DNA from: Cheilinus undulatus
Lineage: Eukaryota; Chordata; Actinopteri; Labriformes; Labridae
Assembly (NCBI RefSeq): GCF_018320785.1
Contig: NC_054884.1
Location: 22,011,667-22,075,666, forward strand
DNA length: 64,000 nt
Reading direction: 5' to 3'
The position numbers were made by a program, and so were the translations under genes. Within the stretch, counting starts at the first letter, position 1. Each line of letters starts with the position of its first letter. The notes below the pieces were generated by a model. It worked only from the letters and a program-made list of their open reading frames with translations. It was not told where the DNA came from and ran no database searches. Shown in pieces: positions 1 through 64,000 of this stretch.

Positions 1-40
1 GTACCTGCTGAGAGAGAAACTCCTGGGGGAGCAGTCCTCG

Positions 41-733
41 TTGTTGACGCCGTACAGCTCTGATCCAGTCAATATCTCAAGGCTTTCTCCCTTCATATGC
101 AAATAAACATGGATCCCCATTCACTTTCAATAGCTTTTGAAAACAGGAAGTAATGGCGACAGATCACGAGTAAGATCTGTGCGTTGACTGTTCTATCTTG
201 TTTTTCTTTTTATGTATACACATGGGTTTGAACATGTAAAGACAGTATTAAAAAAGAAAAACTGGTGTGATTTACGACATATTAATAGCAACCATTTATC
301 TCCTGAGTCTCTGCATATATATAGAAAACTAAAGATATAAATCCTTGCTGTTAATATCTGTGGATGGCGTGACTCACAAAATGCAGATATATTGTTTCTG
401 TTTAGGCTCTATGTAACCTGGTTCATGTCTTCAATGTTAGAATTTAGCCAGAATCGCCTGGTCTATGCTTCAAATGCTCTGTTTCTCCATGCTTAACACC
501 ATGTTTAATGATGATGGGGTACACTTCTGCTTGATTAACGCTTTGTGTTTTTCGGCATGTCGTCATCATTTCTTGTTTTTTTTAAAGGCTACTGAAGATG
601 AACGGGGCTCCATGTTTATTTGCATATAAAGAGGGAAAGCCTTAAGGTGATCACTGAGAAATTGGAATATGATGAGGATCAAACCAGGTAATGTGGATTG
701 GCTTAAAAGACTTGGAGCTGTACATTGTCAACG
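41..733. repeat. Imperfect inverted duplication with octamer motifs
   Basis: Two arms face each other. Bases 78-119 match the reverse complement of 604-643, including ATGCAAATAAACATGGA next to a CCCC run. Bases 41-60 match the reverse complement of 714-733 (GAGCTGTAC, GTCAAC). The right arm carries about 50 extra bases between its two matching blocks. The spacer of about 480 bp shows nothing recognisable. Both arms hold the octamer ATGCAAAT or its complement. It could be a foldback element or an inverted pair of some small gene; I cannot name the family. Confidence 0.55.
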
Positions 734-1095
734 GCCAGACGTCACTGCTCACCCAAGTAGGCTCACTCTCTCTTACTTTCAGCGGGCGCTTACACAGACG
801 TTATAATTTCAGCTACAATTGCCATCTTTTTGCCTGTACAACTACATCCACTTTAAAGTGCACTGAGAGTAATGTTTTCATGAATTTGTCCTCACTAACA
901 GTGTGATCATGTTTATAAAATAAAGATTTGATGGGCGACTAATGCATGGAAATAGTACGGGCTGAGGACTGCTGAAGTCCCATGATGTAACGCTACCCAC
1001 TGGACTAAAGAGACTACTATACGACTAGACTACTATAAGAGATACAAGTATCTCTTCTATACAGTATACTTGTCTTATCATGCAGAGGTCCTTTT

Positions 1096-1296
1096 ATAAA
1101 ACTAGAAAAGCACTCGGAGAACACAGACCTCCGCCATTAACCCTATCTCCCATCATAATCAGTTCTTCCTTATGCCATTTCTAACATTTCCTGAAAATTT
1201 CCTGAAAATCAGTCCATAACTTTTTGAGTTATGTTGCTAAAAAACTAACTAACAAACCCTGCCAATCACATAACCTCCTTGGCGGAGGTAACAAAG
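1096..1296 (-). repeat. Dispersed repeat with CCTCCGCC / GGCGGAGG ends
   Basis: Bases from about 1108 (AAGCACTCGGAGAAC, CCTCCGCC) to about 1290 (CCTTGGCGGAGGTAA) look like a short dispersed element read on the minus strand. The middle contains the phrase ACTTTTTGAGTTATG. I recognise such words from repeats common in fish and some invertebrates but cannot assign a class. Confidence 0.45.
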
Positions 1297-4242
1297 CGTA
1301 CTGCTATGAAAAATCAGAATACCTAAATTCTTTTAAGTCTAAGATTAACTGAAAAAGGATGGTAAAGTTGATTGCCAGTATTTTCATAATGTTAAGAAAT
1401 GCAGACATTTTTGCCTCTGAAAATAAGGCCATGATTCAAATCTTTCGTCCAAACTGGGCTTAAGGCTTTAAAATTTTTTTTTTTTTTTTTTTAAGCTTAT
1501 TGTCATCCATTTAGTCTCAATTTGATTGCTTGTAATTGGTATAACATATAGCTAATTGTTCTCCAGCAGTAACTGCAGATTATGTTTTCACCTTTGATAG
1601 TGGCCAGGAAAGGAGTACCCCAGGGATCTATCATGGAGCCACTTTCATTTATATTGTTTATAAACCCACACTGCCTCCAAATAGGGAAATTGTAAGGTTC
1701 GCCCTTTCCCTTTGGTAAATCCCATTGACTCTTTTCTACAGAACCAAATACCATAAACAAAAATTGAGATTGTGAGTCTTGCTGCTTTTGGGCATGATAT
1801 ACTGTACAGCTCTACACTTGATCCAAAGTCATCATTGAGACGGAATTAATTTTATTGTCACTCATTGAGTCAACTACATTAGCAACATAAAAATACTATA
1901 TTATAAAGCACTTATAGTTAACCTCCTTTCTTTGTAACAATTTTATAATAACTTTTCAATCAATAAAGAAGTTGTCTTGTGGCGAGACTACCTTCAGTAT
2001 TGCTGCAACCATCATTTGGAGTATTTTCTTGTGATAATGTGTGCAAATATGAGGATGGGACATGGTTTAAATATTGGTATGTGTGATTGTCAATGAGCAT
2101 GTAATTGTCTCATCTATATGTTCGTGTTTCATTGTGTTTCTACTTGTGTTGTTGCAGTGCATCTCTGGAACAGACAAACTGGTCTCAGATTGTAATTCTG
2201 CTCAAATAAAGGTTGAATCAAAAGAAACATTGAGTTTAAAATAGATATATTTTTATAATTCAGAAAAACAACCTTAAAATGTGGTCTGTTTCCACATGTT
2301 AAAGAAAAATGACACAATTTGTTACACAATAAATTCTTTGTTTCATACAATAAAATGTTTACCTAAGCATTCCTCTGTTTTGATTTTTTAAATAATGTAT
2401 CGCCCCAAATTAAAAAAAAACAATGGGCCAGATTATACTTTCAATGAAATTCATCCATTCCTTTTTTCCAAATCTTTTCAAATATATTCCTGAGGACAAC
2501 AGCATTTAACACTGGAAAGCATTTAAATTTACCCTTGAAAATACATTTTTCCCTCCTTCAATTCCATTCCCAAACAAGTGGAGCAAACACTCCTTTCAGC
2601 ACAGGTTGGGCACCACATCACTGATCAGAGATCCATGTGTCGAGAGGATTTCAAACTTGTTGCTGTATTGGTCAAGCGTATCTGGTGTTGAATGGTACAT
2701 GTCTCTAACTTAGGCCAGTGCCGATGACTTTCCTGGCAAATACAAATATTTGAAAGTGTTCACAAAATTTTAAAAAAGGGTAACAAAATACAATGAGTGA
2801 AAAATAAAAGTGACAAGCTAAAACTATTGTTCAACTTTTTCCCCAACTTTATGAAACATGCAGTATTGTTAAAATGTAAAAACATTGCAGCAACAGTGAC
2901 TGTGAATGTGGGTTGTGGGTGTTTAGACTTGTTACCACCAGTAATAGCTGCCTCTGTGTTTGACAGACTTTGGGACAAATTAAAAAGAAAAAAAAAATCA
3001 CATGCAGAAACAAACTTCTTGTAAGTTATGCAAATGTTAACAGTATCCATACAAGGTCATTCATCCTTACATTTTAATTTTAGAGAAAAAAAAAATGGAT
3101 GTATGGATTTAAGACCACTTTGGGCTTCCGTATATTTCTACTATATTAAAAAAATACGTTTAGATGTTTCTCTCTCACAGCATTTAATTGACTTAATTAT
3201 TCAATTAAAAAATAAATAAACTGAGCAAAGTGCACTGTGTGCTTAAGAATATCAAGTGAAACTTATATTTTTCTAAGTGATTTAGTGTTTTAAAACCCTA
3301 TCTAAATCAAAAATTAAATCAAAAATAAGTTAGGGATGAACTTTCTGATAACTCTTAAAAAACAGTGTAGTGTTTAATGACAGTGTACAACACTAATATA
3401 CAGTGAAATGGTGTGGCATTGGTGCTATGGGCCCCGGTCTAGATTGACAGTGTAATGCTAACAGAAATTTTGACAGTTTTGGAAATTTCTGTCTATTCTA
3501 CAGCATATACCACATCAGTTATCAAAGATACTACGGAGGAATGTCTAACTTTAAAAATTAAGAGAAGGATATTCATAAACTGATTTGTTGGACCCTGACT
3601 AAAAAGACAAGTGTGTTATTTGAGCCATGTAAAAAATACATGAACATCATTTACTCAGGGCTGCACAAAAAGAAAGTTAAGTTTTCAACATCACGCTGAG
3701 AAAACTAGAAAATTGGAAATAATAATTTTTAATGGAAATGAGCTATATAATATGCACTAGACCCAAAAACCCATAAAACTATGTATACACAGCAAAAGAT
3801 TACACCCTTCCCAGCCATATGTATATGACATTCTTTAACATTACATTTACCCACTCCCTGGGACATTAAAGAACCTGAGGATGCTTGAAAATTGCTACCA
3901 ACTTAAACTCTGCTAGGAAGGCGGATACACAGCGTTTTGCAAAAGCATCTTCACTTGCTTCTGCTCAGAGGAGAAAGTGGTCTTTTTAATCTCTTGTTTT
4001 TGACACCTGATGACTGAAAACATTAAAACACAGATAGCTGAAGATGATCTGATCCATTTTCCATTTTTTTTTTTTGTTATAGTTTAGTTAGTGGCAGAGC
4101 TGGGCACCTGTCTGTTGATTGGTAATGATATGCAGTTTTTTAAAATGATTTTTAAATTATTTTGGAAACCTCCATGTCTATTAAATGGGTCTCCATTAAT
4201 GTAATTTTTAAACAGATCAATGAATCCCTGCACCCCATACTT
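1297..4242. other. Intergenic, no gene seen
   Basis: AT-rich sequence with T- and A-runs (for example 1471-1492). The short open frames here have no splice-linked partners or recognisable domains. I see no gene. Confidence 0.6.
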
Positions 4243-4400
4243 AAGAGCAGTGATACTCAACAAGTGGCTCAGTGTGTGTGTCATCCCCCTCCCCCAGGTT
4301 TGGATTGTGGCCCTTTCAAAGGGATTTCATTATTATTATTTATTTATTTATTTATTGTTTGTGGCTTTTTGGTTAAACAGGGTTGAGTAACACTGCTCTT
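4243..4400. mobile_element. Short hAT-like MITE
   Basis: A 158-bp unit whose ends are inverted repeats: AGAGCAGTGATACTCAAC on the left and GTTGAGTAACACTGCTCT on the right. The CAGTG...CACTG termini resemble hAT-type non-autonomous elements. The interior has a CT-rich stretch and a (TTTA)n run and no coding sequence. No clear target-site duplication. Confidence 0.5.
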
Positions 4401-4817
4401 GCAAGTTTATCGGTTAACTAGCCAAAATGCCTGTCTATCTATTCTTCAGATCCCTTTATTGAGGAATGCCACTAGACCTACATTAAGTTACCAGACTGCT
4501 GCAGAAGTAAAGAATGGTATAAATTTAAAAAAGTTTCTATTTTTTGTTTTCTCGTAGACTGTATTAGATGTGTTCTACGGAAGCCCTGACAGCAAGTGTG
4601 AAAAAAAAATCTGCAAATCTGGTTCTTAATACAGGGATTTTTCCGAATGAGATATTTTTATCATTATTATTTTTGAAACTATTGAAGGTGCACTTCTCTT
4701 TAATAACTCTTTTGTACTAATTTTAGCTAAAGGAGCTGAGCACTACCCCACTTTCCAAACATAAATATGTGAAAAGAAAAAACAACTAAGATGAGACGCG
4801 GAATTTAGATTTCCAGA

Positions 4818-4823
4818 TTTATT
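4818..4823 (-). promoter_or_regulatory. Candidate casp7 poly(A) signal
   Basis: TTTATT on the plus strand is AATAAA for casp7, about 505 bases past its stop codon. It is the first canonical hexamer I noticed downstream of the gene, so the 3'UTR is probably about half a kilobase. Confidence 0.4.
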
Positions 4824-5328
4824 TCTCTCTAGCCCCTCAGGGCTTCCGTAGTTTCAGAGAGCTCTCAGTTCAATTAAAGAGAAGAGACTAGACTATGGTT
4901 CCGTTAAAAGTCTATTCTTAGTGCTGGAAAATGAACAGACATATTCAGATATGATTCCCCAAACCCAAAAAAACTGGCAGCAAATTTTACGGGCTGGTAG
5001 AATAACATGGATAATTCACAGTGCCTGTCAAAGAAAGATTAGCTCAAATGTGACGTCATTATTCTGAAGAATAACCTGAAGAAGAGGAAGAAGTTTCACC
5101 ATCAACACATGAACGAGGAGTGCCACTGTAAATATCTTTTTCTCACAGAGTGCTTGTTTTCAGACCCAGCCACACTTGTAAAGTATCATAGTATGTGCTC
5201 TTAATGTGATGCTGGGCCTGAATCATCCCTGAATGCTTTGACCACTTAGTCGGTACCTGAAACAGTCAGTAAAGTCAGTCAGTCGGCCAGTCTTTGGGGT
5301 CGTACAGTACAGTGCTTGAGGCCGGCGG

Positions 5329-8300
5329 TTAGTTGAAATAGAGTTCTTTAGTCAGCATGGAGACCACACATGGGATCTGCTTCTTCTCACTGAAGCGCGG
5401 GTCTTCAGACCAGGACTCAAAACTCGTGGCCACCATGTAGTTGACCCGTGTGAGGATCTGCATGATCTCCAACTGCTTGCCAAACTCACTGAGGACATTG
5501 CAGAGGGCTTGGACAAACCAGGAGCCTCGCCCAGGGTTTCTCCATGAGTAGTACCCTGGAAAATCAGAATAAGTCAGCAGTGAAACCACCAATATGCTCC
5601 ACAGTAGACTTAGCACAAAAACTAAGGAAATTTGCGTTTGGTAGATTATTTCTTTTTTGTAACAAAGTTGCTTGGCAGCAAAGCTAACAATGTTTGAAAG
5701 CCTGTTAATTTCCCTTTTAAATGGCGCCACATTTGTAAGGAACATGAATATGTGAGATGAGCCGCAGGGTTGAGAAAGTAAGTTGTGCACATTAAAAATT
5801 TGCCAAATCTTTGCAGAACCGCTTATTCTACTATTGCTATTGACTCTTGTTTTATGGTTCTGGTACCCATAGGTGCTGATAATCAGGTGCCTGATTGTCA
5901 ATCTCAATGCAGATAGATATTGAGATGAGATTCTGCAACCAGTTGCAACCCCGTATCCCAACCAAACTCTATCCTCCAAATTAACAACGTTCACCCTCAC
6001 AGAGTGGGGTTTAGAAAGGGATGCCATCCCACAGTAGTGTGTGACCAGGCTGGTGACCAGCATGAGGAAATGGTACCAGACTGTTATGGCTGTTATGTCT
6101 TGCTTCTTCAGATTTCAATCATCCAATCCACTAAACAACACCGAACAAGAGTCAATGGCAAATAAGCTATTTGGCACTGGCAAATTTTTCATGAGCACAA
6201 CCCACATACTCAGCTCTGCTGCTCATCCCATAAATGCATGTTCCTTAAAAATGTAGAACCATTTAAAATGGGAGCAAACAAGCTTTCCATCTGTATGAGG
6301 TTTATTGCCAGTAAGCATTTTTTGCAGGAAAGAAATAATCTATCAAACACAAATTTCGTTGAGACCTAAATCAAAGTGAAAATTACCTGGCACCGTGGAG
6401 TAGGCGAACAGGAAATCTGCCTCCACTGGGATCTTATGTCTTGGATTAGCATCTGTCTCCAGGGTATCATTTGGAGGACCTGAATCTGTCTGTATACCAT
6501 CATCAAACTCAGAACCCCGACAAGCCTGGTGAAGTAAATGAAATGACATTTCACTGTGATCCTGAGTAGCTTTCTCAACGATGACCTGGTGAAGCAATTA
6601 AAAATGTTCTGTTTTTAATGTTGACATAGTTTAACCTTTATACAATTAACGAAGTGGCTTCAAGCCAGTTAAAATTTTATTGTTTTCTTTCATTTAACCA
6701 CTTTGTTGCTGTTTTGGTCACAGGTTGCATTATTTGATATACTCCCCCCATCACACATATTTTCACACAGCATGCAGAAATGAATTCTTTAAATCTTTGT
6801 ACCTGGATGAAGAAGAGTTTTGGCTTTCCCACTAAGCTTTTGCACATGTCTCCCCTGAACAATGAGGTCATGGTCTTGATGGGCATGGCGCCATCTGTCC
6901 CGTAGATCATGCCCTCCTCACCGTGGCTTAGCAGGATACAGGCGAAACACGAGCTGTCACTATGGTCTTCCTCCGAGGCTGACCCATACACACACACACA
7001 CACAAAAACACACTCGTCTCTTAGCTCAGCCAAGGCCTCAACAGTGACCAAGGTGTACAATTAATGCAAAAATACAGATGGGAGCTATTATGACGCTATA
7101 TTATCTACCCATCACTCGATCACAATTATCCTGCGCTTACTGGGAATATGAGAATGAGGAATGAGGAGGGAAAACTCTATTAGTGATTCAATCAGAGTTG
7201 TTTTAACCATAAGGATTGAACTGACTCACTTAAGTGTGTCCTATAAACTCTATGAAGAGGTCAAGGGGAAACAAAAACATTTGGGATTCACCTGAAGGAG
7301 ACCTTGATAATTAAACTTTGAAGCACATGGTTGTATCTTAAACAGATGAGGACAAAATTGTTAGCTTCCCATGAAAATTTCAGTTTTTCCAAGTATTTCA
7401 CAAGTGCCGTTGTACAGAACGAGGGATTTTAGTCAGCTGTGTCTCCTTTTTGCTGGATAAACATCCTCCAGTTGTCTGTTTTAGTTTACATCAAGTCTCA
7501 GACACGTCTCCTGAGGAATCCCATTCTTCTTCCTCCAATAACAAGCTCCTCCAGATTTGATGGCCTTCTGGCATGAACCTTGGACCTTTATTCCAACAGG
7601 ATTCAAGTCAGGTCTTTGTGCAAGCCGGTCAATAACATTCACTTTGGCTTTCTGCAGGTAGGTCTTCACCAGGAGTGACGTGACACAGCAACGACTCTGA
7701 CCCAGTTTTGCTGCTGACCGCTTGAGGTTTTCTTTCAAAATCATCACATTTCCTTCTTTCTTCATGATTCCTTCCACCTTTAGAAGATTCCCAGCTCCAG
7801 ATGCACTGGAACATCCCCACAGCATAATACTGTTTCACTGTGAAGACGGTGCTGTTTGGGTGAAACTCCTCTCCCTTCTTTCTCCAATAATGAGCAACAT
7901 CTCCATGGTCAAAGAGCTCTAGTTAGTTCCATCTGACCAAACGGCATGCTTCCAGTATCATAATCTTTCTCCAGGTTGTCCTTAGCAGACTTAAGTCTGG
8001 CTTGAAGGTGTTTCTTCTACAGAAGTGGTTTTTCTTGGTCTTCAACCTCCCAGTCCATTCCTCTGCAGGACTTTAGTGACTGTCTTCTCTGAGACTAAAA
8101 TTCCTGATTTGGCTAAGTCATTCACTATAATCTTGGCACATCTCTCACTAGTTTTCTTTCCAGAGTCTTTGAAATCTTTCTCTTCCAACCTCTGCCAGGT
8201 TTGTTCTGGACTGTGCAGCTCTCCTTGAACTTCTTGATTATACATTTCACTCCAGCTCTTGACACTTGGAAATTCTATGATAACTCTGTCCATCTTTCTC

Positions 8301-11300
8301 CTGCTTTGTGAGCATCAACAATTCTTCTTCTCAAATCTAAATTGATGTCTTGTTTTTGCCATGATGCTTTCAACAGGACAGCTCAAACTCCAACGGTTGT
8401 TTTATACTGTGTGTAAATCGGAAGATAACATTCAGTTTTAACTTGATTTTACAAGCTTTGAGAATTATAAAGTTAAAGCACATCATTTCACAATACTAGT
8501 TCTTTGCTCTGTTTAACAGCAACTAAAAAATACTTGGGGAAAAACTGAAATTCATACAATACAATACAATACAAGAACTTTATATCATCGGGTTGCTAAT
8601 AATGGCATCCTCATCTGTGGTGTTTAATCCAGGGCGTTATTTAAGGTGTTAGTTCCTAGCCTGGGGTTCAGGTCTCCTGAAGACCAAAATCAAGTAAACG
8701 TGCTTACTGGAAAGTTTATATCTGTCTTTTGGGAAGAAATAGTAGGCCCCCTTTTGGATTTTATCAGTAAAATGCTGTGAGAATTTTTGAGAACAATGTA
8801 TCACTTTTCCAGTGTGGGTCCTCGGGGGCTCAGCTTTTCTTGGAGGAGGTATGGGTACTTCAAGAAAAAAGGTTGAGAACCAGTCTCAGATAGCAAAAGA
8901 TGTTAATTCAATGTTGGATTTTGGTCAGATTGGTTATTTTTGGTTGAAGTTGAAAAATCTATGTTGTTTCAATGTTTAGTTACAGTTACCATTTCAACAT
9001 TTGAAAAACTGTTGTTGAATCAGTGTGGTATAGATGATGATTTTTCAATGTTGAAATGCCCTACATTGAATTGACATCGTTTTAATGGTGCTGATGGGGG
9101 GGGGGTTATATATTTGGGGGCGGACAAGACCAAGACCGCTCTCCAGTACTACAACATGACAGGTACGGTAAAGTTCCATTGGGCTATTCAAAGTAGAAGT
9201 CCAATCAGTTTGGTTTTGTGGTGAGACGACTCACATTTTCATACACTTTTAATCCAAAGTGTTTCCGAGATACAGTAGCTCTTTGGTTGTTGCAGTAACA
9301 TGCATCGTCTTTACTCAAATAAATAAATGATTTTAAAAAACATGTTTGTAAGAGATATTAACTCATAAGCTATCTTCATTTCCATCTTCATCTTCTTCTC
9401 TGCCCAAAAAAGGCTGTTGTGAATTTCCACCAGATGCCTGGTGGAAAATAAACTCATAAGACATCGCATTCTATTCTTGTAGTTAGTGACCTCCAGTCTT
9501 TGCAAAATCTTAGTCTGAGATTAAAGACTCAACGACTTGCTGACAACCCAGATAGCAAAAAGTGATTGAATCAACATTGTGATACTGTCAGGCTGAAGAC
9601 TGCAATCAACATTGATGTCAGACATTGAAAAAAACATTGAAAGTGCTTGCTATGATCAACATAGAAATAAAGTTGAATTTCCTATCAATTCTGACAATGA
9701 ATCAACCTCGATTCAACTATGATATGATCAACATTTAAAGAATGTAGAATTGCATCAACACTGATTCAACTATATATATATATGCATTGCATTATAAATT
9801 TTAACAATGTTATTACTACGTAAAGTAAAGTTGTACTTTATTCATCCCTGAAGGGAAATTCATGGTTTACAGTGTTTTTTTTGTTTTTACATATTACACA
9901 CACATACAGTGATAGCCTTGTTGCTCATTGCTAAGTGCTGCCTTGAGCTGTTGGAAGGCTCAGTCTGGAAGGAGTTTGGCTGGAAAGAAGTGGGCTGGAG
10001 AGCGGAAGGTCGCTGGTTCGAGTCCTGGTGGGAGCAGCGCTAGACCTGGTAGCTGGAGTGGTTCCGTCACATCTTGAGCACTGTCAAAGTGCCCTTGAAC
10101 AAGGCACCAAACCCCCCAACAGTGTATACTACAAATTCCCCTTCGGGGATGAATAAAGTACAACTTTACTTAGTAATAAACATTGTTTCAATGTATAATG
10201 CAATGCATATATATAGTTGAATCAATGTTGATGCAATTCTACATTCTTTCAATGTTGATCATATCATAGTTGAATCGAGGTTGATTCATTGTCAGAATTC
10301 ATTGGAAATTCAACTTTATTTCCATGTTGATCATAGCGAGCACTTTCAATGTGTTTTTCAATGTCTGACATCAATGTTGATTGCAGCCTGACAGTATCAC
10401 AATGTTGATTCAATGACTTTTGGCTATCTGGGGTGATTTAAAACAGAATGTAGGCTTAAGCACTGTCACCTTTAGGCTTTGGTTATATTGGTAGAACTGG
10501 AAATGATTTAAAAGTATGTAAGATATTAAATATCTCTACAAATCATTGTAAGTCGTCCTGAGGGCAGATGACCTTAATAATGGCCTGACAGGCATGGTAA
10601 CTACATTCATAAGATCCTGGCTGAATTATGCTATGTCCTTTAAAAGCAACACTTGGTACATTGTTTTATGTTGCGACAGCAATTAACAGTGTTGTCGATC
10701 TGTAACGACAATCCATGATTTGATATGAGCTGTGATATTTGTGACCAGTTGCACCACCAACACTAGCTCTTGCTGGTGTAGCTTAGCTTTAACACAACTT
10801 CACAGCACCACAAACCACAGAGAAAAAATTTAAAAAATAAACAAAAAGATTCATCCATGTCTTTTGACATTAGAAAGCCAAACATTTTAGCTGCCATGGC
10901 ATAAGGATCAGTTTTGCACCACTGGATTGAACTTTAAGCAAGGTGAACGTGAATATCGGACAGTTTGAACGTGAGGAATTCTTACACATTGCTATAAGCT
11001 AGAGTGAGTTTATGAGCAAAGACTCCTAAAAGCCAAGAGAAACCACCTGAACAAATGTGAGGGTTTTATTTGTCTCTTTAGATTTTAGTCGACAGTTTAC
11101 AAGCTGCAACTAGACGTTATTAATGCTTTCATAGAGGCCAGCTTGATTAGACCATTAGCTTTTGTTTTGGCTGTTAGGATTATGTTCTGGATTACTTCTC
11201 AATACATCAGTGGTTCCCAACTGGTGGGTCAGGACCCAAGAGTGGGTCATTGAGCTGTTTTCAGTGGGTTGTGAAAATGTGGTGGAAAAAAAGCAAAAAG

Positions 11301-14300
11301 CCGTTAGCGGATATACATCCATTCATTTTATGCACTTAGTTTTCATGTGGTAATGAGTAAATTTTGGTATTTTTCTCCAGATTTTGACTAAAATTCTGCT
11401 TTTCTCTGGATATCAAAGCTGCACAAGAACCCATAATGATGATGAAAGGATGCCCTTTTTAAACAAGCCTGTTCTGTCCAGTCTCATTGTTCAGCCATGA
11501 TTTGTCCCACTGAAGATCCGAACTACAACAGTTTTCATTAGATAAATTGGGAGGAGTTGGATCCTGAGGGTCGACCAGTTGAGAATCACTAGATTAAGGA
11601 ATGCTTCCTACACTGAAGGAACTCAACAGCAGCAAAGGTGTTCATAGCTCACCTTCTCTGAGGAGACGCTCCATCTTCTCACATGTCTGATCGTTGTAGA
11701 CGAAGACGTCGAAGCCCAGGCTCTTGAAGCATTTAAACAGCTCACCTGCGTCTCGGTCTGTGCCGTTTCGAACATTCATCCCTGAGAAGACAATCAGCTT
11801 AGAATACACTACAGTAATATAAAGCAGTACTGATTTAAGAAGGTTGCTCTACCTGTCTTTTCATCAAAGTTTTTGTTGTTGATGATGATACACTTGCCCA
11901 CTCTCTGGTGGCTCATCTTATACTGGAATGTTGGTGAAACAATTCTGTAATGGCTTTCAGAAGAGTAGTCCTGCTCCCGCGTCTGGCCATCCTTATTCTT
12001 CTTACTAACACAGTCACAGAGACAAAGGCGTTAACCCTTTTAAACTTTTCAATCAGTGTAAAATGTTCCCTGGTTCATGAGAGAAAATCACATCACCTTA
12101 ACTGCCTTTTAGACCATACACCATCAGAAATAACAACAAAAACAGACATGTGAATAGCAGAGAAAGAAAAGAAATTAATATATTGGTTAAAGAATTAAGA
12201 CATTTGCACACCACTCCTATTGTCAGAGTTGTTATTTATCTTCCACCTGGCCAATAATCCCAAGAAAATTGTCTTGAATCTTAGAGAGCATGACAACACT
12301 TTAAAGACAAAGTGTTTCCACATATATCATTGTCATAAATATGAATAAGTATAACAGTAACAGCTTCTAGTGAAATCCAGTTAAACTGAAAATACTCTGA
12401 ACCACTTACTAAAAATCAAAGAGTACATACATGGTCAAATACGGCATTAAAGTCACAGCCAAATTTGGTTGCAGTAATCCAGCGATTTGTAAAGAAAGAA
12501 GAAACTAAAACATTTTGACAGTGTAAATATTAAGAAAACAAAGTCGCACAGATGTAGATTAAGCAAGAGGAAATCTTCCACGAGTGTCAAATCTCACACA
12601 CCTGTCATATTTCCATTCTTTAACAGATCCATCCAGATAGTAAAGCCAACAGTGGCCCATTGGGGGCTCCGAAAATCCAGGCTCGTTCCAGAAGAGCCTA
12701 GTCATCAACTTACTCGAGCATGGGAACAATACACAGCACCGCACACTGACAGAGTCATTCATAAACACACTTATAGGCAGCCCAGCCTGCTTCTAATAAA
12801 CATGTGATCCAGAACTTTTTCAAGCCCCCTCCCACCTCCAAACTGTGCCAACGTACTGTACCAAACAATTGTGGAGGGTGGGCAAAGAGCTGCAACTCCG
12901 TTCTGCTGTGGGCTGGGCATAGCAGAAAGAGGAGCAGGTAGGAGGACTGTGGAGAGGAATATGAAGCGGTTCTGTCCGTCTTACCTGGGTTCGTCATTAA
13001 GCGCTACGCCACTCTGCATCTGAAATGCGTTGGTTTTGTCTCGTTTCTTTGTTCTGCCCCCAAAAGAGTATGTTTCTCCAGACCTGGCAGCTTATTTTTT
13101 AGCTGTGTGCTAGGATACTGACATGCTCTCTGTACTGGATGGAGACCTGACTGGGCCAGCAGGTGCTGAGGACAGGGGCGGCGCACTGTGAGCCCCCTGA
13201 GTCAGCAGCCTCGCCACCCCACCAGTGCTTTCTAAAGGCCTATTCACACACGGCCCCAGCGCCCCGCTGCCTGCTGAGGTCAGACAGGGCAACAAGTTGC
13301 TCCTGTGCTGACAGGCACAGAATCCACCTGTATGCACATACATACTGTAAGGGCCTGCAGGCCTCGGAGTTAGGGAGACAGGGTACTTCAAAAAACTTCA
13401 AAAACTTATTCTGAAAAGTGTTCAACTTTATCTTTTAGTCTGATTCAGATTCAGACAACTCTTGTTGCTCTGATTCTGATACTGCTGAAATGCAGGTACT
13501 GTATTGGGAGTACTTGTGATTATTCTTCGATCAGATACAGTTTTGTTTAAAAGTCTTCCAGATCTGCATTACATAGGACAAGAAGTGACACAGATTATTC
13601 AGCTAAAAAACTTTTGAACCATAAATCATAGCCTCTTACTTTGTTTTTCCTCTTGAAGCTAGCTGTTGCATTGTTCTAGTGACCCTATCCATGCCTATGT
13701 TGCCCTAGTGACTGTTGGAGGACTGGAAAAATTAAAGTAAACAGGAAAAAAAAACTTTCTTGCAAACTTTAAAGATTAAATCCACACCCATAGATCAGAT
13801 CATGAACATCTTTTTTACCCATTTTCCCAATTTACACCAGTATCAGATCAGTACTCCATATCAACGGATATCAAACGCTCTGGTATCAGAATTGGTATTG
13901 AGAAGGAAAAACTGGTACTGGATCATCTCTACAGACAACTTTATTTATCTCAAAATGTCAATTCAGTTTCACAGTCTACCAAGTCTCATAAAAAAGACAA
14001 AAAGAATCCAAACGACTGAAGGAAACAATTTCAACATTTAGATGATCACACTGATCCATCAGTCACAGCAGCCCAGCAGGTGCACAGATCACAAGTTCAC
14101 AAGTGCAAAAAGCATAGAAGCACAACGAATACACCAGAAACGTACTGAAAGGAATAAAGACACACTATGAAGGTTTCCTAACTGAGCACAGATCAATTAT
14201 ATCTGTAAGCATTTAACAGTCTGTTAGCTGAAGGAATAAAGTTCTGTTATGCTTTGCTTGTCCTTTTCTTTGTCCTCAGCAAAAGGATTTAAAGGGTAAC

Positions 14301-17300
14301 TCACCTATAAATACTTAAATAAATCTATTTTTTAATCCAAATCATATTTCAAGTCTATCATTATGATTATGAATCATTATCAAATGATTTTCATTAGAAA
14401 TATGTGATTCTTAAGATAATAATACTATGATGCCTGCAGCTGAAAGAAGCACTGTGTGTGTGCTCTACAGTAATTATATAATTGAACTGTCAGCTAATAT
14501 GTAATTTGCACATCAGCATTATGAATCGAATTAAATGAATGTAAGTTATACTAATCCATTTGAAACAGCTGAAGAAAAAGCCACAATCTTTGAGTCCCAT
14601 AAGTAAAAAATATCAATCCAAAATTGAAATTTGTGTTTAACCTGGCAGGCCATTTAGCTATTTAGCTAACTAAATTAGGTTTATGGGCTGCATTATGCAT
14701 TTTTCAACCAAGTAAATAGGCTTAATAATAGGAATGCATGATATTGGATATAGTGAAACAGGTTTTACCATTGGATGAGCTTAATGGTGTTTCACCATCT
14801 CTTTGAGTTAGGGCTTTCTCAACGAGTTTCAGTTTTTGCAGATATTTACAAATTAACTTTAGTTGATACCGATATTAAAATTCAGTTCAGACCTAACACT
14901 TAACTCCTTGCAATGCACAATTTAAGGTTTGAAGATGAACAAATGAACAGATTTCAATACTTATGGGCACACATGGCCAAGTGGTTAGGTCATGCCCCAT
15001 GTTCACAGGCAGCCCGGGTTCAAGTCCGGCCAGTGGCTCCTTTCCCGCTTGTCTCTCCCCCATCTCTTATCTCTGTTTCCAATTCTATCCACTGTCCTCC
15101 TCTATCAATAAGGAAGAAAAAGCCTGAAAATATATCTAAAAAAATCAATCATTTAAACATACTTTAAAGTATAAGGAATAATGATGAATAAAGAAAAAGA
15201 CTTTAGCTGATGTAGGTCTGTTGGTCTAGCCTTAAACTCCACTTATAACCATAATAATATTGTGCATATTGTCTGTTGAAGAATAATTTGCTAATAAACA
15301 TAAATTAAAACATGTAATTAGTGAATCACTGTGTTGTGTTATTTAGTTTTTACTGGAGGATACTTGTTGCACTGCTTTTTGGGAGGTTCATGTACTCCTC
15401 TGTTGAACAATTAAAAAGAAAAAACAGCTGCAAAAATACGTTATGAATAGAAATGTCTTCCAAGGAGCACAGACAGCACAGCTAAGGCATGTTTGCATCA
15501 TGTCTAAACACACAGAGCACATTAATATATCTACAACTATACAGCTATTTATTTATATTAAGGTTTTAATGTGGTTTTGACTGTACATTTACAACATACA
15601 CACACAATACAACATGCATGACACAACCGTGATATGGTCATATTTAGATTAGTCAGTTAAATAGATCCTTTATTTGTTTTTTGTCTCTTTAATTACAACT
15701 TTAGTTCATCAGTTCTTCTTTTTATTATCTTTATGTTTTCAGATACAAAGTTCAAAAAATGATCCATAGTGATACTGACAGTTTCGGGTACAAATTATCT
15801 CACACAGAGCACACAAACGAGGACTGGATGCAGTCTCTCTCTGTGTAAGAAAGCCAACTGACAAACGCCCCTCTCCTGAAAAGGTCCACAGTGCCCCCTT
15901 GTGGGTTAGATTGGAATAAACTGGGGATTAACTCTCATTTTAGTCAGTGAAAGTGTGGTCACAAAAAGAGAGGGAAAGCATTTTGAGGCAACACAAACGG
16001 CATGATATCACACTGCTGTAGATTACCAGCTTAATCTAACAGGCTTGTGAACTGATATAAGACCCTAAATTGTTTGTATTCACTTGTATTACAGTTAAAG
16101 TTGTTTAAAACTTGGTGAATTGCATTCAATCAAGAACAAATATGATTTTATCAGTGGATTCTAATCGAAAATTAAATTAAATCACAATATGGCCTGCTGC
16201 AATTTTCAAATCACAAAAGATGCAAAATTTCTTTCACCTGAAATGTGTCAAAATACCAGTTTTAAACTTTTTTTTGCAGCAGAGATGTTAAACATGCCAT
16301 ATCATGCAATCATTCAAGTGCCATTTTTTTTTAGAATAGTCAACAAAAAAAAAAAAATCCTTCTTTGTACTACTCTTTACTTTTTTCTTATTAATATGAG
16401 AATGACAAAAATCCTTCAATGCAACAATTCATATCCAATTGGCAATACGAGTCAAAATCATCAGAATCTGGTTTAAAAAAAATAATTGTTCAGTCCTTGT
16501 TTAGGAATAAAAGAAAGTTAAAGGACAACCACGTATCAAATCGCAATATTTGGGGGAAAAAAGCGATTAGATTATTTTCCAAAATTGTTCAGCCCTAGAT
16601 CCTACTGCAAAAGCAGTAATGTCAGGTAGATCAACAACTGTCAAAAACCTCAAACTCAATGACTCAGTGTCTCACTGGATGCTTATAAGAGGCTGCTGGA
16701 TGACTGGTAGGCAGAGCCATCTGTTTGTAGATGTTCTGCCTGATCAATGGGATTCTTATGATTGTGGTTCAATTTGAATGATTACTTAACTACATAACAA
16801 TAAATGATTACCTATACCTATACAGCACTGAAGAATACAGTTAATACAAATAGGGTTCCTGCACATCCTTGAAAAATCTTAAAAAGACTTAAATTGTACT
16901 TTTGAAATTGAAGGCCACAAAAGACTTACCAACCATCTTATTGTTACTATTGAGAGGACTAAAATTGATGGATGGCACTTTGACTAAAATGTGTCTTCAT
17001 CAAATTATTGTCAACTTAAAAATTTGTAAAGCTCACCTTTGTTTTCACAGACCTTCCATTACAAAAAGTGTTACCCTCCTTTGTAATAATTCATTAACTT
17101 TTTAGAATCAGGCTAGTATGTGTTTCAATAAGTATCACCTAAGCTCAAACCAAAATCTTGAGCCACACCATAATCGTATCAGTGCAAACTAGCCTCTTTA
17201 ACACATGTGAAAGTATCTTTAGTTGATGCACATCTGTAGTAATAGCATATAGCTGCATTAAGTCCTAGAACACACCTTTACTTTAATCAAGGCACACCAG

Positions 17301-17907
17301 GGAACCACTGCCCTATATCATTGGGCATTGCATAAAGAGTAACCAGATTTTTTTCCCCTGGTTCCATGTACTGAGAAAACATACCTGCCTTTCGTTTTGC
17401 TAAACATTATATTATTTTTTTTCTTGTTTCAGGTCTTAAAAGTCTTACATTTCCTTTTTTATGTACTGCGTGAGAATTCTGTACATACAGAGAAAATGTA
17501 GTTTGAACACAACCTTGGCAGCAGTAGGATTGCAGCTACAATCAAGTGTCTGGATATGCTTTCATAAAAATATGTTTTTGTATTAACCAAGCACAGATGT
17601 CATTCGTGTCTCATATAAAAGCGGAGAGGATAATAATGAATGTGAAAGCAAAAGTGAAACATATGTAGTCCCACACTCCGCCACACTGAATTAGAATTAA
17701 ACCTATTTCCTCATATAAAGAATTGGCTTCCCCTCAAGCACGTTGCAGGTGTGTCTCTGCAAGATTCTGAAAGTGTGAAAACGGAATTTACCCTCCAAAC
17801 AGTAGAAATCTTCCCTTGCGGTCAGGCTTGGCGTCAGTCTCGTCATCCAGCTTCCCTATGTCCTCTTCACCTCTAAGTTCAGTCACCTCAGCAGGTTCTC
17901 CGGCCAT
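5329..17907 (-). CDS. casp7: Caspase-7, executioner cysteine protease
   Basis: Apoptotic executioner caspase that cleaves cytosolic and nuclear proteins after aspartate. Six coding exons in transcript order: 17907-17792, 12004-11853, 11781-11653, 6978-6803, 6525-6387, 5555-5329. All splice sites are GT/AG, phases agree, and the total is 312 aa (human 303). Visible: catalytic His151 in LLSHGEE, catalytic Cys193 in QACRG, inter-subunit cleavage site IQTD205/S, and prodomain site DETD25/AKPDR, matching human DSVD/AKPDR. The C-terminus LTKELYFN and MQILTRVN are near-identical to CASP7 and separate it from caspase-3. The start is the only ATG in exon 1 in frame; a splice acceptor lies directly before it. 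A three-residue insertion (TLE) sits in the inter-subunit linker. All key residues are present, so it looks functional. Position beside nrap and habp2 supports the name. Confidence 0.95.
7341..8617 (-). mobile_element. Decayed Tc1-like transposon in casp7 intron
   Basis: Lies in the casp7 intron between the exons at 6978 and 11653. Minus-strand frames give pieces of a Tc1 transposase: a start resembling [10 protein letters not shown] near 8361, then [20 protein letters not shown] and, further on, [10 protein letters not shown]. The pieces lie in different frames with stops between them, so it cannot make a transposase. The internal part of the terminal inverted repeat is seen at about 7370-7395 and 8528-8553 (TACTTGG, AAAAACTGAAATT). 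The outer right end is blurred by a short CAATA repeat. Confidence 0.8.
8885..9100. repeat. Partial copy of the CAGATAGCAAAA repeat family
   Basis: Starts with CAGATAGCAAAA and then repeats words such as TTCAATGTTG and AACATTTGAA, as in the large foldback element at 9547. Only one end is present. Just before it, AAGGTTGAGAACCAGTCT resembles a hAT-type MITE terminus. Confidence 0.4.
9547..10433. mobile_element. 887-bp foldback element with SINE-like loop
   Basis: The left arm (about 9547-9865) and right arm (about 10133-10433) are inverted copies, by eye over 90 percent alike across the outer 250 bp, both ending in CCCAGATAGC. The match continues inward through GTACTTTATTCATCCC. The loop of about 270 bp holds GGTCGCTGGTTCGAGTCC, which fits a tRNA B box, followed by the GCCCTTGAACAAGGCACC block typical of fish tRNA-derived SINEs. 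No transposase is present. The 8-bp flanks do not match, so the superfamily stays open. Confidence 0.7.
11208..11591. mobile_element. hAT-like MITE (CAGTGGTTCCCAA type)
   Basis: Left end CAGTGGTTCCCAACTGGTGG with TCAGGACCC. The right end is the inverted, diverged counterpart (GATCCTGAGGGTCGACCAGT, then GAGAATCACTA). About 384 bp, no coding potential. The 8-bp flanks differ, so the insertion is old. Similar words occur at 46020-46075 and 51270-51326. Confidence 0.55.
12985..13019 (-). other. Possible alternative first coding exon of casp7
   Basis: On the minus strand, ...GCATTTCAG is followed at once by ATG (13019-13017), 35 nt of open frame ([11 protein letters not shown] plus two bases) and then a strong donor, CAG/GTAAGA. 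The phase (two bases left over) fits the acceptor of the casp7 exon at 12004, giving [18 protein letters not shown]. Spliced between exon 1 and exon 2 it would instead bring a stop, so it could only serve as an alternative start. The flank 12985-13340 is more GC-rich than the rest of the intron. This is inference from splice signals; chance is possible. Confidence 0.3.
13420..17790. other. casp7 intron 1, largely featureless
   Basis: AT-rich intron sequence with one SINE (14968-15125) and a CTCF-like word on the minus strand at 15904-15891 (CCACAAGGGGGCAC). Short open frames here lack splice signals or domains. Confidence 0.5.
14968..15125 (+). mobile_element. tRNA-derived SINE
   Basis: Begins with a tRNA-like head (ATGGCCAAGTGGTTAGGTCA) and a B box in CCGGGTTCAAGTCCGG. 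It goes on to the body GTCTCTCCCCCATCTC, TCTATCCACTGTCC and the tail CAATAAGGAAGAAAAAGCC. A reverse-oriented copy of the same family lies at 54052-54225. No clear target-site duplication here. Confidence 0.75.
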
Positions 17908-18202
17908 CTGGGGTCAAGTTACGAGTTATTGGCATTGTAAATGAACTGTACGTTCTGATAAAACCTCTAAGATGGATTTTGTTAGCATACTAATCAGCAA
18001 ATGTGCAGCTTCTTCCCAATCACTGCTAAGTCAGCACCGTTTATACGGTTAACAAAGCAGTAATTACACCGCTAGCTTAGCTATTCAACAGAAGCTAGCC
18101 CCAACACTATTATGAAGTTATTTATCCGACTTGTTAGCTAACTTTATAGCATAATTACGAAAGGCAAATGAAACATTTTCGGCTTGAAATCAGCCAACTT
18201 AC

Positions 18203-18420
18203 TCTCAATTGTCCGTATTTTATGCTGTATCAGCCTAACTATTGAACAAAGCCGACTATGTTGCCGTTTGTATCTCTCTAGTGTTTTCTGTTCCTTGAAA
18301 AAGTTGAGAAAGCGAAAGTCCGCCCTGCGTCATATCTCTAGTGTACGTAACTACGTCAGAGCCCTCAGGCGCTCGGGTTTGATTAATCGGCGTCCAAGCA
18401 GTTTGAACATCTTAAGCGAG
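18203..18420 (-). promoter_or_regulatory. casp7 5'UTR exon and promoter region
   Basis: A donor (GAGA/GTAAGT) at 18202-18201 pairs with the acceptor directly before the casp7 ATG, giving a non-coding first exon ending at 18203. Upstream are GAAAGCGAAAGT (18308-18319, plus strand), which fits the GAAANNGAAA core of interferon-response elements, and TACGTCA near 18353, a CRE-like site. There is no TATA box. The exact start of transcription cannot be seen. Confidence 0.5.
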
Positions 18421-18559
18421 ACTTTTAATTTATAAAATATGGTGAGTGTTAATCTTGTTAGCAGAGTCAGTTTAGACAGCGTCTCTAGCGTGTGTAATCA
18501 GAACATGACCAAAAAAAAAAAAAAAATTACGAAGGAACAAACGGTCGGGCTTCAGTTCT

Positions 18560-19126
18560 GCTTGAACTGGATCGCTCTCTTCAGGTAAAGTGTCGTTCGT
18601 GAGCGAACCTGACCAAAGAGTCGACTCTTTTACGTGGCCGATAAGATCCGGATCCCATCTGAGAGCCGTTTTATATTCTTTCTCTTCTTCTTCTTCTTCT
18701 CTTCTTCTTCTTCTTCTTCTTCTTGTGTATTTCGTTTGTGCCTGTGGGTTATTGTATTGATTTTTAGGGATGATCTCTTCCCCGCACTGCTCTACCACAG
18801 GCACACAATGCAAAAAGGACAAGCTTGATGGTTTAACAGCTCAGTCAATGAGCAGATTTCGACTGACCCACAAGGTGTTTTGGGGAGACAGAATATTTTG
18901 AAAAATAATTCCATGATATTTTTGTTAAATGAATAATTAACCATGATTAATATAAAATATCAGCACAGATGTCAATCATATGTCATGATATTTTACTAAA
19001 TTTGGCAGGTCAAACGCAGCCAAACTGGTGCTAAAGGTATTTGAGAGCTGAAGAACCAGCTCTTCTTGATGAACCGAAGCCAAATGATTCAGATCACTAA
19101 AAAGAACCGTAATTCCCATCACTACT
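18560..19126. repeat. hAT-like repeat with palindrome and TTC run
   Basis: Contains the palindrome AAAGAGTCGACTCTTT (18615-18630), a (TTC)n microsatellite at about 18677-18724, and a right end reading GGTTCATC-type words inverted, closing with AATTCCCATCACTAC. These phrases are familiar from hAT-type fish repeats. The left boundary is uncertain. Confidence 0.45.
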
Positions 19127-19554
19127 CTCTACACATTTACAAGAGGGAGGAAAACATAGGACAGAATCACTTACCTATGGAAGCCAATTGAAAAAGAAAA
19201 AATCTGAGATTTTGGCCTTTCAAATAAAAAAAAAAAAGAATCAAAACAAAAATAAAATCCTAAATCAAAATTATGAGATAGTAAGTAATAATTTTATATT
19301 TTTCTTTTGCTGCCACAACTACAAAACCTTTATTGGTTTGTTTGATTTTTGTAACAAATATAACTATTTCTAACTCTTTGATAAATATTTTTTGGTTTAC
19401 CACCAAGTATCTAACTGCCATGTTTATGCCATCATGTCAGTTTATTTTGTTATCTATCAGGATCACATTTATAAGGAACTGTACAGTCAGGGGTTCATCT
19501 TAGATGGGGGTGTGGAGAGGATGAACCAGCCAGATGACCTCAGATTTCAGCCTT

Positions 19555-19830
19555 GAGACTGCATAGTGCTTTTCTAGTCACCCGACTACTCATAGTGCTT
19601 TTACACCACAGGCCACACTTACCCATTCACACAGTGGCTCATGGCTGCTACGTAGAGTGACCGTTAGTATTAAATATTCCCATTCATACACATTCACATG
19701 GCACTGATTTGGGAGAAATTTGAAGTGAAGTGTCACAGGGTCGGCATGCTACTGTAGCAGCTGGGGTCTGAACCTAAGATCTTCTGGTTTCAAGATAACT
19801 GTGGCTCCTGAGCCACTGTCATCCCAAGAA
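19555..19830. repeat. Dispersed fish repeat (ACACTTACCCATTCACACA type)
   Basis: Holds phrases common in dispersed fish repeats: AGTGCTTTTACACCACAGG, TTACCCATTCACACAG, ATTCATACACATTCACATGG and a tail GTCTGAACCTAAGATCTTCT. Two near-copies of CATAGTGCTTTT occur at its left side. Class not assigned. Confidence 0.45.
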
Positions 19831-20199
19831 TAATCATGGTCAGTCAAAAGTAAGCAGTGCAAAATATTAATGAGATACAGCAACAGATTGTCAGGTTACA
19901 TTTATGAAAACCTCTAGTTTTGAAAACTTTTGGGAATAGCTGAAAAATATATAAATCACATAACAGAAGTTATTTTTTAAAATTAATGTAGACATTTCAG
20001 TTTGAAAATTCTATATATTGTACCTTTAACTTATATATCAATGTAGCCTTGGTGTATTTCCTCAGATATTCCTGTCAACATGTCACTTTCTCATAAGTAA
20101 ATTAAGAGCAGCTAAAGACTAGAATCACTTTCTCATTTTGTGGGACTATACCAGCCTGATGAAGCTTCCAACAAAGTAAGACTGTTACCTCTTTGTGTC

Positions 20200-20554
20200 G
20201 TAGTGTCATGACGGGATGAGGCTGACCTAACCGTCCAACTGTGGATCATTACACATATACAGCGACATCTAACCTCCCTGTCTGTCCCTCTGTGAGCAGA
20301 CGGACAGAAGGATTCAGCCAGTCCTCTTGCATGCTACATGGAAGGGGGCTGGTCCATCATGGGACATGGTGTCAAGTAAGAGTCAGTTCACAGTGCCAGA
20401 GCTAAGTTTACCTCCACCAGAGACGCACTATCTCCAGAGTCTGAGAGTCACTGCCAGTCCTTCTACTAGACTGAGGCTTCACTGAGTGACAAGACATCTT
20501 GTTCTCATCTTTTGATATTTTTAAGGTTTTTTGGGAGAAGGACAAGCACTCACG
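20200..20554 (+). promoter_or_regulatory. nrap upstream region and 5'UTR
   Basis: The 355 bp before the nrap ATG are less AT-rich than their surroundings. A possible 5'UTR splice exists (donor GTGTCAA/GTAAGA at about 20379, acceptor TTTTTAAG at about 20525). I saw no convincing TATA, MEF2 or CArG site, only scattered E-box-like words. Confidence 0.3.
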
Positions 20555-23500
20555 ATGCAGTCCTGTGCCAGGTGTGGGTTTGTGGTCTACCCAGCTGAGA
20601 AGATCAACTGTATTGACCAGGTAATATACAGAAATATGTAATCTTTTTAAGGTTTCTGAAAAATGGTTTAGCTCATTTTTTAAGCTTTTGTGAGGAATTT
20701 TAATCTAGCTATGAAACAGACTAGTACTGATACTGATGGCTCTTTACAGACAACGTAAGTGAATCAGACCACCAGTCATTCAACTTCAATAAAGTTATTT
20801 TTATCAGCAGAAACTAGGTGGTTTGACTGTTATAAAACGAAGGATGAATATTTGATGGAAAGCACAGCTTAAGAAAAAAATAGCAAAAAGATAACATTAC
20901 GGTGAAGTCCAGTCTAACAGGAGCCTGTTATTCCTAATACTTCTAACTGCTTAAAAACAAACCAAAAAGTGAGATTTTAATCACATTAAAGAAATGTATA
21001 AATGTTTTAAAAAGACTGAGGGAAAAGGTCATAAATTTCCAAGTCCAACTTTTACTCAAAACATATAAAAAGAAACACTTAAAGGCACATTTAAAGAGTC
21101 TTTAATTTTAGCTTAACACTAAACAGTAGTAACCAGAGTTTACCAGAGAAAATCACAAACACATATATGCACAACATTTAGGCTTACTATAGGCTGGTAT
21201 TTCTTATTATAAACTGCCACATAACATCACTGCAGCAAGCGAAGTTTCAAGGAATGGGAGCATCTGCTTATAAACTGCTAGTGATAATAAAAAAAATAAA
21301 TACAGCCTCATGCTATGTAACTTTAGGTATCTAAAATACTAAAACAGTAATAATGATGAGTACTTCATAAAAAATTCCAGTTTTGATATTTTTATAGACC
21401 TCCAAGTATTTAAATTTTAATGAATGAGATCAAGATATTAACTCTTACATAAAGCTATGTTTAAGAGCCAGCAGGTTCTGTTAAAAGACCATGCAGGGCT
21501 GCCAACATTAATTTAGTCACTTTTAACAATCTTGTGAACTGGTATGTTTCTTTTAATGAATTTGCAAATTAGAATTGAGTTTTTAAAGATTTTTTTGTGA
21601 TCTTTCTTCTTTAGAACTGGCATAAAGCATGTTTTCACTGTGATGTCTGTAAGATGGTCCTCACTGCCAATAACTTTGTAAGCCATAAGAAGAGGCCATA
21701 CTGCTCTGTGTAAGTAAACTCAAGAATAGCGCATATATGTCCCATTTAGGTTTTTCCTTAAAAAAGGACAAATAGAAATTTGTTGTTGTTTTGAGCTAAA
21801 AATGGAAGATCAAAATTACGATGTTTTTTACATCTCATCCTTCCAGACACAATCCAAGGAACAACACATTCACAAGTGTCTATGAGACCCCCATCAACAT
21901 CAACGCAAAGAAGCAAAGCAAGGCGAGCAGTGAGGTAAGATGATGTCATGTGTGAGAAGAGAAAAAAAAAAAAACGTGCGGCAATGTGAAACCAAATATT
22001 TCAGCCTTGATCTGAGTCAAGGTGCATTGTTGACAGGCTGACATAAGTTACAGTCTATGCCATGACTGAGATGGACATTTATCATTGGTTTGTCATGACT
22101 GGCTTTACACTGTAGGTGCTATTCATAGGTGTCATTGTGTTACTTTGGATCATCAGGATTACGTTCTATAGGGGGTGATGCATGCATAACAATTCAATTT
22201 TTTTTAACAATTTAAATAAATTTTCATTAATGTACAGTATTATTCTGAAGTAGTAAAGCAATACTTTGGTCTATGTGTCCTCTTTTCATATCACAAATGT
22301 ACTTCAAAACAGACAGCCCTGCTTCTCACTTTATTAATCAAGATGTAAAGCATCCATTTATTCAGAAAATGTAAAGATCCGACCCTTAACCGTGAAATCA
22401 AATTTAGAAAAAAAAGCTTGTATTTCTCTTTATTGGTTGGAAGAGAGAGTTATGGATGCCTGCTCGGACTCCACGGTGACGCTAGCGGTGAGGAATGGAG
22501 ATTGTGGCTCTGGTTATTTCTGTTACCGTGACAGAGGCCAGACAACCCCCTCTGGTTTGGCCCACTTTATACTTCAGGGGGCTAAAATTATACATCAGGA
22601 AAAACAGCCCTGCATCCCTTCCTCTCCTCTGCCCTGCCACCTGCTGCTGCCTGTCTGTGTCTACGAGCTCATGCAATGCTCCTATGCTTATATTAGCAGT
22701 TGGCTAGCAGGCTCATCTGCTACTGCTGTGCGCCACCAGAGAGTTATAGGACTTAACGTGTTGATATCTGATCTGAGGGCAGACTTAAGATCATGCTGAG
22801 TGACCCTCAGTCCTGTCATCTTAAATCAGGTTGACAAAAAAAATCATGCTGTGGAGGCATATGATAACATGCAGAGCTTTTGTTTTCATTAGTTTCCTGG
22901 AGATACTTGATTTCTGATGGTTTATTAAGTTAAATGATAGTCCATGTAAGTATTGATTGGAAATTTTGTTTAAGCTTGTCCAAAGGGCGCAACAATCCTT
23001 ACAAAATGAAAGTCTAATTAGTATATGAAACCTGAATAAATAATGACCTAATTTCTTCTTTGGTGTTGCCACAGTATTTTTTTTAAGTTAGTCAGCTAGT
23101 TTCATGTCTTCTTTAATGTAGCAAGTTTAGAAAAAAATACAATAAAACAGTCTATGCTCAGATATAGTGAGTACCTGTGATTACCAATTCCCCAGTGAAA
23201 ATTTGTCAGATATAAAAATAAAAAAGCATTGAACTTGACCAAATTTTCAGCGGCAATTTTCCTGTTACACCGTGCCCAGTGTGTTAAAATTAAATGCTAT
23301 AATATGATACTGCCGTATTCCTGGTTGTAATTGTTTTAACTTAGAGATCATGAAAAGTGACAATTATGTTTCAAGTTTAAACACTTTTCATAGCACATTA
23401 CCGCAAACAGCTAATGTTAGCATCTAGCTACTCATTTCGTAACCCTGCTTTTAGACAGGAAGTGATAATGGCTAGTAGTAGTAAACTACAGCACAACAAC

Positions 23501-25283
23501 AAAGCTACATAATGTTAGGCTGGGATTTATCAGTCAGCTTGATTAGAATTAAGATTTATTTTGTAGTACAATGTTATGCATGGTTTTGCTAGCTTTAGCT
23601 GAAAGTAAAAAATGGGTTAACAATAGTTTTTCCTTTCTATACAGCCAGATGGAAAAATACAGATTGCCACTGTCAATGTCTTTTTAGTTCATCATTTATC
23701 TTGTGGTGTAAAAATGCTAATATGTCATGTATCATAAGCTACTTACTATCCACATAAAACTGATTCAATGGAAAAATCTTGTTTCAAGTTAAAACAAAAC
23801 ACTTACATTCAAGAGCTAACGTTAGAATACAGTTACAATGTGTCCCAAATCATGTGCTGAACATGAAATATTTTCAATACATAAATACGCTGTGTGTTTA
23901 CACTGAGAAGTATACTCAAATGCAGTAAATTACAGCCACACTCAAAAACGTCTAAGAAGGCACTTCACACCCTCAATGAACATCTTGGTGACATAGCAGA
24001 TGTTGTACTGTTAGCATGCTAGCTCGCTAGCTAATGTTAGCATCCACTAGCAAACTAACGTCTGAGTAGCAATGGCAGCAGATTTCAATCAAGAAAAAGG
24101 CATAAAAGGCATTTTATTTTTTTAATTGAACACTGTTAACAGAAAATTTAAGTTACATGATCTTAATAGTGAGAGAAAATAATAGTCAAATCATAGAAGA
24201 AGACACCACGGCTAAACGATCAGCACGTCTTGTAGGTGGAAAATCTCAGTGCGTCATAACTTTGCAACATCACTTTTAGACAAGGAGTTGCTAATTTGGT
24301 AGTGTACCCCAGCAGAAAAGCTAGAAAGCTACATAATTTTAACTGGAAATTAAAAGGCAAGCGTGATAGGAAGAGGGATTTAACCTTACGCAATGTTAGC
24401 TACTAAGTGGTTGAATGCTAACTAAAGCTATTGTCTAGAGGTAGACTAGACAAAACAGATATTCCAAAATTAGTTGTGGAAATTTTTACACTTTAAGAGT
24501 CATTAGCAAACAGCTCAAAGTTTCATCATTTAATGCTTCATTCTGGGTCCTTCCTGGCAGGTCTCCTTCATCTTGATTGGAACATCCCATGTATTTATAG
24601 CGGGATGCTAAAGTTATCCCTCCATCATTAAGCATCCTGCTAAGGTTGTTGGGTTTAAAGATGACACCATAAGAATAGAGTGATGTTTTGCTATGTGGGT
24701 TTAAAATTAGGTTAGTAACCACCAGTGCAGTGAGTGTGCTTTCTTCATTAATTCAGATATCAAAGTGGATATCTGAAACACAAGTATGTTTGCTGCCTGT
24801 GCATTGGCGTCGGCCTTGGCTTATTGCTTGCTGTCTGTGTGCATCTGTTTTAGCTTAAGTATCGCGAAGATGGTGAACGCTTTATGTCCACCTTCCACCA
24901 AGACATGAGGTCCATGGAGCTGGAGAGGGCACGACTAGCCAATCAGATGGCAAGCCAGGTGAGCTCACAGAAGAGCAACTGGCCATTATCTCCAGTTAAA
25001 TGGATTTGAAGCCCCGAATATGGTTAAATTTTGTGAAGTATTGTAGCTGTTTGCATGTCTTCAGCATACACAGAAAACAATCCTTATAACCCTTCATATT
25101 AAAAGGCACTTAAGGTAGCATGACCTGCTTTGTGAGTGGATAAAATGATCAGGCTTGTCTTCAATGTCTTAACAGGCCTTCAAGTCTCAGTCTGAGTTCT
25201 CCCAGCAGCAGACATGGTACTCAAGCTCAATGACCAATCAGGAGGTAGTTACCATGTCACAGGCCCAGAGTACTATCAGTGAT
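20555..25283 (+). other. nrap: nrap exons 1-5: LIM domain and linker
   Basis: Coding exons 20555-20620, 21615-21709, 21847-21934, 24854-24958 and 25176-25283. Exons 1-3 give a LIM domain with zinc ligands in CARC, the NWHKACFHC block and CDVCK, followed by the NRAP-specific NPRNNTFTSVYETP. Exons 4-5 encode a linker (REDGERFMSTFHQDM...). It aligns only loosely with human NRAP but keeps DGE, FH-DM and a W, so this is the fastest-changing coding part. Intron 3 (21935-24853) is 2.9 kb. Confidence 0.92.
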
Positions 25284-28200
25284 GTGAGTGTACAAAAAAC
25301 ATGGTTATTGTGATTTTTACTTGCATTTATTTGTTCGATACAATACAAATGCTTGATATTTCCTTGCTAGGTGAAGTTTACAGAGGAGTTTGAGTCGAAA
25401 GGAAAAGGTAGCTTCCCTGCCATGATCACACCGGGTTACCAGGCTGCTAAAAATGCCAATACTCTGGCCAGTAATGTGAGTAGCACAAGATATTTTCCTT
25501 TACATCCTTCCCCAAATCCCTAAAATCCCACCAGCTGTTATAACAAATATGTCTCTTCTATGGTTTTTTCCAGCTCGAATATAAAAAAGGACACGAGGAG
25601 AGAGTTTCTAAATACACCACGTTTGTTGATCCACCAGAGGTGATTTTGGCGAAGAAACAGGGGCAAATTGTTAGCGATGTAAGCGTTTATACACTGATTT
25701 TATACACTAATACAGCATGTTTTATTTCATCATTGGACTACTTATCCCAGATGATACCAGCTGCATTAAGCAGTTTAAATTCTTTCAAATAAAAACAGAC
25801 ATTATTGTGTTTTTTTCCCCTTAAGTATGCATATACAGAAGAGTATGAGCAACAGAAAGGTAAAGGGAGTTTCCCTGCACATCTTACACCTGGATACAAG
25901 ATGTCAAAGAAGGCCAGTGAGCAGGCTAGTGATGTAAGTATGGATAAACTAAAAAGTACATGAACTGTTACAGACCCCTGATCCTGAATTAGTCATGCTT
26001 GTTTTTTTATTTTTTCCCCCAGATAAAGTATCGTCAGACGTATGAACAGGAGATTAAAGGGAAAGCAAGCACGGAGGCAGCTGTGGCTGAAGCCGTTCAT
26101 GCCAAAGAAAATGCAGAGAATTTCAGCCAGGTGAAAAAAAAAATTGCTCATAAGTTTTCATTAATGAGTGTGATTATTAAAGCATATTATCTTCCAACCC
26201 AGCATTAGTTTTACTGTTATTTATATTTTAATGGTGGATATTTAGTTACATGTAGTTCATAGCTTCAGATATAGACATGGAATGTTGTGGGGATCGGGTT
26301 AATTTTAGCCCACTGAATGCCTTTATATACTTAACATTACTTTTTGAATTAATTATAAATGAATAAAATTGAATTCAGTAAGTAATGTTCCCTTTGCAGA
26401 TTGCCTACACTGAGGAGTATGAGCAACAACGGGGCAAAGGAAGTTTCCCTGCCATGATCACTCCTGGTTATTATCTTGCAAAGAAGGCTCAGGAGAATGC
26501 TAGTGATGTAAGTATCACACATACAGCATCCAAGTGTCCCTTACATGTCATTTCAATGCAGTTTAAACTGTTTAAGTTGTTGTATCATGGCTTATCTACC
26601 AGGTAGTCAATTCAAAGTCTTATTCCAAAACGTCACATCATATATAGTTGAGACAGCTACCATCTACATTTAAAATGGTACCCCAGAAATAAAAGGCACA
26701 AAGGATACGAATAAATACTACAATAGAAATACATTTATTAATATTATTTTGGTTGTACGCCTAATTTGGGAAAAAAGTCTCTCTCTGTTTTTGCAGTTTT
26801 GATCATTATCAATCGTATGAATTTCATTCAAATTATGATTCAAGTTATTATAGCATAGTTTTTATTAAATGGAAAGTATGTAAATATTGCCTTGTAAGAT
26901 ATTTAGTCAACTAATTTGGATATTAGAAAGTGGAAGAGTTTAGGAACAACAGCAGCTTAACTGCGAAGCAGAAGCTCACGTAAAATCACAGAGCATGATC
27001 AACAACTGCTAAGGTGCATGGTTCATAAAAGAGTTCTGGATTTGCACTGGCATTTATGAAAGCACCAAAAAACTGGCTGGACAGTCATGTAATGGGTTTC
27101 CATGGCAGAGAAGCTGCATGCAAGCGTCACATCACCAATTCCAATGCCAAATCTCGGTTGGAGTGGTGTGAGGCACACCGACACTGGACTGTGGGGCAGA
27201 AGAAACATGTTATGTGGAGTGATGGATCACGCTTCTCTGTTTTGCAGTCAGATGGGTGAGTCTGGGTTTGACGGATGCCAGGAAAACGGCACCCACCTGA
27301 CTGCTTTCAGTGTTACATTTTGGATCTAAAGTTACAGTAGTTTAAGGTTAGACTATCAAAATCTGTAGGTGCTTTACAGTTAAAAATGGAGTCTGCATCT
27401 GCCATGATGTTCACTCTGTCAAAGCATTTCAAAGTGTGGAGTGCAAAAGCTCCAGTTTCATCCATCATCTGACCATGTCATCACCATGCAGAATGCATGA
27501 GAGAAAGCAATGATAGAGCCTCCCTGTCTGCATGTCATCACTCTTTAACTCTCCGCTCTGACTAAATTAGACTGTGGGAGAGTGTTTGCAAGCATCATTA
27601 ATGTCCTCACACTACATGCTGTCCTCATACATGCAGTAAATCATCTCTCACCCCTTTGCAGCTCAAATACAGGAAAGACTTAAACAAGATGAAGGGCACC
27701 TCACACTTCCATAGTCTGACATCCGAGGACAATCTGGCTCTGAAGAATGCCCGCAAGATTAACAAGCTAGTCAGTGAGGTGAGCTTTTCAACATTTATTT
27801 GTGACCTGCCCTTTCTATTTCCTAAATCTATGCTTAAGTTTAAGATGGATGATGCTGTTAAGTGTTTAGAGCTGGAAATATCAGGCATGGTGACTAAGTC
27901 TCCAGCAGACATGAAGCCACCTAAGTTGCATTTTTAGCATCTCTGACATGTCACCCTGCTGGGGTTCCATTCAAGGCCACAGGACACCCTGTCAAAATAA
28001 AGTTACCTCACACATGAGCTTTGCATTTAAGTCACTTTAAACCATCCTCAAGAAATAAATATGCTAGAATAATAATGCTAGCCATCCTCTAAGAAAATGT
28101 GAGATTTAAAAACTGAGTTTCTTTTCTACAAGGTGAGCTCTGTTTAGCATGAATGTTCAAAAGTAAAAAACTCTCTTTGGTTATTTTGGTGTTTAAGGCA

Positions 28201-31200
28201 CTGACATGTTGAATGGTGCCATGCTGTCATTGTTAAGCTAAGCATCACATATTTCAGATTTAAGGTCTCTGTGTCTCTTGAGTTATGAGAGAAAAGTGTC
28301 AGTGATGGTGACTGATGAGTGGCGAGTACTTTAAAGCTAGGACATAACTGAGCTCAGGCTGGGCGTCAACAAAAACAAGCGTCTGAGACAGAAAAAGAAA
28401 AAATGTAACAAACCAGCTGCTGTCATTTTTCATATGTTAAATCAGGTGGAGTACAAGAAAGACCTGGAGAACACCAAAGGTCACAGCATCAATTTCTGTG
28501 AGACGCCGCAGTTTCAGAACGCTGCTAAAGTCGCCCAGTTCACAAGTGATGTAAGTTTTAACAATCAGTACAGATGAATTATTGGACTTTTGAGAAGATA
28601 TTTGGCCATAGCTTATAAATCATCTGAGCATGATGATATGATAGAATCCTGCCAGATAATTTTTCTTTATCTTTTTTTTTAAAGAATAAGTACAAGGAGA
28701 AGTACACCAGCAATATGAAGGGCCACTATGAAGACTCAGGAATCGATAAGAAGACGATGCACGCCATGAAAGCCAGGAAACTGGCCAGTGATGTAAGGAT
28801 TGATTTTTCATGGACTTATTGCAGTAAATCAAAGCAATTATACATATCATTAGGGCACCAAATTTAGTCAATTTTTGATTTGTAATCAAGGGTTTAATGT
28901 TTTAATGATGATATTTAATGTCCGATTTAAAAAGCTATTCTGATTATCCTACTGTTGCTGTGTTTCTTTTGCTGACAGTAATATATTCGGGATAGTTATT
29001 ATTATAATTTTGACCAAAATTAATATTTTTGATATATATTTTTTTCCAAAATATATGCAGAATTCTTTTTCTAAGGATGCACAATAATATCAGCACAATA
29101 GCTTAAAAGCTTAAAAAGTAAATATCTTATTAGCAGATTTGAACATTTCTGACGATATTTGGATAAATTTTAAAGGAAATTAGTATTGATAGCCACTTAC
29201 AAGATTAAATTAAATCAAAATGAAAAGGCTCTAAGAGTTGGAATGGGGATGTTCATCTGGGTTTGTTAACTTGATGCTCTCATGTAATAGAAATTGCCTT
29301 TAAGGGGCTAATAGATTTTGCATTGTTGGGTGCTATTTTAGCTTATATTTTTTCTTAGCGAAACCAAGTTAAATAGATAATTTAATTGATTATTTATATA
29401 AAATGTTCAGTAAAACTAGTTGTTTCTTAAGAGAAGAGAAGTTAGTTTCTTAGCATTTCAGTCACATAAAATCTTCAATATTTTAAAAATAGTAACTTTA
29501 AATTTAGAAAAATATAGCCTATCCCTTGCTTCATCTTATGAGGCAAGAGTTAAGTCTGTGGAGTTTTTGACACAACCTGGTATACATCAGTACTGGCACT
29601 AAAAAAGGAGAATGGAAATTTCAGCATATCAGGTGTAGAAAAAAAATCGGATGTCATATCACTGTCATAGCTTTCTTGTTTTCTCCAGATTTCTTATAAA
29701 CAAGGTGTGGAACAGGAGCAGGGTGAATACAACTACCCAGCCACCCAAACACCAGGTTACAAAAGCGTGAGGAAACTGGACCCACTTAAAGACGTGAGTC
29801 AAGTCCAAGTGTCAAACATTATTTAATCTTTTTTTTTGTTTGTTTGTTTACAGTGGTATGTCTTTATCTAGTTAATTTCCATCCATCCGTCCCTCCATTA
29901 TATATCAATGGGTGAGAGGCAGGGTATTCCTTGGACTGACAGTCCAAGGAATACCGGTCAATCACAAGGCTGACATATAGAGAAAAACAACTGGACACAC
30001 TCACAACTTCGGGCAATTTAGAGTCTCCAGTTAACCAAAAAAGCATGTCTTTGGGCTGTGTGAGGAAGCCGGAGTTGGGGGGCTGTGTTGGCTGAATTGG
30101 TAGAGCAAGGATCCACGCCGGTCACTGGTTTAAATCTTTACTCTCGCTACCACTGTCTCATCTCATGAAGGCAGAGATCAAAAATAGTCTTTAAAAATGG
30201 AGCAGCACTGTTATTTTTGTCTTTTCTGATTCATTTCTCATAATTGTTTTTCCAGAAAAACTACAAGCAACACATCGACCAAGTCAAATACAGTCCTGTG
30301 ACAGACACTCCTGAAATTATTTTAGCAAAGAAAAATGCAAATCTTGTCAGCAATGTAAGTATTTAATGGATAAATCACCATAATGGTTTAAAAGTAAAAG
30401 TTTAGATGTAATACCAGCTCTATCAGCATTTTTTAACTGCGTATGAAAGAAATGGCTGTTGGGTTTTATTGTGTTCATGTATCTTTTAGCTCAATTACAA
30501 AGCAGACTATGAGAAGACCAAACATCAGTACACACTGTCCCAGGACCTGCCCCAGATTAAAAAGGCTAAAGCTAATGCTGCTTTGTGCAGTGATGTAAGT
30601 TATGACATCTGCAGTATTCATGCTTTATTATGTGGTTGATGAAAGGAAAGGGTTTATTTACTGAGGTGAATTTGTTTATTACAGATTAAATATAAGGAGG
30701 AGTGGGAGAAGACCAAGTCTAAAGCCTGTGACATTGGCGTGAACGACCTGAGTGTCAGAGCAGCGAAGGCTTCCCGTGACCTCGCCAGTGATGTAAGCAA
30801 ACACACGCTATCTGCCACTGCAAGGAGAGTGACTGTATGAGCAAAACAGCTAAGTGGGTTTACTCAAATATGATAATTAAATTACACGGACATGGGTTTC
30901 AGATTAAATACAAAGAAACCTACATGAAGGACAAGGACAAGGCAGTTGGGGTCAACGTGAGTGACTCCAAGACTCTGCATTCTCTTCAAGTAGCTAAGAT
31001 GAGCAGCGATGTAAGCAGAGATAACTATTACAACACTGAATAGTCAATACCACCAATTTTTACACATGTTATACTTAACACTAACAATCAAACATAACTG
31101 TTTTTATTACTACTACTTTTGTCAGATTGCATACAAGAAGGGCTCCAAGGAGAGCCAGAGTCAGTTCAGTCTCCCTCATGATATGATCAACCTGAGCCAC

Positions 31201-34200
31201 GCCAAAAAGGCTCAGACCCTCGCCAGTGACCTGGAGTATCGCACAAAACTGCATGACTACACTGTCATGCCTGATGACATCAAGATTCAGCAGGCCAAGA
31301 AGGCTTATGCTCTGCAAAGTGAGGTAAGAGAGGGGAAGAAGATATGACTCATATCATAGCTGTTTTAGTGATGTTCTAATACAAATAAATAAGGGTCAAC
31401 TGATATTGTTTTTTCAGGGCTGATATTGCCACCTATTAGTAGTAGTGCATGTGACTGATAACTGATATATGGAACTGATATGCATTTGTTATGACAACTT
31501 CTACTTAACGTGGCAAAAGTAAAACTGCATGTTAACAATTTAAGGAGGCATTCAGCACCAGCTCTGTCAACACCAGAAACAGCACAGATCAACACTGTGG
31601 CAGCAGGAAACAGGAAGTGATGCCATACATCACTCAGGCCTCAGTGTTGATTGGCTGGTAGTTGTGTGACATCATGACAGTCAGATAATGTTTCTAGTGG
31701 GACTTTAGGTGAGACCGTAGAGTAAAAACAAAACCAGAAGGGAAGACATGTCTTGCAGCGTAGCCAAAGTAGCACACCTTTGAATTAGTTGGTTTTTGCC
31801 AATTATTGGGAAAATAAAATGCAGATACCAATAACTGGCTAAATGCCAACTATTGGCATGAATGATCGGCCGGGCCAATAATTGGTTCAGCCCTACAGAT
31901 AAATGTACTGGAAATGCCTTAGATTTAATCTGAAAATTATTTTGCCAACCAGGTAATATCAAGTGAGATGCCAGACTCAAAAATTCTAAGCCTCTCCAAA
32001 TTAATTGTATGTAGCCTGTGATATCAGTGCACTGGTAGTATAGAGTGTAACATTACTGATGCTTAAAAATGTAATTACAACTTTAAAATAGCCACGTTTA
32101 CGTAGTTGAATTAAGGGTTTTGGTTATATTTAAGTTTTGAGTTCAAAATCTGTGTTTCTCTGATCACTGGATGCCAAAGGAAATGTAAGCTAAGCTGCTA
32201 CCAGCATGGACTTACCTTGTTTGTAGTTTCTTAGCTTGTTGAGTTTGATCCTGAGTCAAGCTGTAAGAAAATGATAGAAAACAGACATTGCATTTATACA
32301 TGTTTACAATTATTACACTGTTTTAAAGTGACGAAGACAAACTAATTTTATGTACAACATAGCCCCACTAGCATATGGTGTGGCGTTAGTTAGCTAAACT
32401 ACATGCTAGAACAGCTTCAGTATAGCTGTATGTCATCTAGTTAAGTTGTAAGTTCCAGATAATATTGTTTACATGAGGTTAAGATAATTCTAAGAAAGAA
32501 AAGTAGAAAGACAGAAACCAAGCAAGAAAGAAATGTTTCTTGTTTTTTTAGAGACTGGGTGTCAAAGAACACGTTGGCTAAGTTGCTACTAGCATTGCCC
32601 TACTTTGCTTTATGGATCTCAGCTTGTTGACTTCAATGCTGAGTAAAGCTAAAAGAAAATGATGGCAAACAGTCATTATGTTTACACAACGTTAGAAGTA
32701 TAATACTGCTTTAAAACGTATTTTACAACAGTGCCCAACAAGCATAGAGTGTAACATTAGTGAGCTAAACTATATGATAGGAAACTTTTAATATAGCTGT
32801 ATTTAATTTAGTTAAATGATAAGTTCCGTACTGCCTTATTTACATGCGACAATTTTAAGAAGAGAGAAATGTATTTTATTTTAAAGCAAGTTTTTTTCAG
32901 AGACTGGGGGTCAAAAGGTACGTTAGCTAAAATGCTACGATATGTCTCAAATTGCATACTTCTGTTATTATAGCCTACTTTATTACAGTACACTTAAATG
33001 TAAGACAGTTTACATTGGTGTTAGAGTTAGTATTTTCTTAAAAAATACATTACTGTTTTGCACTAACAGGAAGTGACTGTTATAAAAGCCTCTGTTTTCT
33101 TCTTCACCTACTTTTTAAAAAGCAGACCAATCGTCATTTGGTCATGCTAATCAAAATTTGACAGCTATTTTTTTCTTTCACTATGGGATTCATGTAACTT
33201 GTATTTCCTTTCTAACATGATTTGTTCAAAGAATTTAAACTTTTGTGTTCTTGATTGAAATATGCTGGCATTGCTAGTAAAATGCTTTAATGTCTGCTTA
33301 ACATCTGCTTCATCACCAACATGGTGTTCACTGAGGGTGCGAAGTTTTGATCGTTTCACACTCAATTCCTGGTCGTTTTGAGCACACTAGTAGTATACAT
33401 TTGAGTATAGTTCTCAATTTAAACACACTTTACACACTTATGTACTTAAGATATTTAGTGTTTAGCACAGAAGCATATGATTTGGTACACACTTTGCTTT
33501 TTGTAGGTTTTTTTTTTTGCTTGTTTTATTGAGATGGTCAGGCTGCTAACAATCTTGACATCCAGTTTATCTTTTCAGGATTCGTAGTTTGAACTTCTGC
33601 AGTTAAGGGAAGTAATTAGAGGGGCACACTCAGTATTAGCCAATACTGAAGTGTTAGTGTCTGAACAGATACGGACTGTAGCAATGGTATCTGGATATCT
33701 CTAAGCTTTAACAAAATAAAATGTTGTTTTCACATTTTTTGCCTCCACAGAACCAGTATCGCTCTGACTTGAACTGGATGAAAGGAGTGGGCTGGGAGAC
33801 TGAAGGATGTATGAATATTGCCCATTCCAAGAAAGCTGGAGAGCTGCTCAGTGATGTCAGTACAATCATGTATTTGTGTTAAAATTCTAATGTTATCATC
33901 TTTTCTGGCACGTTGTTTATCTACTGCCTATTTTTTTCACAGACTAAATACCGTCAAAAGGTCGATAGAATCAAGTTCACACAGGTGGCGGATGATCTTT
34001 CCATCAAACACGCCAAGAAGAGCCAAGAACTGCAGAGCGACGTAAGGTCTTCATTGTTAAACTGTAATTATGAGCAATTCCAAAGTCTGCAATTGCAAGT
34101 CATATGTCTCCTGATTCTGATTTCCAGCTGGCATACAAAGCAAACACAGAACAGATAATGCATCAGTACACCATGACTCAAGATGAGCCCCTGTTCAGAC

Positions 34201-37200
34201 AAGCAAAGGCTAATGCTGATCTTCTCAGTGGGGTAAGTTCAGTGAATTGGATCCTAGAAAGTCTAATGAATGAGAACAGTGGTGCTATACTTTGCTAGTA
34301 ATATTTTCACAGAAGCACAACAGACTGAAGAAATTAATGCAGACCATGTTTTACTCATATGTTTCATTTCAATTCATGTACTTCATCAATAACTTAAACT
34401 TAACTTTGGGAACAACAACAAACATGCAAAAATAAATGATAACCTCATCTGTTGGGAGCACTTAAAATTTAGTCAAGGTAAGTCACTGTTCAAAGGAAGA
34501 ATTTCAGAAGTTTTTGCATTTCCTCTGAATGCTAACATTTCCCAATCTGTTGTGCTGTTAGATGTTGTGACCTTTCATTGGTAATAATGTCTGGTGTGCT
34601 GCAGGGGGCATTGTTTGGCAATGTTTTGCAATAAATTGATTTTGTCCTTTTCAGGAGAACACAATGCTGGTTTTGAATCAGTGTACTTTAACTAGCATAA
34701 TCCTCCCTTTAGTTTATGTCGGATGTTTATGAAACAGTAAAGTGGCAACCTTAGCGTGAAGCCATTTGCATAACAATTAAGTAGTGAGGAGGAAATTTTT
34801 CCAGTGCTACACAAAAAATCAGTTGTACTGATTACTGTCATCTCAGACAGTCCTTCCATATAACTACAGATCTATATCCCCCTTGGATCTAATTAGTTAA
34901 TGCTCTCTAAGTCTGCCCAGAATCTGGGCATCATGAGCGTCAATCAGCTGTCCTTAGAGGTTCACATGGCCTCAGTTGCTCCGTCATGCTGATTTGCCCT
35001 TTGTAACATCAGACAACATCAAACCCTAGCTGACAGGGATTGCAACACAGCTCTTAGTGCACGCTCTTAGGTGTAATATCATTTTTTGACTACTGCAGCT
35101 CGTTACTGGCATGCACATTTTAAACTCTGCAGATGATCCAGGAACACAGCTGCACATCTGGACCATCTGCAGATGCGCTGAGAGGAAGTGCATCTTTATA
35201 TTGCCTCTAGTAGTGCATGACAGTACCAGTGTCTGATAGGAGTTAAAGCAGTTTGCAGCTCTTACTACTGCTGTTCCCTCCTGTCTAGATTCTTGCTTTG
35301 GCTGTATAGTCAGATCTGACTGTTTGAGCTAACTCTAACCTCAGATTTTGTACTACGGATCCATGTAACTCCATTTAGTGTCTGCGTGTGGCTTTAAGTG
35401 GATTATCCAAGGAGGTTGACCATGAAGTAGAAATGAGGATAAATTGAATTATTGTGGAAAAATCTGCAAAAATACCAAATGGCATAATGCACTTTAGCTG
35501 TTTGTCACTTACTGGCCCATACAGTGTTTAAATACTAAAAGATATTTCATGGCCATTTCAAGTCCTTGAGTCTCTTCTGTGTACTTTAAGACCCTGTAAA
35601 GTGAAATCCAAAGTTTTTGTCTAAACACTCTAGAAATGTTGGAATATGGTTGCTGTAAACGTGAAAACTCTGAGATCTACATGAGACTGAATTCTGGATT
35701 TAGGCCATTTCATCTCGTTCCTGGCTTGGTTTCATGTGGGTGGGGCCAATGTGCGGGCTCATGATGTCATGAGCCCACAGTAGAGAAAGACCCCGCCCCT
35801 CTACCACTACAATATTGTGGAAGGAAGCAGTCACCTGGAGCAGGGACTTCTGGTTCATTTTGCGCAAAGGAATTCAGTCTTGTACCCTTGTACCGTTCTA
35901 TAATGTTCATGTTTCATTGCAAAGTTATAGTTATGCATGTTTTGTTTATTGGTTCATGTTTTTACGGGAAACTATTATTCCAAGTATGACACCATGAGTA
36001 AGGGGGGTAATGCTGCAGACTACCTGTGTCCTGAGTGGGCGGGGTTTCAGCTCATTCAATAGATATGCCCACACCATCCTGGAGCAGATTTTACTGCCTC
36101 ATTTTTCATGATTTGAAGCTTCATTTTATAAACTTGGAGATGCTTTATGTGACTGAAATTTGACCTGGGGGTTCATAACACAGTGATCTATCATATGACA
36201 AACCTAAAGATTTATTTTTACTTTACAGCGTCTTTAAGAAGCTCAGAGGAACTTGTGTTTTTAAGGACTGTATGCTGTCTCACATCTTGTTTTTAACCTT
36301 TTGTTAATGTTGTCAGCTTATCCTCAACTGACTTAAATTGGTAATTAATAATACTCATATGTTTGTATATTGGTTTCTGATAAATCTGCCTTTAAAACAG
36401 CTTATTTGCCTCTTCAAAAGCCGGTGAATATAGTCTTTATGGAGGAGGCTCAGCATTTTCTGCACTTTAATAAAGCTTTCTTTTTCTTCTTGTAATTTAG
36501 AAAGTGTACAAGAGCAGCTGGGAGAAGCAGAGAGAAAAGGGCTTTGAACTGCGTTTGGACTCACTCTCTATTCTCACTGCTAAAGCCAAGAGAGATCTGG
36601 CCAGTGACGTGAGTTGTTCTAAAAAACTGTCTGCAACTTTAAGTTCATCCTGAGGAGAGCATTAACATTTTTCTTTAAATACCATTGTCGATTTAATTGT
36701 GTATTGTTGCAGATTAGATTAAGTAATCAGTTGATGATAATATGTTCACTGGCTTTTGTTGAAGTTTGACAGTCTTTTTTGTGTTGTTCTCTCAGGTCAA
36801 ATACAAACAGAATTATGAGAAAAACAAAGGGAAGGTGATTGGCATTAAGTCTGTCAGCGATGACTCTCAGATGGCTCATTCTGCTCTGGCAACCAAACTA
36901 CAGAGCGGTCGTCACTATAAGAAGGACTATGAGGACAACAAGACCAAATACAGGTGAGGCTTCTCCGCCTAATAGTGCTTAATCCGAATCACAGAACAAG
37001 AACTAGCCAAATATGTTGTGCTGTCCTGGATCAAAAGGTATTTACTGTGTCAGATTAATCTCCCCTTTAGTCTTCACCTGGATATGCTGAACATCAGCCA
37101 GGCCAAGAAGGCTCAAGATCTGGCAACTGACACTAACTACAGGACCATCCTCCATGAGTACACAACTGTCCCATCTGACATGAAGGTTGCCTGGGCTAAG

Positions 37201-40200
37201 AAGGCCTACGGACTACAGAGTGATGTAAGTTTGATACTTAGGCATTCTTTAAAAGGTCTGTTATTTGCAAAAAAAAAAAAAAAAAAATTGAAGTTGAACT
37301 TTGTGTTTGTATGTTTAGAAACTGTACAGATCAGACCTGAACTGGATGAAGGGTGTCGGCTGGGAGGCCTCAAAATCTCTAGATGTTCAACAGGCGAAGA
37401 AGGCTGGGGAGCTGCTCAGTGAGGTAATTTATGACCCAGAATGCACTTCAGAAATCAGAAAACAAGCACTATATAAAACAGAGCATTTGTTAAATGATTT
37501 CCTGCGTAAACAGGGCAGTGCTATCAATGACTTGGGTAAAACTTATAGAAATTGCACTTTTATTCAAAGTGATATAAACAATTTATGACAGAGTATGTGA
37601 TATACCATGCTCTGGTGCTGTTTATAACTTTGGATATACGTAGGAAGACAAGCATAAACATAATTGTGCAACATATGGCAGCGTGTGTGGATCTAGGTTT
37701 ACAGCCAAGGTCAGAATGTATTTAGAGAGCTGTGGACCCCGCACTCAGTAACTGGGTTAAGTACTTGGAGTATATCCTGCTACAACAAGAACAGACTGAT
37801 TACAGTAATGGCCCACATTTTTCCTTTATCTTCTGTTTACCTAGTTTATTTGACCTTACGGTTTAGGACAAATCAATAGGCAAATAAAAAAGTCTGTTTG
37901 TTTTTACTTCATGTTTCTTTGCCTTTGGACCCTTTTAATGAAACTATTTTCAGCTTCCATTAACTGCACAGTATCAAGTTTCCAAAGGGCTTATTACTGG
38001 TGGTCTGCTATCCCCATATCAGTGTGTGTATTAATGGAAAACTCAGCCTAGTCGCTCCATACTGTTAACTTCTGACCTTTGATATTGTATCTGTTCTCGG
38101 CCCTGACTAATATAACATATATAATATATAATATAACATTCATATGTAACATTTTAATAACAAAATAATAATACTTTCTTATCGCAAATTTTAATTTAGT
38201 TTCATACAGTAATGTTTTGTATCCTACTTGATTCTATAGTATTGGCCAATCTTCTGTGTAGTGATCATTCGTTTCGTTTTATTTCACATCATTTTATTTA
38301 GTCTTGTCTCTTCTCGTATGATATCGAAGTTGTGCCGTATTTCGTATCCTATAGTACTGAACCTTACCATACTGTATAGTTTATCTGTTTTTTTTTTGTG
38401 TGTCTTTTCATATCATTTTGTATTGTGATGTGTGGTATTGATTTGGATCAGTTGTATGATTTTGTCTTTTCTCGTCTCATATTCTATCTTGTCCTATCGT
38501 AACGTATCCTATCCTATCTTATCCGATCCTATCCTTTCGTATCATATCACATCGCATTGTATTGTATCCTGCTGTATCCTGTCCTATCCTAGCCTATCCA
38601 ATTGTATCAATCAAATTGTATGGTCATGTATCCTGTAGTCTTATTTTGTCATATTTTTATTAGAATGGTTCATTTTGTGTTGTAGCCAGTGTGTCATGTT
38701 TTACCATATTGTGTCATGTACCGTGTTGTGTCATACCGTATTTTGAATCAGTTGTATCATTACATTTGGTCTTGTCTCATTTGTATCGCAGTGTTTTTTA
38801 ATTTTTTTTTTTTTTTTTGGTGTCCTATCATATTTGATCCTTTAGAATCGTAACCTACTGCATAGTTATTATTTTGGGTTTTTTTCATATCATAATGTGC
38901 CGTATCCTATTATATCATATCTTATCATATCGTACCATTTTGTATCGTATCATATTAAATAATCTCATAGTTTAATTTTATTTGTGTAATTTCCTCTCCT
39001 CTCATCTCGTATCAATGTTTTGTTTATTTCATATGCTATTGTATTATATTCTGTCATTTCATATTTCTTTATACGTCCTATCGTATTGTAACCTTTTGTT
39101 TTGTTCCATAAGGTTTTGTATCATCTGTGTCATTTGGTTTTGTATCATATCATATAGGAGTTTCGTTTTTTTTTTTTTTTTTGTAACTTATCATATCATA
39201 TCCTAAAGTAAGACCGGGAAAGATAGAATTAAATTGCCCCCAAAGTGAAATTTGCCCTTCTATCTTATCGCAAAGTTTCATTTTGTTTTGTTTCATACCG
39301 GTAATGTGTCGTATTTTACCATATTGTACTGATTATTTTGTATTGCATCACATCTTATCTTATTCTACCATATCAAATTGTATTCTCTGTAAAACACTTG
39401 ACACTTACCTTATTATCAGAAATTCTTTCATCCACTATAACTATTTGTAAAGGATGTTTAAAAATGCAGGATCCTTCTGAGTTACAGAGTATTTATATTG
39501 ATCCTTTTTGTAAATGTGTGCAAGCAGTGCATGAAGATATTTCTGTGTCAGAGCTGGTGCAGACTGGTATCACCAGACTCTATTCATAACCTCATCTTGG
39601 ACAGCTGACCTGGACTTTAAAGAATCATTCCAGTCAGACTTTCCAACATTAGACCTTGAAATGATAGACAGGGCAAAAACAGAACATACACTTAGAAATC
39701 TCCTAAACAGATCCATACCATATTTAATTTATAATATTCTACAGTACAAAAACATTTGTTAATGGCAGTATTTCAAAGTTTGTATGTTGATGTTTATTCT
39801 CTTTTTAGAAAAAGTACCGTCAGGATGTGAGTGCTCTGAAATTTACCAGCGTTGAAAACACACCTGAGATGGTTCAGGCCAAACTCAGCAACAAACTGGC
39901 CGTTGATGTGAGTTCAGCTGATCAAAAATGTACCCAAAACAGAATGTTTCTGGGATGACCTTTCGTGTCTTAATGGCATTTTTGGGCTGATTATTTAAAA
40001 TGACACCGGGGGCATAAATTGTTATATTTTTATAACCTTTCCATGATGCCATACTTTAATTAAATAAGGCATTTTTGACCAAACTCGTAATCTCGCTAAT
40101 CTTAGAATGTCCAACTCAGGCAGATGTGGTTTCTTTTAGATCCTGTAAATATGCAAAGTTAATGCTAAAAAGACCATTGGGAGGGATTAGGGAATCAATA

Positions 40201-43200
40201 ATGCCTTGTTTCTGACTTTACAGAGGTTATACAGGGAGAAAGGTGAAAACATGAAGCACAACTACACACTGAGTGGAGAGCTGCCTGAGCTTGTTCAGGC
40301 CAAGATCAATGCTATGAACATTAGTGAGGTGAGACACACTACACCAATCTACCTCTCTGCTGTGTGCCAGAGTGATGATGTTTACATGAAACATAACTTG
40401 AACTTCTGCTGCTGTGATCATTTTTAGAGCTGTTACAAAGAATCCTGGACTAAGCTACGTGACGGCGGTTACAAGCTGAGCCTGGATGCTATTCCTTTTC
40501 AGTCTGCAAAAGCATCAGCAGAGATTCTCAGTGATGTAAGCTTGCAACTTATTCTTCTTTATCATTTAGAAAAGCTGCAGATAATTTCCTTTCACTCTCA
40601 AACAATTTCAAAGAAGGGTAAAATGATGAGTGTAGTTTACAGATAAGATCAAGTTTTTGAGGTTTTTTTTTTTTTTTTTGATGACCTTAAATTCAATGAA
40701 CCATTGGAAATTTTTCAACTCAGCAAAAGTACAAGGAAGAATTTGAGAAGAGCAAAGGGAAGATGATTGGCTCGAAAGGTTTGCAGGACGACATCAACAT
40801 CGCTCACTCTGTCCATGCCAGTAAACTGCAGAGCGATGTGAGTTCTTGTAATGGTTTCATAAAATACAAAGGAACAAATAAAACAGTATATTTTAAAGAC
40901 AAAATGTCCCTTTTTCAATTTCAGATTAAATACAAGAAGGACTCAGCGAAGGAGCTGTCCAAGTTCCACCTGCCCATGGACATGCTGGAGGTGTCTCACG
41001 CTAAGAAGGCCCAGTCTCTGGTCAGTGATCAGGACTACAGGCTCACCCTGCATCAGTACACCTCACTGCCTGATGACATGAAGGTGCAGGCTGCAAAGAG
41101 AGCGTACGCCCTGCAGAGTGAGGTGAGACAGAGGGCGGCAGCAAACAGTGTTGCTACTAAAACTCACAAGTGTTGTTTTTAACTACAATGATTGGAAGCA
41201 AACACTCTATCTGGATGTGCCACTGTTGAATTTAGAAATGCATTTCTAAAAAGTGTTTATATGTTCAACAGAAAGTATATCGCTCTGACCTGAACTACCT
41301 GCGGGGTGCAGCCTGGATCGCCACAGGGGCTCTTCAGATAGAAGGCTCCAAGAAAGCCACAGACCTCATCAGTGATGTAAGACAGATCATGGTTTTTCAT
41401 TCTCTTTTTCATGTTTCAATCCATTTTTAGTGCTATGATGTGTAGATATCTTTGATTTCAGAACCTGTTCTTAGTGGTTATATAGTCTATGAAATGTTTT
41501 TTTTGTTAGCAATAATAAAAAATATGTATAAAAGAGACTGTATTGCTTCTTCTGAAACAGAAAAAGTACCGTCAGCAGCCATACAACTTCAAGCACACGT
41601 CTGTCACTGACTCTCCTGATATCGTCCATGCGAAGATCAGCGGACAGATCACAAATGAAGTAAGAAAATCAGCCCTAAGTTTAAATACTTATTTGGAAAC
41701 TTTTGCTTAGTTTTCCTAAATGGCTGTTATTTATTTGTACAATAAAGTTGTCATTGTAACTTAATTAAAAACCTTTTTCTATCCCTGTCTCTTTTAGCGT
41801 TTGTACAAAGAGAAAGGAGTGAGTGATCAGCATAACTACACAATAACGACTGAGAGACCAGAGATAACACAAGCAAAAATCAATGCAGCCAACTTCAGTG
41901 AGGTAGGGATTCCTGCATGGACAAACTGTCTACATTTTCACATACAGTAGCTTGTTGTATTTTGGAGAGATTATTGATTGTTGTTCTCTTTTCCCTTAGA
42001 TTAAGTACAAGGAGTCATGGCACACTCTGCGAGCTCAGGGCTACAAACTCACCATGCAGGACATCCCCTTCCAGGCTGCGAAGAGCTCCACAGGCATTGC
42101 CAGTGATGTAAGATTAAACAAAACTGCAGTGATTGTCAAAAATATCCACCTAAATATACTGTGATAGAGTAATAAAGAGTTTTACCACTTATATCCCTAC
42201 AGTACAACTACAAACACAACCACCTGCTGGAAAAAGGAAAGCACATCGGCGTCAAGAGTGTCTTGGAGGACCCACATCTGCTGCACTGCATGCAGGCAGG
42301 CCGCCTGGCCAGTGACCAGGAGTACAGAAAAGACGCTCTGACCACCAGCGGGCAGTACCACCTCACCCCTGACATGATCAACCTGGTGACGGCTAAGAAC
42401 GCCCAAGCTCTCGCCAGCGATCAGGACTACAGGAAGAGGCTGCACGAGTACACGGTGCTGCCTGATGACATGAAGGTCAAGTGGGCCAAAACAGCATACA
42501 ACCTGCAGAGCGAGGTCTGTTTTAGGAATGGATGATCCAGGTGTTATCACTGTGGTCCAGCATCACTGATGTGTCTTTGCTCTGTTTGTGTAGAAACTGT
42601 ACAAGTCTGACCTGAATTACATGAAGGGCGTGGCCTGGGATGGCGTGGGAGCACCTCAGCTGGAGTCAGCCAAGAAGGCTGGAGAACTCATAAGTGATGT
42701 AAGTACTTATGGTTCATATATTTAGATTTAGACAGATGTATTAGCAAGGGACATTGATCATTTATATATGAGGAAAATTCAAAGATGGTCGCAGCAGATT
42801 AGGCAACCACACATAGAGTAGTTGTAAAATGGTACAAGTCAGACCTGAGTTTAGTTAGAATACATGTCTTTATTTGCTTCTAGGGCTGTATACAATGTGA
42901 AATCTCATCATGTGTGTTTCCTACCGTTCAAGTGTTTTGCTCTTCTTTCATGCAGAAGAAGTATCGTCAGCTGCCAGACAGCCTCAGGTTCACCTCTGTG
43001 GCTGACTCTCCGGACATCATCCACGCAAAGGCGAGCTATCAGCAGTGCAGTGAGGTGAGGTGTAAACAGAAACATACGAGGAAATGATCGAAAGTCTTAT
43101 TTTTCCATTAAATAGTTTGGTCGTGGGTGCCGGTGTAGCTCAGTTGGTAGAGCAGGCGTCAACGTCCTTAACGCACTACTCGCATAATTGATCCCCAGTC

Positions 43201-46200
43201 TCAGTGTGTATTTGGTGCACATCATTCCCCATTCTCTCTCCTCATGTTTCCTGTCTCTCTTCAGCTGTCCTGTTAAAATAGATGCCCAAAAATAACCTTT
43301 AAATAATATTTTGGTTGTATTGGTTATGATGTAAACTAAACTAACTAAACTAACAAAATATGGAAAAACAAAATGTAAACTCATTTTAGTTAACTGAAAC
43401 TAAAATAGAAATTAAGCTATACAACAAGGGTGGGCAACTTTTCAACCAAGAGGACCATGTTTGGGCAGTTAAACTATCTAAGGGCTGAAGTATTATCAAG
43501 TAGAACACCCTTAACTGACTAATAAAAATTTAAAACTATTATAGCCTTGCATGGAGACCCAATAGACAGCACTGTATGCTTATTAACGCTTCTCGACATA
43601 TGACAATTTAGTGCCTATTAGACCAGGTTGAAACATCAAGCTCTGCCTCCTGCTCTGTTAAACCGAACAAGCTGAAATACACAAAATATGTGTTGTGATT
43701 TATTCAAAAAAAGTTTTTAAATAATGGTAATAAGTTTTTTGAGTATGTCTCAAGTTAAAACTTATGATTTACATGTTTTTCATCCACTGCATTTTCCCTT
43801 TAGTCTTTCACATATTTTTGTTTTGAACCCTCGTGCCACCCAAATTTAAGAATGTATTCTTCCACAGAGTTCAGAACATCACCCTTGCTATGGTGAAGTT
43901 AGTCCACACATGCAGGACTTATCTAACTGAGTGGGTAACTTAACCCATGGTGTAAAAGTGTCTAAAGCCCAAAGGCATTCTTGAGAAACTATGAAAATTA
44001 CAGAATGATTGCCAGATGATTTGAGTACAGTGACAGTGAAAAATACTTAGAATGATTACTTGAAGCTAAAAATCTGTTCTATCAAGTTTGAAAAAATAGA
44101 GCTGAAATAGCTGTTTTTGAATTTTAAGGTAACACAACCCATTTTTTAACAATCTTGCACTGTTCAGCCCTACAGTTTGTCTGTCCTACCTTTGGTTTGG
44201 ATTTTTCTGTTGAATTTGTAAAAGTTTGTTCAGTTCAGTCAGGACTACTTTAGCTGGAAACACACATAATGTGTGGCTATAAATATTTCTTTATTAGCAG
44301 GAAGTAATTAGTTCTTATGCTGTTACTTATGTTCAGCTCTGTGGCTGGGATCCCCCTGCCCTTCTATGAGTTTACGTAGAAAACCTCAAGCAGGAACAGC
44401 ACACGTTCCTGCTCTTCCTATGCAGATAAGTAAAGCCTGAGGCAGGGAGAGAAGCATCAAAACCCCAGAGCCGAGCAGGCATAAATGACAACAGAATGAC
44501 ACTGAATAAGTCAGAACACAGGGTTGACAATTATCCCAGCAGGGGTGAAAACATCTTTTTTTGAAAGGGGGTCTGCATTGGCAACCCAAGCCAAGGTAGT
44601 AAAAATTAGTAGATTTTAGGTGTTTTAGGTCTTGAACTGTATTCAAATATGATAAATAAATAGCCCATAAAAGTACAATTAAACAGTATTTGATCTTTTT
44701 CTTTATACATGTATGATGTTTTCTTTTACTGGACCTTCGGGTCTGTCCCTTGACTAGTGCCTTATATTATGTAGAAAACTAAAACTAACACAACAATGAT
44801 AAAAACTAAACAAAAAACTAAACACAAAAATAAGAATTAAAAACTAAAACCAGCCTTAGATTGAAAACAAAAAGTTGAAAACAAAACAAAAATAAGAACT
44901 AATGAAAAATCCCACACTATTGTAACCTTGGTACTTCTGATAAAAGTATAAAGTTGTTGATATCCTGTTTATGCTTTCACAGAGGCTGTACAAATCTGGA
45001 AAGAATGACGACATGCACAAATACACGTTACACTCAGATGATCCTGACTTCGTCAGAGCCAAGATAAACGCCCAGCAGATCAGTGATGTAAGACACAAAG
45101 TCTAAGTCCTTTAAATCTTGTTATAGAGAAGACTTGAATCACTTTTGTGACAATTTTACTTTCTTCCAATGCAGAAAGTTTATAAGGCTGCTGGGGAGCA
45201 GGTGAAGACATCAGGCTACGATTTGAGGCTGGATGCTATCCCCTTCCAAACCGCTAAGGCCTCTAGAGAAATCGCCAGTGATGTGAGTTTTATAAAATCA
45301 CTACATTTGTCATAAGATTTCAACAATTTTATCAAGTTATTCCCCTTAAATAAAGCATTTCCACTATTTTGGAAACCTAAAAATATTTCAGTCAAATTAA
45401 CTTGTCTTAAAAGAAATCTGTCAATTCCCTCCCACATAGTTCCGCTACAAAGAGTCTCACCTGAAGGAGAAGGGCCAGCAGGTGGGGCTTCGCTGCGTGG
45501 AGGACGACCCCAAAATGGTGCACTCTCTGGCAGCCAGCAAACTCCAGAGCAACCTGGAGTACAAACGCCAGTCTAGGGAAGACCAGGCCCACTACAAAAT
45601 CCATGCGGACCAGCCTGAGTTCCTGCTGGCCAAGAAGAGTCAGGCTCAGGCCAGCGACCTCACCTATCGCCAAAGACTGCACGACTACACATGTGACCCC
45701 CAGCAGCTCAATGTCAAGCACGCCAAGCAGGCCTACAAGCTGCAGAGTGATGTAAGTCATGGAGATTTTTCAAGCACATTGTTTTAAGATTTGCTCAAGC
45801 TAGTGTAAATCATTCAAGTCGCACATAATTGAAAGAGAGAGAAAAGTGCTTTGATTGTGTGTTGTCCTTTGTGGCACAGTGGCCTCTGGGTAATTTGAAA
45901 CATTTATAAGCGATTTTCACACAGCTGGAAATTTCTTGAAGTTCAGGCAGAAAATTTCAGGAAGTTTTTAGTAGTTTTGCATATGCAAAAAAGCGGCACT
46001 TTAAATGACTGTTTCTTACCTAATGGGTCAGGACCCTAAGTGTGCCACTTAGCTGATTTCACTAGGTTGCACATGTGCCTGGATTAAAAAAATGGCATCA
46101 AGTCATTTATGTAAGGAAGCCGTTTGCAACCATACTCACGTTTATTTAAAGTAACTACTTTTTTCCATGATAATGAGTTAATAGATTGTATTCTTGAAAT

Positions 46201-48552
46201 TTCCTCAGACTATTTAACTCTTAAAATAATAACAACGCTCACTTCTCAATGATAATGCACTTAACAGCCAACATTTCCATGTTATCTTAACAAACTGAAA
46301 GTATATAATGCATGCATGTACTTTTTGTGTTAAATGTTTTGATTTAAACTATAAAACACTTCCAGACTTAAAGCTTTTGTGTCCACAGCTGCCATTTTTT
46401 GTGTTGGCGGCGCTCATTTTCCAAACAAAACCAATACAGCCTAGCTTTTCAGCCCTCCCTGTCCAAAATCCCCCTCAGCATCAGATGTTTTTGCTGACGC
46501 ACTCAGAGATTCAGAGAGCTCAACATTTGAAACAGCATCCTGCTAAGTTTTCCTGCACTGGCCAATCAAAATCAAAGGGTGGGCCTTTGACACCAGCTTT
46601 AGTTAGGATGATCGTATTGGTCCATAAATGAAAGGAGCCCTAAAAATATGATGGTCTGTATTTTTTATATATTAAATTATTACCCTATCAGCATAAGTGA
46701 CACTATTTTCTCGTATTGCCTAGGAAAATATGTTCATTCTTGCTTTTATTGTAATGAAAGTAATTTTTAGTTTTAGTTTAGTTTTTAGTTAGGGCTGGCT
46801 GATACAGACAAATATATCTCAGTATTTTGTAGTTGAATGATATAAATGTGGATATTTCTATTTTTTTAGACACCCAGTAAATGAGCAATTTAACTATTAT
46901 AATCATTAAAATTTGCAGAAAAACTTTTACACACTAAGTTGTGCAAATATACTGGTAATGTTTATGTATCCCAGGGCTATAACAAATTTTTATACTCTAA
47001 AATACGTGTGCTTCAAAATACAGTTTTGCAGGCTTGGTTCGGACCGTGCTGATAGGGCTGAATGTGACGTCTTTTCATGGGACCCATAATTCCTTGCTGA
47101 CCCACAACAGCATTGTCAACAGCAATAATGGAAGAAAACTGACTTTTCATGGGTCAAGTTCTAACCTGACACACCAAGTAGACTGTTTCATACATCCATT
47201 GCATGGTTATATGAAGCTCCCAAATCTCTTATACAAAGCGTTTGGGAAGGGCAGAGTAGGTAACCTGAGATCGACGGGCAGGCACTCCTAAAGTTTATGA
47301 ACTGTGGAGCTTGTTTGTGGATAAAACTCATGCCATGGAAGGTCAAGAAGGCAAAATAAACATCTTCACTGCCAGGAAAAGCTTTCAGTGTGGTTCTATG
47401 CTCTTGTTTTAAGAAAGAAATGTGGCCCAGTTTTGATGAACTTGTCATTATACTATGGCTACACCAGTGATAGCCATTTCTTTTGGCTTTGAGTACAACA
47501 AAACCCCATTCCTAGCCACCACCTCATCCTCCTAAAACGATGAAGATTGTTGTTTGGGGATGACACAAACGTTGTGGGTTGGAGCTTTGCAAGATGGGTT
47601 TGCCTGTTTATGAACATGGAATCTGGCCAGTCCATCTGCATGCAAAGTTATTCCGGGCCTACAACTGCCACATATACTATACACACATATATAGAAGAAT
47701 TTTTGTGTTGAAAATGTAGCCATAACCCAGCAACAATAAACACTGGTGAGTACTACTCTAAAACTGAGGCCTTGGGTGCTGCCCTAGCTAAAAGCAGGGG
47801 TTGTGTATGGATACAGGCCTTACTTATAACACTACATTTTAAGTAAGGAGTAATAATCAGGGTCTTACTGATAATTTTTGCCTTTCAAGTATGTCATTTC
47901 GATTTCAGATATGGTGATCCTGATCCAAATATTCCACTGTATACCCACTAAAACACATTTCATTCTTACAACCTCAATGCACTGATATAATTGTTGCGCC
48001 ATCTTTAACAGGTGAACTACAAGTCAGACCTGAACTGGATCAAAGGAGCGGGCTGGACCCCTCCAGGCTCCCATAAGGCCCAGCTTGCCCGGCGGGCTGC
48101 AGAGCTTGGTCTGGCTGAGGGAGTCAGCACAGACGAGGCCATTGCAAAATATCAGCACATGATGATGGTGAGGGAATGTGGAAGAAGAATCCTGCTGGAT
48201 GAACCATTAGCATGCAAACTTTCATGCAGGTTCTCTAAATCATTTTTTTTTCTTTTAGCTCTACCAGCAGCAGCAGATGGAGCAGCAGCAACAAAACCAG
48301 CAGACTTCAGAGGAGGTGGAGACCAGCGAGGAGGTTCAAAGTGGTGTCAACATGGACGCCATGGAGGTCCTTCACGTGAAGAGGAAGAAGACCATCCAGA
48401 CCGTGCAGAAAAAGTCCACCAAAACAATCACAACCTCGTTTAGATCCATGGAGAAGAAGTCCAGCACCTCGTCGTCTTCATCAGCTGCTCTTCAGAACTC
48501 AGTGCAGACGTCATCCATGTCGAGTAAAGCTGCTGCGATAAAGGACGCTTAG
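20555..48552 (+). CDS. nrap: Nebulin-related anchoring protein (NRAP)
   Basis: Actin-binding LIM-nebulin protein of striated muscle that links terminal actin filaments to the membrane at intercalated discs and myotendinous junctions and acts in myofibril assembly. I joined 43 coding exons, all GT/AG with consistent phases, into 5415 nt (1804 aa; human about 1730). Order: LIM domain (aa 1-61), linker (to aa 154), five modules with GKGSFP-type repeats (155-332), two or three single modules, super-repeats, a final partial repeat and a serine-rich tail. Nearly every exon is phase 0-0 and ends with codons for (A/L)xSD, so one exon equals one nebulin module. The markers DLNWMKGVGW, DLNYLRGAAW, DLNYMKGVAW and DLNWIKGAGW start super-repeats at aa 684, 927, 1170, 1413 and 1656, each 243 residues apart. 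ATG at 20555 starts MQSCARCGF, as in human NRAP. Exon coordinates are in the block entries below. Confidence 0.96.
21935..24853 (+). other. nrap intron 3, no gene seen
   Basis: 2.9 kb of AT-rich intron with GCTAGC/AACGTTAGC words common in fish DNA. The GC-richer stretch at 22440-22800 is open for 135 codons but shows no domain, no repeats of the host modules and no fitting splice sites. Confidence 0.5.
25371..28792 (+). other. nrap: nrap exons 6-13: NRAP-type single modules
   Basis: Coding exons 25371-25475, 25574-25678, 25826-25933, 26023-26130, 26400-26507, 27662-27778, 28446-28550 and 28685-28792. Exons 6, 8 and 10 share the module TEE(F/Y)E...GKGSFPA...TPGY, alternating with exons 7 and 9. 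Exon 11 has DLNKMKG, exon 12 GHSINFCETPQF (human GHSINYCETPQF). All are phase 0-0, so any one can be skipped in frame. Exon 12 is 105 nt (35 aa), the size of the segment known to differ between cardiac and skeletal NRAP isoforms in mammals. Confidence 0.92.
26925..27335 (+). mobile_element. Truncated Tc1-like transposon in nrap intron 10
   Basis: Plus-strand frames give a Tc1 transposase piece: GFHGREAACKRHIT, then WCEAHRHWTVGQKKHVMWSD and GSRFSVLQSDGW. Just 5', AACAACAGCAGCTTAACTGC and AAAATCACAGAGC come from the N-terminal half. Both ends and much of the middle are missing. The frame shifts after QSDGW, so it is a dead fragment of another Tc1 family than that in casp7. Confidence 0.8.
29689..31323 (+). 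other. nrap: nrap exons 14-19: first seven-module unit
   Basis: Coding exons 29689-29793, 30256-30354, 30490-30594, 30685-30792, 30903-31010 and 31126-31323, together 723 nt (241 codons). Module sizes run 35, 33, 35, 36, 36 and then 66 residues in one two-module exon. The unit lacks WMKG in its first module (GVEQEQGEYNYPATQ instead). It is two codons shorter than all later units because exon 18 is 108 rather than 114 nt. Confidence 0.92.
30066..30212 (+). mobile_element. Decayed tRNA-derived SINE remnant
   Basis: GTTGGCTGAATTGGTAGAGC resembles a tRNA A box and GGTCACTGGTTTAAATCTTT a worn B box, followed by a short body ending near ATAGTCTTTAAAAATGG. It resembles the better-preserved copy at 43124. 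It sits in nrap intron 14, close to exon 15. Confidence 0.5.
32155..32940. repeat. Degenerate tandem duplication in nrap intron 19
   Basis: Two long copies (about 32160-32510 and 32550-32880) and a third start at about 32899 share the order of blocks: GACTGG-GTCAAA, GTTAGCTAA-TGCTA, CTTGTTGA, GAAAATGAT, AGCTAAACTA, TATAGCTGTAT and AAGTTCC. The period is about 350-390 bp. There is no coding capacity and no transposon end. Confidence 0.6.
34233..36500 (+). other. nrap intron 22, non-coding apart from a MITE
   Basis: 2.3-kb intron. Bases 35586-36237 are a TTAA-flanked element; the rest shows no recognisable feature. Confidence 0.5.
35586..36237. mobile_element. TTAA-flanked MITE, piggyBac-like
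   Basis: TTAA (35586-35589) is followed by GACCCTGTAAAGTGAAA. At the other end TTTACTTTACAGCGTC comes before TTAA (36234-36237). The termini are inverted copies and TTAA is the target duplication piggyBac elements use. About 640 bp, no transposase frame, so it is a non-autonomous copy. Confidence 0.65.
37319..41122 (+). other. nrap: nrap exons 26-31: third unit
   Basis: Coding exons 37319-37423, 39809-39907, 40224-40328, 40428-40535, 40724-40837 and 40925-41122, sum 729 nt. The last three modules are split 114/198 at a module border, as in the first unit. Intron 26 (37424-39808) is 2.4 kb and contains a degenerate pentanucleotide array. Confidence 0.93.
38200..39380 (+). repeat. Degenerate TATCC/TATCA pentamer array
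   Basis: More than 1 kb of intron 26 is built from variants of a five-base word (TATCC, TATCA, TATCG, GTATC), clearest at 38480-38600 (ATCCTATCCTATCTTATCCG). Strand composition is strongly pyrimidine-biased. T-runs at 38797-38819 and 39169-39182 lie inside it. Confidence 0.7.
43124..43308 (+). mobile_element. tRNA-derived SINE, second family
   Basis: The head GTGTAGCTCAGTTGGTAGAG is an excellent tRNA A box, followed by CGTCAACGTCCTTAACGCAC and a worn B box (AATTGATCCCCAG). The body contains CCCATTCTCTCTCCTCATG, and the tail is ATAACCTTTAAAT. The flanks TTAAATAG-TTTGGT and TTTAAATAATATTTTGGT look like a worn target duplication. It sits in nrap intron 38. Confidence 0.7.
43315..43425. repeat. 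AACTAA-rich low-complexity repeat
   Basis: Repeats of AACTAA and ACTAAAA near the SINE. A second, longer tract of the same composition lies at 44765-44905 in the same intron. The two tracts may bracket an old insertion, but no ends are visible. Confidence 0.4.
45752..48011 (+). other. nrap intron 41, no gene seen
   Basis: 2.3-kb intron. The part 46020-46130 carries words of the CAGTGGTTCCCAA-type hAT MITE (GGGTCAGGACCC). The part 47030-47720 is open in several minus-strand frames, but I recognise no protein in it. Confidence 0.45.
48012..48552 (+). other. nrap: nrap exons 42-43: last module and C-terminal tail
   Basis: Coding exons 48012-48167 and 48259-48552 (stop TAG). Exon 42 holds DLNWIKGAGWTPPGS, as in human NRAP (GVGWTPPGS). 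Exon 43 starts with a glutamine-rich run, reaches EVLHVKRKK (human EILHVKKKK, near its end) and then continues for over 50 residues of Lys/Ser/Thr-rich sequence (KKSSTSSSSSAAL...) with no counterpart that I recall in human. Confidence 0.9.
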
Positions 48553-48891
48553 ATCATAGATTTTTTTCTTTTGATGAATGCTTTTAAGATTGTGATTTTC
48601 ATAAAGTGTGGTTAAATTTTACCAAATGGATGAAAACACAGATGCAAACTTTGATGAAATGACTGTTGTGACTCTGGAGTTACATAAGATGCCACACTGA
48701 TGTGAAACAGCTCGTTTATGTTTATAATGAAGTAAAAATATCAAAGAGGGTCAAGTAAGTTGAATAAGACAAGACTCGTCGTGTTAGTTAAAAGGATTAT
48801 CAATGTGAGTGTTGAGAAGGGAGAAATTCAGAGAAACTTTATTGATTTGCTTGAATTTGAGGTAAATTTGATTACATAAAAAAACAACAAC

Positions 48892-48897
48892 AATAAA
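48892..48897 (+). promoter_or_regulatory. nrap poly(A) signal
   Basis: AATAAA 340 bases past the nrap stop codon, after a run of CAA repeats. It is the first canonical signal downstream. Confidence 0.55.
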
Positions 48898-49232
48898 TTC
48901 AAGTTGTTTTAGTTTTCAAGAGAGAGAACATCTAAGGGAAAGTTTGCCTTTATGTATAATACAGTAAGTGTGTTTAGAAGGAGCTAGAACAGAGATTGCC
49001 ATATGGGTGCAGGTATTGATTTTTTATTATCATCATTAGACAACATGCGAGCATGTAAAGCAAAACATAGTTTTCCAATGATGTCTGCAGACATAGTGCA
49101 CTTTGAGCGAGGCTCAGTGAGTAAGGAATGAAGGCCTAAAGGAACAATGTGGGCCCTTCGTTTGGTCTGGCAGGTTCAGGATTGTGAGTTTCTTGTTTTA
49201 ACTCAAAGCTGGGCTGGGAGTAAATGCTTGGT

Positions 49233-49238
49233 TTTATT
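49233..49238 (-). promoter_or_regulatory. habp2 poly(A) signal
   Basis: TTTATT on the plus strand is AATAAA for habp2, 67 bases past its stop. This puts the two convergent 3' ends (nrap, habp2) about 340 bp apart. Confidence 0.55.
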
Positions 49239-49304
49239 GCTGATGAAATAAACAGATTTTTTCAAGGCAATCAAAGCTGAAGTTGTTTCTTATTTTTCAA
49301 CAGT

Positions 49305-52300
49305 TCAGATCATCTTGCTTCTGATCCAGTCGACAAATTGGTAGACGTTGGCATAGACACCAGGCTTGTTCTTCTGACCACAGCCTTGGCCCCAGCTCAC
49401 CACACCGCTAACGTAGTGTGTACCGTTCTGCTCACACACCAGTGGTCCACCTGAGTCACCCTGAATAGTTTTAGATAAAAGTAATTTTACATTTTCAATG
49501 CAGATCACAAAGGAAATGAATAATGCATCCTTTCCTCCTTCCAGTGTGACTGTAAACTAATTTCCTTTAATGAGCATACACACCTGGCAGGAGTCGATGC
49601 CGCCCTGCAGATATCCAGCACAGAACATACTGTTGTTCAGTGCATTTCCATAGACATGTGGCTGTCTGCATTTATCGTCACTGATCAGGAACACATTAGC
49701 TTTTAACAGATTGTTGCTCATCCGTGCTGAAAAGTCAAAGAGAACATGAGTTAGAGAATATAGGCTTTCCTTCATATAACATGTCTGATCACGTTGTAAG
49801 CTAGCTAAAGTATTACAGTTCATTTGACCATTTTACCAGGGTTTTCAACATTGTAGCTGTCACTGGTGAGCTTTAAAATACAGCTTCAGCAACATCAACA
49901 TCACTCTGACTTCGAAAGGAAGTCATATGCCCAGCAGTTATCGCCTTCTAGCTCCTACAGCCAATCACAGCTCTTTCTCTCAACACAGTGGTCCATTTCA
50001 ATATCACTTTGCATTTGTGTGAAGTCTTTTGCGCAATCCCAGAGGCCTTCATGTGTTTTAAACTGAGGAGAAGCTTCCATCTAGCTCCTGCCATAAAGCC
50101 TCGTTTTGGAGGAGGGCCGCAGTGATGATTGTCCTTCTGGAACTTTGTCCCATCTCCACACAGGATCTCTAAAGCTCATTCAGAATGAACATTAGGTTTT
50201 TAGTCACCCCTCTCACTAAGACCCTTCTCCCTTGATTGCCCAGTTTAGCCAGATGTCCAGCTCTTTGAAGAGTCCTGGCTATGCCAGACTTCTTCCATTT
50301 GAGAACTATGGAGGCTATTGTACAGAGAGTTCTGTCAAGTGTGGTGGCTCCACCTCTGACTTCTTCCCAGTTGATTCTGGGGTGAGGCAGGGGTGCGTCT
50401 TAGCCCCCACGCTCTTCAGTACTTGTATTGACTAACAGGGTGGCTAATTGGGGCAGTGAATTGTAGAGTGTCATTTGGTGATGCCCAGATAACTGATCTG
50501 GTCTTTGCTGATGATGCTTTAATCCTTGCGGAGACTGTAGATGTTCTTAGGGGGCTCTTAATTTGCCGAGTGAGGAGGCTGAGGCGTTAGGAATGTACGC
50601 CTCCTTGGTCAAAGCAAAGATCCAGGCATTTGGGGACGCCTTTGATGCTGCCATCGAATCTGTGTTTGTAAATGGTGAGAGCATGGAGGTTGAGCAGTTC
50701 ACCCATCTGCTGACAGTGAGACTGAGATCAATCACAGACTCAGACTCGCACATGGGCTGATGGCAAGATAGTGTATCCCAATATCCAGGTATCTAAGCAT
50801 GCAAATGAAAAGTAGAGTCTTGCTGTCCTTGGTCCTTCTGGTCTTACTACATTTTTGAGAGGCCTGGATGCTGACTGATGGCCAAAGGCACAGACTGGAC
50901 TCCTTTGTGACAACTACTCTTTGGCACATCTTTGGGTATCCTTGGCAAAACCGTGTGTCTAACACTGATGTGATCTGAACATCAGGGATTGGAAGGGTCA
51001 GCTGCCTGATTCGGGAATGGCAGCTTTGTTTTTATGGGCACCTGGCATAATTTCCTAGAATTGACCAACAAATGCCCTCATACCTGAACTGAACTATCAA
51101 AAAAATTGCTATATTTTTACACACTCACAGGAAAATTCAGTGAAACTAAATGTATGCACGTATGTATGCCCTTTTAAGCATGCTTTTATTGCCCTGTCTC
51201 TTTGTTTTGTTGTGTCTTAATGACATTTGCATTAAATACATTTGTGTGGTCAAATTTATTTACAAACTTTGGGTCCCAGTTTGGTGGTAGGTCCTAAGGC
51301 TAGATCAGTTGGGGACCACTGATTCAGACCACCCTGTGGCACAACTTTATGCATACAATGCTAAATTCAATTCTACAAATCAGTTTTCATTACATTAAAG
51401 AGAACTTTAATAAGAAAATTTATCACCAGTTTCAGTGGCTCCCCATCCAGAGATCATACACTCCGTTTTGGCAGGGAAGACCTGGTCTGGTAGACATACA
51501 GTCCTCACAAAGTCGGTTTCATTGGCACACATGTTGCCCTCTGTTGGCTTGAGTTTAAGTAGAGCTATGAGGAAATAAAGAAATATAGTAAATCACTTAT
51601 ACTTTAATAAAAAAAAAAAAAAAAAAAAAAACCCAAGAAAAACATTCTTTACAAACTGGCCCAAAACCTGTAGAAATTTATTCGTTATGTATTATCAGGG
51701 AAAAAACACGCTGTGATGAAAAAACAAATTGGCTTTATTTTTGTCCCATAACTTTAACCCTGCTTACACTGTTCATGTTTATGACATCAACTCACATCAG
51801 AAAGATGCCTGAAAAAACATGAAAAAATAGTGGGGAAAAACCTTGGTTTGTAATCTTGTATGTAAGTCTATTATACTGACATTTCTGTCTCTTCTATGTT
51901 AAAAGATGATAATGTATTCAATGAATGTTACAAACCTATGTCATTATAAAGAGCAACAGCAGTTTTCTTGTAGTCTTCATGAACAATGGTTTCTGCCACT
52001 GAGATGATCTGGTCCATATCCTCACTTTTGTCTAAATTCACTCCTCCTAGCACCACCTGGTATTCATATAAATCTGAACTGAAATAAAAACATACATACC
52101 AGTAAACAGTACAGTTCAGTAGGAACCTGCTTAAGACATACAAGTTAAATCTAGTACGTACATGCAGTGTGCAGCAGTGAGGACCCAGCAGGATGAGAGC
52201 AGGATCCCACCACAGTAATGACTGAACCCAAATGGGAAGAATATAAATCTTTTCTGCACAGAAACCTGCCAGGGATGACATCCAGGGTAAGTCCTCTTGC

Positions 52301-55300
52301 CCCCAAAAAGCCTTGAAATTGGACGAGGCTGGTCAATCGAGACTTTTTTGCCACATTGGAGGAACAGGGAAGGCTTTGGCACTGGCTGGACTGGAGTCAG
52401 GGGACGGGCAGGATCTGAGGAAAAGCAGGAAAACCGAGCACAGTGTGTATGTGCTAGAAACAATGGCATGTACTATGTGTGCATGACTGTGTGACTGTGT
52501 AAAGGCCCACCTTCAGAGCACTTCTTGACTTTACAATAGTCCCACTCCAGCTTGTCTTCCTTTTTGTAAAAGCACCAAGGTTTTTTTCCCCCATCTGGAT
52601 TCCTAAAATTTAAAACAAAACTCCAGGTTTATCAAGAAAAGAAAAATGGGTGGTGTTTATTTGAACAATTGAAGCAAAGAAAAGAATCCCCACATATACT
52701 TTTCAAGAGATTTTTTAACAAATAAAAGCTTCAGTTTTTGACTATAGGTCATTATAGATTATCAAAAAACTGAGTTTCTTTTGTCATTTTGGTAAAATTG
52801 ATATAAGCCAGGGCTGAGCATGAGGTCTGATGACCTCATTTTACCACGACCTCAAAAAATCTAATCAATTCATCCTTGAGTGACGGTGAACATATGTGAA
52901 AAGTGTGAAGAAAATCCCTCAAAACATTCTTGAGATATCATGCTCACAGCCAATGGATGTAAATGAGCCACATGACCTTGACCTTTGACCTTTTGGCTCC
53001 AAAATCCAATCAGTGAACCCTTAAATGTTATTGGGTATTTATGGAAAGATTGAAGAAAATCCCTGAAAGTGCCCTTGGGATTTTGCATCCACAACCATGA
53101 GCAAGAAAGTCTGGCTGCTGACTGTTTAATGAGATGCGGTATATTTCAGAACTGAAGGGCCATAGTTTCCAGGTACAATGTGTTTCCTACGTTGCAGTAG
53201 CAACATAGATGCAACTGCCTGACTGTAGTTTAAAAGTAGTTACATGATGGTGGTTCACTTTTATCTCAGCCAGCCTTTAACCCAAATTTGAACACAGAAG
53301 AGCTTGTCCCTCTTTTAAATCACACTTGTAAATCTGCCCTGGACTGTGTTGCATCTTTTAAGGAGAAAATATGCAACAACTAATTTTAGTTTATCATTCT
53401 AATCCTAGATTTTTATTTAAGATTTAAGAATCTGTCACCACACCTCCCTTCCCTCTTGGCTGATGCTTCTAAAGAGACATGTGAGAAGTTTTTAGTTTAT
53501 TTTAACAACAAAATCAAGGACATCAAGGATAATATTAGTTGTTGCAGTTTTGTCTTTCTTATTGTGTTTCGCTGTTTGTGTTAGGATGCTTTGTTGTATT
53601 TGTAATTCTGCTTATCGTCAAAGCACTTTGTAAACCTCTGCTTTTAAAGGTGCTGTACAAATAAAGTTTACTATTTTTATTATTATTTGGCTTCATTAGT
53701 TTTAACTAACGCTATGCTGGTTACACAATTAATTGTTATCAATATGTCGATGTAGCTAAGTTTAGCAATGTGAGCTTTAGCTTTAGAAACGTTAGCTCCA
53801 TAGCTCTGTTATCTACCTAGCGTACGCAGCTACTAGCTACTATGTTAACCAAGCTTGCTTCATCAGAATGTTTTCATGGATGATGAGCCTTTGTCCAGTA
53901 AGCAGACTGTTTACCCTGCCTTTTAAGGGTTTTGTAATTAGGTTTTGCAGGTGAGGTTAACTTTTGGTATCCATACCATTACATTTACCCTTACCCTTAT
54001 CCTAAAGTTTAATCCGATTTTATCTCAAACTTATTCGCTTATGTAAAGTTTTTTTAAAGATTTATTTTTAGGCCTTTATTTGATAGAGGAAGGACAGTGG
54101 ATAGACTTGGAAACAGAGAAGAGAGTGGGGAGAGACATGCGGTAAAGGGCCACAGGCCGGATTTGAAACCCGGGCTGCCCGCGTACATGGGTAGCGTCTT
54201 AAACCACTCGACCTCCTGCGCTCCCTCGCTTGTGTAAAGTTTGAAGAAAATCTCTGAAAGTATTTTTCAAATGTCATGTTTAACATGCAAAAGTAATATT
54301 CATAGTTAATATATTACTTGACTTTACCTGCAGTGGTTGTTGTCTTCCAGTCCAGAAAAGTTTGCGTACGTTGTAAAAGGATCCTCCCCATTTGCCATAA
54401 TAAAGGATGAATCCCAGTCCAGACACTCCAGGCCGTCGTCAGTCATGCTGACATTACCCCTGTATGACTCCCCGTTCCCCTCATAACAGTCAGTGGGTGC
54501 TGGAAGAGAAGATTTCACACAAAATCACATTATAATTTTTTAAAACCATGAGGCAACAGTTCTTAATTCTCATTTAAACTCAAATGACCACTGAGGACAT
54601 TTTTTTATTAAGGTTTCCCGTAACAGATCAATGTTGATGTTTGTTCAGCCTTCAGAGTGTGAACTTTGGATTTATGTGTTTTTATAGCTGGAACTCAAGT
54701 TCCAGTAATATCCCTCTGTTGGTGACAGTGGAGGCTGACTCTTTACCTGATTGGCAGAATCTTCCAGTATATCCAGGAGGACAAGCACAGCCAAAACGTC
54801 TGTCCCCACTTCTACAGGTGCCTCCATTCTGACAGGGATTGGGTTCACAGGGTGACGGTGGCACTGATATGGAAAAAAAAAAACCAACAAGTATTTTATA
54901 GGTACACTTCATCATTGCAGGCCGTAGTAAAGGATTCCGGGGCCCATGTAAAATGTGGGCCACCCAGAGATTGTTTTTTCTTCTGAATATCCAATTTCAC
55001 TGCAGAATGCCTGCAAACCAAGTGGGCTGATTGCATTGAAAGTCACCCTAATAATATTATTTTCAATCATAATCAAGTTATTTTACAGGCATGATTGCAG
55101 TGCTTACACTAACTAAATCAAAGTGGTGGCATCCAAAGGGACAAATGGGCTATTTAAAAATGTGACTTTGGCTATTTTCATGTCCTAATTGTTTCAAATT
55201 CAACAGTAAAATCTAATTGTAAGATTAAATTATGTGGATTTTGGGCAAGTATGTGTCACAACTCTACAAAAAACCTCTGCATGAACAGAAAGCACACTCT

Positions 55301-57075
55301 TGTCTGGAAAAAAATATGTATCTTGTAAAAGTTGGGCTTCAGTATACTTACATGACCTGCAGTCAGAGCCATAGAATGGAGGTCTGCACCTGCACTTATA
55401 AAAGGGAGGTTTCTTTAAGTTGACGACACAGTCACCCCCGCCACAATCCACGTTCTCACAAATGTTTCTCACTGAAGATTAAAACAAGTTTAAAGTAATG
55501 GTTAGTCACCTGAAGATGGTTCCAAATAACACAACACAGGCCATGTATGCACAAAGATTTCCTTTGCAAAGGGCAACCTTTTTGTTGACATTTGCAAATG
55601 CTCTGCAGTTGATATCAAAAAACTAGTTGTCTGAACCCAGACCTTTTCAAGAAAACAAAAATGAGCTAATACATTTCTGTGCAAATGAGACCTTAAACAT
55701 TGTGCATATGCATGAAGATATGACAAAAGAAATGGTACCTGTCTGGCACTTTTTTCCGGCATAAGGTTCAAGACATTCGCATGTAAATCCTGTACCAGAT
55801 TTCTCTTTGCAAACCCCACCATGGAAGCAAGGGTTTGGATCACAAGCATCTAAAAAAGAAAGGAGAGAGGGTTTCAGATCACATGTTTTAAGTTTACGTA
55901 TGAAGATAATATGCAGTCATCATTGTGTCTTTTAAGGAGACTCACTAGTATCATCCGTGAGGTCAAATAACCAATCAGTCAGACCCAAAATAAATTTAGG
56001 AGCAGGGGGGATGTTGAGATCATAATCTGTATCTATGGAGGAGAGAAAAATATTCAAATACTGGACTTGAAAAGTAGAAGGTATATGTGTAGGCTTAATC
56101 AAAGTGATCAAATACTTAAATGAGGAAGTTATAGTGGGGAGCAGAGTAAGGAAAAATGTCAGACTCAGTTTGAAAATTCAGTAAGGGACTGTGGAAGAAG
56201 AGTTTATGCAAGAATTTGGACTTGTTAGAATGAGGCACGGGCTGAGAAAGGTTAGAAAGGTTGTGAAGGTAATTTATTCCAAAAATGGCAATAGTTTTCA
56301 GGAAAATTATAGCAAGAAATATAATCATATAAATAAATGAATTAATAACTTGATAACCAAAAAGAACCAAAGGCATGCATTTTGTTGTAATGGCACATCA
56401 GTTAGAATTTTCAAAGTAAAATAAAAATTTTAAGTAAAAGTTTTTCTGATGATATTTTTTCATACAGAAATGAAATGCTAAATATGGCTATGTTCATATA
56501 TATTGATAGAATAAATGATACAAGAATAAGTATCTTAATATTTAAAGAAGTTTAACAGCGGAAATAAAATACTTAAAACTATGTCATTCCAAAAATTTAG
56601 AAGTTGATTAAGAAAGAAGAGGCTAGAAAAATGAGAGATGGAGAGATTTATTTTCTCGAGGATTGTAATAGAAAATATTTTCCACCTCTTTTTTTTGTTT
56701 GTTTTTTCCCTACTCATCTTCAATATTTAAACACATTTCATCCCTGTTCTCTTCATTTTAGTCGTTTCTTTATAACTTTGTTTACTTTAAAGTTTTACAC
56801 AACACTAAGACTTTTTTCTCAATTCTAAATATTTTTACTTTATTCTCATAATTAATAGTCAAACATCTGGGTTTTTTTTTTTTTTCAAATTTATAAACTT
56901 TTGCCTTGAAATTTGGTTTTCTTAAGTTTTCCTCATTATTCTCAACATTTCAGTTTTTCCCCAAGATTATGATTTCATTCTCAACATTTAACTTTATTCT
57001 CAACAGTCTGACTTTACTCTCAAAATTGAACCTATTTCTCTCATAATTTTGACTCAATATTCAATTTTCAATCTC

Positions 57076-57139
<64 letters not shown>

Positions 57140-57850
57140 CTCCTCATTTCCATTTCAATTTCAAACTTTCTCTTTATTTTATTCTCCACATTCAGACTTT
57201 TCTCATAGTTTTGACTCAACAGATTTGATTTTATTCCCCACATTTCTGTTTCATACCCAACATCTTGATTTTATTTTGTGCATTCTGGACATTTCAGCTT
57301 TAATTTTGAGTTTAAACTTTCTTCTCAGCATTTGCACTCTATTTTAAATGTTTTGACCTTATTAATAAATATGCTAAACATTTTAGCTCCTTAATGAAAT
57401 TGTGTCTTTTTTCCTAACATTAAAATATTTTTCCTCAATATTTTGATTTAGAAATTTGTATTTTACTTGTCTTCTTTGAATTAGTAGTAATATTTTCCTA
57501 AGCATTTTCACTCATTCTCAAAATTGTATTTATTATATTGAGTTCCTTCTTAAAAAGTTGGAATCAGAAAGGGGGAAAATACTTTTTCATGGCACTATAC
57601 TAATCTGAAGAGGAAGCCTGTCGGCACAAAGATCAGCTGTGTAAAATCAAATCTTACATATGATTTCCTCCTGAAATGACAAAAACAAATCAGTGGAGAA
57701 AAAAGTCAGTGATCATCATTTAATATTTTGACATTATTAAATATAATAACCTTCATAAATTATCAAAATTACTGAAAAACTTACATTTGGATCACTGCAG
57801 TGGACACTGAGCAAACACAGACTGATGAGTAGGACCCCTGCAGTCAGCAT
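49305..57850 (-). CDS. habp2: Hyaluronan-binding protein 2 (factor VII-activating protease)
   Basis: Secreted plasma serine protease that binds hyaluronan and, in mammals, acts on factor VII and pro-urokinase. Thirteen coding exons in transcript order: 57850-57785, 57670-57658, 56032-55946, 55849-55739, 55471-55352, 54863-54747, 54499-54328, 52602-52511, 52414-52162, 52078-51936, 51564-51427, 49726-49584, 49460-49305; total 536 aa (human 560). Domains: signal peptide ([18 protein letters not shown]), acidic N-terminal stretch, EGF1 (56-92), EGF2 (93-132), EGF3 (133-171), kringle (about 175-259), linker, protease. Triad: His342 (AAHC), Asp390 (NDIALL), Ser488 (GDSGGP), with Asp482 in the S1 pocket giving trypsin-like specificity. 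The activation site is R294/L295-FGG. All introns are GT/AG in matching phase. Complete and apparently functional; the domain set and the position next to nrap both fit HABP2. Confidence 0.94.
50060..50320 (-). mobile_element. Tc1-like transposase fragment in habp2 intron
   Basis: The minus strand carries the N-terminal region of a fish Tc1 transposase: [13 protein letters not shown] near 50285 and, towards 50100, words equal to [12 protein letters not shown] and [10 protein letters not shown]. Stops and a frame change are present; ends are lost. It abuts a LINE piece on the other strand. Confidence 0.65.
50321..51090 (+). mobile_element. LINE reverse-transcriptase fragment
   Basis: The plus strand reads [19 protein letters not shown] then TLFSTCID, the conserved reverse-transcriptase block before the FADD box. 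Downstream, DLVFADDA is recognisable in another frame, then [20 protein letters not shown]. Several stops and frame changes break it, and both ends are missing. It is a non-LTR retrotransposon of a type common in fish; I do not assign the clade. Confidence 0.75.
51244..51326 (-). repeat. hAT-like MITE end
   Basis: On the minus strand this reads CAGTGGTCCCCAACTGATC, then GACCTACCACCAAACTGGGA, like one terminus of the element at 11208. No second end is seen. Confidence 0.4.
52830..53100. repeat. Two units of a dispersed repeat (GACCTTGACCTTTGACC)
   Basis: Unit one has AAAATCTAATCAATTCATCC and GAAGAAAATCCCTCAAAAC-ATTCTTGAGATATC. Then comes GACCTTGACCTTTGACC, and a second, diverged unit repeats AAAATCCAATCAGTGAACCC and GAAGAAAATCCCTGAAAG. 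A further scrap (GAAGAAAATCTCTGAAAG) lies at 54243-54260. I recognise the phrases from repeats found widely in aquatic animals; class unknown. Confidence 0.5.
53270..53695 (+). mobile_element. LINE fragment with 3' tail
   Basis: One frame gives [20 protein letters not shown] then SALDCVASF, another a region like [13 protein letters not shown]; both resemble the part of fish LINE ORF2 before the reverse transcriptase. It joins a typical 3' tail (GGTGCTGTACAAATAAAGTT and an ATT-rich end). Internally deleted and in several frames. Confidence 0.5.
54052..54225 (-). mobile_element. tRNA-derived SINE with 17-bp target duplication
   Basis: Reverse-oriented copy of the family at 14968: CCGGGTTTCAAATCCGG as B box, GTCTCTCCCCACTCTC, TCTATCCACTGTCC and a CAAATAAAGGCC-type tail. 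It is flanked by TCGCTTATGTAAAGTTT (54035-54051) and TCGCTTGTGTAAAGTTT (54226-54242), a target duplication with one mismatch, so the insertion is fairly young. It lies in the habp2 intron between the two kringle exons. Confidence 0.85.
56810..57560. repeat. T-rich degenerate ~20-bp repeat with (TA)n
   Basis: Words such as TTTATTCTCAACATTT and GACTTTATTCTCAAAATT recur every 20 or so bases on the plus strand, with a pure (TA)n run at 57081-57134. It fills most of the habp2 intron before the 13-nt exon. No coding sequence. Confidence 0.6.
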
Positions 57851-57990
57851 GATTCTGTGTGGGACTGTCAGCACAGTGTGGCAGACTGAAGAACCAGTGA
57901 TTGACTTTTATTCCCAAAATGACCTGAGTATCCCACGCAGCTGTCAATTTTTTATCCAGCTGTATTGATCATGTGGGAGTTTGTGTATTT
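57851..57990 (-). promoter_or_regulatory. habp2 promoter region
   Basis: On the minus strand GGAATAAAAGTC (about 57916-57905) could act as a TATA-like box some 55-60 bases before the ATG, leaving a short 5'UTR. Liver-factor sites were not identified with confidence. Confidence 0.35.
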
Positions 57991-58098
57991 TGGGGCATTG
58001 CTTTCATGTAAACATAGTTGTTTCATTTATTTAACTTTGTCTCATGACACTGTCTTTTCCCCACTGCATGATCTGGAATTCCCTCAGGGTTAATAAAG

Positions 58099-58201
58099 TA
58101 TGTATGCATGTATGTATGCATGTATGTATGTATGTATGTATGTATGTATGTATGTATGTATGTCTGTATGTATGTATGTATGTATGTATGTATGTATGTA
58201 T
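58099..58201 (+). repeat. (TATG)n microsatellite
   Basis: About 100 bp of TATG units with a few TGCATG and TGTC variants. It directly joins a Tc1 fragment, whose reading frame would otherwise run into it. Confidence 0.9.
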
Positions 58202-58560
58202 CGTCTTCAAACCATTTCTGTGTAGCTTTTGCTGTATGCTTCAGGTCATTGTCTTGCAGGAAAATCATCCTCCAGGATTTTCATATATTTTGCTGCATTC
58301 ATTTTACCATCTACCTTTACAAGCATTCCAGGCCTGGCTTCTGAGCAGCATCCCCACAGCATGACACTGCCACCGTGCTTCACAGTGGGGATGGTGTGTT
58401 TCTGGTGATGTCTAGTGTTTGGTGTCTGCCAAACATAGCATCTTATCTGATAGCCAAAAAGCACAATTTTTGACTCATCAGACCAAAGAACTTTCTTTCA
58501 CTTGACCATGGAGTCTCCTGTGGGACTTTCTTCAACAGTGGCTGTCTCTTTATCACTTTT
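58202..58560 (-). mobile_element. Tc1-like transposase fragment beside microsatellite
   Basis: Minus-strand frames read [20 protein letters not shown] and [18 protein letters not shown], then, after a frame change, [19 protein letters not shown], the C-terminal catalytic half of Tc1 transposase. Both ends are absent and the frame is shifted. It lies just upstream of habp2. Confidence 0.8.
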
Positions 58561-59640
58561 ACAAAGTAAATTTACCTGAGTAAATTTTACTCAAAATGAG
58601 TAAAATTTTACTCTGAAAAATATAACATTTGGTCCCAGTCTATTTGGAGTAAAATTCACTCTGCTTGTAAGAGTAATGTTTTCAGAGTTGTTTTTACTCT
58701 GAAAAGTGTTTTTATTTAACTCTAAATGATGATTATGTGCTCCAAGACGACCAAAATAAAAACAACTCTACAGCAATTGTATTCACTACAGAGTAATTCA
58801 GACCATAGTTTATTCATTATAGAGCTTTTTGTCTCCTCAATACAGTATTGTATTTAGTCCTTTTAGAACTGTTTTACATTCCTTATAGAAATGTTTCTAC
58901 ACATTACGGAACATTTTCTGCTCCATATAGAATTGGGTAATGGTTATGTAGAACTGTATCTTACTCTAAACAACTGACCTTCCTCTTTATATAGAGCTAC
59001 ATTTTCCTCTTTCTAGATAATCCTGTCTTTCCACCCATAAATGGTGTAACAAAATATGTTTTTGCCTAAATATATTAGACAGTGTTCTAATATACAGAAT
59101 AATACAGAAACAATTGTAATGAACATATGACAAGAACTCAGGAGCAGAACACGAGACACAGTTGTAAAGTTAAAGAAGTTTATTTGACAACAATAGTGCA
59201 AATGATGGTGAGTTTACTGGCTGGTGGTTGGAAATAGCACTAGCAGAGAGATGGAGACGCTGCAGAAAAAGAGGACAAATGGAGTTAGACAAGGCAAAAA
59301 AGAAAAATTTCACTGAAAAATCACTGCATTATCAAAGGTTGAAGAGGAGTTACCTGACTAGAAGCTGTAGTACACAGGTGTCTGAAGGTTCATCACCAGG
59401 TGAAGAGGTCTTGATTGCCAAGGATTAGCTGCAGCTGGGACCGTCCATGAATGACACCAGCTGAGCTGGAACTTAAGTGGGTGTGGTTAAAAGTTTTACT
59501 CCAGCAGAATTTACTCTGTGTTTTTACTCCAACTCTCGTGGTGGCTGGTAATATTATATACTCAGTAAAGAGTAAATTTTACTATAAAATACTATTTACT
59601 CTGGAAAAATTACTCCCCAGATTTTCCTGTGTACTTATGA
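58561..59640. repeat. Repeat bounded by AGTAAATTTTACTC words
   Basis: The left part (58577-58720) and right part (59487-59630) are both dense in the palindromic word GAGTAAATTTTACTC and variants such as AGAGTAAATTTTACT, in facing orientation, with an unrelated middle. The right end GATTTTCCTGTGTACT could be a terminus. It may be a non-autonomous DNA element of about 1.1 kb. Related words (GAGTTAATTTTACTC) reappear at 61455. Confidence 0.45.
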
Positions 59641-59761
59641 CACATCCACTGCAACCAGGTAATCCCTGTTTCACTAGTTATGAAACTACTGGCAGCAGTT
59701 TTATTTGGTCTGTTACTTTAAAGGGGTGGAATATTTATGCAATCACTTATTTTACCTTACA

Positions 59762-60306
59762 TACGGTGCATAACAAATTTATTAGACCACCTGTCATATT
59801 TGTCTCAGAGACCATCCAGCATCATGAAGTGCTTTAATGCGGACTCTTTCATTTTCAGTGAGCTCTCCACGTTTTACCATTTTGAACAGGGATGAGGAAT
59901 TTCAAACTGAATTCACCTTTTTATTCCCAAATTTGAGCCAGCTCCCTGGGCTTCTCTGAGAAGTCAGAAATTAATCAAGCATAACATTCAACCATTGAAA
60001 CTAATTTTTCTGTTCAGGAATGCAAGTAAATAACTATAATTTGACATGTTAATCAAGAAATAATAATGTGCTTTACTATTTTTTCAGGTTTTTTTGGAAA
60101 TCAGTAAAAATTCATGGATAACAATAATAATTATATTTTAGCATTAATAAATATTATTTGGGTTAAAGAGCTTCTACATATCGGTGTATTAACCATTGCA
60201 GAAACATAAAAAAGATTCTGGTAATTACCAATGCTGTTAATTTAGGGAAGCTGTGGCATAAACCTTAATCTGGGTTGGTGGTCTAATAAATTTGCTAAGC
60301 ACTGTA
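59762..60306 (-). mobile_element. Internally deleted Tc1-like element
   Basis: Ends are inverted: TACGGTGCATAAC with AAATTTATTAGACCACC on the left, and the reverse of TACAGTGCTTAGC with AAATTTATTAGACCACC on the right, flanked by TA. The minus strand at about 59880 reads MVKRGELTENERVRIKALHD then AGWSLRQI, the DNA-binding start of a Tc1 transposase; the rest is lost. Confidence 0.75.
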
Positions 60307-61391
60307 TTTTAATTCAATTGACATTACTTTGGAGGAATCTGTTTTTATGTTGACATGGAGAGTTTTTTTTTTTTTTTTTTTTTGGTCAAAAAGACAAGCT
60401 GTATTGACCATGATTAATTTTCAAAATGAATTAAAAGATAAAACATCCAAGGATGTGAATATTTTTTATATGCATTGTATAATGAAAAAGCGGGTACCAA
60501 GCACCAAACCTTAGGGGACATCTTGTGTCAGGGAAGCTAAGGAGAAGGAACAGTTATTGATGTGAAGGAATTGTTATTTGGGTTAATTTACATGAGTGCA
60601 GTGTTAACATAAGAAAAAAACAAATTGGAAAATTATGAGAGAATTGTATTGCAACTTGAGAAAGTAGTGTTTTCTATCTGTTACATAAAATCAAGACCAT
60701 AAAGTACCTTAGAAATACATAGTTGAAGTATTTTTTAACTAACCTAACAGCAGATTTAAAGAAATGATCTCAGAGATAGGAAATGGATCAACAGAATTGT
60801 TTTTTCTCATTTGCCTTTCAAGGCTTCCATACATGAAAATGCAGATTAAAAAGATACAGGACTGTGTGAAAACATACTGACAGAGAGACAAGAAAATAAA
60901 AATCCCTTACATTAAGTACTCTTTGAAGCTGTTTTACCTTAGACAACACTTACTGTTGATATGTCCTTAATGCTGCTGGTATATAGGCACAAGTAAGAAG
61001 ACTTTAATTATATCAGTGACTGGTTTAATAGCTGAGAGCTTGAGCACACATTCACAGCTGTGTCTTTCATCGGGCAAGATACATACAACTGTGCACTCTA
61101 GTGGCTCTAACCAGAACAACACAACAGTTGTTACAGTGGCCTTTAATAAACAGAGCAATCCCTGTAGCTGTAGCTCCCCATGACACAGAATGGCACTGTC
61201 TGTAGACGAATATGCCACAAATAATGTTAGTTTTAACCATATTGCAATCATTCATTACTCTGCTTGTAGTTTAAATTAAACTGTAGACTCTGTAATAACA
61301 TCGCCTAAACATATAACGTGTCACTTTCACAAAATTATGGCTTTTCTTTTTTAAGTGCACAACTGTATAACTAAGGGCAGATTTAAAAAAA
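60307..61391. other. Intergenic, no gene seen
   Basis: AT-rich DNA with a T-run (60363-60383). The open frame at 61251-60967 (minus) has no recognisable domain. Confidence 0.45.
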
Positions 61392-61620
61392 AATCAGAAT
61401 CCTACACAGCAAATTCAAAAGTGTTAAATTTTGGGTGTTGGCCACATTTTAGCCAGTGTAGAGTTAATTTTACTCTGGTAGAGTTAAATCTCTTAATATT
61501 TACTCTCAGATGCAAAAGAGTTGGAGTTAAAAACGGGAGTAAAACTGAAGTGTCAGTTAATTAAATCTGTAGGTGTCACTGCAGCATTTTTAACTCTGAA
61601 GTTTTCACTCTTAACTCTCA
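61392..61620. repeat. AGAGTTAA-rich repeat before the last gene
   Basis: Dense in GTGTTAAATTTT, AGAGTTAATTTTACTC, GGAGTTAAAAA and TTTTAACTCTGAAG, in both orientations. It ends about 30-100 bases before a likely first exon, so it may contribute promoter sequence. Confidence 0.45.
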
Positions 61621-64000
61621 ACCTGGATGTGACACTGGTGGTGTTATTTATCCAGCCCCGCCTCCAGTCTCAGTCTCTCCCTAGCAAAAGCCCACATTGT
61701 CGTCTCCAGCTGCGGTCTCTGCGTCAACTTCGTGTGCTTCATGTTGCCTGGTAAGAAAATAACCTTTTCTGGAAGATTTGTGTTTTGATATTGATATTGA
61801 TATTTTTCCTGAATGACTAGGCTGTTTTCAATGGTAAGCCACTGTAACGCTGCAAGCTATAAGCTGTAAACTATAAGCTGATGCAATACCCCAACTCTCG
61901 CGCTAGCCTCGCTTACTAGATATTTTTAAGTGACTCAATTCATTTAAACTTGATTAAATTAACAAAAACTAATACAGTGGCCGCGTTAAATGTTAACGAG
62001 AACTGTTGATTTAGCTAAATGAGCAAAGGTTAATATCAGACACATGTGAGTAATGAGACGTTTAATTTACTGTCCGTTAGCATTAAGTTAGCGTAAAAAG
62101 CTAGCTCAACTGCATTTTGTATTGAACAACACAAATGGCTGTGCGGGTGGCGGTATGATATTCATTCTTTGTACGTGTTTTTTTTCCAACCACAGAAACA
62201 TATAAATTTAAGAGTGGTTTAGGTTTTCTACGCTGCCTTCTCGTTCATGACTTGGATAGCATGTTGCTTCATCGTAGTGTCTAAGCTAACCCTTATTGAT
62301 AACGGCGCGTTAGAAAAAATAAATAGGTTCAACACAAATATTGACATCCTCCAGTGTACTACTGCATTAGAGTAAAGACAAGGCGATGGATCAATCCCTA
62401 CAGCCTTACAGTGATTTGTTGTTGAATATTAAGCCGACTCTGAAGATAGGTTTTGGCTCACATTACTGAATTTTATGTCAGTGAAATTTTTTCCATTTTT
62501 GGCTGATATTGTTGATATGCGATTTTTCGTATGTGCTTGCATACTTTTTTTTTAAATATTGTGTAGCGTTGTAGTCAAGTTTAATCTAGCGTACCGTGAA
62601 AAAAATGCCTTTCTTTAGTGCTATGTGACTTGTCAGTAACACATTTTTATGTCTAACATTCCTAGGAAACATGGTAGATGCAGTATCTCTCTGGCAGTCC
62701 TTTATGGTGAGATATTTATGTTATTTGCTGACTATTATTTAATTGATTTAAACTTCATTAAGCAAGATAGGTATGTAATGTTGATTAAAAAAACTAATCT
62801 TGAGTTTATGCTCTTAAAGGGGTACAGAAAATGCTAGCAAAGGTTGAATATGGTGGTGTTCAAAAATACATCAAAGTTCCACAAAGTGGTGAAAACTTTG
62901 ATTTCCACCTGTTTCTTCAAGAAGGTTGGTATCTATATTATGACCTCAGATGATTAACACTCAAAAGGTCAGCTTACAGTTCTAATTAACATCACTGATC
63001 TGGTTCCGTAATGTGTTTTCTTTTTGATTTCTCCCAGTAACACACAATTTCAGTCTGCAGGCTCAACTTGCAAGTGAAGATGAGCTCAGACTGCATGATG
63101 AATCTGGTACAGAGATTGATGCAGATGTATTTGATGAACTCTTAAAGTCAGGGGTCTGAAACTTTAAGGTTGGATACCCCATTTACCAAGTTACAAGTAA
63201 GGCTTACTGGAAAACATTAGAAAAACTGACACAGCCTTGGTATAACATACATGCATTAGTATGCTTCTTAATATGTAAGCACACACTCTTGTGTTAGTTT
63301 GTCTTTAGGAAGATGGTTTTGAAGATGCTTTTTTCTACTTAACATGCTTTTTTATAATTGAAACTGATGTTTTTTATGTGGTCTTCCAAAGCATTATCAT
63401 CTCAGGGGTTCTAAAGCCCCTTGAGTAGACTTTCATTAGTCATTGTTCATTGTGCTTAAGACTCAAAGAAATGCATGTATTATTTTATCTATTTTCTTAT
63501 GATTTCAATTTTTAGATTTAGAAATTGCTCTGGTTGAGGACCCATCAGAACCATCAATTTCAACTCCAGAGCCTTCAGCGTCACCAGCTTCTTCCCTTTC
63601 ATCTGATTCAACTGTCGTTCTCCCATCCACAAACAACAGGAAGAGGGGCCTGAGAGAGCTGGATCGAGAGGAAGCAAGACAGGTAAGCCTTGAAACTGTT
63701 TACAAATGTGTTTGATTCTTGTTATTTAATCTCCAGTATATTAACTATTATACAACCAAACCAGTGCATGCCCATCTTAACTTAATTTAAAAAAGCTTAC
63801 TTTAAAGGATAAATATTTCAATTACTCAAGGGAGAAGTTAATATTATGGAAAATCTGATGTTTTTTGCAGAAAGTTGATGCTGTTCTGAAGTCCAATCCA
63901 AAGGGTGAAGAAATATTCAAAGAGTATGATAAAACTAAATCACTGTCAGATGCAACACGCAGACAGATGATCAACATCCTCATTGCAGAAATGATGGATT
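61621..64000 (+). CDS. SAMD3-like expanded fish gene, 5' part, with in-frame TGA
   Basis: A likely 5'UTR exon ends at 61750 (CCTG/GTAAGA) after a GC-box (CCCCGCCTCC). Coding exons: 62831-62924, 63038-63196, 63516-63682 and 63871 to past the window end; phases agree. The protein starts MLAKVEYGGVQKYIKV, has a small acidic N-terminal domain (ELRLHDESGTEIDADVFDEL), a serine/proline linker with NNRKRG, then KGEEIFKEYDKTKSLSDATR followed by RQMINILIAEMMD. That last block I know from a family with many copies in fish, often labelled SAMD3-like; its function is unknown. In exon 2 an in-frame TGA (63157-63159) follows LLKSGV, although the exon is otherwise open and its phase-1 donor fits exon 3. It may be a recently dead copy, an allele or a sequence error. 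Confidence 0.5.

Follow-up and report, generated by a model that had tools for sequence, protein, structure and literature searches.

The nrap locus of Cheilinus undulatus: four super-repeats of equal codon number on an apparently ancient exon lattice, with one probable intron gain

Introduction

A stretch of Cheilinus undulatus DNA of 64,000 nucleotides (contig NC_054884.1 of assembly GCF_018320785.1, forward-strand positions 22,011,667 to 22,075,666; hereafter the window) raises the question of how the repeated units of one gene, nrap, can hold exactly the same number of codons and yet be cut into exons differently. A preliminary description of the locus proposed that protein length is strictly held, as expected if seven modules track the actin helix, that gene structure has meanwhile drifted, and that the locus is a record of block duplication plus intron loss or gain. 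In the available portions of PMC7109182, PMC11026289 and PMC12732394, the nebulin module is treated as an actin-binding unit, with seven modules per super-repeat and a motif recurring at troponin/tropomyosin spacing. Biallelic loss of NRAP has been reported as a cause of dilated cardiomyopathy (PMC7857588, available portion), and a clean, checkable annotation of this disease-linked muscle gene is of value in itself.

Results

The gene model for nrap is complete in the window and comprises 43 coding exons (5415 nt, 1804 codons; Table 1). Exon borders were inferred by hand placement on GT-AG sites, and assembly and translation were carried out by script. The frame is open to a single stop, all 42 introns are GT-AG, and 40 of the 42 are in phase 0; the two phase-2 introns are intron 2, which lies within the LIM part, and intron 24. 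A Pfam search of the protein at E 0.001 returned one LIM domain (PF00412, residues 4-55) and PF00880 Nebulin in 24 significant stretches (E 2e-227) as the only matches, and no C-terminal SH3 domain was found. The protein thus begins with LIM, continues with nebulin repeats and carries five super-repeats of seven modules each (here termed U0, A, B, C and D), the same order of LIM, simple repeats and five seven-module super-repeats that is described for human and mouse NRAP in the available portions of PMC5469774 and PMC9940605. NRAP is described with 11 simple repeats between LIM and the super-repeats; exons 3-13 number 11 here, exon 3 being repeat in part only. The neighbours of nrap, both encoded on the minus strand, are a caspase piece upstream and trypsin and kringle pieces downstream, in agreement with CASP7 and HABP2, which lie beside human NRAP, and they support NRAP orthology. 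Judged by these neighbours and by the alignment, unit pairing and exon numbers relative to human NRAP described below, the window gene is an orthologue of human NRAP.

The arithmetic of the preliminary description was confirmed throughout. It had reported four units of 729 nt (243 codons) that share their first four exon lengths and differ in the cuts of the last 312 nt, preceded by a unit of 723 nt. The total is 729 nt for each of units A, B, C and D, the opening exons of 105, 99, 105 and 108 nt recur in five of five units, U0 included, and the last 312 nt are divided as 158+154, 114+198, 312 and 312, respectively. U0 is shorter by two codons, a deficit located in module 5 (36 versus 38 residues). 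NEB modules are given as 31 to 38 residues in the available portion of PMC11026289, and a nebulin super-repeat is expected to hold seven modules of this size range, about 243 residues in total; each of A-D consists of modules of 35, 33, 35, 36, 38, 31 and 35 residues, and U0 is two codons short of the total. The units open with DLNWMKGVGW (A and B), DLNYLRGAAW (C) and DLNYMKGVAW (D), and a further DLNWIKGAGW is present in exon 42; a WLKGIGW-like motif is expected once in each super-repeat, and module 1 of U0 is without it, so that four of the five units carry the motif in the register used here. Residue R1502, published as belonging to super repeat 5 (PMC5469774, available portion), falls in unit D, and U0 would correspond to published super-repeat 1. 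On the strength of the Pfam Nebulin score and of the gapless alignment of four units to human NRAP described below, the unit pattern is above chance.

Table 1. Features of the nrap locus, with positions counted from the first nucleotide of the window
Feature	Position	Strand	Basis
Coding region of nrap from start to stop codon, 1804 residues	20555..48552	+	open frame, GT-AG introns, LIM and 24 Nebulin stretches
Exons 1-13, encoding the LIM domain and the simple repeats of nebulin type	20555..28792	+	exon model, Pfam
Exon 12, 105 nt; number and length match the mammalian skeletal-muscle cassette exon 12	28446..28550	+	exon model, published RT-PCR/transcripts
Unit U0, exons 14-19: 105, 99, 105, 108, 108, 198 = 723 nt	29689..31323	+	exon model
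Phase-0 intron, unit U0 module 5/6 border, position as in unit B	31011..31125	+	exon model
Unit A, exons 20-25: 105, 99, 105, 108, 158, 154 = 729 nt	33751..37224	+	exon model
Phase-2 intron, 117 nt, within unit A module 6; the one intron of the repeat array that is not in phase 0; probable gain on the window's side	36954..37070	+	exon model, splice scores, exon counting
Unit B, exons 26-31: 105, 99, 105, 108, 114, 198 = 729 nt	37319..41122	+	exon model
Phase-0 intron, unit B module 5/6 border; human unit B also split by exon count	40838..40924	+	exon model
Unit C, exons 32-36: 105, 99, 105, 108, 312 = 729 nt	41272..42514	+	exon model
Fused 312-nt exon, unit C modules 5-7	42203..42514	+	exon model
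Unit D, exons 37-41: 105, 99, 105, 108, 312 = 729 nt	42594..45751	+	exon model
Fused 312-nt exon, unit D modules 5-7	45440..45751	+	exon model
Exons 42-43, fifth DLNWxKG marker and C-terminal tail, 149 residues	48012..48552	+	exon model, human comparison

The same lengths recur in the paralogue NEB. Human NEB exon ends were taken from the available portions of PMC12402328 and PMC11026289, which probably follow one numbering, as two borders in common (exons 10 and 32) suggest, the transcript being named in PMC11026289. By these ends, exons 78-80 total 417 nt, which is also the sum of 105+99+105+108, and exon 81 has 312 nt; exons 82-85 and exons 86-89 total 729 nt each, and exons 90-105 total 2916 nt, or 4 x 729 in sum. 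Exon 55 is given as 105 nt (PMC11924678, available portion), and the distance from its start to the end of exon 105 is 9273 nt, equal to 525 + 12 x 729, where the 525 nt would represent modules 3-7. Deviations over two super-repeats are found in exons 39-46 (1464 nt, +6), 47-54 (1461 nt, +3) and 106-114 (1452 nt, -6). Exons 11-30, 31-32, 33-38 and 115-133 provide no test of the 729 rule on their own. The borders at exons 13/14, whose labels in the printed table are inconsistent, were set aside. NEB thus resembles nrap in the 729-nt size of its super-repeats across exons 78-105 and in the 312 nt of exon 81, but differs in having four exons per super-repeat over the same range, suggesting that modules 2 and 3 share one 204-nt exon (a size deduced from the 309 nt of exons 106-107), whereas nrap has separate exons of 99 and 105 nt. 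The presence of a 729-nt unit and a 312-nt closing exon in NEB indicates that this arrangement is not peculiar to nrap. The 729-nt unit is the long-known nebulin super-repeat, and its length rule is genuine, of ancient date and can be read from the published NEB coordinates.

To place the differing cuts, we used the exon numbers published for named human NRAP residues (PMC7857588, PMC12732394 and PMC10657503, available portions) as anchors on an alignment of the window protein with a human NRAP sequence that was itself tested at published positions. This human sequence has the published length of 1730 residues and agrees at 19 of 19 published residues checked (17 of 17 from published variant tables, together with Q988 and G307; M1 also fits but carries little weight), the check covering these individual positions. 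All nine anchors in human exons 1-16 have the same exon number in the window, and all eight in human exons 28-41 fall in a window exon numbered one higher; human NRAP has 42 exons, compared with the 43 coding exons of the window gene. Since exon numbers are equal up to 16 and shifted by one from 28, there is one net intron difference, and it lies between human exons 16 and 28. Downstream of it, the location of W1033 in human exon 28 and of E1190 in exon 31 indicates that human unit B is split as it is here. S1342 and D1362, which flank the module 5/6 border of unit C, are both in human exon 35, indicating that C is fused there, and the assignment of T1458 to exon 37, R1502 to exon 38 and G1671 to exon 41 leaves one human exon for modules 5-7 of unit D. 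These exon numbers imply that the split B and the fused C and D are old states, common to human. The proposed drift of gene structure is consequently mostly unsupported, given that, by exon number, human has the same cuts in B, C and D and one net intron differs; what remains of it is one probable gain, that of the phase-2 intron in unit A.

The net intron difference is most simply either the 108|198 intron of U0 or the phase-2 intron of unit A, and the latter is more likely because it is the sole mid-module, non-phase-0 intron of the repeat array; exon counting also allows for compensating changes or for fusion at another module border. Relative to human NRAP, the window gene has one more intron in net terms, most likely that of unit A. 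We favor, with some confidence, the interpretation that this spliceosomal intron entered unit A midway through module 6, on the ray-finned fish side, after the super-repeats and the lattice had been fixed and with the codon count unchanged. A blastn-short search with the intron against the whole window (E up to 1) returned a self-match only, indicating that it is without a local donor copy.

Alternatively, the difference may stem from a loss in mammals, with human modules 5-7 of U0 fused through loss of the 108|198 intron, and with the phase-2 intron of unit A being old and retained in human. Human exons 17-27 must contain U0 module 4, U0 modules 5-7, A and modules 1-3 of B; with all other borders placed as in the window, three human exons remain for the two 3' segments of U0 and A combined, which is compatible with such a loss. 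In human U0, module 5 also lacks two further codons. We consider a mammalian loss unlikely, as unit A would have to be the sole carrier of an old mid-module intron in phase 2, in a gene with 40 of 42 introns in phase 0, and no similar intron exists in B, C or D or, to the extent that exon sizes show it, in NEB exon 81. Moreover, the site common to U0 and B coincides with an ordinary border between modules, and teleosts are said in the available portion of PMC12357937 to show higher intron turnover. The 114|198 intron itself may represent either a gain in B and U0 or a retention accompanied by losses in A, C, D and NEB. Among the matches listed in our literature searches, no title dealt with how nrap introns have evolved in fish.

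The reading of the locus as a record of block duplication holds insofar as duplication is its origin, but the duplications are not recent, as each unit pairs with its human counterpart. In a maximum likelihood tree of window and human units, support for these pairs was 90 (A), 98 (B), 98 (C) and 100 (D), and both U0 units were separated from the rest with a support of 100. The A, B, C and D pairs were also recovered in a tree of modules 1-4 (58, 92, 95 and 95) and in a tree of the 312-nt segments (69, 78, 84 and 98). Within the window, units A-D share 44-51% residue identity, and their shared four-fold third positions agree at 27-43% (37-42 sites per pair), compared with 26% from composition. 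The pairing of units with human, together with four-fold sites that agree only modestly above chance, points to duplications older than the split from human, such that all five units appear to predate it, and neither the pairing nor the four-fold sites give any sign of recent conversion between A-D. The tree of 312-nt segments had been suggested as a means of identifying the youngest units. When run, it grouped C with D at a support of 56, with B joining next (39), whereas both the whole-unit tree and the tree of modules 1-4 joined B with C (57 and 80, respectively); the deeper order is weak and differs between trees, so that no unit stands out as the youngest.

The claim that protein length is strictly held was upheld by the human comparison. 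Units A-D align with human NRAP over 972 of 972 codons with no gap openings, at 59.5% identity and with 243 residues per unit in both, whereas the simple repeats of exons 4-13 show six gap openings in 351 aligned codons, at 54.7% identity. There is one gap opening in 83 aligned codons for exons 1-3, one in 239 codons for U0 (241 codons here, 239 in human) and two in 78 codons for the C-terminal tail (149 residues here, 78 in human). Assuming that gaps fall evenly by length, the probability of none of the six gap openings found in exons 4-13 landing in A-D is 3.5e-4, and it becomes 1.1e-3 when U0 is included (seven gaps) and 7.8e-4 when exons 1-3 and U0 are included (eight gaps). Because exons 4-13 contain linkers and gap counts vary with the aligner and the region cuts, this comparison serves as a rough control. 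By this measure, length really is kept in A-D, and more strictly than in the remaining protein.

Equal unit lengths could in principle follow from common duplication origin and too little time for indels, with no special constraint on length, and the units are indeed tandem copies of one ancestor with shared exon cuts. This explanation is very improbable, given that units A-D differ from one another at 49-56% of residues, that their four-fold sites agree little above chance, and that the window and human proteins differ at 40% of residues and yet show the contrast in gap openings described above. That the 158+154 cut is a wrongly chosen splice pair, such that unit A is not really 729 nt, deserves hardly any credence: the donor (9.1 bits) and acceptor (4.8 bits) do score below the medians of the 42 introns (12.4 and 8.5), but both exceed the lowest-scoring sites in nrap (2.0 and -2.3), the unspliced region runs immediately into a stop (KTKYR*), and among the three splice pairs with both sites at 2 bits or more that keep the frame open, the chosen one yields 104 residues while the others, with weaker sites, yield 96 and 70, falling short by 8 and 34 and disrupting the gapless alignment with B, C, D and human.

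Discussion

Based on the data presented above, we consider it very likely that the locus is an NRAP orthologue built by ancient duplications, in which indels are selected against along actin, the exon lattice is shared with NEB, and the cuts are old apart from one probably new intron. Five super-repeats of seven nebulin modules would have arisen by tandem duplication before the split from the human line, and four of them would have kept exactly 243 codons as a result of selection against indels where modules lie along actin. The lattice of 105/99/105/108/312 nt would be a common possession of nrap and its paralogue NEB, and the cuts in the last 312 nt would combine old states (B split, C and D fused) with a probable newcomer in A. 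Both the direction of the intron change and the selection for actin register are what we infer from these comparisons. On the published model of one module per actin, a register of seven actins would tolerate substitutions and few indels, which fits the lengths seen and is the accepted view.

The comparison puts a figure on the strictness of super-repeat length, namely no gaps in 972 codons relative to human as opposed to several in the simple repeats. The unit-A intron is a modest example of a probable gain that can be dated; if the gain is true, these otherwise-alike repeats constitute a datable natural experiment on intron insertion sites in a length-locked protein. In other respects, nrap here is an ordinary, well-formed orthologue, and the view of nebulin proteins is unchanged. 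Sequence searches of the PDB, run at E up to 1 with the 104-residue segment of unit D and at E up to 10 with a 278-residue query, detected no nebulin-like chain. Searches of viral and prokaryote contigs gave 2 and 26 pattern matches, respectively, none of which was confirmed as related DNA, as expected for a vertebrate gene.

Two minor observations concern the surroundings and the 5' part of the gene. Tc1-like fragments are present in the window, and nrap itself is compact. Like human and mouse NRAP, with which it has in common the four 243-codon super-repeats and, by exon number, the split B and fused C and D, the gene has a 105-nt exon 12; in the available portions of the sources, mouse exon 12 is seen by RT-PCR as products of 549 versus 444 bp (PMC7370890), and human transcripts differ by 105 nt (PMC10657503).

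In both number and length, exon 12 of the muscle gene nrap matches its mammalian counterpart, a cassette exon that marks the skeletal-muscle isoform (mouse RT-PCR data, PMC7370890; human transcripts differing by 105 nt, PMC10657503). It may be alternatively spliced here as in mammals. The C-terminal tail comprises 149 residues compared to 78 in human NRAP, and contains one glutamine-rich and one serine-rich stretch.

Features in and around nrap
Feature	Position	Strand	Remarks
Caspase piece, upstream	6346-6597	-	QACRG; Pfam Peptidase_C14, E 9e-9
Tc1-like transposase fragment, intron 10	27029-27256	+	Pfam HTH_Tnp_Tc3_2, E 4e-5, score under Pfam gathering score
Exon 12	28446-28550	+	number and length as in mammalian cassette exon 12
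Degenerate TATCx-type repeats, intron 26	38080-39350	+	long stretch, noticed by reading sequence
C-terminal tail region	48012-48552	+	
Trypsin piece, downstream	52134-52472	-	
Kringle piece, downstream	54327-54524	-	

By eye, minus-strand pieces near 7484-7834 and 58249-58497 resemble the Tc1-like fragment; a Pfam search of the piece near 58249-58497 returned no match. Also judged by eye, the upstream caspase piece appeared casp7-like, and the downstream trypsin and kringle pieces together (52134-54524) appeared habp2-like.
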